A DNA stretch of 64,000 bases, taken from assembly GCA_903875605.1 (NCBI GenBank), contig CAIQWT010000026.1, positions 1 to 64,000 on the forward strand. The letters are read 5' to 3'. Both the position numbers and the translations under genes were made by a program. The stretch comes from an uncultured Geobacteraceae bacterium (GTDB lineage: Bacteria > Desulfobacterota > Desulfuromonadia > Geobacterales > Pseudopelobacteraceae). Below are positions 1 to 64,000 of this stretch, piece by piece (positions within the stretch are counted from its first letter, which is position 1; each line of letters opens with the position of its first letter). Under the pieces are notes generated by a model. That model ran no database searches and was not told where the DNA came from. It saw only the letters and a program-made list of their open reading frames with translations.

Positions 1-127
1 GGAGCAGGAAGTAATACACACTGGAGAAGATCCACCAGCCGAAAAGGAACGCTTGCTTTTTGTGATGCAACTCAATGAATTTCGGGTTCTTCGCGATTGA
101 TGCCCAGTCATACTGTTTTTCTGCCAT
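1..127 (-). CDS. DUF485 family inner-membrane protein, partial (N-terminus)
   Basis: The first 42 residues of a minus-strand gene run off the left edge. The start ATG is preceded by a good GGAG ribosome site at 134-137. The residues begin MAEKQYDWASIAKNP and lead into an aromatic, hydrophobic first membrane segment (FGWWIFSSVYYFLL). This is the N-terminal signature of DUF485 proteins (YjcH type), small two-helix membrane proteins normally encoded just ahead of the acetate/solute:sodium symporter ActP. The partner gene would lie outside the window. Family assignment is fairly safe; the link to acetate uptake is inference from the usual neighbourhood. Confidence 0.75.
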   Translation of the reverse strand, partial: MAEKQYDWASIAKNPKFIELHHKKQAFLFGWWIFSSVYYFLL

Positions 128-685
128 TAGTTACTCCTTTCTTGTTTGCGTACAGGGATGTGCTGCTGGTGTGCGGATCGTATCTCCTTTCTGTTTTTTA
201 ATATACTTCCGAAATCATCATGCGGCCTGTCCGCATTTCAAATAGACTTATGTTTACTTTTACAGAAGATATAAAGTTACACTGTCGTCTTAGAGGCATA
301 TATTTAAAATGTATACAAATGGTAATAAACTTTATATTTGCTTGTATTCTTTACTGGATAAACCAAGACCTTAAAATTACTAATTGCCATAATAACAGGT
401 ATTTAAGTATTCATTGGTGTCTGCATTGATCTCTGAATACTGAAAATTTCGGTATACATACCATTATTAAAATGATAATTGCAACACAAAAATATCCAAA
501 ATATAAACTGCGTTCTATTGTATGTTGAATGGATAGGTGATTATACTATTTTGTCCTATTAGCGTTGGCTAGCATGTTCTGATTAAGGTAGCGTTGCTTG
601 CTCTGGTCGATTAGATGTCAGGTTGTTGATGGACTGTAATAAACAGGTAAGGGAGAGTAAAAATAAATAAACAGATAAAAAAACA
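128..685. other. AT-rich intergenic stretch, no gene recognised
   Basis: About 560 bases between the divergent DUF485 gene and the tRNA-Lys promoter. It is much richer in A and T than the flanking genes. The only longish open frame (220-429) has no ribosome site and an unconvincing composition. It presumably holds the promoter and leader of the DUF485/acetate permease operon on the minus strand, but I could not pick a clear promoter pair. Confidence 0.5.
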
Positions 686-714
686 TTGACAGTAGTTTGA
701 TAGTGAGGTATAAA
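686..714 (+). promoter_or_regulatory. sigma-70 promoter of tRNA-Lys
   Basis: A near-consensus promoter: TTGACA at 686-691 and TATAAA at 709-714, separated by exactly 17 bases. Transcription would begin about 6 bases before the tRNA 5' end at 727, so the leader to be trimmed is very short. Confidence 0.85.
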
Positions 715-726
715 ATCCATCTTTTT

Positions 727-802
727 GAGCCGCTAGCTCAGTCGGTAGAGCACCTGACTTTTAATCAGGTGGTCGTTGGTTCGACCCCAACGCGGCTCAC
801 CA
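727..802 (+). tRNA. tRNA-Lys (anticodon UUU)
   Basis: A complete 76-base cloverleaf with encoded CCA. The acceptor stem pairs GAGCCGC (727-733) with GCGGCTC (792-798), followed by discriminator A and CCA at 800-802. The D-arm reads GCTCAGTCGGTAGAGC, the anticodon loop CTTTTAA carries UUU, and the T-arm carries GGTTCGACCCC. UUU reads AAA/AAG lysine codons. It is transcribed alone, with its own promoter upstream and terminator just downstream. tRNA genes are common integration sites, and a decayed gene follows it, but no attachment-site duplication was found in the window. Confidence 0.97.
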
Positions 803-810
803 AACATTAT

Positions 811-845
811 CAGGCACTTACGTTAAATCGTGAGTGCCTGTTTTG
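811..845 (+). terminator. Rho-independent terminator of tRNA-Lys
   Basis: CAGGCACTTACG (811-822) pairs with CGTGAGTGCCTG (829-840) through a 12-bp stem with one G-T wobble and a 6-base loop, followed by TTTT. It sits 8 bases after the CCA end. Confidence 0.88.
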
Positions 846-939
846 GTTTCAAAGTAGCTGACATATCCCCTTACAGTATCCTCTAACACCAAAAATCAGA
901 AATACAGCCATCCATTTTCAAATTTAGCACTGCTTGATG

Positions 940-1247
940 ACCTTATTCCGTTGAGTCAGACATTTTTGCGAATCTGCAACCGTGACTTCAAGCGGTATTT
1001 TCTACGCGACCACCCACTACCTATGAGGGAAACGTTTTTCATGAGTATGCTCCGTACTGCATATACCGTGTCAGTTCCTGCAAAAGGAGACTTCCTGATT
1101 GACAACTCTATTACCTTTGAAGTGGGCGGCAAAAATAAGGATGCATGCCAGATAAAGGAACGGGAGAATGTCTGGTTGGCGTTGGACAATATTGAGACCG
1201 GTAGTGGCAGACGAATACCACTCTGGCTGTTTGGTTTTATTTATTGA
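940..1247 (+). pseudogene. Remnant of a DUF4143-type AAA ATPase (C-terminal piece)
   Basis: The reading frame ending at 1247 keeps the characteristic C-terminal part of the ATPase family that pairs an AAA domain with DUF4143. Visible are RETFFMSMLR, then GDFLIDNSITFEVGGKNK, QIKERENVWLALDNIE, and the closing GSGRRIPLWLFGFIY. Full family members are about 380-480 residues; here the P-loop and the rest of the N-terminal three quarters are missing, and no ribosome site precedes the first ATG. These ATPases are accessory genes of unclear role that often move between genomes. I read this as a gene remnant left beside the tRNA-Lys gene. The left boundary of the remnant is approximate. Confidence 0.7.
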
Positions 1248-1522
1248 CCGGTACTATTGCCTCTTCAGGCTGTGACAGTAGCGCGTTCAATCTTCTGAAT
1301 GATGCGAAAGGTGGCGTCTGCACATACCTTTGACCCACGTCACTCGCCTTCATATCGATTATCTTGTTCAGTGCGGCACCGATGTTGTGGAACCATATAA
1401 AGGATTCCAATAGTCTGAACTGCAGTCATACCCCATTGCGACGGGGGTAGTTGATTAATCCCCAAAAGCGGTTATAGTTGTCAGTAGCTTCGCACCTCTA
1501 TTCATACAAAGGTTCTCATGCA
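1248..1522. other. Intergenic region upstream of the sensory binding protein
   Basis: Noncoding on the plus strand. A minus-strand frame of roughly 60 codons (about 1237-1430) is open but has no convincing start or recognisable family, and may be a further gene scrap. The promoter of the downstream three-gene regulatory operon should lie here; I did not find a clear consensus pair. Confidence 0.4.
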
Positions 1523-2389
1523 ATGAAGCCCGTATCGATTGGATTATGTCTACTGCTACTGTCGCTCGCGCTTCCTTCTTTCGCGTCCGACAAGCCCATC
1601 ATACGCTTCGGCGTTATCCCCCGCTACAACCCACTTGTTATGTACAAGCGCTACCAGCCGATCATGGACTACCTGACGGCAGAAACCCCCTACCGATTTG
1701 AGTTGAAGATCAGCCGCGACTATTCCGAGGCGGTGAGATTCCTCCGGGAAGGAATCACCCCAATCAGCTCTCTGGGCGATGTTACTTTTACTGAGGCTAG
1801 CAAACTATACGGGGCTATTCCCATTCTTAAGCCACTCAATCGCGAAGGCAGTCCCTACTATCGTTCAGCCATCATCGTGTCACAAAATTCACCCTTGAAA
1901 TCATTGGCCGAGCTCAAAGGGAAAAGCATGGTGTTCGGTTCGCCTCACTCTACCTCCGGTAATCTTGTCCCACGTTATATGCTGTGGAACAGTGGAGTCC
2001 GACTCCAGGACCTCGCCTCCATAACCAATCTGAAACACCATGATGCAGTTGCAAAAGCAATTCTAAAAGGACAATTTGCAGCCGGAGCGGTCAAGGATGT
2101 GATCGCACATAAATATATGAGCCATGGTTTACGCGTATTGGCTTATTCCGATCCCCTTCCTTCAGTCCCTTTCGTGGTCAGAAAAGAGGCTTCACCCGAA
2201 TTTATCAGATCCGTCAAACAGGCATTGCTGAAGCTTGACCGAAACAAGCCGGATCACAAAAAAATCATGGACACCTGGGACGACGAATTCAAGTACGGAT
2301 TCGCCGAAGCAAATTCTGATGACTACCGGAAAATATTTGGCATGATCCGCGATATTCCAAAGGGATGCGGTTACGGGTGCCATAGATGA
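1523..2389 (+). CDS. PhnD-like periplasmic oxyanion-binding protein (sensor component)
   Basis: A 288-residue exported protein of the phosphate/phosphite/phosphonate-binding (PhnD, SBP type 2) family. The start at 1523 puts a typical signal peptide first (MKPVS, then LCLLLLSLALPSFAS, cut near residue 22); the longer frame from 1478 would bury it. The mature part opens IRFGVIPRYNPLVMYKRYQPIMDYL and has the family's SPHSTSGNLVPRYML loop that wraps the bound oxyanion. No transporter permease or ATPase follows. Instead its stop overlaps the start of a histidine kinase (ATGA). In the ArxXSR/ArrTSR and TtrSR regulatory systems, as I recall them, a PhnD-like module presents the ligand to the kinase. 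I infer that role here: reporting the substrate of the molybdenum reductase encoded at 7092. Confidence 0.8.
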   Translation: MKPVSIGLCLLLLSLALPSFASDKPIIRFGVIPRYNPLVMYKRYQPIMDYLTAETPYRFELKISRDYSEAVRFLREGITPISSLGDVTFTEASKLYGAIPILKPLNREGSPYYRSAIIVSQNSPLKSLAELKGKSMVFGSPHSTSGNLVPRYMLWNSGVRLQDLASITNLKHHDAVAKAILKGQFAAGAVKDVIAHKYMSHGLRVLAYSDPLPSVPFVVRKEASPEFIRSVKQALLKLDRNKPDHKKIMDTWDDEFKYGFAEANSDDYRKIFGMIRDIPKGCGYGCHR

Positions 2390-3879
2390 CATCGATGCGC
2401 TTTATCAGCATTAAGTTTCAGTTTATGATGATCGCCATGTTTCTGGTGACAATCTCCTCTACGCTTTGGGGTTGGTGGACATGGCAGAACGAGCGTGATC
2501 TTCTGTACCACAACCTGAAGAGCGAGGGAGAGCAGGTTGTTACCTCGCTTTCGTCACCGATAATCAATGCGCTGCTGTACGAAGAGATGGGGGTAATAGA
2601 AGAGGGGGGACTGCTGGATAACTTCATTGAAGAGATCATGAACAATCCGAGCCTGGTGATAACCAGTGCTCTTGTCACCGATCAGGCCGGTAAGGTGCTG
2701 GCACACAATCAATACGGCGAATATGGAAAGGTTTACACGGATTCGCTGATTACGGCCGCTCTCGCCGGAACAAAACAGATATCCAAATTGAAGAAGTCTA
2801 CAGAGGTCACTCCACAGGTTCTGGAAATAGCGATGCCGCTGCGTATTTACGGTAAAAGATGGGGAGTATTAATGGTAGGCATCTCCACCGCCATTTTGGA
2901 AAAGGAGCTGCACTCTCTGGCGTTGCGCATCTTGCTGACCTCTTTTAGTTTTTTCATGTTGGGCACTCTGGCATCGTATCTTATCGGCCGCAATATGGCG
3001 CGCCCTCTGCAGCGCCTATCTGTATTGATGTCCTCTGTTACTACGGAGAACCTGGTTGTTGAACTTCCGCCGAGTCGTCCTGACGAGATTGGCCAGCTTC
3101 AGGACAGTTTCGTTCAGATGCTTGAGCGTCTTCATCGCAGCGAAGCCGAGCGGGAAAAAATTATTGCCCAACTGATCCAGAGCGAGAAATTGGCTTCAAT
3201 CGGTAAAATCACTGCGGGTGTGGCTCACGAAATTAATAATCCGCTCGGCGCAATCAATACCTGTATCTACAATATAGAACAGCAAGGTGGGGCAGGTGGC
3301 CGAAATCTGGAAATGATCAAGCAGGGGACAGAGCGGATCAGGCGTATAGTCAGCCAGCTAAACGATTTCAGCCGGGCCGGGTCACTTGACCTGAAACCAA
3401 TCGACAGCAGTCGGTTCTTCTCTGAAAGCGCCGAGTTTGCCAGAGTCGTTCTCAGCAAGCATGCAGTTCGACTGGTTGCTCAGGATAACTGTAGCACGCC
3501 CCGCGCCTTGTCTCTGGACAAGGGCAAGATGCAGCAGGTGATCCTCAATCTGCTTATTAACGCTTCCGATGCTTCCCAAGCGGGAGGGACGGTTCTGTTT
3601 AGCGCACATTGTTCCGGACAGTTCTATCACATCCAGGTAACGGACAATGGCTGTGGCATTCCTGCTCCCGATCTGAACAGGATATTTGACATCTTTTATA
3701 CAACCAAGCGAACCGGTGAAGGGACGGGCATCGGCCTGGCCATCTGCAAGAGTATTGTCGAGATGCACGGCGGTACCATCCAGGTTTCCAGCTGCCCCGG
3801 CGAAACAGTCTTTACCGTTATCGTTCCCAATCAAACTTCGGAGGTACCTGATGGAGGTATTCAAGCTGCTTCTGGTTGA
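2386..3879 (+). CDS. Sensor histidine kinase, NtrB/TtrS-like output
   Basis: A 497-residue membrane kinase. The first helix is at about residues 10-30, a periplasmic sensing segment covers about 31-180, and the second helix about 181-202. A HAMP linker runs from 203 to about 255. The HisKA box carries phospho-acceptor His281 (GVAHEINNP), with the N box at NLLINASDAS and ATP-lid motifs DNGCGIP and GTGIGLAICKSIVEMHGG. The GVAHEINNPLG form of the H box is typical of kinases that drive AAA-type response regulators. It overlaps the binding-protein gene by 4 bases and the regulator gene by 29 bases, so the three are translationally coupled. An internal ATG nine bases later (2395) could also be the start. 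Confidence 0.88.
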   Translation: MTSMRFISIKFQFMMIAMFLVTISSTLWGWWTWQNERDLLYHNLKSEGEQVVTSLSSPIINALLYEEMGVIEEGGLLDNFIEEIMNNPSLVITSALVTDQAGKVLAHNQYGEYGKVYTDSLITAALAGTKQISKLKKSTEVTPQVLEIAMPLRIYGKRWGVLMVGISTAILEKELHSLALRILLTSFSFFMLGTLASYLIGRNMARPLQRLSVLMSSVTTENLVVELPPSRPDEIGQLQDSFVQMLERLHRSEAEREKIIAQLIQSEKLASIGKITAGVAHEINNPLGAINTCIYNIEQQGGAGGRNLEMIKQGTERIRRIVSQLNDFSRAGSLDLKPIDSSRFFSESAEFARVVLSKHAVRLVAQDNCSTPRALSLDKGKMQQVILNLLINASDASQAGGTVLFSAHCSGQFYHIQVTDNGCGIPAPDLNRIFDIFYTTKRTGEGTGIGLAICKSIVEMHGGTIQVSSCPGETVFTVIVPNQTSEVPDGGIQAASG

Positions 3880-5200
3880 GGATGACCCCCTGTTGGGTGA
3901 AGCGCTCCAGGAAGCGCTCTTGACCAATGGCTATCAGGTGCGTTGGGCTGACAGCGGCGCTGGTGCACTTGAGGCGGCCTGCAACGAATCCTTCGACCTT
4001 TTGCTTCAGGATGTGAAGCTACCGGATGCCGACGGTCTAGATATTCTTAGCGACATCCTGAATCACCAGCCCAGTTGTCACTCTCTGGTTATGACCGGGC
4101 AGGCCACTGTGGAAATGGCGGTGCGCGCCATGAAGCTGGGAGCGTTCGACTTTCTTATCAAGCCCTTTGATGTCAATCTGTTGCTATTGAAGCTTGAACG
4201 GGTGTTTGAATATCGTAACCTTGAAAAGCAGCTTAAACAGCTTTCCGACGATGCTACCCATAAGTCGCGCATCATAACCCGCTCTCCAGCTATGCGTTCG
4301 TTGCTGAATACTGCTGCAGTCGTTGCCTCCAGCGACGTGTCGCTGCTCCTTCAGGGAGAAAACGGCACCGGAAAAAAACTCCTGGCTCAAACCATCCATG
4401 GATGGAGCCCCCGAAAAAACTGTCGTTTGATACAGCTTCACTGTGGAGCTATCCCTGCTCCAATGATCGAGGAAGAGCTGTTCGGTATTGAAAAAGGGGC
4501 TACTTCTACTGCTGACCGTGGAAGACCCGGGCTGCTTGAGATAGCCGCCGGGGGCAGCCTGTTTCTGGACGGCATCGATGAACTGCCGTTATTAATTCAG
4601 TCGGCATTGGCCAGTGCACTGGAGGAGATGGCCTGCTGCAGGATTGGAGGGACGACAGTCCGAAAACTGGATTTCCGCCTGATCTGTTCGACTGCACAAG
4701 ATCTGAAGGCGATGACTGATGACGCCCTTTTTCGCAGGGATCTCTACTACAGAATCAACGTGGTCACCATTCATCTGCCACCATTACGTGAGCGCCGTGA
4801 GGACATCCCGCTACTTGCGGCCCATTTCGTAAATAAGTTCACTTGTAATAACCAGAGTCGCGTCCAGCTTTCGCCGGAACTGCTGGATCGCTTAATGCTG
4901 CTTCCCTGGCCCGGCAATATCCAGGAGTTGGGAAACCAGATCGAAGAACTTATTCTGCTTCACCCCGGCCAGACGCTCATGGAGCGCCATCTCCCCGCAT
5001 TGATGGAGTCCCCCCTAGATATGGGCATCCAGTTTGAAAGAATTCAGGTCGGTATGCCACTCAAGGATGCTGTCAGCCTTTTTGAAATGCGCTACATTCA
5101 TCGGGTGCTGGACAGCATGGGCGGACAAAAAGGTCGGGCTGCAGAGGCGCTTGGTCTGTCCCGGAAGGTGCTGTGGGAAAAACTCAAGCGCCAGCCATAA
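3851..5200 (+). CDS. Response regulator with AAA+ and Fis-type HTH domains; degenerate sigma-54 contact loop
   Basis: A 449-residue NtrC-architecture regulator: receiver domain (acid pocket D11/D12, phospho-acceptor D54 in LLQDVKLPDADG), AAA+ domain, and C-terminal Fis-like HTH (GGQKGRAAEALGLSRKVLWEKL). The start at 3851 follows GGAGG. Two things are odd. The loop that is GAFTGA in sigma-54 activators reads GATSTA, and the Walker B strand reads LFLDGIDEL instead of the usual LFLDEIGE, so the second catalytic acidic residue is glycine. Walker A (GENGTGKKLL) and the arginine-finger region (FRRDLYYRINV) look intact. By family knowledge, loss of GAFTGA abolishes sigma-54 remodelling, so this protein may act as a DNA-binding regulator with sigma-70. 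Its likely targets are the palindromes at 5218 and 5349. Confidence 0.85.
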   Translation: MEVFKLLLVEDDPLLGEALQEALLTNGYQVRWADSGAGALEAACNESFDLLLQDVKLPDADGLDILSDILNHQPSCHSLVMTGQATVEMAVRAMKLGAFDFLIKPFDVNLLLLKLERVFEYRNLEKQLKQLSDDATHKSRIITRSPAMRSLLNTAAVVASSDVSLLLQGENGTGKKLLAQTIHGWSPRKNCRLIQLHCGAIPAPMIEEELFGIEKGATSTADRGRPGLLEIAAGGSLFLDGIDELPLLIQSALASALEEMACCRIGGTTVRKLDFRLICSTAQDLKAMTDDALFRRDLYYRINVVTIHLPPLRERREDIPLLAAHFVNKFTCNNQSRVQLSPELLDRLMLLPWPGNIQELGNQIEELILLHPGQTLMERHLPALMESPLDMGIQFERIQVGMPLKDAVSLFEMRYIHRVLDSMGGQKGRAAEALGLSRKVLWEKLKRQP

Positions 5201-5217
5201 TTACCTCGTCTCTCCAT

Positions 5218-5233
5218 GTTACGCAATCGTAAC
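5218..5233. promoter_or_regulatory. Operator-like palindrome, copy 1 (GTTACG-N4-CGTAAC)
   Basis: A perfect 6+6 bp palindrome with a CAAT centre, 18 bases after the regulator stop codon. The same arms recur at 5349-5364. Such paired sites upstream of a target gene are typical for Fis-type HTH dimers; assignment to the regulator encoded at 3851 is inference. Confidence 0.6.
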
Positions 5234-5348
5234 GTCACCATCCTCTCCTCAAAACCCTGCAAACACAGTTAATCCGCGACTATTCAGACATTTGGAATAA
5301 AGAACCTTTCGCTTTAAAACTACCGGTAACTTTCCAAATGCATGCATT

Positions 5349-5364
5349 GTTACGACATCGTAAC
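5349..5364. promoter_or_regulatory. Operator-like palindrome, copy 2 (GTTACG-N4-CGTAAC)
   Basis: The same arms as copy 1 with an ACAT centre; here the match extends one more base on each side (T...A), giving 7+7 bp. It starts 131 bases after copy 1 and ends 25 bases before the proposed -35 box of the cytochrome promoter, the position expected for an activator site. Confidence 0.65.
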
Positions 5365-5389
5365 AGAAAACATCAATAAAAACAATAAC

Positions 5390-5418
5390 TTGTGGTATTT
5401 TGTGATCTGGTTTATAGT
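5390..5418 (+). promoter_or_regulatory. Candidate sigma-70 promoter of the reductase operon
   Basis: TTGTGG (5390-5395) and TATAGT (5413-5418) with a 17-base spacer, about 55 bases before the cytochrome start codon. No good sigma-54 element (GG-N10-GC with TTGC) was found in the gap, which agrees with the degenerate AAA+ loop of the upstream regulator. This is by eye only. Confidence 0.45.
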
Positions 5419-5472
5419 TGCGTTGGGTTGTTTGGAACGGAATTAACATAAAGGTAAAGGAGAGTTGAAACT

Positions 5473-6981
5473 GTGGATGAAATGAATCTCAAGGTACATA
5501 AAAGGAAACGGCTGCTTCGGTGGTTAGCCATAACTGTGGTGGCGCTTGTCGTAATGGCTGGCGGTGTGCTGGCCGTCCTGCTGGTGGCGGAAAATTACTC
5601 AGGTCGGTCCGAGTTCTGCGGTACGCAGTGCCACATCATGAAACCAAATTATGATACCTGGAAAAAAGATAAACATAGCCTGCCCGATAAGAAGACAGGC
5701 AAGATAACCGGCTGTATCGACTGCCATTACAAACCGGGAGAAAAACCGACGCCCAAGGCAAAATTCCGGGGGTTGGGACAGCTCTTCTCCTATCTGGCAA
5801 CGGGCGATAAGGAAGTGCGCAAAAGACCGTCGGTGAGTGATTTAAGCTGCACTACCGCACTGTGCCACCCCATGGACAAGCTTCTGGTCCAGCAGATTGA
5901 TTACAAGAAAAAGTATGAAACAAAATACAAAGGCAATCTCAAACCCTTCGAACATAAAACCCACCTTGAAAAAGTGATCGATGGGCAGAAACTTCAATGC
6001 ACCTCCTGTCATTTGCACCAGACGAGGGGCAGGCATTTTGAAGTGCCGAAAGAGCTCTGCTTTATCTGTCATTTCCGTAAAGCCAAGGAGAATGAAGGAC
6101 GGGCCAAGTGCGCCGTCTGCCACGAAATTCCTGAAAAGCCGCTGGAGATGAAAAAGGTCGCTGGCGATGTTGGAGACGGCAAACCGAAGAAGCCAATCAC
6201 TCATAAGGAGCTCGAAGCGGCAAAGATTTCGTGCAACCGCTGCCATCTGGAAATGATCATGGGAAGCACTTCGCTGAAAATGGACCTGTGCCTCGAATGT
6301 CACCACGACGCGTCACCCGAGCTGATGTCCAAAGTAAGTGATAAAAAGCTGATGCACATGGAGCATGTCACCAAACAGACAGCCCGCTGTTCCCAGTGCC
6401 ACGAGACTATCGACCACAAAAAAAACTCCTATCTGGACGCCGCGGTAAAGAACTGCGACGCATGCCATCCGGAACCACACTTCTATACCAAAAAACTTCT
6501 GGCTGGCGTCGGCAGTGTGGGCGTGGGAACTCAGGAAAAATATCCTTCACTTATGCACTCTTTCGGAACCAACTGCACCGGTTGCCATCAGAAGGACAGC
6601 CGTGATGCTAAGGGGAACAAGGTCAGAGCGGGGTCGAACAAGAGTTGTGCCGCGTGCCATCATAACGATCCGAAGTACGAGAAGATGACTGTACAATGGG
6701 CTAAAGACATCGTGGAGGCGGTGGCGGAAACAAAACTGGCTGAGAAGGCGGCGCTGGAAGCGGTCGCTGAGGTACAGAGTGCCAAAACGACACCGGTATA
6801 CACGCAAGCCGTCGCTAAGCTCAAACGTGGTCAGGAGAATCTCCGGATTGTGACTGCCGGTGGTGGAGTGCATAACAAAAAATATGCGATGCTTCTGCTT
6901 GATATGGCCACGCAGAGTTTTCAGGAAGTGGCGGCGGAACTGAAATCACAAACTCCGAAAGGGGGGACAGGTGAGAAGTAG
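5473..6981 (+). CDS. NapC/NrfH-anchored 12-haem c-type cytochrome
   Basis: A 502-residue multihaem cytochrome held in the membrane by one N-terminal helix (about residues 14-38), like NapC, NrfH and CymA. Ten standard CXXCH sites are present, with second cysteines at 84, 169, 189, 206, 247, 266, 299, 321, 361 and 385. There are also two wide sites, CX3CH at 49-53 (EFCGTQCHIM) and CX4CH at 126-131 (CTTALCHPM). The total is 12 probable haems. The last 110 residues are haem-free and helical. The GTG start at 5473 is chosen because AAGGAGAG lies about 10 bases before it. As first gene of the reductase operon it probably takes electrons from menaquinol and passes them to the periplasmic molybdenum enzyme, the job CymA does for ArrAB in Shewanella; that is inference. 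Confidence 0.88.
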   Translation: MDEMNLKVHKRKRLLRWLAITVVALVVMAGGVLAVLLVAENYSGRSEFCGTQCHIMKPNYDTWKKDKHSLPDKKTGKITGCIDCHYKPGEKPTPKAKFRGLGQLFSYLATGDKEVRKRPSVSDLSCTTALCHPMDKLLVQQIDYKKKYETKYKGNLKPFEHKTHLEKVIDGQKLQCTSCHLHQTRGRHFEVPKELCFICHFRKAKENEGRAKCAVCHEIPEKPLEMKKVAGDVGDGKPKKPITHKELEAAKISCNRCHLEMIMGSTSLKMDLCLECHHDASPELMSKVSDKKLMHMEHVTKQTARCSQCHETIDHKKNSYLDAAVKNCDACHPEPHFYTKKLLAGVGSVGVGTQEKYPSLMHSFGTNCTGCHQKDSRDAKGNKVRAGSNKSCAACHHNDPKYEKMTVQWAKDIVEAVAETKLAEKAALEAVAEVQSAKTTPVYTQAVAKLKRGQENLRIVTAGGGVHNKKYAMLLLDMATQSFQEVAAELKSQTPKGGTGEK

Positions 6982-7091
6982 CGGTAACAATGTGGTGAGG
7001 ATGATTCACACAGAAGATGGTCTGTACGGCGCCATTGGCTACAAGATTGCTGTGCCGGAACTTAAGGTGAAAAACCTGAAAGGAGAAACGT

Positions 7092-9650
7092 ATGAACATT
7101 AACAGAAGGAATTTTCTGAAAGCATCACTGGCGGCTGGTGTGCTCTTTACCCTTGACGGCCCGCTGTTTAACGCCCTGGCCTTTGCGGCTGCTGAGGGTG
7201 GAGTAAAACCTGGTGCCTGGCTCCCCTCCACCTGTCAGGGGTGCACCGCCTGGTGTCCGGTGGAGTTTTTTGTTCAAAACGGCCGTATAGCAAAGGTTCG
7301 CGGCAACCAGCTCAGCAAGGCCAACAATGGCTACTGCTGCCCTCGCGGCCATCTTATGGTTCAACAGGTCTATGATCCGGACCGGATCAAGGTGCCGATG
7401 AAACGCACCAACCCTGTCAAGGGGCGCGGTGTCGATCCCAGGTTCATTCCGATCAGTTGGGATGAGGCATTGGATACGGTCGCTGACAAGATGCTGGAAC
7501 TGCGCAAAGCCAATGAGCCGGAAAAACTGCTCTACATGCGTGGCCGCTACTCGTCAACTTCAACCGAGCTACTATACGGCACACTACCGAAAATTTACGG
7601 CACCCCTAATTACTACTCCCACAGCGCCATCTGCGCCGAAGCTGAGAAAATGGGGCCGGGGCTCACCCAGGGTTTCTTCGGTTACCGGGACTACGACCTG
7701 GCCAAAACAACCTGCTTGGTAATCTGGGGTACCGACCCGCTCAGCTCTAACCGTCAGGTGCCCAACGCCATCAACAAGTTCGGCGACATCCTTGATCGCG
7801 GCACAGTCATCACAGTCGATCCCCGTTATTCCACCTCTGCTGCAAAGGCCACGGAGTGGCTTCCGATCAAGCCGGGCGAAGACGGTGCTCTGGCAGCGGC
7901 CTTTGCACACGTCATTATGACCGAAGGGATGTGGAGTAAGGAGTTTGTCGGTGATTTCAAGGAGGGTGTCAATCTCTTCAAGAGCGGTGCAACGGTTGAC
8001 GAGGCGGCTTTTGTGGAAAAACAGACGTATGGCGTTGTTAAATGGTGGAATATCGAGTTGAAGGACAAGACCCCTGCCTGGGCCGCCAAGGTCACACTGA
8101 TCCCTGAAGATCAGATCATCCGTGCAGCCCGCGCCATGGGCAAAGCGGGGACAAAAACATCGGTCTGGATGGGGCCCGGCGTGGCCATGACCCCTCGCGG
8201 AACCTATGCATCTATGGCGGTCTACGCACTAAACGGCATCCTCGGTTCCATTGAAACCGAAGGGGGCGTCATGCAGAGTTCCAGTGCGCCGGTGGAGAGT
8301 TTCCCCAAGGCCGATCCATTTATTGATGAACTGGCCAAGCACCACGGTCATGGCAAAAAGATTGACGGCCGTGGCGCTAAAAACATGCCGGCCATGATGA
8401 ACGCCAAGCCGGGGAGCGGCGTGGTCACCAACAACGTGGCCAATGCCCTGTTGAAGGATCCCGGAGCGATAAAGGTTTTTATCAGCACCTGGAGCAACTT
8501 CGTCTTTTCTGCCACCGGTGCTCAGCGCTGGGAAAAGGCTATGGAAAAAATCCCCTTCTTCGTTCATGTGGTCACTAACGCCGCTGAAATGACCCAATAC
8601 GCTGATATTGTTCTGCCGGCGACTTTTGCTCCGGCTGAGAAACTCTCTATCGTTGGTAATATGGCCAACCTGCACGGCCATATCTCCATTCAGCAACCGG
8701 TGATCAAGCCGCTCTGGCAGGCTAAGGCCGAAGAGATCGAAGTAATGTGGCTTCTGGCCGAAAAGCTTAAAACCAAAGGGTTTGCAAATCTGTATGATTA
8801 CTATGCTTCCTTTGAAGATCCGGAAACCAAGAAAAAACCGGCCAACGCAGCAGAGTTTGCAGAAATAGCCGCTAAAATTTCCAGCCAGAAGGTCTGGAAC
8901 GGTAAAGAGAAGATGAAGGGAGATCAGATTGCAGGATGGGAAGATTTCAAGAAAAAAGGCGTCTACAACTCCGAGGTCTATAAGTACAAAAAGAACTGGG
9001 GTAAGGATAACCCCGAAACGAAGAAATTCGAAGGCAAGTTCAAGACCGAAACCAAAAAGTTCGAGTTTTACAGCGAGACCATGAAAAAAGGGCTTGCCGA
9101 GCATGCCAAAAAGCATAACACCACCATAGATGATATCCTCAAGGTCAGCGGTTATGAGGCCCAGGGTGAACTTGCCTTTGTGCCGCATTATGAATCACCC
9201 AAGCGCCACGGAAGCCTGGCGGAGTATCCCTTTACCTTTATCGACCACAAGTCCCGCCTCAACCGGGAAGGGCGCAGCGCCAACACTCCATGGTACCAGG
9301 AATTCAAGAAGGTGGACGTTGGGGATAAGAGCTGGGATGACGTGGCCAAGATCAACCCGATAGACGCAAAAAAAATGGGCATCAAGGACGGCGACACTAT
9401 TCGTCTCACCTCTACTACTGGAACTATTGTCACCAAGGCACGGCTCTGGGAAGGTGTCCGTCCCGGTACGGTCGCCAAATGCTATGGTCAGGGCCACTGG
9501 GCCTACGGTCGCGTTGCCGCCAAGGATTACGCCAAGGCCCAGCCACGTGGAGGCAACAACAACGAGCTTCTGGTCGACGACTATGACCGTTTGAGCGGCG
9601 CTACTGCCCGCAACGGCGGCTTCACCGGCGTCAAGATCGAGAAAGCCTAG
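7092..9650 (+). CDS. ArrA-like molybdopterin oxidoreductase, catalytic subunit (CISM family)
   Basis: An 852-residue Tat-exported molybdenum enzyme (RRNFLK at residues 5-10). A 4Fe-4S site at C48, C51, C55 and C83 has the CX2CX3CX27C spacing of respiratory arsenate reductase. The Mo ligand should be C181 (SHSAICAEAEKMG). Residues that bind arsenate in Shewanella ArrA as I recall them (R165, Y166, H189, S190, K198) have counterparts R152, Y153, H177, S178 and K186. The length also matches ArrA (about 854). The final 130 residues form the usual dinucleotide-binding domain. A good ribosome site (AGGAGA) precedes the ATG. The substrate is probably an oxyanion such as arsenate; selenate, tetrathionate, thiosulfate or polysulfide cannot be excluded from sequence alone. 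It is encoded with a cytochrome, an ArrB-like subunit and a chaperone. Confidence 0.85.
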   Translation: MNINRRNFLKASLAAGVLFTLDGPLFNALAFAAAEGGVKPGAWLPSTCQGCTAWCPVEFFVQNGRIAKVRGNQLSKANNGYCCPRGHLMVQQVYDPDRIKVPMKRTNPVKGRGVDPRFIPISWDEALDTVADKMLELRKANEPEKLLYMRGRYSSTSTELLYGTLPKIYGTPNYYSHSAICAEAEKMGPGLTQGFFGYRDYDLAKTTCLVIWGTDPLSSNRQVPNAINKFGDILDRGTVITVDPRYSTSAAKATEWLPIKPGEDGALAAAFAHVIMTEGMWSKEFVGDFKEGVNLFKSGATVDEAAFVEKQTYGVVKWWNIELKDKTPAWAAKVTLIPEDQIIRAARAMGKAGTKTSVWMGPGVAMTPRGTYASMAVYALNGILGSIETEGGVMQSSSAPVESFPKADPFIDELAKHHGHGKKIDGRGAKNMPAMMNAKPGSGVVTNNVANALLKDPGAIKVFISTWSNFVFSATGAQRWEKAMEKIPFFVHVVTNAAEMTQYADIVLPATFAPAEKLSIVGNMANLHGHISIQQPVIKPLWQAKAEEIEVMWLLAEKLKTKGFANLYDYYASFEDPETKKKPANAAEFAEIAAKISSQKVWNGKEKMKGDQIAGWEDFKKKGVYNSEVYKYKKNWGKDNPETKKFEGKFKTETKKFEFYSETMKKGLAEHAKKHNTTIDDILKVSGYEAQGELAFVPHYESPKRHGSLAEYPFTFIDHKSRLNREGRSANTPWYQEFKKVDVGDKSWDDVAKINPIDAKKMGIKDGDTIRLTSTTGTIVTKARLWEGVRPGTVAKCYGQGHWAYGRVAAKDYAKAQPRGGNNNELLVDDYDRLSGATARNGGFTGVKIEKA

Positions 9651-9669
9651 GAAAGGGAGGAATTAACCA

Positions 9670-10500
9670 ATGGCAAAACAACTAGGAATGGTTATAGATA
9701 TGCAGAAATGCGTGGGATGCGGAGCGTGTGCCCTCGCCTGCAAAACCGAAAACAGCACGCAGGGCGCAAACAGAGGACAAACCTTTAACTGGGCTGATTT
9801 TTACATCACGGAGAAGGGGACGTTTCCTAACATCCAGTCAGAGACTATCCCTACCCGCTGCAATCACTGCGCAGAACCGGAATGTATCAAAGGATGCCCG
9901 AAGCCACAGGCGTTGTATAAGTCGGAAGAGGGGCTCACCCTGTTCAACGCCAAGTATTGTATCCAATGTAAAAAATGTCAGGAGAAGTGTCCCTACAGTG
10001 CTCTCGATGTGAACAAGCAGCATGTGCAATACAGTGTCATCAGCTTTAATGAGGTTGGTGTTGAAGTCAATGAATTCTACAAGGATAAAACGGAACTGAT
10101 CAAGGGGTGTACCGCCTCCGGAGCTCAAGTGTCTCAAGCCGCCGGGGCAACCCCGCCCAACAGAAACGAGTATGCTTACAGGGATGACAAGAACCCGCGC
10201 GACCCGAAAGCTACCCGTGGCAAAGGAGAGACTAAAGATGTCCGTTCCGGCGGTTGGGTGGAAAAATGCACCTTCTGTGTCCACCGGATCAGGAATGGCG
10301 AGCAACCGTACTGTGTCGTGGCCTGTCCGGCCAAGGCGCGGATCGTCGGCGATGTCAACGATCCTGCCAGTGAGGTGAGCAAGCTGATCAGTAAATACAA
10401 GCCGAGACTGCTCAAGAACAATAAGGGTGAGTATCTGAAAGCCGGCGAGAAGGGTACGCAGCCAAACAATTATTACATCAGGGATTATAAAAAAGTGTAG
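9670..10500 (+). CDS. Four-cluster ferredoxin subunit of the molybdenum reductase (ArrB/PsrB/DmsB type)
   Basis: A 276-residue iron-sulfur protein with no signal peptide; it would be exported with the Tat-tagged catalytic subunit. Four cysteine groups, each expected to hold a 4Fe-4S cluster, are visible: CVGCGACALAC, CNHCAEPECIKGC, CIQCKKCQEKC and CTFCVHR...YCVVAC. The segment RNGEQPYCVVACPAKARIVGDVNDPASEVSKLI closely follows ArrB. It is longer than Shewanella ArrB (about 234 residues) because of an insert around residues 125-195 rich in charged residues. AGGA lies 8-11 bases before the ATG, 19 bases after the catalytic gene. It should carry electrons between the 12-haem cytochrome and the Mo site. 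Confidence 0.9.
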   Translation: MAKQLGMVIDMQKCVGCGACALACKTENSTQGANRGQTFNWADFYITEKGTFPNIQSETIPTRCNHCAEPECIKGCPKPQALYKSEEGLTLFNAKYCIQCKKCQEKCPYSALDVNKQHVQYSVISFNEVGVEVNEFYKDKTELIKGCTASGAQVSQAAGATPPNRNEYAYRDDKNPRDPKATRGKGETKDVRSGGWVEKCTFCVHRIRNGEQPYCVVACPAKARIVGDVNDPASEVSKLISKYKPRLLKNNKGEYLKAGEKGTQPNNYYIRDYKKV

Positions 10501-10522
10501 TTCGGACTGGCATCTATCATGG

Positions 10523-10553
10523 CCGGCCCTCTCCATATCAGGGAGTGGGCCGG
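10523..10553 (+). other. GC-rich stem-loop between the ferredoxin and chaperone genes
   Basis: CCGGCCC (10523-10529) pairs with GGGCCGG (10547-10553), and an inner CTCC/GGAG pairing follows after a T-T mismatch, with loop ATATCA. There is no T-run, so it is not a normal terminator. It may protect the upstream message or lower chaperone output relative to the structural subunits. Confidence 0.6.
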
Positions 10554-10572
10554 TAAAGCTCGAGGAGTAGCC

Positions 10573-11220
10573 ATGCAAAAAGATGAAATTATCGTACTTG
10601 AGATAATGAAAGGTGAGTGCTATCGCTTTTTGGCCGCTTGTTTCTATTTACCAAATAAGGAGTCACTTGCAGCGGAACAATTACTTGCCAATCTGACGCA
10701 AAACCTTCAGCAAATCTGCCCGGCGGCTGCGCCGTTTTCAAAAAAAATGGAAGAGAGCTTTGAAGCGTACACGGAAGAAGAGCTTGCAGTAGAATACTCC
10801 AGGCTCTTCGTGGGACCATTCGGCCTGAAGGCCCCGCCGTATGGATCTATTTATCTGGACAATGAACGCACGGTTATGGGCCCCTCCACCATGGAGACTA
10901 TACACTTTTACGAAAAAGAAGGGCTTGCCAGAGATGAGAGCTTTAACGAGCTTCCCGATCATATCGCAGTAGAGCTGGAATTCATGTATTTTCTCATTTT
11001 CAGGGAAGCGGAAGCTCTGCAGAATGGAGAGTCCGGGCGGGCAGAATTGTATCGCCAAAAACAGGAGAATTTCCGCAGTCGTTTCCTTGATAAATGGGTT
11101 CCTGCATTTTGCGGGAATATGAAAGAGGGTACCGACAACGTTTTTTATCTCGCGCTGGCGGACTGTTTATTCACTTTGATCTCGCTCGCATCTGTACCGG
11201 CGGCATCAGGTCAGCCGTAA
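10573..11220 (+). CDS. TorD/DmsD-family chaperone for the molybdenum reductase
   Basis: A 215-residue cytoplasmic, mostly helical protein of the TorD family, which holds the apo-catalytic subunit until cofactor insertion and Tat export. Family hallmarks are the segment EYSRLFVGPFGLKAPPYGSIY (about residues 75-97), the following ERTVMGPST, and NELPDHIAVELEFMYFL. The start at 10573 is chosen because GAGGAG lies about 7 bases before it; the ATG at 10519 would place the GC hairpin inside the gene. It is the last gene of the reductase operon. The partner is almost certainly the enzyme encoded at 7092. Confidence 0.85.
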   Translation: MQKDEIIVLEIMKGECYRFLAACFYLPNKESLAAEQLLANLTQNLQQICPAAAPFSKKMEESFEAYTEEELAVEYSRLFVGPFGLKAPPYGSIYLDNERTVMGPSTMETIHFYEKEGLARDESFNELPDHIAVELEFMYFLIFREAEALQNGESGRAELYRQKQENFRSRFLDKWVPAFCGNMKEGTDNVFYLALADCLFTLISLASVPAASGQP

Positions 11221-11353
11221 AACCAAATCCATACCAACGTCTCAACTTTGTTGGCTTGTCTGCACCTCAACAGCATACTGTTATGCGCCTTACTTGTAGC
11301 GACGGTTAGGAATATGGTGTGTGCGATAAAAAATACAAAAATGAAACTTTTAC

Positions 11354-11399
11354 TTGACACCAACCATTAATTCTAATAACTATAGTCTTACTAGACTAT
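11354..11399 (+). promoter_or_regulatory. Promoter and perfect inverted repeat over the Rrf2 gene start
   Basis: TTGACA at 11354-11359 is followed by a weak -10 (TAACTATAGT, 11377-11386). A perfect inverted repeat ATAGTCT-TACT-AGACTAT spans 11382-11399 and includes the A and T of the start codon. It covers the -10 and transcription start, as expected for an autorepressor site. No Shine-Dalgarno sequence is present, so the message may be nearly leaderless. Confidence 0.55.
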
Positions 11400-11862
11400 G
11401 ATTTCAAAAAAGACTAAATACGCGCTTAAGGCGCTTGGTTATCTGGCCGAACACTCTACGGGCGAACCTATTCTTATTTCTGAACTTGCGAAAGAAGAAA
11501 ATATCCCACGGAAGTTTCTCGAAGCTATTCTTGTCTCTCTCAGAAAAGGCGGAATACTTAAGAGCAAGATCGGCAAAGGCGGCGGTTATATGCTGGCTGT
11601 CCCTCCGACCAATATTACTATTGGCAGGATAGTCGGTATACTTGAAGGCGGCTTTGCTCTGGTGGAATGTCTTAACGATAATAATGTAGAAGTGGTATGT
11701 GTTGAGTGCGGCGACCCGACTTGCTGCGGTATCCGTCTGGTGATGGGAGATGTAAAAAAGGCAATAGACTCAGTATTCGAATCAACAACCCTCGCGGATA
11801 TGGTTGAGAGAAGCGAGCTAGCCCGGCAACATAAGTCAAAGATCGTGGATTTCAGCATTTAA
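11398..11862 (+). CDS. Rrf2-family regulator of sulfur assimilation (CymR/IscR-like)
   Basis: A 154-residue regulator with the Rrf2 winged HTH at the N-terminus (MISKKTKYALKALGYLAEH, then the recognition region IPRKFLEAILVSLRKGG and wing GKGGGYML). Five cysteines (C91, C101, C104, C109, C110) lie in the segment that binds an iron-sulfur cluster in IscR, with different spacing. It stands first in a cluster devoted to cysteine synthesis, directly ahead of cysteine synthase. In Bacillus, CymR is an Rrf2 protein that senses cysteine through a complex with CysK, so a cysteine- or Fe-S-responsive repressor is the natural guess. Inverted repeats at 11382-11399 and 11883-11905 are its likely sites. 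Confidence 0.8.
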   Translation: MISKKTKYALKALGYLAEHSTGEPILISELAKEENIPRKFLEAILVSLRKGGILKSKIGKGGGYMLAVPPTNITIGRIVGILEGGFALVECLNDNNVEVVCVECGDPTCCGIRLVMGDVKKAIDSVFESTTLADMVERSELARQHKSKIVDFSI

Positions 11863-11882
11863 GTTTTTTTATCACAAATGCC

Positions 11883-11905
11883 TACCTAATCTATAGAGAT
11901 AGGTA
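11883..11905. promoter_or_regulatory. Inverted repeat upstream of cysK, possible Rrf2 operator
   Basis: TACCTA(A)TCT-ATAG-AGATAGGTA, an imperfect 9-bp-arm inverted repeat with one extra A in the left arm, in the 64-base gap between the Rrf2 gene and cysK. It does not share obvious sequence with the repeat at 11382 beyond the central CTATAG-like core, so the two may serve different proteins. Confidence 0.45.
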
Positions 11906-11926
11906 AACTAGAAAAGGAGAAAGATC

Positions 11927-12880
11927 ATGAGCAAAATCTATGCTGACAATTCGCAATCGATCGGAAACACCCCCCTGGTAAAATTAAACAACATAATCGG
12001 CAACTCAAAAGCAATTATTCTAGCAAAAGTAGAGGCACGAAACCCTGCCTATTCGGTTAAATGCCGCATTGGTGCCAACATGATCTGGGATGCTGAAAAA
12101 CGTGGCGTACTTAAGCCGGGTGTCGAGATCATAGAGCCTACATCCGGGAACACCGGTATCGCACTTGCATATGTGGCCGCTGCCAGAGGTTACAAGCTGA
12201 CTTTAACGATGCCTGAAACAATGAGTATCGAGCGTCGTAGAGTACTGGCTGCGCTAGGTGCAAATCTGATCCTTACCCCTGGTGCTGAAGGGATGAAAGG
12301 CGCTATTAACAGAGCCGAAGAGATGGCGGCAGCTGAGCCGGAAAAATATTTTCTGCCACAACAGTTCAAAAATCCGGCAAATCCGGAGATTCATGAAAAA
12401 ACTACCGGACCGGAAATCTGGAATGACACGGATGGAGCAATCGATGTCCTTGTTGCCGGAGTCGGCACAGGCGGAACCATTACCGGCATTTCTCGCTATA
12501 TCAAAAACACCAAAGGTAAAAAAATCATTTCTGTAGCTGTAGAGCCAAAAGAAAGTCCTGTGATTACACAGCATCTTGCTGGTCAGCCGATTCAACCGGC
12601 TCCGCACAAGATCCAAGGAATCGGCGCAGGATTTATTCCTGATACGCTTGACCTCTCAATAGTGGATAGGGTCGAACAGGTAGAAAGTGCAGAGGCAATT
12701 GAGTTCGCCAAGCGTATGGCAAAAGAGGAAGGAATGCTGGTTGGTATCTCCTGCGGTGCGGCCGTTGCCGCGGCAGTACGCCTTGGACAGCTGGACGAGT
12801 TTGCCGGTAAGACAATCGTAGTCATTCTTCCGGACGGGGCAGAACGGTATCTTTCAACCGCACTGTTTGAGGGTATCTAA
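11927..12880 (+). CDS. cysK: Cysteine synthase A (O-acetylserine sulfhydrylase)
   Basis: A 317-residue PLP enzyme that makes cysteine from O-acetylserine and sulfide. The PLP lysine is K45 in [11 protein letters not shown], the substrate loop is TSGNTG (about residues 68-73), and the phosphate-cradle loop is [10 protein letters not shown]. Length and motifs fit CysK across bacteria. AAAGGAGAAAG precedes the ATG. It is the last chemical step of the pathway encoded downstream; if the upstream Rrf2 protein works like CymR, CysK may also be its co-repressor partner. Confidence 0.95.
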
Positions 12881-12882
12881 TC

Positions 12883-14178
12883 ATGAGTACAGCCGGTTCC
12901 GAATACCGTCTTGATGGTATCTATAAACAGCGGCAGGATGGCTTCTACATGCAGCGGGTCAAATTACCGGCAGGGGTCGTGTCTGCCAGTCAGGCGCGAA
13001 CCATAGCAGCTGTATCAACTCGCTTCGGGCAGGGTACTGTCCACCTGACCACCCGTGGCAGCATGGAAATACATTGGTTGAAGGAAGAAGATCTGCCACA
13101 GGTCAAGCGCGAACTTGCTATGACAGGCCTGACATCTCGTGGAGCTTGCGGAGGTGCTGTTCGCGGTATCACCTGTGGCAGTCAGGGTGCTCATGGCTTC
13201 CCGATTATTGAAACGCTTGCCCGTCGCCTGCAACGTCATTTTACCGGTAACCCTCGCTTTGAGCGCCTGCCTAAAAAATTCAAAATCGGTATTGAAGCCG
13301 ATGTGGTTGGTGGCAGGCATCTGATTCAGGATGTAGGGTTGGTGCTGGCAGGGATTGATGGAGGACGGGCACGCTATGACTTATGGATTGCCGGAGGGCT
13401 TGGCCGTGAACCGCAAGCAGCATTCCTGTTTGTAGAAAATTTAGCCGAAGAGCGGATCATTCCAGTCATTGAAGCAATTCTAAGGGTCTACACTGCACAC
13501 GCGCCACCACCAAAACGTCTTAAGTTTCTGGCCAAAGAGTTTGGTGAAGCGAAATTGTGCCAGCTTATCAAAGCCGAAGCAACTTTCAGCGAAGAAATTC
13601 CGGAAGTCAGCGGTATCCATGAAAACTTTATTACTGCTGTGAATGATCATAATCGTTTGGAGCTGCCGGTTTTTGCCGGCAAGCTTACGGCGGCGCAGCT
13701 TGCCATAATTGCTAACAGAGCCGAAATATGTGCTGACGGTGTCCTGATGGTGACGGCCAACCAGGATATTGCACTGCAACTGTTGCCTGACGTCGATGCT
13801 GCTGCAGAATTAAGTATTTTGCAGCAACAGACCGGATTGACATCAGCCGGTTCGGCACCGGCACTGCGTGTCTGCCCCGGCAATCATGAATGCTTGATGG
13901 GGCTAACGGCGACCCGCGATGTGGCGCGTGAACTTCTCGCGCACATCGGTATGCAGGGGCGGAAGTTGACATGGGCTCTTTCCGGATGCCAAAACTCCTG
14001 CACTCAGCCACAGTTGGCTGATATCGGGATTGTCAGCTCAACTCTGGTAAAGGGCGAAGACGGAGTACGCACTCCTCGCTTCGACCTGTACCGCTCGACT
14101 GGAGAGGGTCTGGGAACTGCTGCAGGATGCGCTCATACTCTGGATGAACTGTGTGGCAAGGTGCGGGAAATCGGGTAA
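12883..14178 (+). CDS. Sirohaem sulfite/nitrite reductase-type protein (assimilatory sulfite reductase)
   Basis: A 431-residue protein of the sulfite/nitrite reductase family. The ferredoxin-like half domain is at residues about 20-80 (QARTIAAVSTRFGQGTVHLTTRGS). The 4Fe-4S/sirohaem ligands are C331-X5-C337 (CPGNHEC) and C369-X3-C373 (CQNSC). It is shorter than plant-type NirA/Sir (500-600) and lacks a flavoprotein partner nearby, so it probably draws electrons from ferredoxin. Placed 2 bases after cysK and before APS reductase genes, it should reduce sulfite to sulfide; nitrite reduction is the main alternative. Confidence 0.82.
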   Translation: MSTAGSEYRLDGIYKQRQDGFYMQRVKLPAGVVSASQARTIAAVSTRFGQGTVHLTTRGSMEIHWLKEEDLPQVKRELAMTGLTSRGACGGAVRGITCGSQGAHGFPIIETLARRLQRHFTGNPRFERLPKKFKIGIEADVVGGRHLIQDVGLVLAGIDGGRARYDLWIAGGLGREPQAAFLFVENLAEERIIPVIEAILRVYTAHAPPPKRLKFLAKEFGEAKLCQLIKAEATFSEEIPEVSGIHENFITAVNDHNRLELPVFAGKLTAAQLAIIANRAEICADGVLMVTANQDIALQLLPDVDAAAELSILQQQTGLTSAGSAPALRVCPGNHECLMGLTATRDVARELLAHIGMQGRKLTWALSGCQNSCTQPQLADIGIVSSTLVKGEDGVRTPRFDLYRSTGEGLGTAAGCAHTLDELCGKVREIG

Positions 14179-14182
14179 GAAC

Positions 14183-14995
14183 ATGATTCATGCAATTGAT
14201 TCACATAGGCTGAAAAGCCTGCAGGAGACGCCACACGATTATTCGAGTTCCACTCACTTGCGTCGAGAAGGAAGGGTGTTTTTTATCGGTGGGAATCTGC
14301 CGGTCTACAGCACCCTGGAAACCATGTACGAAAGCTATTGCCTTGAAGCAACCGATTTATTTCACGTTACGTTTGGAAATTCCGGTGATTTTGAGCAAAA
14401 TCTCGACATGATCCGCCAGATCAAGCGCAATTTTTCAGTCCGGCTGATGGGACAGATCCGCTACCCTTTGTCCGCTTCGCAGGTTGAGCAGATTTACCTT
14501 GCCGGCCTTGATATTCTTGATATTCCACAATACGCCTACGACAGTTATCCTGCGGCCGCTCCTGCTGGTGATGTGAATGGCTGGCGGGAAACATTTGGAG
14601 CCGCCGCGGACGTATTTAACCGTTGGTCGGTTGTTTCAACTATTATTGCAAATCACTCTTCAATGGAAGAGATACGGGCAACTATCCATGATCTGTTGAG
14701 CCACGCGGTCATTCCGTTACTCGTACTTACAGAAAAACGGAACAATTGCATTCAGGCAGAAATCGCTGATCTCTTTCTGTACCTGGCTGCGGAATGGCAT
14801 CAGCACCGGGTACCGCTCAAGCCGATCATGCCGTTATTACGCCTTACAGCACCTTTTGAATTTAGTAATTCCTCCGGTTTTCTGAGAGATGTGATCGACA
14901 AATTTCAGGATCGCAGGATCATGGCGGCATCGGATATAAGGCGGCATCTGCGCACAAGCGGTGCCGTTGCATCATTCGAGTCAGCGGGGCTGTAA
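14183..14995 (+). CDS. Conserved-looking protein of unknown function in the sulfate cluster
   Basis: A 270-residue soluble protein I do not recognise. Text such as GRVFFIGGNLPVYSTLETMYESYC, then HVTFGNSGDFEQNLDMIRQIKRNFSVRLMGQIRYPL and QIYLAGLDILDIPQYAYD, reads like alternating strands and helices of a TIM-barrel. It resembles the back half of a radical SAM fold, but there is no CX3CX2C cluster motif. The next gene starts at the base after its stop, and it overlaps no other frame, so it is certainly expressed with the sulfite reductase and permease. The start at 14183 is preferred over 14144, which lies inside the previous gene. A role linked to sulfite reduction or sirohaem supply is only a guess from position. 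Confidence 0.7.
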   Translation: MIHAIDSHRLKSLQETPHDYSSSTHLRREGRVFFIGGNLPVYSTLETMYESYCLEATDLFHVTFGNSGDFEQNLDMIRQIKRNFSVRLMGQIRYPLSASQVEQIYLAGLDILDIPQYAYDSYPAAAPAGDVNGWRETFGAAADVFNRWSVVSTIIANHSSMEEIRATIHDLLSHAVIPLLVLTEKRNNCIQAEIADLFLYLAAEWHQHRVPLKPIMPLLRLTAPFEFSNSSGFLRDVIDKFQDRRIMAASDIRRHLRTSGAVASFESAGL

Positions 14996-16444
14996 ATGGA
15001 TCCTATATCGTTCGATAAACCGCTTAAGATTGATACACGTCCTATCTGGCTGATAGTGATGGATCGTACCCTACGGTATCAACTGCTGGCCGGCCTGTTG
15101 TTGCTGGCAGTTATTGCTTTTCAGCTGACTCCGCCGGATGGTCTCACGGTATCAGGATACCGTTCACTGGTGCTGTTTGGTGTCACAATCGTACTGTGGG
15201 TATCCGGATTGCTGCCAATAGCGGTAACAGCGCTGCTTTCCATGGTAATGCTGCCGCTAACCGGTATTCTGCCAGCCAAGCAGACTTATGCGCTCTTTGG
15301 TAATGAGGCGGTATTTTTTATCCTCGGGGCTTTTATCCTGGCGGCTGCCATGACCGGTACCGGGTTGTCGGCTCGACTGGCGCGCTCAATGCTTGCTCGT
15401 TTTGGCAGAACCCCAAGACGGTTGGCCCTGACTGTATACCTGCTGGCAGCCGGACTCTCGTTCTGCATGAGTGAACATGCCGTGGCAGCTATGCTGTTCC
15501 CGGTGGTTGCCGAAATCACTGACAGTCTCTCACTCAAAGCAGGCAAAAGCAGCTATTCACGCCTTCTCTATATGTCCATAGCCTGGGGCTGTATTATCGG
15601 TGGAATAGCTACTTTTCTGGGTGGGGCCAGAGCCCCGTTGGCAGTACAGATGCTCAGGGAAAACAGCGGTCTGGAATTCTCGTTTATGGACTGGACACTT
15701 GCCTCCGTCACGATTGTTATTCCGCTCCTGATAATTGGTTTTCTGGTTCTTGAACGCTTCTTTCCGATCGACATTACCGAAGTTGAGGGCGGACTGCGAC
15801 AACTGAACCGCAAGCGTCTGGAAATCGGTAAGCCGGGAGTCAACGAGATCATTACGGCGGTAGTTATGATCGTTACAATCGGTTGCTGGATGATTTACGG
15901 CAGAGAACTGGGACTGGCAAACATCGCACTGCTTGCGACAGCTACTCTGTTTATCTTCCGGGTGGTCTCCTGGGATAAAATTGAAGAGTATGTCAACTGG
16001 GGAATCATTCTGATGTATGGCGGCTCAATTGCTCTGGCCAGTGCGCTTGAAAAGACCGGCGCTGCACTTTGGATTATTAAAAAAGGACTTGGCGCCTTCT
16101 CGCCTGCTCCATTTGTGGTAATCGCTGTTATCTCGTTTGTTGCGATAATTCTGACCGAGTGCATCAGTCATGCAGCGGTCGTAGCCATACTAATGCCGAT
16201 TGGGCTTGGCCTGGCCCAGGGGCTTGGCATTGATCCGAAAATAATGACTCTGGCTATTGCCCTGCCTGCAGGTCTGGCGTACTGCCTGCCGATGGGGACG
16301 CCCGCAACGGCTATAGTTTACGGTTCCGGGCATCTCAGCAGCCGCGAGATCATTCTGCCAGGCGCCCTTATTATGGCTATATCATGGTTGTTGTTTCTAG
16401 CCTCGGTCTCCTTCGTCTGGCCACTGATCGGGCTCAAGCTTTAA
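14996..16444 (+). CDS. DASS-family sodium:sulfate symporter (SLC13-like)
   Basis: A 482-residue inner-membrane protein with about 11-12 hydrophobic helices. It shows the divalent-anion:sodium symporter layout: two related halves, the first with SEHAVAAMLFPV (where family members carry SNT-type substrate loops) and the second with TECISHAAVVAILMP, plus LPAGLAYCLPMGTPATAIVYGSG near the end. Substrates in the family are sulfate or dicarboxylates; the position between sulfite reductase and APS reductase favours sulfate. Both anion loops deviate from the usual Ser-Asn-Thr (SEH and ECIS instead), so substrate is not certain. The ATG follows the previous stop directly. Confidence 0.85.
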   Translation: MDPISFDKPLKIDTRPIWLIVMDRTLRYQLLAGLLLLAVIAFQLTPPDGLTVSGYRSLVLFGVTIVLWVSGLLPIAVTALLSMVMLPLTGILPAKQTYALFGNEAVFFILGAFILAAAMTGTGLSARLARSMLARFGRTPRRLALTVYLLAAGLSFCMSEHAVAAMLFPVVAEITDSLSLKAGKSSYSRLLYMSIAWGCIIGGIATFLGGARAPLAVQMLRENSGLEFSFMDWTLASVTIVIPLLIIGFLVLERFFPIDITEVEGGLRQLNRKRLEIGKPGVNEIITAVVMIVTIGCWMIYGRELGLANIALLATATLFIFRVVSWDKIEEYVNWGIILMYGGSIALASALEKTGAALWIIKKGLGAFSPAPFVVIAVISFVAIILTECISHAAVVAILMPIGLGLAQGLGIDPKIMTLAIALPAGLAYCLPMGTPATAIVYGSGHLSSREIILPGALIMAISWLLFLASVSFVWPLIGLKL

Positions 16445-16461
16445 ATCAATAAGGAAATAGC

Positions 16462-17157
16462 ATGAACACTTATATCCCTGAAACAGAATTGAATGCCACT
16501 CCAGCGGAGCTCCTGCGAATCGGCATCGAAACAGCCAATGGTCCGGTGTCTCTCGCTTGTTCATTCTCGCTGGAGGATGTGGTGATTATCGATATCGCTC
16601 AGCAGGCGGGAATAAAACTGGGGTTTTTTGCTCTTGATACCGGTCGATTGAATGAAGAGACATACGAAGTCGCCGACGCTTTAGTGGAGCGATACCGGCT
16701 GAAGATTGACTGGTATTTTCCCCGCCATGAGAATGTTGAAGCGGTTGAACGTGGAAAAGGAATGTTTTCCTTCCGTGAATCGCTGCAAAACCGCCATGAA
16801 TGCTGCCATATACGAAAAGTAGAACCGCTCTCCAGGGCTTTAAACAGGTTGAACGGGTGGGTGACCGGTATGCGCCGCGAACAGAGTGTTACCCGCAACG
16901 ACCTGAAGGCAATTGAGCGTGACGAACTGAATAATGGAATAATAAAGATCAATCCGCTGATCAGTTGGGACGAGGAGCAACTCATCAGCTATACCGAGGA
17001 ACACCGCTTACCCCAAAACCGACTCTATAGCCAGGGTTTCCGTTCCATAGGCTGTGCCCCCTGTACCAGAGCAGTACAGCCGAATGAGGCCGCCAGAGCC
17101 GGCAGGTGGTGGTGGGAAAACCCGGAACACAAAGAGTGCGGATTACATCGGAGATGA
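16462..17157 (+). CDS. cysH: APS reductase (adenylyl-sulfate reductase, thioredoxin-dependent)
   Basis: A 231-residue CysH-family enzyme. The paired cysteines C114-C115 (HECCHIRK) and C198-X2-C201 (GCAPC) are the 4Fe-4S ligands that mark APS-type rather than PAPS-type reductases. The catalytic cysteine is C226 in KECGLH. It turns adenylyl sulfate into sulfite and AMP with reduced thioredoxin. The absence of an APS kinase gene in the cluster agrees with the APS route. AAGGAAATAG precedes the ATG. Confidence 0.93.
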   Translation: MNTYIPETELNATPAELLRIGIETANGPVSLACSFSLEDVVIIDIAQQAGIKLGFFALDTGRLNEETYEVADALVERYRLKIDWYFPRHENVEAVERGKGMFSFRESLQNRHECCHIRKVEPLSRALNRLNGWVTGMRREQSVTRNDLKAIERDELNNGIIKINPLISWDEEQLISYTEEHRLPQNRLYSQGFRSIGCAPCTRAVQPNEAARAGRWWWENPEHKECGLHRR

Positions 17158-17200
17158 AACACTCCACTGATTTAACCCATTCATATAAAGAGGTAACCAT

Positions 17201-18106
17201 ATGAGCCTGAATCTTACCCATCTGCAACAGCTTGAAGCCGAAAGTATTCATATTATCCGAGAAGTGGCCGCTGAATTCGGCAACCCGGTGATGCTTTATT
17301 CTATCGGCAAGGATTCGGCTGTTATGCTGCACCTGGCCCGCAAGGCTTTTTATCCGGCGCCCCCCCCTTTTCCACTGATGCATGTGGACACCACCTGGAA
17401 GTTCCGCGAGATGATACAGTTTAGGGACAAAATGGCGGCTGAATGCGGCCTTGAACTGATAGTGCATGTAAATGACGAAGGTGTCCGCCAGGGGATCTCG
17501 CCATTTACCCATGGCTCCTCACTTTATACTGATATCATGAAGACAGAAGGGCTGAAGCAGGCGTTAAGTCGCTACAAATTCGATGCCGCCTTCGGCGGTG
17601 CCCGTCGCGATGAAGAAAAATCACGGGCAAAGGAGCGGATCTTCTCCTTCCGGAGTGCCAACCACCGCTGGGATCCCAAGCTGCAGCGCCCTGAACTCTG
17701 GAGCCTGTATAATACCCGCATCAAGCCGGGCGAAAGCATCCGCGTCTTTCCAATCTCCAACTGGACCGAGCTGGATGTCTGGCAGTATATCCATCTGGAG
17801 AATATCCCGATTGTACCGCTTTATTATGCCGCGGTCAGGCCTGTGGTTGAGCGCGACGGCATGCTCATCATGGTTGACGATGACCGGTTGGAGCTGAATC
17901 CGGGAGAAACGGTGCAGTACAAATCGGTACGTTTCCGCACCCTCGGGTGCTACCCCTTGACCGCTGCAGTTGAATCGAAAGCAGCCACATTACCCGAGAT
18001 CATTCAGGAAATGCTGCTGACCCGCACCTCGGAGCGGCAGGGACGCCTGATCGACCATGACTCGGCCGGGTCGATGGAAAAGAAGAAACAGGAGGGGTAT
18101 TTCTAA
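17201..18106 (+). CDS. cysD: Sulfate adenylyltransferase small subunit
   Basis: A 301-residue PP-loop ATP pyrophosphatase, the catalytic subunit of ATP sulfurylase. The SIGKDS loop is at residues 34-39, the arginine-rich [15 protein letters not shown] segment that contacts sulfate follows, and the closing region is [15 protein letters not shown]. Length equals E. coli CysD (302). AAAGAGGTAACC precedes the ATG. Its stop codon shares a base with the start of cysN, as usual for this heterodimer. Confidence 0.96.
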
Positions 18107-19785
18107 TGGCACATCAATCGGAACTGATCGAACAGGATATTCTCGCTTATCTCAAAAGCCATGAAGAAAAATCGATGCTCCGCTTTATAACCTGCGGCAG
18201 TGTTGATGATGGTAAAAGCACCTTGATCGGCCGCTTGTTGTGGGATTCGAAGATGGTGTTCGAAGATCAACTGGCCTCTCTGGAAGCTGACAGCAAAAAG
18301 GTCGGGACTCAGGGGGGGGCAATTGACTATGCCCTGTTGCTTGATGGTCTGCAGGCTGAACGGGAGCAGGGAATCACTATTGACGTAGCGTACCGCTACT
18401 TCTCCACCGACAAGCGCAAGTTCATTGTGGCCGATACCCCGGGGCATGAGCAGTATACCCGCAACATGATCACCGGTGCCTCAACTGCTCAGGTGGCAAT
18501 CATTCTGGTTGATGCCCGTAAAGGGCTGCTGACTCAGACCCGCCGCCACAGCTATCTGGTCTCTCTGGTCGGCATTCAGCATATTGTGTTGGCGGTCAAC
18601 AAAATGGATCTGATCGATTTCAATGAGCAGCAGTTCTTGGCAATACGTCAGGATTATGAACAGTTCGCTGCCTCACTTGGTTTTGGTGATATAACCGCAA
18701 TCCCGCTCTCGGCACTTGGTGGCGATAATATGATTGATCCGAGCGCCAACACGCCCTGGTATGAGGGACCCACCCTCATGAATTATCTGGAGAGTGTCCA
18801 GATTGAGGGTGAGGACAGGAAAAGGGCATTCAGGATGCCGGTTCAATGGGTGAACCGCCCCCATCTAGACTTTCGTGGTTTCTGCGGCACAATCGCTTCA
18901 GGAGTTATCCGCCCGGGTGACGAGCTGCTGGTTGCCTCTTCCGGACGTACCAGTCGAGTGGCGCGGATCGTTACCATGAATGGTGACCTGGAGGAGGCGG
19001 TTGCAGGCCAGTCTGTGACTCTGACTCTGGCGGATGAGGTGGATATAAGTCGCGGTGACATGCTCTCTGCTACTGATGCACCACCGGCACATGCCAGGCA
19101 CCCGGAAGCATACCTGGTCTGGATGCATGACGAGCCACTGCAGCCGGGGCAGATCTACCTGGTAAAGACAGCCGCTGCAGTGACCCCCGGTCGAGTTACT
19201 GCGGTACAGTATGCAGTTGACGTAAATACACTGGAGCAGAAACAGGTGCCGACACTGGGGCTGAACGAAATCGGAGTTGTACGCCTGGAGCTGGACCGCC
19301 CGATATCCTTTGATCCCTATCGGCAGAATCGGCATACCGGCAGCTTTATTCTGATCGACCGGTTTACGAACGCCACCGTAGCCGCCGGTATGATTATCAT
19401 GGCAGCACCTCTTAATCCGCAGAGTGGAATGAAAGAGGACATCAGTCCTAAGCTGCCAGGTGTTGGCAGCGATCTCGTCTCCCGTGTCAGCCTGAGTGAA
19501 GCTACCGTGAGCGGAACCGGAGTCAGCGTGGTGGATCTGACCGTGAAATATGGGCCGATTAAATTTGATGTTGCAAACAGCTTCCTTGACTATCTTGGCA
19601 AGGGTAACCGCATTCTCTTCCGTTTGCGGGATTTGGATCAACTGGAGCCCGTGGCACTGCTGGCTTACGAGCAGGCACTGTCTTTTGAATTCGATCGAAC
19701 GGCAGGGGGTGTTAGTATTCTGCTCTTCAAAAGAGGCACCTGGTCAGGGAGCAAGGTTTCCGATGACGGTGGGATAGGGATATGA
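18106..19785 (+). CDS. cysN: Sulfate adenylyltransferase large subunit (GTPase) with novel C-terminal extension
   Basis: A 559-residue EF-Tu-like GTPase that powers APS formation by CysD. The P-loop is GSVDDGKST (about residues 31-39), with G3 DTPGHEQY and G4 NKMD. Two beta-barrel domains follow to about residue 445. E. coli CysN stops near 475. Here about 107 further residues (from roughly 453: VGSDLVSRVSLSEATVSG to FKRG and a tail) make an extra domain. It is not APS kinase, since no second P-loop is present, so this is not a CysNC fusion. The function of the extra domain is unknown. The gene overlaps yezD by 4 bases. Confidence 0.93.
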   Translation: MAHQSELIEQDILAYLKSHEEKSMLRFITCGSVDDGKSTLIGRLLWDSKMVFEDQLASLEADSKKVGTQGGAIDYALLLDGLQAEREQGITIDVAYRYFSTDKRKFIVADTPGHEQYTRNMITGASTAQVAIILVDARKGLLTQTRRHSYLVSLVGIQHIVLAVNKMDLIDFNEQQFLAIRQDYEQFAASLGFGDITAIPLSALGGDNMIDPSANTPWYEGPTLMNYLESVQIEGEDRKRAFRMPVQWVNRPHLDFRGFCGTIASGVIRPGDELLVASSGRTSRVARIVTMNGDLEEAVAGQSVTLTLADEVDISRGDMLSATDAPPAHARHPEAYLVWMHDEPLQPGQIYLVKTAAAVTPGRVTAVQYAVDVNTLEQKQVPTLGLNEIGVVRLELDRPISFDPYRQNRHTGSFILIDRFTNATVAAGMIIMAAPLNPQSGMKEDISPKLPGVGSDLVSRVSLSEATVSGTGVSVVDLTVKYGPIKFDVANSFLDYLGKGNRILFRLRDLDQLEPVALLAYEQALSFEFDRTAGGVSILLFKRGTWSGSKVSDDGGIGI

Positions 19786-19964
19786 CGCATATTAGAGATG
19801 AGCGGTGGAACAGGGAACTGGAACAGGTGGTGCGTGATTCGTTGCAGTCGATCCGCTTCGGCACTGTAACACTTGTCGTTCAGGACGGCAGGGTGATCCA
19901 GGTTGACAAGAGTGAGAAGATCAGGATCACCCGAACTGGACACATCGACGGCTGCGGGATCTGA
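19782..19964 (+). CDS. YezD family small protein (DUF2292)
   Basis: A 60-residue protein with the YezD/DUF2292 pattern: an N-terminal helix, then SLQSIRFGTVTLVVQDGRVIQVDKSEKIR. The family is found in many sulfur-assimilation operons and has no known activity. Its start overlaps the cysN stop (ATGA), so it is translated with ATP sulfurylase. The fold suggests a tiny beta-rich domain. Small size and strict coupling point to a subunit or assembly factor of the sulfate-activating enzymes, which is inference. Confidence 0.85.
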   Translation: MTHIRDERWNRELEQVVRDSLQSIRFGTVTLVVQDGRVIQVDKSEKIRITRTGHIDGCGI

Positions 19965-20003
19965 CTTTCACAACAAACATTCAGTGCTGACCAGAAAACT
20001 GGA

Positions 20004-20046
20004 GGCCGGTAGAGACATCGTACAGATGGGCTCTACCGGCCTTTTG
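20004..20046 (+). terminator. Strong terminator or attenuator between yezD and sbp
   Basis: GGCCGGTAGAG (20004-20014) pairs perfectly with CTCTACCGGCC (20031-20041), 11 bp with a 16-base loop, followed by TTTTG. Only about 35 bases remain before the sbp start and no promoter is visible there, so the hairpin probably acts as a partial terminator, letting sbp-cysTWA be transcribed at a different level from the enzymes upstream. Confidence 0.8.
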
Positions 20047-20080
20047 TATTTATGGCGCTAACTTACTAAAGGAGAAACAA

Positions 20081-21085
20081 ATGAGCATTAGAAAGATCGT
20101 AACAACCCTCGCCACAGTAATAGTGGTCCTGTCCATGGCAACGGCTGCCTTCTCGGCTGACGTCACCTTATTGAACGTTTCCTATGACCCGACCCGCGAG
20201 CTGTACTCTGACTTTAATAGCGACTTTGCCAGGTATTGGCAGAAGAAAACCGGCCAGAAAGTCACCATCAAGCAGTCTCACGGCGGCTCCGGCAAACAGG
20301 CCCGTGCTGTCATTGACGGGCTTGAAGCCGATGTAGTCACCCTGGCGCTGGCGTACGACATCGACGCCATCGCCGAAAAAGGACTGGTCAAGCCGGGGTG
20401 GCAGAAAGAGCTGCCCCACAACAGTTCACCCTATACCTCAACTATCGTCTTTCTTGTGCGCAAGGGAAATCTGAAGAAGATCAAAAATTGGGATGATTTG
20501 GTAAAACCCGGAGTAGCGGTTATAACCCCCAACCCGAAAACTTCCGGCGGCGCCCGCTGGAACTATCTTGCCGCCTGGGCCTTCGCCTTGCATCAGCCGG
20601 GTGGCAATGATGCCAAGGCCAAAGAATTTGTAGCCAAACTCTTTAAAAATGTACCGGTACTTGATTCCGGCGCCCGCGGCTCGACCAATACATTCGTGCA
20701 GCGCGGTCTGGGTGACGTCTTGCTGGCCTGGGAAAACGAGGCTTTCCTCGCTATCAACGAGCTCGGACCGGACAAGTTTGATGTTGTCACCCCCTCGGAG
20801 AGCATTCTGGCTGAACCGCCTGTCACCGTAATCGATAAAGTAGCCGATAGGCGCGGCACCCGAACAGTGGCGGAAGCGTACCTGAACTATCTCTACAGCG
20901 ACGAAGGGCAGAAGATTGCTGCCAAGCACTACTATCGTCCGATTAATCCCAGGATTACAACCAGACTGGCCAAGGTCAAACTCTACAGAATTGATGACAA
21001 GGCGTTCGGCGGCTGGCAAAAAGCGCAGAAAACACACTTTGCCGATGGCGGGACATTCGACCAGATTTACGCACCGGGAAAATAA
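20081..21085 (+). CDS. sbp: Periplasmic sulfate-binding protein
   Basis: A 334-residue exported solute-binding protein with a signal peptide at residues 1-26 (cut after AAFSA). Family text includes [50 protein letters not shown] and [16 protein letters not shown], the sulfate-contacting loops of Sbp/CysP. It delivers sulfate or thiosulfate to the CysTWA importer. AAAGGAGAAAC precedes the ATG. It is the first gene after the attenuator-like hairpin. Confidence 0.95.
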
Positions 21086-21087
21086 CG

Positions 21088-21918
21088 ATGAGGCTTTTCA
21101 AAAAACACAATAACGTCCTTCCCGGTTTCGGGCCGACCCTCGGCATTACGCTCTTTTACCTGAGTATCATCGTGCTGATCCCGCTGTCGGCGCTGGTCTT
21201 TAATGCTGCCGGGATGACGTGGGAGGAGTTCCTCAGCGCCGTCACCGCACCGCGGGTTCTGGCGTCCTACAAGGTTACTTTTGGGGCGGCCATGATCGCG
21301 GCAATGATTAACTCGTTCTTTGGAGTGCTGGTGGCCTGGGTGCTGGTACGCTACCGTTTCCCCGGGCGGCGGCTCGTCGATGCACTGGTCGATCTCCCCT
21401 TTGCACTTCCGACTGCCGTAGCCGGCATCACATTGGCTACGATTTATTCCCCGAATGGCTGGGTCGGGAGCTATCTGGAGCCGCTCGGGATCAAGGTCGC
21501 TTTCACGCCGCTCGGCATCGTGCTAGCTATGACCTTCATCGGTCTCCCGTTTGTCGTGCGCACCGTGCAGCCTGTGATAGAGGAGATCGATGTGGAACTG
21601 GAAGAGGCGGCCGTCTGCCTTGGTGCCAGCCGTAGGCAGACTCTGCAACGGGTTGTTTTTCCGCTGCTGTTGCCGTCGATCCTTACCGGGTTTGCCCTGT
21701 CATTCGCCCGTGCCGTTGGCGAGTATGGCTCAATAATTTTCATCGCGGGCAACATGCCGATGGTCTCGGAGATCACGCCGCTACTGATCATCACCAAGCT
21801 GGAACAGTTCGACTACCGGGGTGCCACGGCAATTGCCTGCGTGATGTTGCTGACCTCCTTCTTAATGCTGATGGTCATTAATCTTCTGCAGAAGTGGAGC
21901 AGAAGGTTCACAGAGTAG
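21088..21918 (+). CDS. cysT: Sulfate ABC transporter permease CysT (CysU)
   Basis: A 276-residue inner-membrane permease with six expected helices. The ATPase-contact loop is EEAAVCLGASRRQTLQRVVFPLLLPSILTG, the EAA motif of sulfate permeases. Start text TLGITLFYLSIIVLIPLSALV is typical CysT. It begins 2 bases after sbp. With CysW it forms the membrane channel of the SulT importer. Confidence 0.94.
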   Translation: MRLFKKHNNVLPGFGPTLGITLFYLSIIVLIPLSALVFNAAGMTWEEFLSAVTAPRVLASYKVTFGAAMIAAMINSFFGVLVAWVLVRYRFPGRRLVDALVDLPFALPTAVAGITLATIYSPNGWVGSYLEPLGIKVAFTPLGIVLAMTFIGLPFVVRTVQPVIEEIDVELEEAAVCLGASRRQTLQRVVFPLLLPSILTGFALSFARAVGEYGSIIFIAGNMPMVSEITPLLIITKLEQFDYRGATAIACVMLLTSFLMLMVINLLQKWSRRFTE

Positions 21919-21960
21919 ATATTTAGAAACATCCTATTTTAATTGCTTACGGAGCGTTTT

Positions 21961-22824
21961 ATGCCAGCATCACTACCAATTCCTAAAAAAGAAAAAGAGC
22001 GAGCTCAGAGTGAGCCGGATGCCGTGCGCTGGCTGTTAATCACTGTAGCCTTGGTATTTCTCGCACTGTTCCTGTTGCTGCCGCTGGCCGCTGTATTCAG
22101 TCAGGCGTTCGAGAAAGGACTTTCAGTGTACCTTAACGCCTTGAAAGAGCCTGATACATTGTCATCCATCAAGTTGACTCTAGTAACTGCCGCTGTAGCG
22201 GTGCCTCTCAATCTCTTCTTCGGGGTAACCGCTGCCTGGGCTATTGCCAAGTTCACCTTTCCGGGTAAAAACCTGCTGATCACTCTGATCGATCTCCCGT
22301 TCTCGGTCTCACCGGTTATTTCCGGCCTGATATATGTCCTGATTTTCGGTCTGCAGGGGTGGACCGGTCCCTGGCTGCAGGATCATGACATAAAGATCGT
22401 ATTTGCCGTGCCGGGGATCATTCTGGCCACGATCTTTGTTACGTTTCCCTTCGTGGCCCGCGAGCTCATCCCGCTGATGGAGGCACAAGGTAAAGAAGAG
22501 GAAGAGGCCGCCATGGTGTTGGGCGCCACAGGATTGCAGACCTTCTTTCGCGTGACACTGCCTAATATCAGGTGGGGCATCATCTACGGCGTGATCCTCT
22601 GTAACGCGCGTGCCATGGGTGAATTCGGCGCCGTGTCGGTCGTGTCCGGACACATTCGCGGCATGACCAACACCGTGCCGCTACATGTTGAAATTCTCTA
22701 CAATGAATACAACTACACCGCAGCCTTTGCCGTGGCCTCACTGCTGGCTTTTCTGGCGCTGATCACGCTTGGCGTGAAGACATTGGCTGAGTGGAAGGTA
22801 CAGCTGCAGTTGGAAAATAAATAA
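21961..22824 (+). CDS. cysW: Sulfate ABC transporter permease CysW
   Basis: A 287-residue permease, partner of CysT. The ATG at 21961 follows GGAG with ideal spacing; an in-frame TTG 18 bases earlier is not needed. Family text includes [30 protein letters not shown] and the EAA loop [30 protein letters not shown], followed by [18 protein letters not shown]. About six membrane helices. Confidence 0.94.
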
Positions 22825-22918
22825 ATTCCCACCAGCCCCTTCTGAATCAGGACGGGAGTTTTGCGTTACCCCTCCATGATAGTTGGTTTGGGGTAGTCAA
22901 ATTGTCGCAGGAGACATT

Positions 22919-23956
22919 ATGAACATCGAAATTGAAAACATACACAAACAGTTCGGCAGTTTTGTCGCTTTAAAGGACGTTACACTCGAAATACCTTCCG
23001 GAGAACTGGTCGCACTTTTAGGGCCGTCCGGTTCCGGCAAAACCACACTGCTACGGATTATTGCGGGGCTGGAAACAGCTGATACCGGTCGAATCCTGTT
23101 TAGTGGAGAGGACACAGCAGGGAGCCATGTGCGTGAGCGCAAGGTCGGCTTCGTCTTCCAGCACTACGCCCTATTCCGGCACATGACGGTATTCGAAAAC
23201 ATCGCTTTTGGCTTACGGGTCAGGCCACGCGCCACGCGCCCTTCAAACGCCGAAATCGGCGACAGGGTCATGAAGTTGCTTAATTTGGTGCAGTTGGAGG
23301 GGATGGCGAAGCGTTATCCTGCACAACTCTCCGGCGGACAGCGTCAGCGCATCGCCCTGGCCCGTGCTTTGGCTGTGGAGCCGCAGGTGCTGCTGCTGGA
23401 TGAACCGTTCGGTGCGCTGGACGCCCAGGTGAGGGCCGAACTGCGTCGCTGGCTGCGCAGACTGCATGACGAGATCCACGTCACGAGCGTGTTTGTTACC
23501 CACGATCAGGAGGAGGCGCTGGAGGTCGCTGATCGGATAGTGGTTATGAACAGGGGGAAAATCGAACAGTCCGGGGCCCCCGACCAGGTCTACGAACATC
23601 CGGCCAATCCGTTTGTTCTCAACTTCCTCGGCAACGTCAATCTATTCCATGGGCGCAGCCAACTGTCGGGCGGCTCTCCGCATGAGGGCAGCGAAAAAAC
23701 CGTGTCCTACGTTCGCTCTCACGATATCGAGATAGAACGAGGCAGGCAGGATTCCACCGCGCTACCCGCCGAGATCACACATATCCAAAGACTGGGCCCG
23801 GCAGTCCGGGTTACCCTGACTATTGAAGGAAATCGGGAGATTGTAGAAGCTGAGTTGACGAAGGACGTATTTCAGAGCCTGGGGTTGCAGCAGGGGGAAC
23901 GGGTGTATGTTCGGCCACGTCAAGTGAGGGTGTTTGTCGAGGATTACCAGATTTAG
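22919..23956 (+). CDS. cysA: Sulfate ABC transporter ATP-binding protein CysA
   Basis: A 345-residue ATPase. The ATG at 22919 follows CAGGAGACATT; the longer frame from 22883 is unlikely. Walker [10 protein letters not shown], signature [15 protein letters not shown], Walker [13 protein letters not shown] and the H-loop THDQEEA are all intact. A TOBE-type regulatory domain fills residues about 240-345. It drives the CysTW channel and ends the sulfate cluster. It stands about 95 bases after cysW, with a weak GC-rich hairpin-like stretch in the gap. Confidence 0.95.
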
Positions 23957-23977
23957 CCACTGTTTAAATTGAATTAA

Positions 23978-25771
23978 TCAGGTCTCCCGGTTGCGTTGCT
24001 GCTTGGAACATATATCCGTGTACAGCCCTCCAAGCTGAAACAATTCGGCAGGGGAGCCCTGTTCGGCAATCTGTCCCGATTTCATGACGATGATCCGGTC
24101 GCAGTCGCGGAATGCCGACACTCGCTGCGAGACGATCAGTACGGTTCGTCCGGTGTAAAATTTGCCCAGCTCATTGAGAATCTCCTCCTCGCGCCCGGCG
24201 TCAACGGCAGAAAGAGGATCATCCAATAACAGAAGCGGCGGGTTGCCGACAACGGCGCGGGCGATAGCGAGTCGCTGCTTCTGGCCGCCGGAAAGAGTTA
24301 CGCCCCCTTCTCCTACCTGCGTTGCAAATTTATCGGGGAACGATTCAATGTCCTCAAAAAAACCAGCCTGACTGGCCGCTTTTTGCATTAACGCGTCAGA
24401 GTGCTTTCCGGTAATTCCGTAACTGATATTTTCGGCCACTGTTCTAGAAAACAGAAACGTTTCCTGAGGAACATAACCGATCAGGTGGCGCAGGCTGGTA
24501 GTACTTATAGTGTTAATATCACGTCCGTCGACAAAAAGCATTTCCTCTGATACCGGGAGTAATCTTGCTATAAGCCGTAAAAGAGTTGTTTTTCCACTGC
24601 CGACTTCTCCGGTGATGCCCACGGTTTCTCCTGTCTGGATGTGAAGCGAGATCCCGTTGAGAATAAGTGTGTCGCCATAGCTGAAACTAAGATTGCTGGC
24701 TTTAATGCCGTGCTGTAGAGTGGTAATTGGTTGGGCATCGGGGTGATCTATCACCGTTGGCTCGGCACTCAGTATTCCGGCGAGGCGAGACATGGAGGCG
24801 GCACCACGTTGCGCCAGAGTCAAAATCCACCCCAGTACAGCCGTCGGCCAGACAAGCATCGCCAGATAGCCGCTGAAGGCAACAAAATCTCCTAAAGTTA
24901 TGACGTTGTCTATGACAAGTCGTCCCCCCATAAATAGAACGACCAGTGTTCCAGCCCCGGTGGCTGTTGCCATCACAGGAATGATAAGGCCCCGCAAACG
25001 TGCCAGTCTCAGGTTGTGTTTGAGGTAACGCTCGGCTGTCTTGCCGAACTCCCCCTGAAAATACTCTTCTCGGCAGTATGATTTGATCAGCCGTACAGCA
25101 GAAACCGTTTCTTCCGCCTGACTGGAAAGGTGTGCCAACTCCTCCTGAGCCAGAAGAGACCGGTGAAAAAGCCGATGGCTTACTTTTTTGACTGTGAAAA
25201 CCATCAACGGGAAAGGCAATATAGCCCAGAACGTAAGCCAGGGATGAATACCAACCATCATCGTTACTGCAGAGCTATAAACTATCAGCGTGTTGATGGC
25301 ACTCATTGCGCCAAAGCCGGTGAGCATGCGTACATTTGTCAGGTCGTTGGAAAAGCGGGAAAGGATGTCGCCGCTGCGACTGTTGGAAAAATATCCCAGG
25401 TCAAGTTGAGTCAGGCGATGGAACAGGTCGTTACGGATGCGGAACTCAATTATCCGGGCGGCATTAAGACTTAATGTTCGTGAGAAAATACGGGTTACAC
25501 AGTGTAGTACCGACAGAGTCACGATTATCAGTGCACAGGTAGCCGGAGACAGACGCGCTCTCTCAGGATGTTGAAGGGCCTCAATAGCCAGCTTCATAAA
25601 CCAGGGGATCAAAAGCGCAAAAGCGTTGGTAAGAAGAAGAAACAGCGCTCCACCGGCATACCGCCAGCGGAGCGCTTTCAAATAAGGAATGAGTCGGGCA
25701 AGGTCTTTGATAGCTGAGTCCTGGGTGATTGTTTCGGATGAGGCTGAAATGTGATTCCCGCCTCTAACCAA
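23978..25771 (-). CDS. ABC exporter, fused permease and ATPase (MdlA/MsbA-like)
   Basis: A 597-residue half-transporter. Six membrane helices cover about residues 35-315 with the EFRIRNDLFHRLTQLDLGYFSNSRSGDILSRFSNDL loop typical of MdlA/YheI-type exporters. The ATPase half has Walker A GEVGSGKTT (GEVGSGK rather than GxSGSGK), signature LSGGQKQRLAIARAV and Walker B LLLLDDPLSAVD. The only possible start upstream of the first helix is TTG at 25771. It converges with cysA and has no partner half-gene beside it, so it probably works as a homodimer. Substrate unknown: drug, lipid or peptide. Confidence 0.85.
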   Translation of the reverse strand: MVRGGNHISASSETITQDSAIKDLARLIPYLKALRWRYAGGALFLLLTNAFALLIPWFMKLAIEALQHPERARLSPATCALIIVTLSVLHCVTRIFSRTLSLNAARIIEFRIRNDLFHRLTQLDLGYFSNSRSGDILSRFSNDLTNVRMLTGFGAMSAINTLIVYSSAVTMMVGIHPWLTFWAILPFPLMVFTVKKVSHRLFHRSLLAQEELAHLSSQAEETVSAVRLIKSYCREEYFQGEFGKTAERYLKHNLRLARLRGLIIPVMATATGAGTLVVLFMGGRLVIDNVITLGDFVAFSGYLAMLVWPTAVLGWILTLAQRGAASMSRLAGILSAEPTVIDHPDAQPITTLQHGIKASNLSFSYGDTLILNGISLHIQTGETVGITGEVGSGKTTLLRLIARLLPVSEEMLFVDGRDINTISTTSLRHLIGYVPQETFLFSRTVAENISYGITGKHSDALMQKAASQAGFFEDIESFPDKFATQVGEGGVTLSGGQKQRLAIARAVVGNPPLLLLDDPLSAVDAGREEEILNELGKFYTGRTVLIVSQRVSAFRDCDRIIVMKSGQIAEQGSPAELFQLGGLYTDICSKQQRNRET

Positions 25772-25816
25772 TATGGCACCATCTTATCAGCAATCGCGGA
25801 TTACTACCAAGCTGAA

Positions 25817-26989
25817 TTAACGTGATGCAGTAATGAAAATCTCAGGCCGCGAGCTGTTTGCGCTGGTAAAGCTGCTGTTTCCGGCAGTTGCCACAAGCGA
25901 TGAACCATCATGATTATCTCTCAGAACAGTACCTGGATTCACGACTGCGGCGATTGTGACCGGGCCATTGTAGCCGGAGACCGGAATTGGAGAAACACTC
26001 CCATCCAGTGATATTCCATTACCCCATCTGCCGGTTCCCGCATCCCCCCACGCCCACACAATGTCATTTTGTGCAATAGCGATAGTGTGACCAACTGATG
26101 CTGTTATATCGGTTATATGGCTTATCCCCGAAACCTGAACTGGAGAATTGCTATTGGAGACGCTTGAGCTGCCAAGCTGGCTTGCATGATTATTGCCCCA
26201 TGCCCATACAGTCCCGTCGTGTTTGAGAGCGGCTACGTGCCAGTCACCGGCGGCTATGGCGTGGACGTCATTTAGTCCGGATACCTGGACCGGGATGGCG
26301 CTGCGCTCGGATCCACCATTGCCTAGTTGTCCCTTGCCATTAAAACCCCAAGACCATACAGTGCCATCTTTTTGCAGGGCAGAGGTATTGTAGGCTCCAG
26401 CAACAATTGCCGTTACATTACGTAATCCCTGAACTTGTGTCGGCTCCATGCGGTTCGAAAATTCACCATTTCCCACCTGCCCGGAGTGGTTGCCGCCCCA
26501 CGCCCAAACTGTGCCGTCCTGTTTTAACGCGACGACATGGCCGCTTCCGGTTGCGATCGCTTTAACGTCATTGATGGCAGTTACTTTGTGTGGTACAGAC
26601 CAATCATGGGTGGTGCCGTCGCCGATCTGGCCCGAACCATTAAACCCCCAAGTCCAGACGGTGCCGTCTTTTTTCAAAGCAACGGAATGAGATGCGCCCG
26701 CCAGTACTGCAATTACGTTGTCCAGCCCTTTAACCATTTTAGGTTCAACGCCTTCTCCGCCAAAAGTACCATTCCCCAGTTCTCCAAATTCGTTTCCACC
26801 AAGTGCCCAGACTTTGCCGTCTTCTGTAAGCGCCAGGGTGTGGTCTTTACCGTGAGAGTACCAAGGAGTGGCAGCAAGTGAAGCTACTGGAAGTGAAAGC
26901 AGGAGCGAAACCAGGGCAAGAGAGAGTAGCCGCGACTTTTTTCCTAATTCAGGTGTAATTGATGATGCATAAGAGTCCTGTTTTAACAT
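25817..26989 (-). CDS. Secreted RCC1-repeat protein under tandem GEMM riboswitch control
   Basis: A 390-residue exported protein (signal peptide about residues 19-40, ending ASLAA). Six RCC1-type repeats follow, marked by a W(A/T/S)(W/L)G core at residues 61, 112, 162, 212, 262 and 312, a strict 50-residue period. Each carries GTVW.WG.N..GQ.G.G. RCC1 repeats fold into seven-bladed propellers; with six clear blades the seventh may come from the less regular segments at residues 40-60 and after 330. The C-terminal 60 residues are Ser/Asn-rich. A strong AAAGGAG precedes the ATG. Upstream lie two c-di-nucleotide riboswitches. Function unknown; a surface or secreted binding protein is likely. Confidence 0.85.
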   Translation of the reverse strand: MLKQDSYASSITPELGKKSRLLSLALVSLLLSLPVASLAATPWYSHGKDHTLALTEDGKVWALGGNEFGELGNGTFGGEGVEPKMVKGLDNVIAVLAGASHSVALKKDGTVWTWGFNGSGQIGDGTTHDWSVPHKVTAINDVKAIATGSGHVVALKQDGTVWAWGGNHSGQVGNGEFSNRMEPTQVQGLRNVTAIVAGAYNTSALQKDGTVWSWGFNGKGQLGNGGSERSAIPVQVSGLNDVHAIAAGDWHVAALKHDGTVWAWGNNHASQLGSSSVSNSNSPVQVSGISHITDITASVGHTIAIAQNDIVWAWGDAGTGRWGNGISLDGSVSPIPVSGYNGPVTIAAVVNPGTVLRDNHDGSSLVATAGNSSFTSANSSRPEIFITASR

Positions 26990-27051
26990 GATAATTCTCC
27001 TTTCGTAGCTGTGAATAACGCCCCATTTTAATTAGCAGGCCAATTATCACG

Positions 27052-27133
27052 CGACATTTCGGCGACCCGGCTGTCTCTATGAGAGACCCTATAGGCTTTC
27101 CGTCCCATCCTCACGGATGGTTTAGTATTATCG
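27052..27133 (-). ncRNA. GEMM-I riboswitch aptamer 2 (gene-proximal)
   Basis: Read on the minus strand. P1 pairs CGATA with TGTCG. P2 is CCATCC-GTGA-GGATGG with a GNRA tetraloop, followed by GACGGAAAGCC, P3 hairpin GTCTCT-CAT-AGAGAC, then AGCCGGGTCGCCGA, the conserved tetraloop receptor and 3' core. The 5' core reads AATACTAAACC; at the position equal to G20 of the Vibrio Vc2 RNA it has A, the mark of GEMM-Ib RNAs that bind 3',3'-cGAMP. No terminator follows; TGATAATT just past the aptamer can pair with AATTATCA between the ribosome site and start codon of the RCC1 gene. Confidence 0.88.
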
Positions 27134-27154
27134 TCTGCCACGAGAGGTAACAAA

Positions 27155-27212
27155 CTTATATCGGCAGTCGATATAAGCGATTCAGATACAACTGCTAGCC
27201 TCACCTCCTTTA
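27155..27212 (-). other. Inter-aptamer segment: extended Shine-Dalgarno and hairpin
   Basis: On the minus strand, TAAAGGAGGTGA (27212-27201) is a perfect 12-base match to the 16S rRNA anti-Shine-Dalgarno tail. No gene starts close behind; the best candidate is TTG at 27191 opening a frame of 11 codons that ends at 27156. A hairpin CTTATATCG-N5-CGATATAAG (27155-27177) follows. The pair lies between the two aptamers and is not explained by either. Confidence 0.5.
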
Positions 27213-27236
27213 TTAAAATTTAGCACAATTAAGCAT

Positions 27237-27287
27237 AAAAAAACCGGGTCACCATTATGTCGAATTTTCGACATTTCGGCGACCCGG
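27237..27287 (-). terminator. Riboswitch-controlled intrinsic terminator
   Basis: On the minus strand, CCGGGTCGCC pairs with GGTGACCCGG (one wobble), enclosing a second perfect stem ATGTCGA/TCGACAT, followed by seven T. Its 5' arm is built from the last bases of aptamer 1, including the TGTCG strand of P1. Forming P1 on ligand binding must therefore break the terminator, which predicts an ON switch. Confidence 0.85.
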
Positions 27288-27348
27288 CTATCTCCTTGAG
27301 ACCCATTAGGCTTTCCGTCCTACCCTCGCGGATAGTTTAGTATTATCG
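27269..27348 (-). ncRNA. GEMM-I riboswitch aptamer 1 (promoter-proximal)
   Basis: Minus strand. P1 pairs CGATA with TGTCG. P2 is CTATCC-GCGA-GGGTAG, which keeps pairing and the GNRA loop while differing from aptamer 2 at several bases, so both helices are under selection. GACGGAAAGCC, P3 (TCTC-AAG-GAGA) and AGCCGGGTCGCCGA follow. The 5' core AATACTAAAC has A at the ligand-selectivity position, as in the cGAMP-binding GEMM-Ib type known from Geobacter. Its 3' end is shared with the terminator at 27237. Confidence 0.9.
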
Positions 27349-27491
27349 TTATTTATGTATAAACAATTCCCGACTGTTTGGATGTACTCTACGATATGAA
27401 AATAAAAAAAACAAGGAAAAAATGCAACGACGTTATTTTATTTTATAAAACAAACCGGGTTGTTACTTGCTGTAGCGCCGATTGTAATACA

Positions 27492-27526
27492 AAACCCCAT
27501 AAAGCCTGAGCTTGAAGGGGTTTCGC
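27492..27526 (-). terminator. Terminator downstream of ssb
   Basis: AAACCCC and GGGGTTT arms (27492-27498 and 27517-27523) enclose an inner AAGC-TCAG-GCTT stem. On the minus strand the hairpin is followed by GGTTTTG, 25 bases after the ssb stop; the plus-strand side has TTTCG, so it could act in both directions. Confidence 0.7.
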
Positions 27527-27548
27527 ATGCATTTATATATTGTTCTGA

Positions 27549-27980
27549 CTAGAACGGAATGTCATCATCCTGAAAAGGGGGCTCCTCGTGGTTGCTAACC
27601 CCTCCTGCTTTTGGTGCTGATGAGCTATCACTGCCGCCACTTCGCTCGCCTTTGGCTGAAAGCATCTGCATTTTATCTCCGACAATATCGGTCGTGTAGC
27701 GGTCGTTGCCGCTTTTATCCTGCCACTTGCGGGTCTGCAGTCGTCCCTCTACATAAATCGTTTTCCCTTTGGAAAGGTACTCACCGGCTATTTCTGCTAA
27801 CTTGCCCCAGAGTGTGATGTTGTGCCATTCGGTACGCTCTTCCCACTCTCCGGTTTTTCCCTTGAATTTCTCACTTGTGGCAAGGGAAAAGCTTGCTACA
27901 GCCTGACCCGATGCAGTGAATCGCACTTCAGGGTCTTTGCCCAGGTTTCCGATAAGCATAACTTTGTTAAGACTAGCCAT
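27549..27980 (-). CDS. ssb: Single-stranded DNA-binding protein
   Basis: A 143-residue OB-fold protein. It opens [35 protein letters not shown] and contains [21 protein letters not shown], standard SSB text. The C-terminal linker is Ser/Gly-rich and ends in the acidic tip DDDIPF, which recruits repair and replication partners. It binds ssDNA as a tetramer. It is transcribed alone toward the riboswitch region. Confidence 0.96.
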
Positions 27981-28179
27981 ATTCCGACTCCTTATTTAGT
28001 ATGAAAGGGTAAATGAGTGCGCCATTAAGCTTTGACACAGACTCATTTTTTGTCTGAGAAGAATACCTCAGAAGATCTGCTTACTCAACCTCAAAATCGG
28101 ATCGGAATATTTTTACTTCGGGAAGGCTCAAGTGCTATAATACAGACAGTAAATTTAGAGTAGGAGCAGGAGGTCGGTT

Positions 28180-28734
28180 ATGGGAAAAAAGCGGTTTTAT
28201 GCAGTTATACTTATGGTCGTCCTTCTCTTGTTCAGTACCGCCCCCGGGTGTGCTGACAAGCATGAAACATCTACAGTTGCCGATAAAACCGGTCCGGTCA
28301 AAGTATATTCTGCTCAAAAAGGAGATTTTGTTATGAGTGAAAAAGTAGTCAAGGCTGAAGGCGAATGGATGAGGCAGTTAACTCCTGAACAGTTCCACAT
28401 TTTGCGGGAAAAAGGTACCGAACAGGCTGGTACCGGTAAATATGCCCACCATCGTGAACATGGCATATATCGCTGTGCCGGTTGTGGACTTGATCTGTTT
28501 CGTTCTGAAACAAAATATGAGTCTGGTACCGGATGGCCAAGTTTTTTCGCACCTATCTCCGCGGAAAATATTGCGACAGCTACAGATAACAGCCTGTTTT
28601 CAAGGCGGACCGAGGTTTTGTGTCGCCGTTGCGGTGGTCATCTTGGTCATGTTTTTGACGATGGCCCCAAGCCGACAGGGTTGCGCTACTGCTTGAACTC
28701 TGAAGCCCTGGACTTTGCTGCAACTGTTAAATAG
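28180..28734 (+). CDS. msrB: Methionine-R-sulfoxide reductase, exported
   Basis: A 184-residue protein with an N-terminal membrane/signal segment (residues 5-24, ending APGC at C24, a possible lipobox), so it acts outside the cytoplasm. The MsrB domain begins near residue 55. Zinc cysteines are C99/C102 and C148/C151, and the catalytic cysteine is C171 in RYCLNSEAL. It repairs the R form of methionine sulfoxide in envelope proteins. The start at 28180 has AGGAGGT about 6 bases upstream and keeps the signal segment. It is followed 17 bases later by msrA, so both stereoisomers are handled. Confidence 0.93.
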   Translation: MGKKRFYAVILMVVLLLFSTAPGCADKHETSTVADKTGPVKVYSAQKGDFVMSEKVVKAEGEWMRQLTPEQFHILREKGTEQAGTGKYAHHREHGIYRCAGCGLDLFRSETKYESGTGWPSFFAPISAENIATATDNSLFSRRTEVLCRRCGGHLGHVFDDGPKPTGLRYCLNSEALDFAATVK

Positions 28735-28751
28735 CGGCATGGAGGTGTGGT

Positions 28752-29354
28752 GTGAACAGATACATGACATTGTTGGCGGTGGTGTTTACCATGATGTTTA
28801 CGGGGTCTACCTGCGCTGCAAATCTAGAAAAAGCAATTTTTGCCGGCGGATGTTTCTGGTGTATGGAAGCACCATTTGATAAGCTTGCAGGCGTGACTTC
28901 CGTTACTTCCGGCTATACCGGTGGACATACGAAGAACCCCTCGTATAAAGAGGTTTCCGCTGGCAGTACCGGCCATACGGAAGCGGTGCAGGTCATTTAT
29001 GATCCGTCCATGATTTCGTATTCGGCACTCCTTGATGTCTTTTGGCACAATATTGATCCGACCGTTACAGATCGGCAGTTTTGCGACGTTGGCAACCAGT
29101 ATCGTGCTGCAATATTTTATCAGGGGGAAGAACAACACAGGTTTGCTCTGCAGTCAAAAGGAGCGCTGGAAAAGAGTCGACCCTTTAGAGACTCGGTTGT
29201 TACGGAAATCACTCTGGCGACGGAGTTCTATCCAGCGGAAGAATACCATCAGCATTACTACAAAAAAAATCCGCTCCGATATAGTTATTATCGGAACGGA
29301 TGCGGTAGGGACAAAAGGTTAAAAGACCTCTGGCGCAGCGGAGTTGACCACTGA
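28752..29354 (+). CDS. msrA: Methionine-S-sulfoxide reductase, exported
   Basis: A 200-residue MsrA with a cleavable signal peptide (residues 1-22, ending TCAA). The active-site GCFWC is at residues 33-37 with catalytic C34. Family text includes SGYTGG, HTEAVQV and ATEFYPAEEYHQHYYKKNP. The start is GTG at 28752, 6 bases after GGAGG. It is coupled with the exported MsrB upstream, giving a periplasmic repair pair that would need an outside electron donor, which is not encoded here. Confidence 0.93.
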   Translation: MNRYMTLLAVVFTMMFTGSTCAANLEKAIFAGGCFWCMEAPFDKLAGVTSVTSGYTGGHTKNPSYKEVSAGSTGHTEAVQVIYDPSMISYSALLDVFWHNIDPTVTDRQFCDVGNQYRAAIFYQGEEQHRFALQSKGALEKSRPFRDSVVTEITLATEFYPAEEYHQHYYKKNPLRYSYYRNGCGRDKRLKDLWRSGVDH

Positions 29355-29419
29355 ACAACTTAAGGACGCTAAAATATATTTCACGATGAGAGGGCGGACG
29401 GTGCGCCAATTAGATTTGG

Positions 29420-29698
29420 TCAGTCTTTGTTGACAGCCTCTTTTAAAAGCTGGCTCGGTTTGAAGCTAAGGATTCTTCGCGCCGATATTTGTAATGCTTC
29501 TCCAGTCTGGGGATTTCTGCCCCGGCGGGAATTTTTCTGTTTCACCTCAAACTTGCCGAATCCTGATATCTTCAGATCTTCACCCGATTCCAGGCATCCT
29601 TTGACCAGAGCAAACACACACTCAACAAGTTCGGAGGATTCTTTTTTTGAAAAACCGCATTTTCCGGAAACGGATTCAATAATGTCTGCCTTAGTCAT
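29420..29698 (-). CDS. HU/IHF-family DNA-bending protein (IhfA-like)
   Basis: A 92-residue histone-like protein. It opens MTKADIIESVSGKCGFSKKESSELVECVF and has the DNA-inserting arm GFGKFEVKQKNSRRGRNPQTGEALQISARRILSFKPS, with the RNP loop whose proline intercalates in DNA. Length and the RRGRNPQTGE text fit IHF alpha more than HU. It would work with an IHF beta encoded elsewhere. No strong ribosome site; GGGGGTAG lies just upstream. Confidence 0.88.
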   Translation of the reverse strand: MTKADIIESVSGKCGFSKKESSELVECVFALVKGCLESGEDLKISGFGKFEVKQKNSRRGRNPQTGEALQISARRILSFKPSQLLKEAVNKD

Positions 29699-29989
29699 TT
29701 GCTACCCCCGCTGATATTTCGAAAAACAATACACGAAGACAGGTAGTTATGCAAGCTACACAATCAAAAAAGAGTGTGCAATAACAATTATAGTGACAAT
29801 TGTATTAAAGCTACCCCGCGATAGTTTTGGCATTGTACGTATAATGCTGAAAAATGATCAATTATCCAGTAAAATGAAGACCTGTTGACGATCCATCTTG
29901 ATCTGCTCGCTTCAAGGGAAGGTTTTGAGCGTGGAAAATAATATTTATGTTCAGGTCTGAATTCCATTGGATGCTAACCGGGTACTGAT

Positions 29990-30670
29990 ATGAAAGATTA
30001 TAGCAGCCATGATATTTGTCCTTCGCCAACTGGTGTGACCGGAGTTATACTGGCCGGAGGAAAGTCTGTCCGAATGGGGAGTAACAAGGCGCTGCTGCCT
30101 TTCAGGGGCGGGCTTTTTATTGAGGCTATTTATCGCCAGTTTAGTGAACTTTTCGACGAAGTTCTGATCGTGACAAATACCCCCGAGCAATACGCATCAC
30201 TTCCCTGCCGTATGGTGAAAGATATTTTCCCTGATGTCGGAGCCTTAGCCGGTCTGCATGCCGGACTTTATCACAGTACGAACACTCATATATTTGCTGT
30301 TGCCTGCGACATGCCTTATCTGAACGGTTCACTGGTCAGGAAGATGTCCAGTCTGTGTGACCGGGCAGATGTCGTCATTCCACAGGGGAATAAAGGCCAG
30401 GAACCTCTTCACGCTTTGTATGGAAAGGCCTGCCTGGCTCCAATGGAGCGTTCGCTGGCAGCAGGCCAAAATCGGCTTGTCTCCTTCTTCTCCGAAGTGC
30501 GAGTCTACAATTTCCCCTGTGAGCAAATCGCTGAAATTGATCCCGATTTTGATTCCTTCAAAAATATCAACACCCCGGGCGAATACTTCGGCCTGCGCGC
30601 CGCCGAACGCAGCGCTGAATTAATGGAGATTTCCACTGCCTTGAATGCTCAGGTGTGCCGCGCCGGGTAA
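29990..30670 (+). CDS. mobA: Molybdenum cofactor guanylyltransferase
   Basis: A 226-residue nucleotidyltransferase that attaches GMP to molybdopterin to form the guanine dinucleotide cofactor. The signature VTGVILAGGKSVRMGSNKALLPF is at residues 16-38, with CDMPYL (metal/GTP site) and KGQEPLHALY further on. Similar in length to E. coli MobA (194) plus a short tail. This cofactor is what the ArrA-like enzyme at 7092 needs, though the genes are 20 kb apart. Ribosome site weak. Confidence 0.9.
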   Translation: MKDYSSHDICPSPTGVTGVILAGGKSVRMGSNKALLPFRGGLFIEAIYRQFSELFDEVLIVTNTPEQYASLPCRMVKDIFPDVGALAGLHAGLYHSTNTHIFAVACDMPYLNGSLVRKMSSLCDRADVVIPQGNKGQEPLHALYGKACLAPMERSLAAGQNRLVSFFSEVRVYNFPCEQIAEIDPDFDSFKNINTPGEYFGLRAAERSAELMEISTALNAQVCRAG

Positions 30671-31054
30671 TCTGCACGGTGCTTGTGATTGAGACAAAGG
30701 CATTCCCCTCCCCACCACCCATGCTGAATCACCCGCTTTTTTCTGTTGTCTTTTAAACGGCCCCCTCTTTATTCAATCCCAAATAAGTCTGTTCCTAAAG
30801 GTATATTTTATGCTGCTTCTGCGGTTTGGTGTTTGATAAGCCTGTTATGTGGAAGTCAATAATCCGACACGTTCAATGGATTGACGCGAAAGGTCGTTGC
30901 TGCTTTAGGCTGCGGAGAACAGCGACTGTGACTTAATCAGCAGGCCAGTCCGTTTTTGCAGTAAATCCAAGGGGGTGCGTCACTGGCGGCATGAATAGTG
31001 CAGTGCAAGACCGTTAAACATAACGTGTGATAAGGTGGATTAAAGATAATTATT
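30671..31054. other. Intergenic region upstream of the flagellar operon
   Basis: No gene is visible in these 384 bases. It should hold the mobA 3' end and the promoter of the long flhA-to-flgL run. The best promoter-like element is a sigma-54-type match at 30986-31002; no clear terminator for mobA was seen. Confidence 0.5.
30986..31002 (+). promoter_or_regulatory. Weak sigma-54-like promoter of the flagellar operon
   Basis: GCGGCATG-AATA-GTGCA keeps the invariant GG and GC with 10 bases between them but misses three consensus bases of TGGCACG-N4-TTGCA. It lies 53 bases before the flhA start. Early flagellar operons of Geobacter are often sigma-54 driven, which is why it is listed. Confidence 0.3.
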
Positions 31055-33139
31055 ATGGCGAATGGTTCCGTAGAAGCAATAGAGTTACGCGGTTTTCGCA
31101 AAAACTCGGATATCTATGTCGCTCTGGGGCTGATTGGCATACTGGCTCTTATGATTATTCCTCTGCCCGCGTTTGTTCTTGATATTTTTCTGGCTGCTAA
31201 TATTACAATCGCACTGTCGATACTGCTGATATGCCTCTATACTATTCAACCCCTTGATTTTTCGGTATTTCCCTCCGTGTTGCTGGTGACCACTCTTTTT
31301 AGACTGGCACTGAATATCGCTTCGACCCGTTTAATACTTCTGCATGGAAGTGAGGGCGCAGAATCAGCTGGGGCCGTTATAAAGGCTTTCGGTCAGTTTG
31401 TGGTCGGCGGAAATTATATTGTCGGCGCCGTACTGTTCCTGATTCTGGTAATTATAAACTTTGTCGTTATTACCAAGGGTGCCGGACGTGTTGCCGAGGT
31501 TGCAGCCCGTTTTACACTGGACGCCATGCCGGGAAAGCAGATGGCAATAGACGCCGATCTGTCGGCAGGCCTTTTAACAGATAAAGAGGCCAAAGTCCGT
31601 CGTTTGAAAATATCACGTGAAGCGGATTTTTACGGTTCCATGGATGGTGCCAGCAAGTTTGTTCGTGGGGACGCAGTAGCAGGTATAATGATAGTCCTGA
31701 TTAATATTTTCGGCGGCTTAATTATCGGGGTCTGGCAGCAAGGCATGCCACTTATGAATGCCCTGACCAACTATACGCTGCTGACTATTGGAGAGGGACT
31801 AGTCGCCCAGATTCCCGCGCTGATTATATCAACGGCCGCAGGTATTCTTGTAACCCGCTCTGCTGATGAGAACAGCTTTGGCCAGGAACTTACCGGACAA
31901 TTCCTTAATTATCCGAAAGCTTTCTTTGTTTCATCCGGTGTAATGTTTCTGTTTGCCCTCATACCGGGATTACCGCATTTTGCTTTTTTGCTGCTGGCTG
32001 GCGTCACTTTCCTGATCGGTAAGATGGCACGTGAGAAAGCAGAGATCGTCGAAGAGACTGCATTGGCTGAAACAACCGCCGGTGAAGAGTCTATTGACCA
32101 GGCATCAAATATAAGGCCGCTGGATGTTTTGGAACTGGAAGTCGGTTATGGTCTTGTGCCGATGGTTGATGCCGCACAGAATGGCGAACTGTTGGAACGC
32201 ATCCGGTCTATACGTCGACAGACTGCACAAAAAATGGGTTTTGTCGTTCCTCCTATCCATATCCATGACAATCTTCAACTTAAACCGTATGAGTACAATT
32301 TGCTTATTCGCGGGGCACGGGTTGGCGGAAGCGAATTGACAGGTCAGTATCTGGCAATGGATTCAGGTGCCGTCTCAGTCAATCTGCCCGGCATGTCGAC
32401 TAAAGAGCCGGTGTTTGGTCTTCCGGCTGTCTGGATCCGCAGCGAAGATCGCGATCAGGCCCAGATGAACGGTTATACGGTTGTTGACAGTACGACTGTT
32501 GTTGCAACGCATATCAGTGAAATTATCAAACGCTACTCTCATGAGTTGGTTGGCCGGCAGGAAATGCAGCAGTTGCTTGACAATGTTGCCGTAACGGCTC
32601 CCAAGGTTGTTGACGAGCTGATTCCCAATCTTCTTAATCTGGGAACAGTCCTGCGTGTAGTCAAGAGCCTGCTGAAAGAGGGTGTTTCTATCCGCGATAT
32701 GCGCACTATTCTGGAGAACCTGGCTGATTATGCTTCACTTACCAAAGATCCGGATGTGCTGACTGAATTTGTCCGGCAGGGGTTGGGAAGGTTTATCGTT
32801 GATCAGTACAAGCTGGATGAAGAAACTCTTTTTCTGGTCACGATAGACCGGGAAGTTGAGGACATAATTGCCGAAGCGATTCAACCGTCTGATCAGGGGA
32901 GTTATCTGGCGATTGAGCCGGCCGTTGCCCAGCAGATTATAGCTTCTGTCCGGAGTATGTCAGAACGATTCGGTAGCAGCGGTGCTCAACCACTGCTTCT
33001 GGCTTCACCGTCGATTCGTCGCCACGTCAGAAAATTGATTGAGCGCTTTGTCCCGCACATGGCGGTGTTGTCGCACAATGAAATACCTCAGAATGTTAAA
33101 ATCCAGTCTCTAGGGGTGGTGAGCTTTAATGCTGGTTAA
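31055..33139 (+). CDS. flhA: Flagellar export gate protein FlhA
   Basis: A 694-residue protein of the FHIPEP family. The N-terminal 330 residues hold about eight membrane helices, with the conserved SVFPSVLLVTTLFRLALNIASTRLILL and GKQMAIDADLSAGLL loops. The rest is a cytoplasmic domain that docks chaperone-substrate complexes. FlhA is the core of the flagellar type III export gate. It is the first gene of a thirteen-gene run; the partner flhB and the fli genes probably lie elsewhere, as none is in the window. Confidence 0.96.
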   Translation: MANGSVEAIELRGFRKNSDIYVALGLIGILALMIIPLPAFVLDIFLAANITIALSILLICLYTIQPLDFSVFPSVLLVTTLFRLALNIASTRLILLHGSEGAESAGAVIKAFGQFVVGGNYIVGAVLFLILVIINFVVITKGAGRVAEVAARFTLDAMPGKQMAIDADLSAGLLTDKEAKVRRLKISREADFYGSMDGASKFVRGDAVAGIMIVLINIFGGLIIGVWQQGMPLMNALTNYTLLTIGEGLVAQIPALIISTAAGILVTRSADENSFGQELTGQFLNYPKAFFVSSGVMFLFALIPGLPHFAFLLLAGVTFLIGKMAREKAEIVEETALAETTAGEESIDQASNIRPLDVLELEVGYGLVPMVDAAQNGELLERIRSIRRQTAQKMGFVVPPIHIHDNLQLKPYEYNLLIRGARVGGSELTGQYLAMDSGAVSVNLPGMSTKEPVFGLPAVWIRSEDRDQAQMNGYTVVDSTTVVATHISEIIKRYSHELVGRQEMQQLLDNVAVTAPKVVDELIPNLLNLGTVLRVVKSLLKEGVSIRDMRTILENLADYASLTKDPDVLTEFVRQGLGRFIVDQYKLDEETLFLVTIDREVEDIIAEAIQPSDQGSYLAIEPAVAQQIIASVRSMSERFGSSGAQPLLLASPSIRRHVRKLIERFVPHMAVLSHNEIPQNVKIQSLGVVSFNAG

Positions 33140-34463
33140 AACCTTTCAAGCGGCTAGCATGCCGGAAGCATTACGCATGGTAAAGGCAGAACTCGGGCCG
33201 GAGGCCATGATCCTCTCGACAAAAAAAGAGGCGACTGGAGGATTCCTGGGGCTCTTCAGTAAACAGGTATACCGTGTTACTGCGGCAATAGATCCTGTCC
33301 GCAAACAGGCTCCACCAACAGCTGCCCCTGTTGTTTATCGTGAACCAGCGCCTCGCGAAAGGACAGCGCGGGAGGAGATGGAAAGTTCAATGCTGGCACC
33401 ATTGGCTCGGGAGTTGAAAGATTTGCGCGACAAAGTGGAGGCCCTTACCCGCCGGGAAGAAGACGTTCGCGCTGAAGCAAAGGCGGCTGACGGGTTGGAA
33501 GATACAGATTTACCGGAAAGCGGAATAAACCTTAAAAATATTCCAAGGTCGGACCTGGAGGAGATAAAAAAACTGCTCCTTGCCACGCTGGCAAAAAGCC
33601 ATGAGGGTGATGCCAAAGATGTCCAGTGGCCCACAATAACTGACGAAACAGCTCAGAAGGGGCAGTCGGGTGCAGATCTGCTGCCGGACAATTCACCGCT
33701 GGCAAGAGAACTGGCCGCAAGTGGAGTCTCTACCGAGCTGATCAGAAAAATTGTCGATACACTCGACGCACTGCCGATACAGAGCGGCAATCAGTCAGTC
33801 AAGGGGCGACTCAGTGAAACACTCGGCCGTTTGATAAAATTCGCCGGCACACTTAAGCTGAAAAAAAACTCTCCCCGTATTATCGCCCTTGTCGGCCCGA
33901 CCGGCGTCGGTAAAACAACAACTACAGCCAAACTGGCGGCGATGTATGCACTTAATCGCGGTAATAAAGTAGCGCTGATCACAATGGATATTTTCAGGGT
34001 GGGGGCAGTTGAACAGCTAAAAACCTACTCGCGTATCATGGGAATCCCTTTGGAGGTCGCTTCGACTCCAAAAGAGCTCGAGAAAGCGGTTGAAAAGCAT
34101 TCTGCCTGCGATCTTATTTTTATCGACACAGCCGGGCGCAGTCATAAAGATAAAGAAAAACTTGACGAAATGAAGAACTTTCTTGAACACAAAATCCCGA
34201 TGGAGGTCTACCTATGCCTTTCAGCCACCACTAAAGATCGTGAACTTGAAGAAATTCTAAACCGGTTCAGGATTTTTCAGGTAAGTAAGGTCGTTTTTAC
34301 AAAAATAGATGAGTGTGAAAGTTTTGGAAACATGGTCAATCTGTTGATGAAGGATAATTTGCAGATTGCTTATTTTACAACCGGCCAGCGTGTACCCGAA
34401 GATATTGAAGTTGCGACTCCGGCTAAACTTGCTGATATGATTTTTCATGAGGGGGCGGAATGA
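33129..34463 (+). CDS. flhF: Flagellar placement GTPase FlhF (SRP-type)
   Basis: A 444-residue protein. The N-terminal basic domain opens MLVKTFQAASMPEALRMVKAELGPEAMILSTKK. A variable, charged linker covers residues 65-215. The SRP-type NG domain follows with P-loop GPTGVGKTTTTAKLAA, DTAGRSHKD and TKIDE. FlhF marks the pole for flagellar assembly in polarly flagellated bacteria. It overlaps flhA by 11 bases and flhG by 4. Confidence 0.94.
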   Translation: MLVKTFQAASMPEALRMVKAELGPEAMILSTKKEATGGFLGLFSKQVYRVTAAIDPVRKQAPPTAAPVVYREPAPRERTAREEMESSMLAPLARELKDLRDKVEALTRREEDVRAEAKAADGLEDTDLPESGINLKNIPRSDLEEIKKLLLATLAKSHEGDAKDVQWPTITDETAQKGQSGADLLPDNSPLARELAASGVSTELIRKIVDTLDALPIQSGNQSVKGRLSETLGRLIKFAGTLKLKKNSPRIIALVGPTGVGKTTTTAKLAAMYALNRGNKVALITMDIFRVGAVEQLKTYSRIMGIPLEVASTPKELEKAVEKHSACDLIFIDTAGRSHKDKEKLDEMKNFLEHKIPMEVYLCLSATTKDRELEEILNRFRIFQVSKVVFTKIDECESFGNMVNLLMKDNLQIAYFTTGQRVPEDIEVATPAKLADMIFHEGAE

Positions 34464-35386
34464 GCACGGTACAGGGAACGGGTGACCAGGCTGATACTCT
34501 CCGTCAGATGGCCCGCACAGCTAAAATGAACCAGAAAACCGATTCAAATTCAGCAAGCGGATTAACTGATCAGCAGGGAATACGGGTAATTTCGGTGACC
34601 AGCGGCAAAGGTGGCGTTGGTAAAAGTAATGTGGTTTCCAATCTTGCAATCGCTCTTTCAGCTCAAGGCAAGAAAGTCCTGTTGATCGATGCAGACCTTG
34701 GACTCGGTAATCTTGATGTCCTTCTGGGGCTTTCGCCGAGATACAACCTCAATGACGTTTTAAATGGTGATAAGAGCATCATAGACATTTTGATAGACGG
34801 CCCTGCCGGCATCAAAATTATTCCGGCAGGTTCGGGCGTACAGGAACTGACAAGCCTGGGGCAGCATGAAAAGTTGAAGTTGCTGGACGAGTTGGACATG
34901 CTTGAAGAGCAGTTTGACATCATGATTATCGACACGGAAGCGGGTATCTCTGAAAATGTCACCTACTTTACCGTTGCCGCACAGGAAATTTTTGTTGTAG
35001 TAACTCCCGAGCCAACCTCCATTACCGATGTTTATGCGCTGATTAAACTTCTGGCGACCCGATATTCGGAGCATCATTTCAAGGTTCTAGTCAATATGGC
35101 CAAAGACAGTGAAGAGGCGCTTGAGGTTTTTCGCAAATTGGCCAACGTAGCCGGGCGTTTTTTGGACATTTCACTCGATTACTTAGGATGTGTTGTTAAG
35201 GACGAAAAGGTCGTCGAGGCGGTCAAACGTCAAAAAGCCGTCACAGAACTTTTTCCCGATTCTGACGCGGCACAATGTTTTCACACGCTGGCCAAGCGCG
35301 TAATTGAAAACAAACGTCAAACCAGAGTTAAGGGCAACATCCAGTTCTTTTTCAGAAGAATGCTGGATAGTGCAGGAGGGAACTGA
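34460..35386 (+). CDS. flhG: MinD-like flagellar number regulator FlhG (FleN/YlxH)
   Basis: A 308-residue deviant-Walker ParA/MinD ATPase. The motif SGKGGVGKSNVVSNLAIAL is at about residues 49-67, with DADLGLGNLDVLLGL and DTEAGIS. The N-terminal DQADTLRQMARTAK resembles the DQA[QE]xLR motif that lets FlhG trigger FlhF GTPase activity. It restrains flagellar number. Start overlaps the flhF stop. Confidence 0.93.
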   Translation: MSTVQGTGDQADTLRQMARTAKMNQKTDSNSASGLTDQQGIRVISVTSGKGGVGKSNVVSNLAIALSAQGKKVLLIDADLGLGNLDVLLGLSPRYNLNDVLNGDKSIIDILIDGPAGIKIIPAGSGVQELTSLGQHEKLKLLDELDMLEEQFDIMIIDTEAGISENVTYFTVAAQEIFVVVTPEPTSITDVYALIKLLATRYSEHHFKVLVNMAKDSEEALEVFRKLANVAGRFLDISLDYLGCVVKDEKVVEAVKRQKAVTELFPDSDAAQCFHTLAKRVIENKRQTRVKGNIQFFFRRMLDSAGGN

Positions 35387-35390
35387 GGCG

Positions 35391-36137
35391 ATGGCTCTTT
35401 CGGGTAGTTTAGATTCAGTAGCTTGTCAAGGTGCTGATCGGGAACAACTGATACTGGAGCATATTCCGCTGGTACGCTATCTGGTCGCCAGAATTGCATC
35501 TAAACTGCCTTCGCATCTGGATCTGCAGGACCTGATGAGTTCTGCAATGATCGGGCTGATAAATGCGGCTGACCGGTTTGATATCACGCGCGGGGTGCTT
35601 TTTAAAACTTTTGCCGAACAGCATATTCGCGGAACTATTCTGGATGAGCTTCGCTCCTACGATGTGCTCAGCCGCTCCATGAGGGATAAGTACAAACGTC
35701 TGGAACGGGAATTGCACAAACTTGAAAACAGCCTTGGACGGCATCCGACGAGTGAAGAGGTAGCGAGCGCACTAGAGATAAGCCTTGATGAGTATTATGA
35801 TCTGCTAGACGACGTGCACATATTCACTTTTATCAGTCTTGATGACAGTTGGGAGGGGGATGACGGCAGTCCGCTCTGCCTTGCTGACGTGCTGTGTGAA
35901 GCGGAAGCAAAAAACCCGCAGCAGCAGGTGATAACCATGCAGTTGGCAGAAGCTCTTGGGCAGGCAATCGATACATTGCCTGAAAAGGAACGTCTCGCCG
36001 TTACGCTATATTACAACGAGGATTTCAATCTCAAGGAGATCGGCGAGACGATGGGATTGACCGAATCCAGGATATCACAGATCATCAGTCAGGCAATGGT
36101 GCGGCTGCGCTCGCGACTAAGGCTGCACAAGAACTAG
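35391..36137 (+). CDS. fliA: Flagellar sigma factor sigma-28 (FliA)
   Basis: A 248-residue sigma-70-family factor. Region 2 has EHIPLVRYLVARIASKLPSHLDLQDLMSSAMIGLINAADRFD and FKTFAEQHIRGTILDELRS; region 3 is LGRHPTSEEVASALEIS; region 4 ends TLPEKERLAVTLYYNEDFNLKEIGETMGLTESRISQIISQAMVRLR. It directs late flagellar promoters. The start at 35391 follows GAGGGAACTGAGGCG; the longer frame runs back inside flhG. No flgM, its usual anti-sigma, is found in the window. Confidence 0.94.
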   Translation: MALSGSLDSVACQGADREQLILEHIPLVRYLVARIASKLPSHLDLQDLMSSAMIGLINAADRFDITRGVLFKTFAEQHIRGTILDELRSYDVLSRSMRDKYKRLERELHKLENSLGRHPTSEEVASALEISLDEYYDLLDDVHIFTFISLDDSWEGDDGSPLCLADVLCEAEAKNPQQQVITMQLAEALGQAIDTLPEKERLAVTLYYNEDFNLKEIGETMGLTESRISQIISQAMVRLRSRLRLHKN

Positions 36138-36164
36138 TGCGCTCAGGTCACGTCCCTGAGCACT
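36136..36164 (+). other. Stem-loop between fliA and flgF
   Basis: AGTGC(GC)TCAGG (36136-36147) pairs with CCTGAGCACT (36155-36164), with a two-base bulge. There is no T-run, and the ribosome site of flgF follows 6 bases later. It may stabilise or separate the regulatory and structural parts of the operon. Confidence 0.5.
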
Positions 36165-36181
36165 AAAGAGGAGAAGCAGCT

Positions 36182-36919
36182 ATGAACAGTGGAATGTACG
36201 CAGCCGTGTCTGGCAGTCTGGCCGCCATGAAACGGCTAGATGTGATCAGCAATAACCTGGCGAATATCAATACTCCCGGGTATAAAAAAGATAAGATGTC
36301 CTTCGAAGGTATGCTTGCCGGCGATATTAACCCGCCTGCGGTTCCTTCGGGTACCACTGCTGACCCTATTATGCAGAAGGAAAATATCTATATCGATTAT
36401 GCCAGTGGTACGGCCAGTCAGAGTGGCAATCCACTTGATCTGGCGCTTGACGGAGACGGTTTTTTTGCAGTTACCACCCCGGAAGGAACCGCGTACACGC
36501 GTCAGGGGAATTTTCGCACATCGGTTGACGGCACTCTGGTGACAGTTGACGGCTACCCGGTTCAAGGTTCCGGGGGGGCGGCAATCCGCATTCAGGGCAG
36601 TAAAGTTGATATAGATGCAAATGGTGGGGTTACTGTTGACGGCTCACAGGTTGGTGTCGTTTCAATTATGGACTTTGCCAAACCATATAATCTGACCAAG
36701 ACGGGCAACGCACTGTTTGTTCCAGCCGATCAGGAGGCGATTCCGCAAGCCGGCAAAGCGCAGGTTCAGCAAGGATACATTGAAGGGTCTAATGTAGATA
36801 GTATCTCGGAAATGGTGCAGATGATCGAAACAAACCGTTACTTTGAGACATGTTCAAAGGTGATAAAAGGTTTCGAAGATATGGCCACTAAAGCCGCCAA
36901 TGAGTTAGGGAAGATCTAA
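36182..36919 (+). CDS. flgF: Flagellar basal-body rod protein FlgF
   Basis: A 245-residue proximal rod protein. The N-terminal rod signature SGMYAAVSGSLAAMKRLDVISNNLANINTPGYKKD and the C-terminal SNVDSISEMVQMIETNRYFETCSKVIKGFEDM pair as the coiled ends of rod and hook proteins. The middle has LDLALDGDGFFAV. The shorter size and order before flgG identify FlgF. AGGAG precedes the start. Confidence 0.93.
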   Translation: MNSGMYAAVSGSLAAMKRLDVISNNLANINTPGYKKDKMSFEGMLAGDINPPAVPSGTTADPIMQKENIYIDYASGTASQSGNPLDLALDGDGFFAVTTPEGTAYTRQGNFRTSVDGTLVTVDGYPVQGSGGAAIRIQGSKVDIDANGGVTVDGSQVGVVSIMDFAKPYNLTKTGNALFVPADQEAIPQAGKAQVQQGYIEGSNVDSISEMVQMIETNRYFETCSKVIKGFEDMATKAANELGKI

Positions 36920-36950
36920 TCCAGTATTCAATTTAAGAAGGAGCTAAGCC

Positions 36951-37739
36951 ATGATTCGTTCACTCTGGACCGCTGCATCAGGCATGCAGGGACAACAGAA
37001 GAGCATCGACGTAGTTGCCAACAACCTGGCCAACGTAAATACAACCGGTTTTAAGCGTAGTCGGGCCGATTTTCAGGATCTGATCTATCAAAACCTGAAA
37101 ACGACCGGTTCACCTGCGACTAATACCACTCAGGTGCCGACCGGAATTCAGATAGGTCTGGGAAGCCGTCTGGCCGCTGTAACAAAAATATTTACAGCTG
37201 GAGATTTTACACAGACAGGCAATGAGCTGGACGTTGCCATAGAAGGTGGAGGCTTTTTCTCAATTACACTGCCGGACGGAACTATCGGTTACTCCAAGGC
37301 TGGAGCTTTCAAGCGGGACAGTACCGGCCAGATCGTAACGCCTGACGGAAATCCGCTCTCCCCGTCAATTACGATACCCAGTAATGCTACCAAAATAAAC
37401 ATTGGCAGTGACGGCACGGTATCAACTCAGATAGCCGGACAGAGTGCCACTACTACCGTCGGTAACATTCAGTTGGCATCTTTTTCCAACCCCTCCGGGC
37501 TTTCCAGTCAGGGTAAAAACATATATTTACCAACTGACGCATCCGGAACAGCAACGACAGGGCCTCCAGGGCAGAATGGTACCGGCACGATTGCCCAGGG
37601 AATGCTGGAGATGAGTAATGTTAATGTGGCGGAAGAGATGGTCAACATGATTGTCGGGCAACGTGCGTATGAGATAAATTCCAAGGCCGTTACCGCTTCT
37701 GATGAGATGCTGCAGACCGCTAATAACCTGAAAAGATAG
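36951..37739 (+). CDS. flgG: Flagellar distal rod protein FlgG
   Basis: A 262-residue rod protein, as in E. coli (260). It opens [47 protein letters not shown], which is diagnostic for FlgG, and closes [48 protein letters not shown] precedes the start. Secreted by the flagellar type III system, so no signal peptide. Confidence 0.96.
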
Positions 37740-37757
37740 CGCCGGATCTAATTATTT

Positions 37758-38471
37758 ATGAAACGCATGCGGATATATTTTTTCATCCTCTTTTTGTTGG
37801 TGGCGGCGATCTCCCCACGCCATGCTGCATCGGCAATTGACCGGGAGCAAGAGGTGCGTGATGCAGTCACAGCATTTGTTACGACTCGCACTGCCGGCAT
37901 GGGATGGGATATTCATATTCGCCGAATTTCACTGTCTGACTCGCTGAAGCTTCCGGATGGAACAGTTGACTATGAAATTGTTGCGCCGCAGCAGTGGGAG
38001 GGATGGGGAAATATAAGTATTGCAGTTATTGTGCGTCAGAAAGACAGGATAATACGCAATATCCCGGTGCGGTTAGAAGTGGAAGCATCGGTTGATACGG
38101 TTGTCACCCTTCGCCAGATAGAATATGGCGCCAGTCTCGCAGCTACAGACGTTACTTTGCAAAAGCGTGAAATTACTCAAAACTCCCATCTGGCTGCACG
38201 GAAGCTAGATGACGTAATAGGGAAAAAAGCCCGCACAACCATCAGGGCCAATCAGCCGGTTCGCGCTGATCAGGTTGAAAAAGTTCCGCTCATAAAGAGT
38301 GGTCAGATGGTTACGATAATTGCCGAAAGTGGAGTCCTGAAAATATCGGTGACCGGTATAGCCCGCAGTTCCGGTGCGGAAGGTGATGTCATCAGAGTTC
38401 AAAACCTGACATCACTGAAGGAAATACCTGCCAGGGTCATTGATTCTTCCACGGTTCTGGTGCCGTTTTAA
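37758..38471 (+). CDS. flgA: Flagella basal-body P-ring formation protein FlgA
   Basis: A 237-residue periplasmic chaperone with a Sec signal peptide (residues 1-26, ending RHAASA). The C-terminal SAF domain is visible at LRQIEYGASLAATDVTLQKREI and ARTTIRANQPVRADQVEKVPLIKSGQMVTIIAESGVLKISVTGIARSSGAEGDVIRVQN. It assists assembly of FlgI into the P-ring. It sits between rod and ring genes. Confidence 0.92.
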   Translation: MKRMRIYFFILFLLVAAISPRHAASAIDREQEVRDAVTAFVTTRTAGMGWDIHIRRISLSDSLKLPDGTVDYEIVAPQQWEGWGNISIAVIVRQKDRIIRNIPVRLEVEASVDTVVTLRQIEYGASLAATDVTLQKREITQNSHLAARKLDDVIGKKARTTIRANQPVRADQVEKVPLIKSGQMVTIIAESGVLKISVTGIARSSGAEGDVIRVQNLTSLKEIPARVIDSSTVLVPF

Positions 38472-38495
38472 CAGACTATTGTTGAAGGAAAGCCA

Positions 38496-39170
38496 ATGAA
38501 ATACATTCTATTCCTATTATTATCGTTTTTCATGACCGGATGTGCGGTTGAAAAAACTGACGTCAAGACGGCCGGCTTTGAAGATTCTACGCCAAGATTA
38601 CCTGCAGACTATTCGGGAGGTTCTCTCTGGCAATCAACTTCAGCCAACATGACTGATGATTTAAAAGCACGTCGCAGGGGCGACATCCTCACTATTGTGA
38701 TTTCCGAGACGGCCAGCGCTTCCAAGGAGGCTAAGACCGGTACTTCGAGGGACAGCGCAGTAAGCGCCGGGTTGCCCAATCTGCTTGCTCTGGAAAAAAC
38801 GGGGATATTCAAGAACAATTTCAGCGATCTTGCGAAGATTATTAACGCCAGTTCCAGTTCATCTTTTGCAGGCGCCGGTTCGACCTCCCGTCAGGAAAAT
38901 CTGAAGGCGACAATCACTGCAAGAGTTATTGACGTTCAGCCGAACGGTAATCTGATAATAGAAGGACGCCGCAATATTAAAGTCAACGAAGAAGATCAGA
39001 TTATTGTCTTAGAAGGCACGGTACGCTCGCGGGACATTGCTCCTGACAATACAGTGAATTCTATCTATGTCGCTGATGCGCGCATCAGCTATTCAGGACG
39101 TGGCATCATCTCTGACAATCAGAGTCCCGGCTGGCTGATGAATATCTTTAACAAAATATGGCCGTTCTGA
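38496..39170 (+). CDS. flgH: Flagellar L-ring lipoprotein FlgH
   Basis: A 224-residue outer-membrane lipoprotein; the lipobox ends MTGC with lipid-bearing C16. Family text includes SLWQ near residue 45, DDLKARRRGDILTIVISETASASKEAKT, and NGNLIIEGRRNIKVNEEDQIIVLEGTVRSRDIAPDNTVNSIYVADARISYSGRG. It forms the bushing of the rod in the outer membrane. Confidence 0.95.
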   Translation: MKYILFLLLSFFMTGCAVEKTDVKTAGFEDSTPRLPADYSGGSLWQSTSANMTDDLKARRRGDILTIVISETASASKEAKTGTSRDSAVSAGLPNLLALEKTGIFKNNFSDLAKIINASSSSSFAGAGSTSRQENLKATITARVIDVQPNGNLIIEGRRNIKVNEEDQIIVLEGTVRSRDIAPDNTVNSIYVADARISYSGRGIISDNQSPGWLMNIFNKIWPF

Positions 39171-39204
39171 TAGCCATACAGGTGACATTTAACAGGGTGA
39201 TTTT

Positions 39205-40305
39205 ATGAAACATACGTTATCAACCATAGTTTTTATAATCGCCATTCTGGTGACAGCAAGCGCCCACGCAATCCGGATCAAGGACCTTGCTTCGTTTGAG
39301 GGGGTGAGAGACAACCAGTTAATGGGATACGGTCTGGTTGTTGGTTTGAACGGTACAGGTGATAGTGACCAGACTAAAATCCAGACACAGTCAGTAGTGA
39401 ATATGCTCGAAAGGATGGGGATAACAGCCTCTGTCAACGACATAAAGATAAAAAATGTTGCTGCCGTCATTGTTACAGCGACTCTCCCTCCATTCGCTAA
39501 ACAGGGAAATCGCCTGGATGTTCTTGTGTCGTCAATGGGTGACGCAAAAAGTATTGCCGGTGGCACTCTGCTTATGGCACCCCTGAAAGGTGCCGACAAT
39601 CAGGTCTATGCCGTCGCCCAGGGATCGATTCTGACCAACTCTTTTGCTTTTGGCGGTCAGGGTGCGTCAGTTCAAAAGAACCATCCAACAGCCGGACGGG
39701 TGCCGAACGGAGCGCTTGTCGAACGCGAAATTCCCAACACACTTGTGGGCAAGGCTGTTTTAAACCTTAATCTGAGCGTCGCTGATTTTACCACGGCCTC
39801 ACGTATCGTCACTGCGGTTAATGACAAGTTTAAGAGCCCTGTTGCCGTGAGTAGCGATCCGGGTTCAGTAAGCCTGACTATACCAGAGGCATATTCAAAC
39901 CGGGCCGTGGAGTTTGTAGCTGCTCTCGAGAGACTTGAAATTACTCCTGATCTGTTAGCCAGAGTTGTTCTTAATGAACGCACCGGGACAATTGTCATGG
40001 GTGAAAGCGTACGGATTTCCACAGTCGCTGTTACCCACGGCAGTCTTACGCTGGTTATTAAGGAAACTCCTCAGGTATCTCAGCCGGGGCCGCTCGGCAA
40101 AACTGGCGAGACCAAAGTCGTGCCGCGCACAGACATGAAAGTGGAAGAGGACAACCGACGGTTGATGGTGTTGCAGGAAGGCGCCAGTATAGGTGATGTT
40201 GTACGGGCTCTTAATATGCTTGGGGTCACTCCGCGCGATCTCATCAGTATACTCCAGGCGGTCAAAGCGGCCGGGGCGTTACAGGCGGATCTTTCCATTA
40301 TTTAG
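39205..40305 (+). CDS. flgI: Flagellar P-ring protein FlgI
   Basis: A 366-residue periplasmic protein, the same length as E. coli FlgI. It has a signal peptide (residues 1-22, ending SAHA), then IRIKDLASFEGVRDNQLMGYGLVVGLNGTGDSD, the family hallmark. It ends in LNMLGVTPRDLISILQAVKAAGALQADLSII. It builds the peptidoglycan-level ring with help from FlgA. Confidence 0.96.
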   Translation: MKHTLSTIVFIIAILVTASAHAIRIKDLASFEGVRDNQLMGYGLVVGLNGTGDSDQTKIQTQSVVNMLERMGITASVNDIKIKNVAAVIVTATLPPFAKQGNRLDVLVSSMGDAKSIAGGTLLMAPLKGADNQVYAVAQGSILTNSFAFGGQGASVQKNHPTAGRVPNGALVEREIPNTLVGKAVLNLNLSVADFTTASRIVTAVNDKFKSPVAVSSDPGSVSLTIPEAYSNRAVEFVAALERLEITPDLLARVVLNERTGTIVMGESVRISTVAVTHGSLTLVIKETPQVSQPGPLGKTGETKVVPRTDMKVEEDNRRLMVLQEGASIGDVVRALNMLGVTPRDLISILQAVKAAGALQADLSII

Positions 40306-40342
40306 TGCTTCACAACCGTAGGATAGGGACGATAAGAACGTT

Positions 40343-40720
40343 ATGGATATGTTAATGACCACAACATTACCGGATGAATCAGCACGCTCGGCGGATAAGG
40401 CGCGCCTTCTCCAGCGGTCTGCGTCAAGCGGTGGTGCTGGGCTTACTGAAAAACAGCGGCAACAGGCAAAAAAAGTCTCCAGGGATTTTGAGGCACTGTT
40501 TGTCGGTATGATGATGAAATCGATGCGTGCAACAGTTGGAAAAGACAAGTTGACCGGCGGCGGTCACGGCGATGAAGTCTATCGCTCTATGCTTGATCAG
40601 GAATATGCTGCTGCATCGGTAAAACAGGGTGGCGGTCTTGGAATCGCGAAGATAATTGAAAAGGACATTATCCGGCAGGAGAGTCGCATCGTCCGCCATA
40701 CAATTGATACTAAAGAATAA
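40343..40720 (+). CDS. flgJ: Rod-binding protein FlgJ, N-terminal type without muramidase
   Basis: A 125-residue protein that matches only the rod-capping domain of FlgJ (QAKKVSRDFEALFVGMMMKSMRATVGKDKLTGGGHGDEVYRSMLDQEYAAASVKQGGGLGIAKII). The peptidoglycan hydrolase domain present in E. coli FlgJ is absent, as in many other phyla. A separate wall-cutting enzyme must then open the sacculus. Confidence 0.9.
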   Translation: MDMLMTTTLPDESARSADKARLLQRSASSGGAGLTEKQRQQAKKVSRDFEALFVGMMMKSMRATVGKDKLTGGGHGDEVYRSMLDQEYAAASVKQGGGLGIAKIIEKDIIRQESRIVRHTIDTKE

Positions 40721-40750
40721 TCGCAGCCCTGAGTTCTGGAGATTGGACGT

Positions 40751-41239
40751 ATGGTAAAGACTCTGACAGCAGCCCTTGAAACGCAATTGCACTTGCTTGA
40801 AGATTTTATCAACCTTTTAAACCGTGAGACTCGTGAATTGTCTGATATCAATCTCGATGCAATGGCTGAGCTTAACGGATTAAAAGAAAGTGCTGCAGCT
40901 CGTATTGAGACACATTCTGTCGTTATGCGTAAAGAAATTGAAGACGCTGCTGTTCGTGAAGGTCTTCCCCCCAAAGCCACTCTGGGTGAACTTGCGGCTA
41001 CTTATAAACGTAAAGGGAAAAAAGAGATTTCCCGCTTGCATGAGGATCTCAACAGGGTTGCAGATCGTATCAGGCAGGCGATCGACGTTAATCGTGAAAT
41101 TGCAGAACGCTTTGCTGCGTCGGTCACCAGTTCATTGGGGTTATTGACCAGAGTAATTAATCAATCCAACACTTACGGTGCATCTGGCGGCTATCAGCAG
41201 CGTACGACAGGCGCAGTGTTGGTTAACAGGGAGGCATGA
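40751..41239 (+). CDS. flgN: Flagellar hook-associated protein chaperone FlgN
   Basis: A 162-residue helical protein of the FlgN family (LEDFINLLNRETRELSDINLDAMAELNGLKESAAARIE). FlgN holds FlgK and FlgL for export, and the next two genes encode these. It begins only 30 bases after flgJ, where flgM stands in related genomes. Assignment rests mainly on helix-rich composition, length and position. Confidence 0.82.
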   Translation: MVKTLTAALETQLHLLEDFINLLNRETRELSDINLDAMAELNGLKESAAARIETHSVVMRKEIEDAAVREGLPPKATLGELAATYKRKGKKEISRLHEDLNRVADRIRQAIDVNREIAERFAASVTSSLGLLTRVINQSNTYGASGGYQQRTTGAVLVNREA

Positions 41240-41240
41240 T

Positions 41241-42641
41241 ATGGGGCTCAGTGCAGCAATGGAGATCGGCAAGAATGGTCTCAATATATATCGGGTTGCC
41301 AGTGAGGTAACCGGCGAAAATATTGCCAATGTTAATACGCCCGGCTACTCTCGCCAACGAGTTATTCTGGAAACAGCTCCCCCAACTTATGCAAGTGGAT
41401 TTCCTGTCGGAACCGGAGTAAATATTGCTTCGATAGAGCGTTACTATGATGGTCTTTTGCAGCAACAGATTACAAATGCCCAGACTACACAGGGTTTTGA
41501 CACTACTAAATCTACTGTGCTGCAGCAGGTTGAGCCAGCCTTTAACGAAATTACCAATGACGGTCTGGGTGCTGCCATCTCCGGTTTTTTTGGATCCTGG
41601 CATGACATGACACTTAATCCGGCAGGCTCTTCAGAACGGCAGGCTGTGTTAAGCCGCGCACAGATATTGGCGGATAACTTCCAGACAGCCAGTAAATCTC
41701 TCAACAATACCATAACAATCCAGAACGACACTCTTGTACCGCTTACCAAAGACATCAATGCAACGCTGAGTAACATTGCTCAACTTAACGGCCAGATCAA
41801 GACGACAGAGCTGGTGAGCGGTAATGCAAACGAAATAAGAGACCGTCGGGATCAATTGGTGCGTGATATTTCCGTGCAGATTGGGATCACTTATAAGGAA
41901 AACAGTGACGGTACAACGGACATCAACTATTCAGATGGCGGAGCGGCTCTTGTTGTAGGCTCAGAGGCCGGATCTTTTTCACTGACAATCAACTCAGCTA
42001 GCGGTCTCAACGATGTAAATGTTGCTGCCCCCGGTGGCGTTGCGACGCTTGTGACTCCCAAAACCGGAAAGCTGGGTGCAACACTGGCGCTGCGTGATAC
42101 GATCATTCCTGGATATTTGAATCAGGTTAATGCATTGGCCACAACCATTGCAACTCAGGTGAATACTCAGCACAAACTTGGATTTGATGTGACGGGTGCA
42201 GCAGGGTTAGATTTTTTTGATCCTTCCACATCAAATGCGGCCACGTTTAACATTAATCCGGCTCTGACAAGTACTGATCAGCTTGCTGCGTCAAGCAATC
42301 CGCTGCTTATCGGTGACAATAGCAACGTCCTGAAACTGGCACAAATTCAGAATACGAAGACAATGCCTCCGCCTCCCGCGACCCCGAACGCCTCTTTCAG
42401 CAGTTACTTTGGCAGCCTGGTCAGTCAAGTCGGCCTTGATGTATTGTCCAGCAAGAACACAGTCGCCCAGGATGAAGCGTTCACCAAGCAGTTGACAACT
42501 CTCCGCGAATCAAATTCAGGAGTTTCTCTGGATGAAGAGCTGACTAACCTGGTAAAATACCAGCGTTCCTATCAGGCCTCGGCTAAGCTGGTCTCCACGG
42601 TAACGGAAATGATGGATATGGTCCTGGGCCTTATTCGTTAG
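41241..42641 (+). CDS. flgK: Hook-filament junction protein FlgK (HAP1)
   Basis: A 466-residue hook-associated protein. The start at 41241 follows GGGAGG; the longer frame from 41178 overlaps flgN. It opens MGLSAAMEIGKNGLNIYRVASEVTGENIANVNTPGYSRQRV and ends in SGVSLDEELTNLVKYQRSYQASAKLVSTVTEMMDMVLGLI, both diagnostic. Shorter than E. coli FlgK (547) through a reduced middle domain. Confidence 0.95.
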   Translation: MGLSAAMEIGKNGLNIYRVASEVTGENIANVNTPGYSRQRVILETAPPTYASGFPVGTGVNIASIERYYDGLLQQQITNAQTTQGFDTTKSTVLQQVEPAFNEITNDGLGAAISGFFGSWHDMTLNPAGSSERQAVLSRAQILADNFQTASKSLNNTITIQNDTLVPLTKDINATLSNIAQLNGQIKTTELVSGNANEIRDRRDQLVRDISVQIGITYKENSDGTTDINYSDGGAALVVGSEAGSFSLTINSASGLNDVNVAAPGGVATLVTPKTGKLGATLALRDTIIPGYLNQVNALATTIATQVNTQHKLGFDVTGAAGLDFFDPSTSNAATFNINPALTSTDQLAASSNPLLIGDNSNVLKLAQIQNTKTMPPPPATPNASFSSYFGSLVSQVGLDVLSSKNTVAQDEAFTKQLTTLRESNSGVSLDEELTNLVKYQRSYQASAKLVSTVTEMMDMVLGLIR

Positions 42642-42810
42642 TGCGCTATTCCTGTTTACGACCAAAGCGCCATCTACGCCGGCTCGTCTATCGTCCGGAG
42701 CCACTTTGATATAGTCTTTGAATTTAACATTGCAAAGTTTGCTATATTTTCACTAAAAAAATATTTTGGCTGACGCTCGATCAAGATTATCAAGCTCAGG
42801 AGGGATTCCC

Positions 42811-43743
42811 ATGCGGGTTACATCAAACATGTCAGCGGATAATTCGATCTATAATATACAGCAGAGTCGTTCCAAACAGGATCGGTTGCAGGAGTTGGCT
42901 TCCACTCAGGCGTTGGTTAACCGCCCGAGCGATGATCCGATAAACTCCAGGCTCCTGCTCGATATTGGCGACAAGCTGAAGAGCGGAGATCAGTATCATA
43001 GCAACATAAGTAAGTCTTCGACATGGCTGCAGCTAACAAACACTGCTTTGACAGGGATGACTGATACGCTGAAACTTGCCAAGGACGTGATAAGCTCAAT
43101 CATGTCTGGAAGCAGTGATGCAATAGTACGTCAGAGTGCTGTTTCGAAACTGCAGGCGCTGAAACAGCAGATAGTTGACATGGCAAACACCCAGATAGGC
43201 GATCAGTATCTCTTCGGCGGAGCCAACAACAGCGTACAGCCTTACACCAACACGGACAACAATTATTCCGGTGACACTACCCAACTTTCAATTGAAATTG
43301 GTCAAAATACGACACAGACAGTGAACATTACCGGCGACCGTTTGTTAAAAGGAACCGGAGCAAGCCCAAGTTACGGTTCATCAGATATTCTAGAAACATT
43401 TGATACTCTGATCGCTGCAGTGAACGGGGACGGGGGTGTGGGCACTCCGAATGAATATGGTGATCTTGCTGCCATACAGTCCGGAGCACTGTCTCTCTCC
43501 GACGGGGCCAAGCAGGTCTATAATGCTCAGAGCGACGTGGCAGCACGCGTGATGCGACTCGATAGTATGACCAAAATGAATGAAAATACCAGAAGCACTC
43601 TGGAAACCATATACAGTAATGCCCAGAATGTCGACAACGTCAAGCTGGCTGTACAGCTTAGTCAGCAGAAAATTGCTTTTGAAGCGGCATTGTCGACGAC
43701 CGCCAAACTTTCTGCTTTGTCATTGCTGGATTATATGAAGTAA
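42811..43743 (+). CDS. flgL: Hook-filament junction protein FlgL (HAP3)
   Basis: A 310-residue flagellin-like hook-associated protein. The start at 42811 follows AGGAGGG. It opens MRVTSNMSADNSIYNIQQSRSKQDRLQELASTQALVNRPSDDP and ends VKLAVQLSQQKIAFEAALSTTAKLSALSLLDYMK. It stands 169 bases after flgK, so it may have its own promoter; a poor sigma-28-like CAAAGTTT occurs near 42733. csrA and fliW, which often follow, are missing. Confidence 0.94.
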   Translation: MRVTSNMSADNSIYNIQQSRSKQDRLQELASTQALVNRPSDDPINSRLLLDIGDKLKSGDQYHSNISKSSTWLQLTNTALTGMTDTLKLAKDVISSIMSGSSDAIVRQSAVSKLQALKQQIVDMANTQIGDQYLFGGANNSVQPYTNTDNNYSGDTTQLSIEIGQNTTQTVNITGDRLLKGTGASPSYGSSDILETFDTLIAAVNGDGGVGTPNEYGDLAAIQSGALSLSDGAKQVYNAQSDVAARVMRLDSMTKMNENTRSTLETIYSNAQNVDNVKLAVQLSQQKIAFEAALSTTAKLSALSLLDYMK

Positions 43744-43760
43744 CTCGTTCGCCTTTACTT

Positions 43761-43801
43761 TTAAGGTCAAGTAACACGGTCTGAAAATGCATTGACCTTA
43801 A
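43761..43801. repeat. Inverted repeat after flgL
   Basis: TTAAGGTCAA (43761-43770) and TTGACCTTAA (43792-43801) are perfect 10-bp arms with a 21-base spacer. No T-run follows in either direction. It could be a weak terminator of the flagellar operon or a protein site for the MATE gene that starts 25 bases later. Confidence 0.6.
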
Positions 43802-43825
43802 AACCTCAGAGACTTATAAAGTTAC

Positions 43826-45178
43826 ATGCCCCATCTTTTTGCCATATTTGGTTCAAAACGCCGCAAGCCGATTTCCATACGCCGTAATGTTCTTAACCTC
43901 TCACTTCCGGTGTTGCTTTCGTCCCTTTTCCAGCGTCTGGTTTCAATAGTAGATGTCTTTCTGACCGGAGGACTTGGTGCTTCTGCCATTGCCGCCACCG
44001 GCCTTGGTCAGCTGCTGATGGTTACCACGATGACGGTTTTCTGGGGGCTTTCGACCGGTGTTACCGTTGTTGTCTCGCATCTGTGGGGCGCCGGGCGGCG
44101 CGAAGATGCCGGAAGGGCAGCGTATGTTGCGTGTCTGGCTGGACTGGTTATGACGGCGCTCTGCTCGCTGGCGGGATCCCGTTGGGGCGGTGACATCGCC
44201 AGGTTGATGGGAGCAGCCCCGAATGTTCAGGGGATGGCAACCGAATATATAAGACTGGTGTTTCTCTGGATGGTCTGGACCACCGGCCTGAATGTTCTTT
44301 CGGCAATTATGCATGGGGTCGGCGATACCCGGACACCGATGGAAGCGATTATTCTGGTTAACATCCTCCATGTACTGCTGGCCTGGCCTTTGATTTACGG
44401 GAAATGGGGTATGCCTGCACTGGGAGTAACCGGGGCGGCAATTGCTATCAACAGCTCCGAGTTTGTCGGCTTCACCTATCTGCTGATACAGGCTATGCGC
44501 AAGCGTTATATTACCTTTGGTCGCCCTGATTATGGGCTCTTTGGCAAAATATGGAAAATCGGCTGGCCGGTAGCGCTTGAGCGTGTTGCTCAGCAGAGTG
44601 GCCAACTGTTCTATTCCAGTTTTATAATCGCCTACGGTACGACAGCTTACGCCGCCCACCAGATAGGACTTTCAATTGAATCGCTTTCGTTTATGCCGGG
44701 GGCCGGCATGGGCATTGCCGCGGCGACGTTGATGGGTCAGTCGCTGGGGGCCGGCAAACTTCGACGTGCCCGGATAAGCCACAACGAAGCATTGCGGTTG
44801 GCTGTCGGCGTCATGACGGCAATGGCAGTACTCTTTTTCTTTGCTCCGCACCTTCTGATTGGTCTTTTCAGTCATGATCCGGACGTGATCGAAAAAGGGA
44901 GCATGTTTCTGAAGCTGGTCGCTTTTGCTCAGGTGCCGCTGGCGATTTCATTCGTCTATGCCGGCAGTCTGCGCGGTACTGGCGACACGTTCTATGTGTT
45001 TATCGTAACGCTGGTTGCCATGTGGGGGATACGCGTAGCGCTGTCATGGGTTGCTACAAGCTGGCTGCATCTTTCGCTCTACGCGGTGTGGGGGGTGTTT
45101 CTGGTTGACTGGTATTTCCGGGGGGCAGCTTTCGCCTGGCGCTATCACCGGCGGGATTTGCATGGAATGGTTCTATAG
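43826..45178 (+). CDS. MATE family efflux transporter
   Basis: A 450-residue membrane protein with about 12 helices in two related halves (LSLPVLLSSLFQRLVSIVDVFLTGGLGASAIAATGLG and GWPVALERVAQQSGQLFYSSFIIAYGTTAYAAHQIGLSIESLSFMPGAGMGIAA). This is the MATE pattern of sodium- or proton-driven exporters of drugs and other small molecules. Substrate cannot be told. No strong ribosome site is seen ahead of the ATG; the codon at 43826 is the first that keeps the full first helix. Confidence 0.92.
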   Translation: MPHLFAIFGSKRRKPISIRRNVLNLSLPVLLSSLFQRLVSIVDVFLTGGLGASAIAATGLGQLLMVTTMTVFWGLSTGVTVVVSHLWGAGRREDAGRAAYVACLAGLVMTALCSLAGSRWGGDIARLMGAAPNVQGMATEYIRLVFLWMVWTTGLNVLSAIMHGVGDTRTPMEAIILVNILHVLLAWPLIYGKWGMPALGVTGAAIAINSSEFVGFTYLLIQAMRKRYITFGRPDYGLFGKIWKIGWPVALERVAQQSGQLFYSSFIIAYGTTAYAAHQIGLSIESLSFMPGAGMGIAAATLMGQSLGAGKLRRARISHNEALRLAVGVMTAMAVLFFFAPHLLIGLFSHDPDVIEKGSMFLKLVAFAQVPLAISFVYAGSLRGTGDTFYVFIVTLVAMWGIRVALSWVATSWLHLSLYAVWGVFLVDWYFRGAAFAWRYHRRDLHGMVL

Positions 45179-45196
45179 CCCGAGATAGAGGTTTAA

Positions 45197-47464
45197 TTAG
45201 GCTCTTTCCAGTCCTGCGAAGCGTAGCATAAGTTTTTTAGGCCCGACCGAGTTAAACCAGACAACAACCTTTTGCGCCTCGTCCTCGCCCTCAATTTTCC
45301 TCACCGTGCCGATCCCGAATTTACCATGCCTCACTTTCATGCCGAGGTAGACACCATCCTGATCTTCAGGCGGTTCCGGAACGATCTCTATGTCGTCGCA
45401 ATAGGTGGCCGCAGTGGCAAGATTGTGCGCAGTGGTTGCAGTGAAACGAGCGCCGGGAGAAGAAAAATCTGAAAACGATTTTGTCTGGCCCATATTCTGC
45501 CTATCTGCGGTCTGCTGCACTTTGTATCCCTGATCCTGTCCACTTTCACCTTCTTCTATCAGTTCCCTCGGAATATCTTTTAAAAACCGTGATGGCTGGT
45601 TATGCTGCTCCTGACCAAACAGATATCTCCGTCGGGCGTTAAGTAGATAGAGTCTCTCTCTGGCACGTGTCATGCCTACGTAACAGAGTCGGCGCTCCTC
45701 CTCCATGCCGTCCAGATCATCCAATGAACGGACGTGAGGGAAGAGACGCTCCTCCATGCCGAGCATGAATACCGCCTTGAACTCCAGACCTTTTGCAGCA
45801 TGCAGCGTCATCAGGGTAACTGACGGCTGGCCGACTTCCCCCTGTTCAAGGTCGGAGACCAGTGACACCTGTTCCAAAAATTCAGACAACCCGGCATCGG
45901 GGTTCTTTTCACTGAATTCCTCAATTGCCGCTAAAAGCTGTTCAAGGTTCTCCAATCGCTCGATATCGTCCTCATTCTGACTACTCTTCAGGCGGTCCAG
46001 ATAACCGCTCCCCTGCATAATAGATTTGGCGAGTAGTGCCAGAGAGCTGTTCGCAGCTGTTTCGCGAAAGCTATCAAGCAGTGCGATAAAGGCCGAAACT
46101 TTGCCGCGCGGGGAAGCGGTTAGCAGGCCATCTCTCGTAGCATCCAGTAAAGCATCAAAAAAAGTGCCACCTTGCTGGAACGCCTTAAGTGAAATTTTGT
46201 CGACAGTCGTGTTACCGATGCCACGGGCTGGAACGTTGATAATCCTCTTCAGTGAAACTTCGTCTGAAGGATTGTCAAGTACCCGCAGGTACGCCAGGAT
46301 ATCTTTGACTTCCATGCGCGAATAGAAGCGAACACCGCCAACGATATGGTATGGAAGTGCACTGCCGACCAGTGCTTCCTCGATCAGGCGCGACTGGGCG
46401 TTGGTGCGGTAGAATACTGCCATCTCCTCCAGCGGTACTTTGCTGCTTCGCAGTCTAGCTATCTCGCGGCTCACAAAACGGGCTTCTTCGCGGTCTGATT
46501 CGACCCGTTCATAGCGGATTTTCTCGCCGGCCGGGTTTTCTGTCCAGAGGGTTTTACCTTTACGCCCGAAGTTCTGTTTGACTACAGCACCGGCTGCAGC
46601 CAGGATTGTGGCTGTGGAGCGGTAGTTCTGCTCCAGTCTGATGATCTTCACTCCGGGGAAATCCTTTTCAAATTCGAGAATATTGCGGATATCAGCCCCG
46701 CGCCAGGAATAGATCGACTGGTCGTCGTCGCCAACCACGCAAAGGTTCTTGCGTTCGCCCGCTAACAGGCGGATCAGATTGTACTGCACCGGGTTGGTGT
46801 CCTGATATTCATCAACCAGCAGCCACTGGAAGCGGTCGCGGTAATAAGCGCAAACCTCGGGAAAGAGAGATAGAAGGCGCACGGTCTGGATCATCATATC
46901 GCCAAAATCAAGAGCGTTACATTTTTTAAGGCGCTCCTGGTAGGTTGCATAAATCTGAACGACTTTCTTGTTGTAAACGTCACCGGGGGATATAGGACCA
47001 ATATCTTCCGGAAAGAGCCCACGGTTTTTGAAATCATCAATCCGTCCTGAGACGGCTTTGACGGCAAAGCGCTTCTCGTCCAGATCCATCTCGGCGATGA
47101 CGTCTTTGAGCAGGCGATCGCTGTCACGGTCGTCATAAATTGCAAAGGATGATTGGAAGCCAAGGTGATGGATATCTCGCCGCAGGATTCGGCCGCAAGC
47201 GGCATGGAATGTTGAAATCAGCGGTATGTCACCGCCCCCCAGCAGTTTAGTTACCCGTTCGGCCATCTCCCGCGATGCCTTGTTGGTAAAAGTTACCGCC
47301 ATGATGTTCCAGGGGCGCACACCGCGCTCTCGGATCAGGTAAGCAATGCGGTTAGTGATAACACGGGTCTTGCCTGAGCCGGCGCCGGCCAGAATAAGAA
47401 GTGGGCCTTCACCGTGGAGCACAGCTTCTTTTTGTGGGGAGTTGAGATGGGATGTCAGGGTCAT
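45197..47464 (-). CDS. UvrD/PcrA-type ATP-dependent DNA helicase
   Basis: A 755-residue superfamily 1A helicase. Motifs: Walker A GAGSGKT (residues 27-33), motif Ia TFTNKAS, motif II DEYQDTN, motif III GDDDQSIYSWRGA, motif IV QNYRST, motif V VTLMTLHAAKGLEFKAVFMLGMEERLFPH, and motif VI GMTRARERLYL. The C-terminus has the PcrA/UvrD Tudor-like end (VRHGKFGIGTVRKIEGEDEAQKVVVWFNSVGPKKLMLRFAGLERA) that binds RNA polymerase. It acts in excision repair and removal of stalled polymerase. Confidence 0.94.
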   Translation of the reverse strand: MTLTSHLNSPQKEAVLHGEGPLLILAGAGSGKTRVITNRIAYLIRERGVRPWNIMAVTFTNKASREMAERVTKLLGGGDIPLISTFHAACGRILRRDIHHLGFQSSFAIYDDRDSDRLLKDVIAEMDLDEKRFAVKAVSGRIDDFKNRGLFPEDIGPISPGDVYNKKVVQIYATYQERLKKCNALDFGDMMIQTVRLLSLFPEVCAYYRDRFQWLLVDEYQDTNPVQYNLIRLLAGERKNLCVVGDDDQSIYSWRGADIRNILEFEKDFPGVKIIRLEQNYRSTATILAAAGAVVKQNFGRKGKTLWTENPAGEKIRYERVESDREEARFVSREIARLRSSKVPLEEMAVFYRTNAQSRLIEEALVGSALPYHIVGGVRFYSRMEVKDILAYLRVLDNPSDEVSLKRIINVPARGIGNTTVDKISLKAFQQGGTFFDALLDATRDGLLTASPRGKVSAFIALLDSFRETAANSSLALLAKSIMQGSGYLDRLKSSQNEDDIERLENLEQLLAAIEEFSEKNPDAGLSEFLEQVSLVSDLEQGEVGQPSVTLMTLHAAKGLEFKAVFMLGMEERLFPHVRSLDDLDGMEEERRLCYVGMTRARERLYLLNARRRYLFGQEQHNQPSRFLKDIPRELIEEGESGQDQGYKVQQTADRQNMGQTKSFSDFSSPGARFTATTAHNLATAATYCDDIEIVPEPPEDQDGVYLGMKVRHGKFGIGTVRKIEGEDEAQKVVVWFNSVGPKKLMLRFAGLERA

Positions 47465-47673
47465 GTTATTTGGGTCTCGTAATTGCTAACAGACCTGCCC
47501 GTTTTTGTGCAGGTTATGTCAATGGATAGTGCCCGTAATTTTGCCGCACGTGTGCAGGGAGATGGAATCGGTGACAGTAAAAGTAGAATCAATGCGGTGT
47601 ACGCTGCCACTACTACCCGGGCGTTTAGTAGCGGTCGATCTCTTTAAATCTGCCTTACTCTTATGAGTTGGCT

Positions 47674-48447
47674 TTATCCTCTAAACACTACAAAAACCTT
47701 TGCAATGAAAAAATCACAGACCAGGATCAGTACCGACGAAAGCACTACCGCTTTCTTGGCTGCCGCGCCTACCCCCTCAGCACCACCTCTGGTGTTAAGT
47801 CCAACGTAACAGCCGGTTATGGCGATAATAGCGCCGAATACGGCTGGTTTTATCACACCTTCAATCAAATCCTGAAACACCATGAACTGGGGTAAGCCAC
47901 TGATGTACATAACCGGGTTGATGTTGTAGCCGGCCGACATTATATACCCGCCAAAGACGGAGACCATGTCAGTCACTATCGTCAGGAGCGGCAATGCAAT
48001 CAGCATGGCTTTAAGACGGGGTACGACCAGGCGCTTGATAATGTCCGTGCCTTCCACCCTCATGGCATCAACCTGTTCCGTGACCACCATTGTTCCCAGT
48101 TCGGCCGTAATGGCGGACCCCACGCGACCGGCCACCATCAACGCAGCCAGGACGGGTCCAAGTTCTTTGATCATTGTTACCGCAACCATACCTCCGACAT
48201 AACTCGTTGCCGCAAACGGCTTAAGCTGTATCAGTGACTGAAGCGCCATAACCATGCCGGAGAAAAGTCCTGTCAGAGTGCAGATGAACAGGGATGCAAA
48301 CCCCAATTTATCGAACTGGATGGTGAATTCACGATAGTAGAAGGGGCGGAGGAAGATCCGCACAAAAGTACGCCCGGCCAGGGTAAAGTAATTTTGCAGA
48401 TCGTGGAAAAAAATGAGCAGGACTCGGTCGATGGTGGCAAATGTCAT
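47674..48447 (-). CDS. MlaE-family ABC permease, without its usual partners
   Basis: A 257-residue inner-membrane permease of the MlaE (Ttg2B/YrbE) family. Text FTGLFSGMVMALQS-like at LTGLFSGMVMALQSLIQL, then MIKELGPVLAALMVAGRVGSAITAELGTMVVTEQVDAMRVEG and NTRGGAEGVGAAAKKAVV. MlaE works with the ATPase MlaF and MCE protein MlaD in phospholipid traffic between membranes. None of these follows: it ends 210 bases before the helicase gene. It starts 6 bases after lon, so it is probably co-transcribed with the protease. Confidence 0.9.
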   Translation of the reverse strand: MTFATIDRVLLIFFHDLQNYFTLAGRTFVRIFLRPFYYREFTIQFDKLGFASLFICTLTGLFSGMVMALQSLIQLKPFAATSYVGGMVAVTMIKELGPVLAALMVAGRVGSAITAELGTMVVTEQVDAMRVEGTDIIKRLVVPRLKAMLIALPLLTIVTDMVSVFGGYIMSAGYNINPVMYISGLPQFMVFQDLIEGVIKPAVFGAIIAITGCYVGLNTRGGAEGVGAAAKKAVVLSSVLILVCDFFIAKVFVVFRG

Positions 48448-48453
48448 AATTAG

Positions 48454-50769
48454 CTAGAGTGCTGCAGCTAACGCTTCAGCCGCCTCGCTGACAAAAACGA
48501 ACTGCAGATCGGCCCTGACATTCTCCGGAATATCTTCCAGGTCGTCTCGATTGCGCTCCGGCGCGACAACAGTACTGACACCTGCTCGATGAGCTGCAAG
48601 CACTTTTTCCTTCAGGCCGCCGATCGCCAGTACCCGGCCGGTGAGTGTAATCTCTCCGGTCATGGCGACGCTGCGGCGTGCAGGTTTTCCGGTCAGTAGA
48701 GAAACCAGCGCAGTGACCATAGTGACCCCTGCAGAAGGACCGTCTTTGGGGATTGCTCCGGAAGGGACGTGAATGTGAATAGTGCGATTCTCAAAAGCTT
48801 CCGGTTTGATGCCGAATTCGTCGGCATGCGCTTCAATGTAGGAGAGAGCTGCCCTGGCCGATTCTTTCATGACATCGCCCAGTGATCCGGTAAGGATCAG
48901 CTCCGCCTTTCCAGGCATAGAGGTGACTTCTATGAATAGAATATCTCCTCCGGTCTCTGTCCAGGCCAATCCGGTTACCACCCCGATGCGGTCATTCTCC
49001 GCAGCCACTTCATTATGGAACTTTTTTGAACCGAGTAATTCAGTAACCGTTTCAGGAGTAACACAGCTTCGGGGGGCTTTATTCTGGGTTATTTCTTTGG
49101 CCACCTTACGGCAGATCGAAGCGACGGTACGTTGCAGTCCTCGTACTCCCGCCTCGCGAGTGTAGTCACCGATAACTTTCTCCAGTGCCTCGTCACGGAA
49201 GGTAAGTCCGCGGCCAGTAAGGCCGTTTTCTTCCAACTCGCGGCGGATTATAAAATTTTTGGCGATCTGAAGTTTTTCCTGACTGCTGTAGCCGGCAAGA
49301 CGGATGACCTCCATGCGATCCTTGAGCGGACCTGGAATCGGATCAAGCTGGTTTGCAGTGGTGATGAACATCACTTTTGACAGGTCAAAAGCGACGTCAA
49401 GATAATGATCGTTGAAGGTGGAGTTCTGCTCCGGATCAAGCACTTCCAGAAGGGCGCTGGCCGGGTCGCCGCGAAAGTCATTCCCGAGTTTATCTATCTC
49501 ATCAAGCATGAAGATTGGATTGTTTACGCCGCAACGATAGAGCTCCTTGATAATGCGCCCCGGCAGAGCGCCGATATAAGTGCGGCGGTGCCCTCTTATT
49601 TCGGCTTCGTCACGTACACCACCAAGGGATATGCGTACAAATTTGCGGCCCATCGAGCGGGCTATCGATTTACCCAGTGATGTCTTTCCGACTCCCGGTG
49701 GGCCGACAAAGCAGAGTACCGGCCCTTTCATATTCTCTTTAAGTGAACGTACGGCGAGAAATTCCAAAATACGTTCTTTGACTTTTTTTAGATTATAATG
49801 ATCTTCATTGAGGATCTCCTCTGCACGCACCATATCGAGACTGTCGGGTGTACTTATGTTCCACGGCATTCCGGCAAGGTAATCAAGATATGTCCTCGAT
49901 ACGTTGTATTCCGGCGAGGCCTGATTGATCCGCTCAAGTCGCTTAAGCTCTTTATCGGCAATTTTTTTGACATCTTCCGGAAGGCCGGCCTCTTCGATTT
50001 TCCGGCGCAGTTCGTTCATATCGGCAGTGCGTGGATCTTCATCACCCAGCTCTTCCTGAATATGTTTCATCTGCTCACGCAGGATATATTCCTTCTGATT
50101 CTTGCCGACTCGCTTGGTTACTTCACCGGCGACTTCGTTTTTTACCTGCATCCGCTGTACTTCATTGGTCAAATGAACGTACACCTTTTTCAGGCGATCC
50201 AAAGGATCTATTGTTTCAAGCAGATCCTGTAGATCAACCGGCGGCAGATTGACATACAACGCCACAAGATCAGACAGGCGAGCAGGGTTGTCGATGTAGT
50301 CAATCATCTTCATAACATCGTCAGGCAGTGGTTTCCCGTGTGAAAGAGCTATTTTTAACAGCGCATTCAGGCTCTGAACGAGTGTTTCCGAAACGATATT
50401 TTTTTCAACAAACTCGCGTACTATTTCGCAATGAGCCAAAGTGAGAATACCTGCCAGTTCTGTATCCAGAATCCGCAACCGGGTAACTCCTTCTAGCGAA
50501 ACTTTGTAGCGCCCGTCTTCCAGTTTTTTTATCTGATTGACTTTGCATAGAGTTCCTATTTCGCATCTGCCGGCCGGAAACTCACTTTGGGGGTCGTCAG
50601 GTCTCTCAAACACGAGGGCAACAAGTTTATCGTAGTTTTCTGCTTCGCGAAAAGCCGAAACGTCCTGTTCTCTCACATATAAGGGAAGCAGCATATAAGG
50701 GAAAACTACGGTCTCTTTTTGAGTGAACAGTGGCAGTTTTGCGGGTATTTCAATATTAGCGTGTGGCAT
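48454..50769 (-). CDS. lon: ATP-dependent protease Lon
   Basis: A 771-residue LonA protease. The N-terminal substrate domain spans about residues 1-200 ([21 protein letters not shown]). Walker [16 protein letters not shown], Walker [11 protein letters not shown] and sensor text [19 protein letters not shown] follow. The proteolytic dyad is Ser in PKDGPSAG and Lys in [10 protein letters not shown]. It degrades misfolded and regulatory proteins. I looked for a sigma-32 promoter upstream and found none. Confidence 0.96.
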
Positions 50770-50868
50770 CTTCTGTTGATCCTTTTATTAGTTATAACCG
50801 CGGTGAACAGCAGTATATCTTGAAATAAGACGGAGAATAATAACACAGTTCATGCAACAAGCAAAGTA

Positions 50869-51450
50869 TCAGACAGGTTTCCCGGTGCGGACAGCAACAT
50901 TTACAACTTTCACCCTGCCAGCAGGGCCGGCCAGTTCTCGATAAAGCATCGATAGAAAACGAACCGTAACCAAGCGATGGATCGCGGCCTGAGTCATACG
51001 GTACAGCCAGAAGCGAATTATTGAAGGTGAAGCACTGCCAAGAATCAGCGGACAGAAATCACTGAGCTGCAGTGAAACCCTCACACTTTCAGGTAGCTGT
51101 TCCACTCCGAAACGAAGTTCACCACGATCACATTGGCGCGGCTGTACCAGAAAACCGCCACAGATGCGCAAAGTTGTGAAACTTTCTGTGGCAACCGGTG
51201 GTAAAAAGCTGATCAAGCTCAACCTGCTGCCGAGAAGTCGGAATTCGATGCCGCTAATCAGGATAGTCGGGCGAATCAGAGCAAGAGAACATTTTTTAAT
51301 ATAGCCTAGATAGCGACTGAGTAAATTTTCTGCAGAAAGACCATTCGCAACCGCACTCTGCAACTCAGTCCACTGAACAGAAAAGACCGAAGCATCCTCT
51401 GTCATTACCTGCTGGCAGGCTATTTCCATAGAAGTTTTTTGTCGAAGCAT
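50869..51450 (-). CDS. Hypothetical protein, divergent from the mini-gene
   Basis: A 193-residue protein I do not recognise. It has no signal peptide or clear membrane helix. The second half is basic and Leu/Arg-rich (RFWLYRMTQAAIHRLVTVRFLSMLYRELAGPAGRVKVVNVAV). Base composition matches the neighbours, so it is probably real. An alternative start at 51429 would remove seven residues; neither has a good ribosome site. It could be co-transcribed with lon (100 bases apart). Function unknown. Confidence 0.5.
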   Translation of the reverse strand: MLRQKTSMEIACQQVMTEDASVFSVQWTELQSAVANGLSAENLLSRYLGYIKKCSLALIRPTILISGIEFRLLGSRLSLISFLPPVATESFTTLRICGGFLVQPRQCDRGELRFGVEQLPESVRVSLQLSDFCPLILGSASPSIIRFWLYRMTQAAIHRLVTVRFLSMLYRELAGPAGRVKVVNVAVRTGKPV

Positions 51451-51512
51451 ATTTCTATTTTGCCATCAGTCTCGGATATTGCAACCTAAATAACATTCTT
51501 TGAATTTGATGC

Positions 51513-51561
51513 TTGACAAGTTTAGAAAAAGTATTAAGATAAAAATTATCCTGTTAGGATA
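51513..51561 (+). promoter_or_regulatory. Promoter and operator-like palindrome of the 20-residue peptide gene
   Basis: TTGACA (51513-51518) and TAAGAT (51535-51540), 16 bases apart. The predicted transcription start falls on TATCCT-GTT-AGGATA (51547-51561), a 6+6 bp inverted repeat well placed for repression. Such a promoter-operator pair marks a regulated unit. Confidence 0.65.
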
Positions 51562-51594
51562 GTATGTAATTAATATCGAAAGGAGACCCTGCCA

Positions 51595-51657
51595 ATGTGG
51601 ACTGCAAGATTTAAGATTCGTCCGGTTTCTCACTGCAAAGAGGGTTGCCCTCGTTAG
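51595..51657 (+). CDS. 20-residue peptide or leader ORF with two cysteines
   Basis: A 21-codon frame starting ATG TGG and ending TAG. The peptide begins MWTARFKIRP and ends SHCKEGCPR; it is basic with a Cys-X3-Cys end. The frame is too short for ordinary gene finding, but AGGAG lies 9 bases before the ATG, a strong promoter and palindrome stand upstream, and a GC hairpin (51656-51682) plus a textbook terminator follow. It forms a complete transcription unit of about 180 bases. It may be a secreted or modified small peptide, a cysteine-sensing leader, or the coding part of a dual-function RNA. The next gene has its own promoter, so simple attenuation is less likely. No homologue known to me. 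Confidence 0.55.
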   Translation: MWTARFKIRPVSHCKEGCPR

Positions 51658-51688
51658 CCCGCCGCCGACCGGCAGCGGGCGCACAGCA

Positions 51689-51727
51689 AAAGCCCTTCTG
51701 TCTTTAGACAGGGGGGCTTTTTTTTTG
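51689..51727 (+). terminator. Intrinsic terminator of the peptide unit
   Basis: AAGCCCTTCTGTC (51690-51702) pairs with GACAGGGGGGCTT (51707-51719) through 13 bp including two G-T wobbles, loop TTTA, then an unbroken run of T to 51726. Confidence 0.92.
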
Positions 51728-51753
51728 TCGCGCCCGCTGATATCTGCTATAGT
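51725..51753 (+). promoter_or_regulatory. Candidate promoter of the MacAB-HIT-M16 operon
   Basis: TTGTCG (51725-51730) and TATAGT (51748-51753) with a 17-base spacer, overlapping the end of the terminator T-run and lying about 40 bases before the first gene. Confidence 0.5.
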
Positions 51754-51791
51754 GCCAACTTAACTATTAAATCACTACTATAAATCGAGAA

Positions 51792-53063
51792 ATGCACATG
51801 AAAAAATACCTTATTATTTTTGGTGTTATCATTATATCAGCCGGCATTGTCGGCTATTTCTTCTATAACCATACTCCGGAAGTCAGCTACAAAACTGCCA
51901 AGATTGAGCGCGGCACTATTGTGTCTACGGTTGCGGCCACCGGCAACCTTTCGGCTGTAACCACAGTCCAGGTCGGAACTCAGGTTTCAGGAACAATACA
52001 GAAGCTCTATGTGGATTTTAACTCGCGAGTAAAAAAAGGGCAGGCCATTGCCGAGATAGACCCTTCATTGTTCAACGCTTCGGTGGATCAGTCCCAGGGC
52101 AACTATTTAAGCGCCGAGGCCAATCTGCAAAAGGCACGGATCACACTGGCGGATGCTGAACGTACTTTTGCCCGCAATAAAAAAATGCTTGCAGATGGTA
52201 TAGTTTCTCAGGGGGATTTTGACGCAGCCGAGACAATATTGCAATCCTCCGGCGCTTCGCTTAAATCGGCTGAGGGGGCTCTTGCCCAGGCTCGCGGTTC
52301 GTTGATGCAAGCCAAAACAAATCTGCGCTATTCGACAATCCGGTCGCCGGTGGATGGGGTGGTTATTTCCCGTGCAATTGACGTTGGACAGACTGTAGCG
52401 GCCTCATTTCAGACGCCAACGCTGTTCACCATTGCTCAAGATTTGACTAAAATGCAGATCGAGGTCAGTGTTGATGAAGCTGACATCAGTCGAATCAAGC
52501 TGCATCAAATAACCAGTTTTACGGTTGACTCCTACCCTGAACAGACTTTCCGCGGAAAAGTTGTCCAGATTCGCAGTTCACCAGTCATTACCCAGAATGT
52601 TGTTACCTATGTCGTGGTTGTTAATGTCGATAACAGTGACATGAAACTTATGCCGGGTATGACAGCCAATGTTTCGGTTGAAGTTGCCAAGAAAGACGGC
52701 GTGCTCAAACTGCCTCCAGCCGCCTTACGCTTCAAACCGAAATCAAAAGGGGATGATTCGAAAGATAGGGTGGCTAACGGCGACCGAGGCGGCGCTTCTC
52801 CTCAGCGTCCTGCTGCCGGTAGCACAAGCACCGCAGGGAAAGGGCCAGCAGGTAAAGGAAAAGACAAGGGGCAGCAGGTATATATGCTCAGCGATGGCAA
52901 GCCCGTCGTGTCGCCAGTAAAAACCGGAATCGCCAACAATAGCAGTATTGAACTAATTGAAAGCAGTCTCAAAGAGGGTGATGACGTTATTATCGAGCAG
53001 ATCGGCGGTGATACGAAGAAAAAGGCCGGCGCAAGCGCTTCGCCTATGGGGCCTCGCTTTTAG
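51792..53063 (+). CDS. MacA-like periplasmic adaptor (membrane fusion protein)
   Basis: A 423-residue adaptor with an N-terminal membrane anchor (residues 5-26). The order is lipoyl half-motif (VQVGTQVSGTIQKLYVDFNSRVKKGQAIAEIDPSLF), long alpha-hairpin (about 85-165), second lipoyl half (YSTIRSPVDGVVISRAIDVGQTVAASFQTPTLFTIAQDLTKMQIEVSVDEADI) and beta-barrel. A Gly/Pro/Lys-rich low-complexity insert at residues about 315-358 is unusual. It bridges the MacB-type transporter to an outer-membrane channel of TolC type, not encoded here. The second ATG (51798) is an equal candidate start. Confidence 0.9.
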   Translation: MHMKKYLIIFGVIIISAGIVGYFFYNHTPEVSYKTAKIERGTIVSTVAATGNLSAVTTVQVGTQVSGTIQKLYVDFNSRVKKGQAIAEIDPSLFNASVDQSQGNYLSAEANLQKARITLADAERTFARNKKMLADGIVSQGDFDAAETILQSSGASLKSAEGALAQARGSLMQAKTNLRYSTIRSPVDGVVISRAIDVGQTVAASFQTPTLFTIAQDLTKMQIEVSVDEADISRIKLHQITSFTVDSYPEQTFRGKVVQIRSSPVITQNVVTYVVVVNVDNSDMKLMPGMTANVSVEVAKKDGVLKLPPAALRFKPKSKGDDSKDRVANGDRGGASPQRPAAGSTSTAGKGPAGKGKDKGQQVYMLSDGKPVVSPVKTGIANNSSIELIESSLKEGDDVIIEQIGGDTKKKAGASASPMGPRF

Positions 53064-53759
53064 ATGGACTACGTAATCTCTTTAACGGACATTTGCCGGG
53101 TCTTCATTATGGGAGACCAGAAGTTTGAGGCACTTAAAGGGGTCTCGTTCGACGTTGTTGCTGGTGAATTTGTTGCCATTATGGGGGCGTCCGGCAGTGG
53201 TAAGTCAACCAGTATGAATATCCTTGGCTGCCTGGATCTTCCAACCTCCGGTCGTTATCTTCTGGATGGCCAGGATGTGGGTGGAATGACAACCGATCAA
53301 CTGGCAGATATCCGTAATAAAAAACTCGGCTTTGTTTTTCAGGGGTTCAATCTGCTTGCCCGTACCCCGGCGATTGAGAATGTAGAGCTGCCGCTTGTGT
53401 ATGCCGGACTTTCTTCAAAAGAACGGCGGGCACAGGCTCTGATTGCCATGGAACAGGTCGGACTCTCCGGTAAGGAAAATAACCATCCAAGCCAACTTTC
53501 AGGCGGTCAGCAGCAGCGGGTTGCCATTGCCAGGGCCCTGGTTAACAATCCCGCCGTTATTCTTGCAGATGAGCCCACGGGCAACCTGGACAGTAGTACC
53601 AGCGAAGAGATCATGAACCTTTTTACGGCTCTTAACCGGCAGGGTATTACGATAATAATGGTAACACATGAGCATGATGTCGCGGCTTACGCTGGGAGAC
53701 AGATCACCTTCCGCGATGGTCGCATAGTTTCTGACAGCCTGACCGGCCAGGTGATTTAA
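53064..53759 (+). CDS. MacB-type ABC transporter ATP-binding protein
   Basis: A 231-residue ATPase of the LolD/MacB group. Walker A GASGSGKSTSMNILGCLDLPTSG, Q-loop VFQGFNLL, signature LSGGQQQRVAIARALVNNP and Walker B VILADEPTGNLDS are typical of mechanotransmission transporters. The start follows the adaptor stop directly. In E. coli this domain is fused to the permease; here the two are separate genes. Confidence 0.93.
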   Translation: MDYVISLTDICRVFIMGDQKFEALKGVSFDVVAGEFVAIMGASGSGKSTSMNILGCLDLPTSGRYLLDGQDVGGMTTDQLADIRNKKLGFVFQGFNLLARTPAIENVELPLVYAGLSSKERRAQALIAMEQVGLSGKENNHPSQLSGGQQQRVAIARALVNNPAVILADEPTGNLDSSTSEEIMNLFTALNRQGITIIMVTHEHDVAAYAGRQITFRDGRIVSDSLTGQVI

Positions 53760-53762
53760 TCT

Positions 53763-54989
53763 ATGGACTTTATCCAGACTCTGAAAATAGCCCTTCTAGC
53801 CTTGCGTACCAACAAAATGCGCTCTTTTTTGACAATGCTCGGGATTATCATTGGAATTGCCGCTGTCATTGCAATGATGGCGGTTGGAACAGGCGCCAGC
53901 TATGTTATTTCTCAGCAGATTGCCAGCATCGGCAGCAACATCATTCTGGTCCTTCCAGGGTCCACAACCAGTGGCGGTTTGCGTACCGGTACAGGCGGGG
54001 CACAGACTCTGTCAAGTGATGACGCTAAGGCAGTAATGGCAGAGTGCCCCTCAGTGGCTTATGCGGCCGGTACGGTTCGAACATCGGGACAGATCGTCAG
54101 CGGTAACATGAACTGGTCGTCTGTTGTTATGGGCGCGACTCCTGAACTTTTTGACATCCGTGAATGGCCTGTTGTTGCCGGGCGCTCAATCAGCCAGCAG
54201 GATGTAGACGGTGCTATCAAAGTATGTCTCCTGGGGCAGACGGTAGCCGAAAACCTTTTTGGCGCGGCCGATCCGATAGGGAATATCATCAGGATCAAAA
54301 AAATACCTTTTACTGTTATCGGGGTACTTGATCGTAAAGGGCAGTCGCCACAGGGACAGGATCAGGATGATTCCGTGTTTGTGCCTTTGCGAACAGCCCA
54401 GCGCAATCTGGTGCGCTCACAACGCACGGGAATAGTCAGTTCCATAATAGTCAAGGCGAAGAATGAAGAGCTGATCAATAAGGCTGAAAAAGAAATACAG
54501 GCACTTCTTAATCAGCGTCACCGTATTACAAATAGCAAGGAATCGGATTTTTCGACTCGTAACCTATCGGAAATTCTGGCTGTTGCGGAGCAGTCATCAA
54601 AGGCAATGTCCCTGCTGTTGGGAGCTGTCGCTTCAATCTCGCTGATTGTTGGAGGCATCGGTATTATGAATATCATGCTGGTTTCGGTTACTGAGCGCAC
54701 TCGTGAGATCGGTATTCGAATGGCGATCGGCGCAAAAAAGAATGACATCCTGCTGCAGTTTATGACTGAAGCTGTGCTGCTTACAATGCTGGGAGGAGTG
54801 ATCGGCATCGCGCTGGGAGCTGGTGGAGCTACGGTCGTGTCCCGTCTGCTGGGATGGCCGACTATGATTTCAATTCAGTCTATTACAATTGCCTTTGTTT
54901 TTTCAGCTGTCGTGGGCATCTTCTTTGGCTTTTATCCTGCAAAAAAAGCAGCGGGCCTGAACCCTATTGACGCTTTGAGGTACGAATAA
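53763..54989 (+). CDS. MacB/FtsX-type ABC transporter permease
   Basis: A 408-residue permease with four helices: one at residues about 20-45 (MRSFLTMLGIIIGIAAVIAMMAVGTGA) and three near the end (about 280-395, with TERTREIGIRMAIGAKKNDILLQFMTEAVLLT). The large middle part is the periplasmic MacB_PCD domain. It moves substrates that are already in the periplasm out through the adaptor. Likely cargo: peptides, siderophores or antibiotics, unknown here. Confidence 0.93.
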   Translation: MDFIQTLKIALLALRTNKMRSFLTMLGIIIGIAAVIAMMAVGTGASYVISQQIASIGSNIILVLPGSTTSGGLRTGTGGAQTLSSDDAKAVMAECPSVAYAAGTVRTSGQIVSGNMNWSSVVMGATPELFDIREWPVVAGRSISQQDVDGAIKVCLLGQTVAENLFGAADPIGNIIRIKKIPFTVIGVLDRKGQSPQGQDQDDSVFVPLRTAQRNLVRSQRTGIVSSIIVKAKNEELINKAEKEIQALLNQRHRITNSKESDFSTRNLSEILAVAEQSSKAMSLLLGAVASISLIVGGIGIMNIMLVSVTERTREIGIRMAIGAKKNDILLQFMTEAVLLTMLGGVIGIALGAGGATVVSRLLGWPTMISIQSITIAFVFSAVVGIFFGFYPAKKAAGLNPIDALRYE

Positions 54990-54990
54990 T

Positions 54991-55404
54991 ATGTCCGACT
55001 GCCAGATGTGTTCCAGGTGGGAAACAGATTCCGACCTGCGCATTGTAGAATTGCCGCATTCCTACGTTATCCTTAACCGGGATCAGTTTTTCCCAGGATA
55101 CACACTGCTGTTTACTAAAATGCATGTTACCGAGTTATTTCATCTTGATTGTGATGTTAGAGGTGCTTTGATGGAGGAAGTATCTTTCGTTGCCAAGGCG
55201 CTTTACAGCGTATTCAACCCGTCAAAGATAAATTATGAACTTTTGGGAAATATGGTGCCGCATATTCATTGGCACATCGTGCCGCGATTCTCATCCGAAC
55301 TGCTCTGGCCGCGCCCAATCTGGGCCGAGCCACACCCCGAGCTGTTGCTCCCCTCAGATACATACCGCCAGCACATTGAAAACATCCGGAGTGCACTGAT
55401 ATGA
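54991..55404 (+). CDS. HIT family nucleotide hydrolase-like protein
   Basis: A 137-residue protein with the histidine triad HIHWHIVPR at residues about 89-97, the nucleotide-binding signature of HIT hydrolases. The N-terminal CXXC (CQMC) is common in bacterial HIT proteins. Probable activity on dinucleoside polyphosphates or AMP conjugates. Starts 2 bases after the permease and overlaps the peptidase gene by 4 bases. Confidence 0.88.
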   Translation: MSDCQMCSRWETDSDLRIVELPHSYVILNRDQFFPGYTLLFTKMHVTELFHLDCDVRGALMEEVSFVAKALYSVFNPSKINYELLGNMVPHIHWHIVPRFSSELLWPRPIWAEPHPELLLPSDTYRQHIENIRSALI

Positions 55405-56690
55405 TTCGCCCTTTTTTTCACACCCTTGACAACGGCTTGCGGGTAGTTTGCGTTGAAATGCCACATCTGCACGCAGCAGAGCTGGCAATATATCTTAAAG
55501 TCGGTGGTCGCAATGACCCACCTGGCCGGGAAGGGCTTTCTCACTTTCTGGAACATATTCTGTTTCGCGGGACGGCCGAATTCCCCTCGTCTCTGGCAAT
55601 CGAGTCGGCATTCGAGATCATAGGTGGCGCTCCGAATGCCGCAACAGATGCCGAATCAACTTATTATTATTCGCGGGTACATCCGGACAGTATCAAACGT
55701 GGAATGGAAATATTTGCTACAATGCTTATGAAGCCCCTACTTACTGGCATTGATACAGAAAAGCGTATAGTCGCTGAGGAAGCCAGAGAGGATCTGAACG
55801 AACAGGGAGAAGAGGTTAATCCAGATACCATCGTAAGCCGGATGCTCTGGCCCCACCACTCTCTGGGGATGCCCACCATAGGCACGCTTGAGAGCATTGC
55901 GGCTATTGAACGGAACGATCTGGAGGAACATCTTAAAAACTATTATGTCCCTTCAAATGCAGTGTTGGTTGTCTCCGGGCCTGTAAAAAACCTTGACGTT
56001 CTGGGTGCAGCCAAAGCAAGTTTTGACCAGTGGCATGATGAGTGCGTACCTGTGACAGCTCTTGTGACACAGCGTCAATATTCGCCGCAGATCCGCTGCG
56101 TTCAGGATTCTGATAGCCAGATGAGTCTGCAGTTGGCGTTCCTCGGCTTTGCTCGTGATGATCGTCGCTTTATGGCATTGCGCTTCTTGCGGAGAATTCT
56201 TGCCGGTGGAGGCAGTTCCCGTCTGCACCTACACTTGAGAGAGGAATTGGGTATAGTCTATTCTGTGGACGGTGCAATAGGTGCTTACGATGAAACCGGC
56301 TGTCTGGCGTTTGATTTATCTACAGCTCCGGCCACCCTGCTCCACGCCGTGGAAGCTGCGCTTGAAGAGCTGCACCTGATTACCGTTACCCCGGTTCCGT
56401 CAGAGGAGCTGGAAAGAATTCGTAATTCTTATATTTTTGATCTGGAGTTCAGTCGGGATTCGGCCTATGAAATGGGGGGGCGATACGGTTGGGGCGAGTT
56501 GATGGGAGTCGTTAGAAGTATTGAGGAGGATCAGTCTGAAGCACGTCGGATAACTGCCAGCGAGATTCAGGAGACAGCTCGAGCACTATTTGCTCCGGAA
56601 AATCTGCGTCTGGTGGCTGTAGGACCTTGGAAGCGTGGTATGAAGAAGGCTTTACGGGAATTGGTTGCGGGCTATCAGCAGCGCTTTTAA
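55401..56690 (+). CDS. M16 family zinc peptidase (pitrilysin type)
   Basis: A 429-residue protein with the inverted zinc motif HFLEH in GLSHFLEHILFRGT (residues about 48-52); the third ligand is a Glu about 75 residues later in AEEAREDLNE. The C-terminal inactive half follows, with GGGSSRLHLHLREELGIVYSV. No signal peptide, so it acts in the cytoplasm, probably on peptides. The operon with an exporter of the MacAB type suggests, without proof, peptide maturation. Confidence 0.9.
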   Translation: MIRPFFHTLDNGLRVVCVEMPHLHAAELAIYLKVGGRNDPPGREGLSHFLEHILFRGTAEFPSSLAIESAFEIIGGAPNAATDAESTYYYSRVHPDSIKRGMEIFATMLMKPLLTGIDTEKRIVAEEAREDLNEQGEEVNPDTIVSRMLWPHHSLGMPTIGTLESIAAIERNDLEEHLKNYYVPSNAVLVVSGPVKNLDVLGAAKASFDQWHDECVPVTALVTQRQYSPQIRCVQDSDSQMSLQLAFLGFARDDRRFMALRFLRRILAGGGSSRLHLHLREELGIVYSVDGAIGAYDETGCLAFDLSTAPATLLHAVEAALEELHLITVTPVPSEELERIRNSYIFDLEFSRDSAYEMGGRYGWGELMGVVRSIEEDQSEARRITASEIQETARALFAPENLRLVAVGPWKRGMKKALRELVAGYQQRF

Positions 56691-56706
56691 GCTGCTGCTC
56701 CGACTT

Positions 56707-57405
56707 TCAGGAAGTTAACCGGTCACGATCGAACTCTTTACTGGTCCTTGTAATGCCGGCAATAACATTTTCTCCTGTCTCATCAAGTTCGTTGAAAAGG
56801 AGGCCGATTCCGGGGGGGTGACGTTGGATTTTCCACGGTTTTATTCTGCGGACTTCTGCTGAAATGGTGCAGTCAAATTCCGGCATAAAAATCGAAACTT
56901 GGTCTCCGACGCAAAATCTTTCCGCATCCAGGTCAACATTGAACATCCCTCCCCACGAAATATCCAGTGTAAAGCCTTTAAATTCGTTGCAGTTATGATT
57001 GACAATAGTAGAAAGGCAGACTGGATGCCGTCTAAATTTTCGCAATCGCTTGGCTCTGTGCGCCACACAGGTTATGCGCAAAAAGTCATCAAGATTCTTA
57101 TCCTGCTTTGCACTTCCAGGCATTGACATCGGTACAAGCATGGCACCCATTGTGCGAACACGCAAGGTTGGAAAGAAGTTGGCCAGTGTGTAGGCAACTA
57201 TTTTTTCTTCACCTTTCGATTTGATAATCGAGGTGAGATCCATAAGTACCCCGCTGAACAACTCCTTGAGTGCGAAGTTTTCCGCTTCACAGAAATTTGC
57301 ACAGGGAACTGCCGCAACTCCTGCAGTTTCCAAGATGGATACCAGTGCAGTCCGGGTCTCGTCGATGTATGAAACTACAAGTATCGGGTGGTCTGGTAAA
57401 GGCAT
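56707..57405 (-). CDS. PilZ-domain protein with receiver-like N-terminus
   Basis: A 232-residue protein. Residues 1-115 resemble a degenerate receiver fold (HPILVVSYIDETRTALVSILETAGVAAVPCANFCEAENFALKELFSGVLMDLTSI) with the phospho-acceptor area at LMD. The C-terminal PilZ domain has RKFRRHP (RXXXR-type) and DISWGGMF (DXSXXG), the c-di-GMP-binding motifs. It starts 4 bases after cheX, so the two are co-expressed. Probably a c-di-GMP effector for motility or surface behaviour. Confidence 0.82.
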   Translation of the reverse strand: MPLPDHPILVVSYIDETRTALVSILETAGVAAVPCANFCEAENFALKELFSGVLMDLTSIIKSKGEEKIVAYTLANFFPTLRVRTMGAMLVPMSMPGSAKQDKNLDDFLRITCVAHRAKRLRKFRRHPVCLSTIVNHNCNEFKGFTLDISWGGMFNVDLDAERFCVGDQVSIFMPEFDCTISAEVRRIKPWKIQRHPPGIGLLFNELDETGENVIAGITRTSKEFDRDRLTS

Positions 57406-57409
57406 ACTT

Positions 57410-57913
57410 TTATTCTTCTATTGAGATGGCAACCATAAACCATTCTTCGTCGGTGGCAAATTTAAGTGTGATGTTTTCAAGATTGTTTCCAGAGGAAACA
57501 ACATAGTCTGCTCCATTGACTAATGAGGGTGTTGAGAGCTGAATATCTGAGCCGCCTTTTGAGAGATGCTGTTTAAAAGATCCGGCGATCATGTTTGCGA
57601 TCTCTCCCATGGCGTCATTTACGTCATCATCAATTCCAGTAACCTCCATACCCAACATCAAAGAGGTGAATGAGATAGCCAGAGGCCAAGGCAGGTGCAC
57701 ACTTACCAGGCCGTTATAGGTACCGGCCAGGCCGACCATGGATGTCAGGCACTCCTTGAAGTGCGTAGTTACATCAACCTGAATCGGCAGGTGCATCAGA
57801 TCCTCAACCCCCACCATATTGATGAAAACATCTTTAACGTCCTTGATGAGGCTTTTGATCAGCTGATCCTCTGTCATGTTTATTGCAGCTAGTGTTTCTG
57901 GTTTCATCGCCAT
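57410..57913 (-). CDS. CheX/CheC-family chemotaxis phosphatase-like protein
   Basis: A 167-residue protein of the CheX family. The catalytic-type motif E-X2-N is in GEIANMIAGSFKQHL, and the fold's first strand text is GTYNGLVSVHLPWPLAISFTSLMLGME. CheX dephosphorylates CheY-P. The receiver-like part of the neighbouring PilZ protein might be its partner, though its aspartate pocket looks degenerate. Confidence 0.85.
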   Translation of the reverse strand: MAMKPETLAAINMTEDQLIKSLIKDVKDVFINMVGVEDLMHLPIQVDVTTHFKECLTSMVGLAGTYNGLVSVHLPWPLAISFTSLMLGMEVTGIDDDVNDAMGEIANMIAGSFKQHLSKGGSDIQLSTPSLVNGADYVVSSGNNLENITLKFATDEEWFMVAISIEE

Positions 57914-57979
57914 ACTCTATCTCCCCATTACTGAATTGCAATATATTTGTCAAAAAATATCCGCTCTAATCTGATATGT

Positions 57980-59440
57980 TTAGTATGCTGATTCCAGGAC
58001 GGTCATCTTGATTCGGCCTATAATAGCAATTATCGGCGCCATATCTTCCGGGAGGTGTCCCTCCAGCAGCTTGATATGGGTGGGATCAGCCGGGAGTTGA
58101 TTGTATGTGGGGTCGACCGAAACCCAGTGATTATCTATAAAGCTCTCTGCCCAGCTATGATATAGAAACCCCTTGCCTTCCATATGCACCAGTCCGGAAA
58201 CGAAGCGAGTTGGTATGCCGGCAGACCGGGCAAGAGCGGTATAGAGGCGTGAGTGCGTTTGGCAGTTGCCGTTCTTTGACTTGAAACTTTCAGCAGCGCT
58301 GCCACCATCATCAATGGTGTCGTTCAACCAGTTTGCTGTCCAGGAAGCGATGACTTTAGCCAATTCCTGTTGATTTTTTACACCCACAGAAAGAGTTTTG
58401 GCTTGGGCTTTGATCTCTGGCGCCTCGGATTCAATTTTGTCGGCCGGTTTCAGCTGTGCGTCTGTCGGTTTCTGCACGTTAATATCCGGCGTTTTCTGGG
58501 CCAGTGTTCCGGTTTTGAACGTTACCCTTCCATTGCCTGATTTTTCAACAAGCTGCCCTCCACCCTGTAATAGCGGCAGAGCGTCATTCCAGTTGGTTAT
58601 CTCTACGGCTAGACCGATTAACCTCTTTGAGTCCTTAATCGGTGGCTGTACCCGAACGAGGCTGAAGTCGTAAATCAGATCTTTCTTGGCAAGCGCCCAG
58701 TCACTGATAAATGAACCAAGTGCTGTTGGCTGTTCTGCAACGGTGGTTACCAGGCCTTCTCTAACGGACTCTTCAATCGTCTCACCCTGCCCGTTGACCC
58801 AAATATCATTGTTAACGAATGGATAGAGATTGTTACGAAGTTTGAGAGAGGGTAATCCAGTGGACGTTTTGTCCTCACCCAACACCGAGATCTGAACTTC
58901 TTTTATTTTAAGCTCTTCCGGATCAAACGCCTGGATTTTATACGACGATCCAGCTGTGACAGTACGCATCAGTGGGTATAAATTAAGGGCGGGGCCTGGA
59001 TAGACATCCCCTTTGAATTTGAGCATTTTGTCAGTAATTTTACCATTCGCATCACTTTTAATATGCATGGCACTGCCACTGATTTTGCCGCTGACATGAG
59101 ATGAAGAGCCATTGACTGTCTGTTCAACATCAAAGGAGCGAAGTGTCAGGGTCTTAGAAACTAGATACGTTTCACGCATTGAAGCTTCTTTAGAGAAACT
59201 CATTACTTTCATCCGCACACTGCCGTTGCCCTCTATTCTGTAGCCGTCCTCGTGTTTATCTATTTTTTGCCGGTAGAACCCGACCCGCTCACTGTTAACA
59301 TAAATACCAAACCAGCGTTCGGACAGCGGTGGAATATCGATTTTGCCAAATGGAGATGCCATGGCGGCTATGCAGCTGCAGAGTAATAATAAACAGGCAG
59401 TAAAAACTATGGCCTTTATTCGCAGGCTGTGTATGTTCAT
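57980..59440 (-). CDS. Exported transglutaminase-like protein
   Basis: A 486-residue protein with a signal peptide (residues 7-28). The transglutaminase-like core lies near the C-terminus (about residues 370-460): nucleophile in GNCQTHSRLYTALARSAGIPTRFVSG, His in YHSWAES and Asp in VSVDPT, so the Cys-His-Asp triad is complete. The first 250 residues are beta-rich. A Lys/Ala/Pro-rich stretch follows at about 305-350. Such proteins act as periplasmic peptidases or wall-modifying enzymes; the exact role is unknown. Confidence 0.85.
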   Translation of the reverse strand: MNIHSLRIKAIVFTACLLLLCSCIAAMASPFGKIDIPPLSERWFGIYVNSERVGFYRQKIDKHEDGYRIEGNGSVRMKVMSFSKEASMRETYLVSKTLTLRSFDVEQTVNGSSSHVSGKISGSAMHIKSDANGKITDKMLKFKGDVYPGPALNLYPLMRTVTAGSSYKIQAFDPEELKIKEVQISVLGEDKTSTGLPSLKLRNNLYPFVNNDIWVNGQGETIEESVREGLVTTVAEQPTALGSFISDWALAKKDLIYDFSLVRVQPPIKDSKRLIGLAVEITNWNDALPLLQGGGQLVEKSGNGRVTFKTGTLAQKTPDINVQKPTDAQLKPADKIESEAPEIKAQAKTLSVGVKNQQELAKVIASWTANWLNDTIDDGGSAAESFKSKNGNCQTHSRLYTALARSAGIPTRFVSGLVHMEGKGFLYHSWAESFIDNHWVSVDPTYNQLPADPTHIKLLEGHLPEDMAPIIAIIGRIKMTVLESAY

Positions 59441-59471
59441 TGGAATATACCTCTGTATGTAAATACGTAAA

Positions 59472-59518
59472 CGCCACCCGCCGTCATACCTGTTAAAAAT
59501 GGCAGATGGCTGGTGGCG
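59472..59518. terminator. Stem-loop between the GGDEF and transglutaminase genes
   Basis: CGCCACC (59472-59478) pairs with GGTGGCG (59512-59518) around a partly paired 33-base interior. On the minus strand a short TTT follows; on the plus strand CTCTTTTATT. It probably ends the GGDEF transcript. Confidence 0.5.
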
Positions 59519-59590
59519 CTCTTTTATTATTGGTGCGTGACCAGGTTGCTTTCCAGGCCTGTCACGATAATCCTTGTCAGTAGAGCAGTA

Positions 59591-60553
59591 TTAGGTCGCA
59601 GCAACATCGATGGTTGTGAGCCTTGCCGCAATCGACGGGTCATGAAATTCGACCCGGTTTCTGCCATTGGCCTTGGCCCGATAGAGGGCATCGTCAGCTT
59701 GCTTGATAAAGCCGTCGACAGTTCCGGCCAACTCATTTGAAAACCAGGAGACTCCGAGGCTGACGGTAAGGCTGAGCTTTGCAAGTTGACCGTTAAATCG
59801 GGTGCTTTGCACAGCCAGACGAATTCGGTCTGCCACAAAAACAGCTTCTTTCAGTGAAGAGTCCGGCAGGATTGCAACAAATTCCTCGCCGCCGTAGCGT
59901 GCGGCACAGTCATAGCTGCGCAATTCTTTCTGTAACTGTAATGCCACCTTATGAAGTACAACATCTCCCTGTAGATGGCCATAGCCGTCATTAACCAGTT
60001 TGAAGTGATCAATATCCAACATGATCAGCGAAAGATTGCCACCTTTACGGATACTGCGTTGGACCTCTTTGTCGAGCGCTTCCATCATATAACGGCGGTT
60101 AAAGAGTCCTGTGAGGTGATCGGTGTTGGAAAGTTCCAACAGCAGTTCGTTAGAGCGTTTTAGTTCATCCTGCAGTTTTTTGATTTTTAGATGTACTTTG
60201 ACCCGGGCAACCAGTTCCTCATGATCAAACGGTTTAGTAATATAATCGCTGGCGCCTCGTTCAAGGCCCTTGATTTTGCGTTCACGATCATTCATTCCTG
60301 TCAGGATGATTACAGGAACATCCTGAAGGTCCGGACGGGCTTTAAGCATACTTAAAAACTTAAAACCATCTATGCGGGGCATCTCCAGATCACACAGTAT
60401 AATGTCAACTGGGGATGAAAGCAGTTTTTTGAAACCTTCCAGCCCATCCTCTGCCTCATAATAACGAGTAAAGAGGTTGAACGACTCGAGGGTTCTGATG
60501 ATCTGTTCCCGAACCGTAACTGAATCATCTATAATTAGTACGCTTGAGGACAT
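59591..60553 (-). CDS. Response regulator diguanylate cyclase (REC-GGDEF)
   Basis: A 320-residue PleD-like protein. The receiver has D9/D10, phospho-acceptor D55 (LCDLEMPRIDG) and Lys in ITKPFDHEE. A coiled linker leads to the GGDEF domain, with active site GGEEF and an RXXD inhibitory site (RSYD) five residues before it. The base-recognition residues are canonical (VND and GHLQGD), so it should make c-di-GMP. The Ser variant of Hypr enzymes that make cGAMP is absent. Transcribed alone. Confidence 0.92.
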   Translation of the reverse strand: MSSSVLIIDDSVTVREQIIRTLESFNLFTRYYEAEDGLEGFKKLLSSPVDIILCDLEMPRIDGFKFLSMLKARPDLQDVPVIILTGMNDRERKIKGLERGASDYITKPFDHEELVARVKVHLKIKKLQDELKRSNELLLELSNTDHLTGLFNRRYMMEALDKEVQRSIRKGGNLSLIMLDIDHFKLVNDGYGHLQGDVVLHKVALQLQKELRSYDCAARYGGEEFVAILPDSSLKEAVFVADRIRLAVQSTRFNGQLAKLSLTVSLGVSWFSNELAGTVDGFIKQADDALYRAKANGRNRVEFHDPSIAARLTTIDVAAT

Positions 60554-60628
60554 AGCGCGGAATTGTAGACCAACTCATTCCAAAATTCAATTAATAAAAC
60601 GGCTATCATTGCGGTAATGCGATTAAAA

Positions 60629-61294
60629 TCAGAGCCGAGGTTCGTGTGCAAGACGCTTCATTTCCGCAATAGTCGCTGCATAATCTGCAGCCCCGAATAC
60701 GGCGCTGCCGGCGACAAAAACATCTGCACCTGCATGAGAAATCCTGGCGATATTGGATGGTTTAACTCCTCCGTCCACCTCAAGTTCTGCTTCAGAGCCT
60801 ATTTGATCCAGCATTGCCCGCAATGAATGGATTTTCGGTAGGCACGCTTCAATGAAACTCTGGCCGCCAAAACCTGGATTAACCGTCATCAACAGCACAA
60901 GATCCAGATCTTCCAGGACATAATCGAGGACATTAAGGGGCGTAGCCGGATTAAGCGATACGCCGGCTTTTTTCCCAAGGGATTTGATCAGCTGCACGCT
61001 GCGATGTAAATGGCTGGTAGCTTCTGCGTGCACAACAATGATATCGGCCCCTGCGGCCACAAAATCCGGAATATATAAATCGGGGTTTTCAATCATCAGA
61101 TGCACGTCGAGTGTCAGCGATGTTACTTTGCGGGCTGCCTCAACAATTAGCGGGCCGATTGTAATGTTGGGAACGAAATGACCATCCATGACGTCGATAT
61201 GAATATAGTCGGCACCGGCCGCTTCTACGGCTCTTATTTCATCACCAAGACGGGAAAAATCTGCAGAAAGAATAGATGGGGCAATTTTTTTCAT
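60629..61294 (-). CDS. rpe: Ribulose-phosphate 3-epimerase
   Basis: A 221-residue TIM-barrel enzyme of the pentose phosphate pathway that interconverts ribulose-5-P and xylulose-5-P. Text [47 protein letters not shown] and EVDGGVK carries the metal-binding His/Asp residues. The ATG at 61294 follows TGGAG; the longer frame to 61339 is unlikely. Confidence 0.96.
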
Positions 61295-61440
61295 GTGGGA
61301 ACTCCAGTAAAAAATATTACCACGAAGTTGTATACGCACAGATAGAACATAAATAAAAGCTTACCGGTTTTGGAAGTTAAGCAATAAATATCTGTTTTAT
61401 AGATCGTACCTGTGTTTCAGTCTTTCCGTGGTTGATTCTG

Positions 61441-62814
61441 CTATTGTACACGCCTGATTCTTGCTGCGAAGAAACCGTCCATGCCGTGCCGGTGCGGCCA
61501 GACTCTAAACATACCATAAAACGCAATTAACTCGCCTAATTCCGGGAAGAGGTCGTTCAGGTTTTCTAGCACGAACCCAGGGTGGTGCAAAAGAAAATCC
61601 TCAACTACAAGTTCGTTTTCCGCCTCTGACGTAGAACAGGTTGAGTAGAGAAGTGTACCCCCGGGTTTTAATCTGGTAGCGGCATTCTTTAAAAGGGTTT
61701 TCTGTACGGCAGCAAGGCGGGTGATGTCGCCGGAAAAAAGCCGCCACTTTGCTTCCGGATTACGACGGATTACTCCGAGCCCGGAGCATGGAGCGTCCAG
61801 CAAAATGCGGTCAAAATAGCCGTCCGGAAAAGTGTCGGGTTGATGCAGATCGGCCACAGCCGTTGCAAGAGAGTTGATGCCGAGTCTGCGGGCGTTTTCC
61901 TGTACAAGCGTTAGCTTGGAGCGGGAGATGTCTGTCGCGATTAACTCTCCCCGGTCATCCATCTGCTGAACGATATGACAACTTTTTCCGCCTGGTGCGC
62001 TGCAGGCGTCCCAGATACGTTCTCCTGGCACGGCTCCCAGCAACCTTCCCGCTAATTGTGATGCTTCATCCTGTACGGCAAAGTGGCCTGCTTCAAAGCC
62101 TGGAAGAGCAGTTATCGTATGGCGTCCCTCAATTGCAATGCCATCAGGAGAAAAACGGCAGGGTGCCGCTTTGATGCCGTGCAGTTCAAGCTCCTGCAGT
62201 AATTTATCACGAGTGGAGCGGAGTGTGTTCACCCGCAGTGCTAACGGCGGCTGCTCTGAGGATGCTTCTGCCAGTAACCGGGCTTCACTGGCGCCCAGCT
62301 GTTCAATCCATTGTTCGGCCAGCCACTCAGGTTGGGAATGCCGCGCAGCAATTGCTGCAGCCGGAGTTGTCAGTATATCCGGAAAGGTTATGGTGTCACG
62401 GCGGCGCAGGTAGTTCCTTAAAACGGCATTTATCAACCCGCTGGTTCCCGGTGTGATAAGTTTTGCCAGATTGACTGATTCATTGACTGCTGCCGATTCA
62501 GGAATGCGGTCAAGGCAGGTTAACTGGTACAGGCCAATTCGGAGAATAACCAATGCTAACGGGTCAAGCTCAATCATCAGCTTTTCGAGCAGCTGCTGGA
62601 GGATGTGATCCAGAGTCCCCTGGCGTCGTAGCACGCCGAACACCAGTTCTGCATAGAGCCCACGATCTGGCCCGATCAAGATGCCATTAGAAAGCTCAAT
62701 GTCGATCAGACGGTCGGCAAAACCGCCCTCTTTTTTTATTCGCAACAGGGTTTCGCAGGCTGCCTGGCGGGGGTTTGCAGTGGCGCTGTCTTTTGCGGTT
62801 CGTCTAATAATCAT
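61441..62814 (-). CDS. rsmB: 16S rRNA cytosine-967 C5-methyltransferase RsmB
   Basis: A 457-residue enzyme. The N-terminal NusB-like RNA-binding domain covers about residues 1-145 ([20 protein letters not shown]). The SAM-dependent methyltransferase domain has [11 protein letters not shown], catalytic-site [18 protein letters not shown] and [12 protein letters not shown]. The ATG at 62814 follows GAGG and overlaps the htpX end by 11 bases, so the two genes are coupled; the longer frame to 62847 starts inside htpX. Confidence 0.94.
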
Positions 62815-63658
62815 GTGTCCTCGATATATTTTCCAGTCGGTGGACACGTTCCGGAATAGGGGGGTGGGTTGAAAAAAGTGACATCATGCCGCCGCCGGTC
62901 AGCGGATTGACGATAAACATGTGTGCGGTGGCACTGTTGGCGATCATAGGTATTTGCTGACTCCCCATCTCCAACTTTTGCAGTGCCCTGGCAAGTGAAA
63001 GCGGATTGCCGCTGATACGTGCTCCTGCGGCGTCAGCGCCAAACTCCCGTGATCTCGAGATGGCCATTTGTACTAGCATGGCAGCGATTGGCGCAAGAAT
63101 TGCCATAAAAATCATGCCGAACATACCTCCTCCCTCATCATCGTCACTCCGTCCGCCGCCGAACATGGCTCCCCACTGTGCCATATGGGCCAAATAGGTG
63201 ATTGCGCCGGCGAAGGTTGCGGCAACAGTTGAGATCAGGATGTCACGGTTTTTTACATGACCAAGTTCATGAGCCATAACACCCGCAAGTTCTTCATCAT
63301 TTAAAAGTCGCATGATACCGGTAGTCGCAGCAATAGCGGCATGTTCCGGGTTCCGTCCGGTTGCAAAGGCATTCGGACTGTCATCCTGAATAACATAAAC
63401 CTTCGGCATCGGTAGTCCTGCCCGTCCTGCCAGATGCCGTACCATACCAAAAAAACGGGGATTGTCCCGCTCTTCGATCGGCTGAGCTCCGTACATCCGC
63501 AGAACTATCCTGTCCGAGAACCAGTAGGAAAAAAAATTCAACCCGCCAGCCAGCAAAAAGGCAATTGTCATTCCCCCTTTGCCGCCTATTGCGCCACCTA
63601 TAAGCACGAGAAGCACAGTCAAGAGTGCCATCAGGAATGCTGTCTTAATGCTGTTCAT
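62804..63658 (-). CDS. htpX: Membrane zinc metalloprotease HtpX
   Basis: A 284-residue M48 protease. The zinc motif HELGH is in [14 protein letters not shown] (residues about 129-133); the third ligand Glu is in [13 protein letters not shown]. Two helices precede the motif and two follow it. It degrades damaged membrane proteins together with FtsH. GGAGAG precedes the ATG. Confidence 0.94.
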
Positions 63659-63858
63659 TGCTCTCCTCGATATGTACTTCAGGAATTATTTGATATGAGT
63701 AACTGAAGTTATGATAAACATCATCGGTGAAAAGTGCAAGGGCAGGCGATATTAAGGGGTATTATGCTGGAAACCAAGGCTATTTCCCTTGCATACCCAC
63801 GGTCGATTTGCTATAGTTCCCGACCTTCTAAAAATCGCACAAGAACTGAATTTTACTA

Positions 63859-64000
63859 ATGAATCTTCTGGCTGTAGAAAAACCTGCCCGCTATATGGGT
63901 GGTGAGATGGGCTCTATCCGCAAGGATGATGCTGATCTGCGCTTTGCCCTTGCGTTCCCGGATGTATATGAAGTTGGTATGAGCCACTTGGGGCTGAAAA
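63859..64000 (+). CDS. B12-binding/radical SAM protein (TIGR03960-like), partial N-terminus
   Basis: The first 47 residues of a gene cut by the right edge. The text PARYMGGEMGSIRKDDADLRFALAFPDVYEVGMSHLGLK is the characteristic N-terminus of the large radical SAM proteins grouped as TIGR03960, which begin with a cobalamin-binding-like fold. The cluster-binding cysteines would lie downstream. Divergent from htpX. No strong ribosome site. Confidence 0.8.
   Translation, partial: MNLLAVEKPARYMGGEMGSIRKDDADLRFALAFPDVYEVGMSHLGLK

Follow-up and report, generated by a model that had tools for sequence, protein, structure and literature searches.

Tandem cGAMP riboswitches are known in Geobacter sulfurreducens, e.g. 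ahead of omcAHG (PMC6456294), and the cGAMP riboswitch of pilM has been described as an ON switch whose folds exclude one another (PMC9262584). Tandems of a single riboswitch class are mostly taken to be copies of one switch that make its response steeper (PMC9481103, PMC12452182). The latter paper, a survey of 2025, does anticipate tandems whose platforms work at different levels, describing the resulting control as more efficient (PMC12452182). Here we describe a tandem GEMM-I leader ahead of a gene for a secreted RCC1-repeat protein, in which the two copies differ in their output devices. Leaving the direction of the response aside, we consider it probable that this is a dual-level cyclic-dinucleotide leader acting on both transcription and translation.

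Two GEMM-I aptamers in one leader

In the whole 64,000-nt stretch of DNA analysed here (the window), cmscan returned two matches to RF01051 only, both on the minus strand and both above the gathering score of 35 bits:

27275..27351, minus strand: distal GEMM-I aptamer (GEMM-Ib type, A20); RF01051 45.5 bits, E 1.1e-5, model positions 1-87, with A at model position 11
27058..27136, minus strand: proximal GEMM-I aptamer (GEMM-Ib type, A20), nested inside the helix termed P0 below; RF01051 45.9 bits, E 8.9e-6, model positions 1-87

The original prediction, made from the letters alone, had placed two complete aptamers in series on the minus strand at 27052-27348; the covariance-model check bears this out, and its positions agree with those coordinates to within a few bases. 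Re-reading of the sequence likewise returned the claimed helices, i.e. a P1 (CGATA/TGTCG) identical in the distal and proximal copies and a P2 that reads CTATCC/GGGTAG in one and CCATCC/GGATGG in the other. P1, P2 with a GNRA-type loop, and P3 are present in both aptamers, as judged from the RF01051 alignments and from the fold of ten proximal orthologs. That both aptamers are under selection had been argued from the P2 difference; a difference between two copies is weak evidence for this, and it is the orthologs that provide the real evidence. Both aptamers also have the predicted A in place of G20 of Vibrio Vc2: the Rfam alignment puts an A at model position 11, which we take, via that alignment, to be position 20 in Vc2 numbering.

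Neither aptamer reaches the cut-off of 59 bits for the c-di-GMP-I-GGC family (RF03167; 47.2 and 47.1 bits, locus L115). The assembly as a whole contains five RF01051 sites in four leaders, three of the A20 type and one of the G20 type. The latter (L001:1501-1577, 67.3 bits), the sole G20-type aptamer of the genome, lies ahead of a small protein with CxxCH motifs. A consensus scan of the window for promoters and terminators stayed near chance level, and such a scan is blind to a long terminator.

Cyclic dinucleotide specificity

The most likely ligand of both GEMM-Ib-type aptamers is 3',3'-cGAMP, because both carry A20 and because the genome encodes a Ser-type GGDEF protein closest to the GacA structure. 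The change from G20 to A has been tied to cGAMP binding (PMC9481103, PMC6274999). Position 20 is A in all 23 complete aptamers of the RCC1 ortholog set, which—together with the GacA-like enzyme—strengthens the cGAMP type assigned originally. Moreover, the AAUAC stretch of both window aptamers is identical to the contact bases A11-C15 given for 4YAZ, the Geobacter structure with cGAMP (PMC7288161); a few orthologs deviate in this stretch.

The genome has 21 GGDEF matches, and in the 15 loci where the motif is readable by pattern, the Hypr signature position holds Asp in 13 and Ser in two; the Ser signature of Hypr GGDEF enzymes is described in PMC6456294. One of the Ser-type proteins (L138) combines the GGDEF domain with a receiver domain, and its best solved match is the G. 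metallireducens GacA chain 6d9m (E 1.9e-63). Given Ser at the signature position and GacA as the nearest solved chain, this GacA-like protein is a candidate cGAMP synthase of the genome. The second Ser-type candidate, L145 (G000:C74:24257-24550), carries the motif GGDDF, and an active GGDDF synthase has been reported from G. sulfurreducens (PMC8835794).

That the aptamers bind c-di-GMP, or both dinucleotides, instead of cGAMP seems quite unlikely. The canonical Asp in 13 of the 15 readable GGDEF loci points that way, as does a Desulfobacca aptamer in which the same change brought a gain in cGAMP affinity at perhaps only a slight cost for c-di-GMP (PMC9481103), whereas A20 throughout the ortholog set, the agreement of AAUAC in both window aptamers with the 4YAZ contacts (PMC7288161) and the GacA-like enzyme encoded in the genome all argue for cGAMP.

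Orthologous leaders and their RCC1-repeat targets

The leader precedes the following genes:

25817..26989, minus strand: controlled gene, secreted RCC1-repeat protein of 390 aa; PF00415, PF13540 and PF25390 above their cut-offs
23978..25771, minus strand: ABC exporter-type gene, whose mechanically assigned start lies 45 bases beyond the RCC1 gene; PF00664 and PF00005

PF00415 scores 204 bits against a cut-off of 21.7, over five stretches (E 3.5e-61). The N-terminus has an apparent Sec signal peptide, so the protein appears to be exported; together with the RCC1 repeats, this upholds the original description of the target as an exported, propeller-like protein. RCC1-like propellers have seven blades. 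By sequence, the nearest solved chain is that of UVR8 (6xzn, E 4.5e-76), with HERC2 and RCC1 also among the nearest; these belong to the same repeat family, whereas the protein considered here is bacterial and exported. Inspection by eye revealed no hairpin with U-run in the gap between the RCC1 gene and the ABC exporter-type gene, and the two are possibly cotranscribed.

A protein search across 277 genomes of the class yielded 14 RCC1 orthologs, from 13 of these genomes (E ≤ 9e-98), the next match following at 1.3e-68. Among named assemblies, those with the closest versions of the RCC1 protein belong to Geobacteraceae and Desulfuromonadales, with 60 to 75% identity over the best segment among the best seven loci. 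The leader orthologs span three families of one order (f1, f3 and f4); loci L035-L042 and L116-L121, L123 and L124 represent, judged by length, the same contigs and were counted once. In 13 of the 14 leaders, a proximal GEMM-I aptamer reaches the gathering score, and in the remaining one (L264) both ends of the proximal GEMM-I flank a run of N. The distal aptamer is found in 10 of the 14; it is lacking in L119 and L124 (from one genome) and in L120, and none is visible in L264. The leader is conserved together with the RCC1 gene, and its two units differ from one another; both points would be new.

GEMM-I aptamers as such are widespread in this group: RF01051 matches occurred in all 58 genomes of the relatives search, the own one included, and tandem GEMM-I arrangements are common in these bacteria, with at least 18 tandem loci besides the RCC1 ones, including a triplet. 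In L222:265-631 (G010), three RF01051 matches 145 bases apart form a triple tandem of A20-type GEMM-I.

A small protein with three CxxCH motifs adjoins the RCC1 gene in 6 of the 12 ortholog loci examined:

L038:4314-4958, L040:4210-4809, L041:4264-4869, L042:4188-4799, L263:2706-3008 and L264 695-1276 (reverse strand): three-CxxCH proteins

Such neighbours fit the electron-transfer theme of cGAMP in Geobacter as presented in PMC6456294. The cytochrome of L038 has a GEMM-I of its own at 4226-4302. Unlike these triheme-neighbour loci, the window has the ABC exporter-type gene beside the RCC1 gene.

GEMM-I aptamers were also found ahead of other RCC1-repeat genes. A c-di-GMP-I-GGC aptamer with G20 (L213:141-217, G020) lies directly ahead of a secreted RCC1-repeat protein of 3541 aa (339-10964), and we predict this to be another RCC1 target, of the c-di-GMP type. 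In two members of another genus of the order, GEMM-I aptamers L279:442-520 (G041) and L280:3325-3248 (G048) directly precede genes for secreted RCC1 proteins, 998 aa and 984 aa long; by eye, position 20 differs between them (G and A). A further c-di-GMP-I-GGC aptamer (L083:1772-1878) is located directly ahead of an 855-aa secreted RCC1 protein (2056-4623) in a Candidatus Brocadia assembly. At L214, a further gene intervenes between GEMM-I and the RCC1 gene, and in two scans, 11 of 20 and 6 of 8 RCC1 loci had no GEMM-I near the RCC1 gene within the stretch examined. Leaving aside the two founding PNAS papers (Kellenberger 2015 and Nelson 2015), we found no RCC1 protein linked to a cyclic dinucleotide riboswitch in the literature covered, going by titles and the opening lines of abstracts. 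Exported RCC1-repeat propellers would join the probable cGAMP regulon of metal-respiring bacteria.

A terminator sharing a strand with the distal aptamer

Fold energies point to an intrinsic terminator overlapping the distal aptamer:

27237..27289, minus strand: putative intrinsic terminator of the distal unit, which uses the 3' strand of the distal aptamer as its 5' arm; CCGGGTCGCC pairs with GGTGACCCGG, and a U-run follows

The aptamer together with the terminator folds at -45.3 kcal/mol, as compared with -18.6 kcal/mol for the aptamer alone (or -20.6 for a slightly longer piece). In the minimum-energy folds of all ten tandem RCC1 leaders, the downstream arm of the terminator pairs with the CCGGG strand of the aptamer. 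Distal aptamer and terminator would therefore be mutually exclusive, which is the anatomy of a transcriptional ON switch of the pilM type; the function is read from this anatomy. With no ligand bound, the 3' strand of the aptamer would be drawn into the terminator and transcription would stop, while a ligand-bound aptamer would retain the strand and let RNA polymerase read through.

A predicted anti-SD helix around the proximal aptamer

The flanks of the proximal aptamer can pair with each other and with the Shine-Dalgarno (SD) sequence of the RCC1 gene, giving the following predicted elements:

27137..27147, minus strand: P0 5' strand, made up of anti-SD CCT (27147-27145) and the core TCGTGGC (27143-27137); duplex with the SD region -15.5 kcal/mol
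26997..27009, minus strand: P0 3' strand, GCTACGA (27009-27003), which continues directly into the SD, AAAGGAG (27003-26997); AGG at 27001-26999 pairs with CCT
27133-27129 with 27056-27052, minus strand: P1 of the proximal aptamer
27011..27050, minus strand: P4 hairpin, the junction's third arm, in the interval from the aptamer to the P0 3' strand (RNAalifold, 10 orthologs)

Across the ten orthologs of the genus, TCGTGGC on the 5' side and GCTACGA on the 3' side of the proximal aptamer are invariant. Of 39 genomes of the genus, 8 contain a motif taken from this flank; it has nine occurrences in all, every one at an RCC1 leader. In the four orthologs from other genera or families, the P0 strands differ yet still pair, and the helix reaches the SD in each. 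Our leader pairs CCU-C-UCGUGGC with GCUACGA-A-AGG; the counterparts are CCUUAGUGAU with AUCAUUAAGG in G085, CCU-AA-AGUGAU with AUCACU-AA-AGG in G069, and CUUUUCGUGG with CCAUGAAAGG in G139. In G051 and G069, the helix is interrupted by internal loops.

In the alignment of all 14 sequences, 97.9% of the P0 cells are paired and three of seven pairs have changed on both sides. These double changes may stem from one or two events, because G051, G085 and G069 share one core type. When P0, P1, P2 and the base of P3 are counted together, double changes occur in 12 cells, compared with 2.9 on average after shuffling, and sliding the partner strand lowered pairing from 98% to 30-59%. P4 contributes two pairs changed on both sides, in three cells (RNAalifold, 10 orthologs), and at its place L263, L265 and L266 have other sequences that still fold into a hairpin.

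The reach of P0 to the SD was assessed with an SD-matched control, which replaced a wide-window duplex control; the latter suffered from excessive noise and from leaders that entered more than once, under different loci. A P0-SD duplex of -12.6 kcal/mol or lower was found in all 14 RCC1 leaders compared with 2 of 29 other A20 leaders (means of -14.4 kcal/mol, z -3.2, and -6.4 kcal/mol, z -0.2, respectively). The two exceptions belong to one lipoprotein-like gene family, and the next value is -10.0. A z of -2.5 or lower was not reached by the RCC1 leaders L036 (-2.4) and L040 (-2.0), and was reached by the non-RCC1 leaders L246 and L254. The five P0 versions, distinct though not necessarily independent, each outperformed mononucleotide shuffles (0 to 4 of 500 as good). 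Swapping strands among the five gave a mean of -13.9 for matched and -9.9 for mismatched strands, and of 120 permutations, two were as good, counting the true one. Some swaps pair equally well or better, namely the G139 5' strand with strands of our genus or of G051, and G051 with G069. On the strength of the pairing in 14 leaders, the changes on both sides, the matched duplex control and the swaps, we read P0 as a real anti-SD helix that encloses the proximal aptamer.

In L246 and L254, at about 1500-1670, an aptamer within an anti-SD helix (z -3.7 and -2.7) precedes a lipoprotein-like gene without RCC1 repeats, and these leaders contain a terminator-like stretch inside. A covariance model of the module (R1) was discarded as proof of P0 and used for ranking only, because its full-length matches include GEMM-I with terminators (126 of 141 genomes matched); in that ranking, three RCC1 leaders came 1st, 3rd and 8th among the matches outside the ten training leaders. 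Two other pairings were also dropped: TGATAATT (about 27049) with AATTATCA before the start codon, confined to our genome and lost in orthologs, and a 4-bp hairpin, TCGT-GGCAG-ACGA, that would compete with P0 and P1 and is not conserved in G051, G085 and G069.

Of the 10 RCC1 leaders scored, 9 lack a terminator after the proximal aptamer and the tenth (L117) has a weak one (-14.4), and by eye no U-run was seen after the proximal aptamer in the four distant leaders. Elsewhere, among the matches listed, a terminator follows the last aptamer in 14 of the 18 other tandem loci (11 of the 13 A20 ones) and is absent in 4 of the 18 (2 of the 13). Tandems of one class are usually seen as two like transcriptional ON switches that jointly steepen the response (PMC9481103, PMC4759541, PMC12452182), and the terminators after the last aptamer at those 14 loci would suit such pseudo-cooperativity. 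For our leader we hold this very unlikely: each aptamer would have its own terminator, whereas here the distal one does and the proximal one does not, with a conserved P0 that reaches the SD instead. The sharper control that had been expected from the tandem presupposes like units and loses its footing, as a convincing terminator is seen in the distal unit only and the proximal aptamer sits inside a helix covering the SD.

In the dual-level reading, aptamer and P4 would be two of the arms of a three-way junction and P0 its closing helix, with CCU at the outer end of P0 pairing with AGG of the SD, such that the proximal unit would act on translation. That it should do so follows from the missing terminator of its own and from the outer end of P0 covering the SD. 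Comparison of sequences shows the aptamers, the reuse of an aptamer strand by the terminator, and P0 with its reach to the SD.

Direction of the proximal response

The ligand, the direction of the response and the effect on translation are what we infer. Judged from the anatomy, ligand binding that holds P1 in place should favour closure of the junction and hence occlusion of the SD; an OFF response of the proximal unit, with the ligand-bound aptamer closing the junction and strengthening P0, is the likeliest of the three outcomes considered, if at somewhat less than even chances. An ON response seems somewhat unlikely, and so, to the same degree, does a proximal unit on which the ligand has no effect.

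Two energy models were considered, and neither settles a direction for the proximal switch. Under the nearest-neighbour model of the shorter module, P0 contributes -5.6 to -12.5 kcal/mol with or without P1, the coupling between P1 and P0 is about zero (mean +0.1 kcal/mol over 14 leaders, with the run of N removed from L264; none favours OFF), and the SD core is mostly paired in both states. When 75 upstream bases were added, forcing P1 raised the probability of P0 in 8 of the 10 genus leaders and left two unchanged, while mean SD openness hardly altered.

The absence of coupling and the very stable P0 of the shorter module would be expected of a static lock, in which P0 holds translation low regardless of ligand, only the distal unit or another factor regulates, and the proximal aptamer is a relic or an RNA-stability element. 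We regard this as unlikely, given that the part kept in all 14 leaders is the proximal aptamer rather than the distal one, and that three leaders have the proximal aptamer alone.

Between the two aptamers lies a strong SD-like sequence and, further downstream, a possible reading frame:

27200..27211, minus strand: SD-like sequence AAAGGAGGTGAG; pairs with a 16S tail at -17.5 kcal/mol, a value reached by 0 of 60 shuffles
27156..27191, minus strand: possible 11-codon leader ORF with a TTG start; weak, a reading frame only

The SD-like site (AAAGGAGGTGA) is a near-perfect complement of the 16S tail, pairing at -17.5 kcal/mol against -12.9 kcal/mol for the true SD. At a like place, it recurs in most orthologs: in 10 of the 14 leaders scored, at most 2 of 60 shuffles were as good and the site is stronger than the true SD, if barely so in L117. 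L265 is less clear (5 of 60 shuffles), the site is absent in L124, and L264 and L266 do not rise above shuffles. It may serve as a standby site, as the start of a leader ORF, or as a competitor for the anti-SD strand; short frames that follow it in other leaders encode different peptides. A hairpin of GCTTATATCG and CGATATAAGT is located between the aptamers at 27180-27152, and by eye a hairpin with altered pairs is retained at this place in several orthologs.

The SD-like site bears on a coherent double lock, in which the ligand antiterminates distally and opens the SD proximally. The link between bound aptamer and open SD might be tertiary or kinetic in nature, or the upstream GGAGGU might sequester the anti-SD strand, ACCUC. 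GGAGGTGA of the inter-aptamer region is complementary to TTACCTCT in our leader, both units are retained together in 10 of the 14 leaders, and GEMM-Ib genes of G. sulfurreducens fall upon deletion of the cGAMP synthase, i.e. they respond in the ON direction (PMC6456294). Such an ON/ON arrangement is nevertheless rather unlikely: the bound structure as drawn holds P1 and P0 without clash, the fold of our leader including the inter-aptamer region retains P0, and the SD-like site is missing from L124 and no better than shuffles in L264 and L266.

A distal ON and a proximal OFF switch would give opposed outputs from one ligand. The leader could then work as a band-pass device, with cGAMP turning transcription ON through the distal unit and higher or later cGAMP turning translation OFF through the proximal junction that covers the SD. 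We put this forward as a tentative, somewhat doubtful model. If true, the RCC1 protein would be made only within a window of cGAMP, and GEMM-I would gain a new expression platform, in which the aptamer is an arm of a junction closed by an anti-SD helix.

Relation to described riboswitches

Tandem GEMM-I, tandem cGAMP GEMM-Ib and the design of the distal switch are already known. New, as far as the comparison of sequences suggests, are the RCC1 target and the way in which a transcriptional unit is combined with a proximal aptamer lying inside a helix that covers the SD. The locus offers a concrete, conserved case, in which the two copies have retained unlike output devices in three families of a single order, and it makes testable whether one second messenger is sensed twice, once at each level and perhaps with opposite signs. 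In the literature as covered, we found no two same-class aptamers with opposed outputs and, going by titles and the opening lines of abstracts, no natural band-pass tandem riboswitch.

A known three-unit leader is a same-class tandem too, but all three of its units are transcriptional ON switches. In the SAM-II/SAM-V tandem, both units are OFF switches. This tandem, from Candidatus Pelagibacter, resembles ours in that one ligand is read by two units at the levels of transcription and translation, yet it combines two aptamer classes and has another ligand (PMC4759541). Opposed effects at two levels are described for single riboswitches, Bc1 (PMC11218506) and SAM-II of metA (PMC9373788); each of these has one aptamer, whereas our leader has two aptamers with separate platforms, and its opposition is only inferred. 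The pilM riboswitch of G. metallireducens is like the distal unit, with a terminator and an aptamer that exclude each other and an ON response; it is described as a single transcriptional switch, in a description from which a P0 module is absent, while the leader studied here adds a second, P0-nested unit (PMC9262584). The Geobacter GEMM-Ib tandems, e.g. that of omcAHG, are alike in having A at position 20, tandem order, related hosts and Hypr GGDEF enzymes; compared by their description, our leader differs in its RCC1 target and in a proximal unit that lies in an SD-covering helix and has no convincing terminator (PMC6456294).
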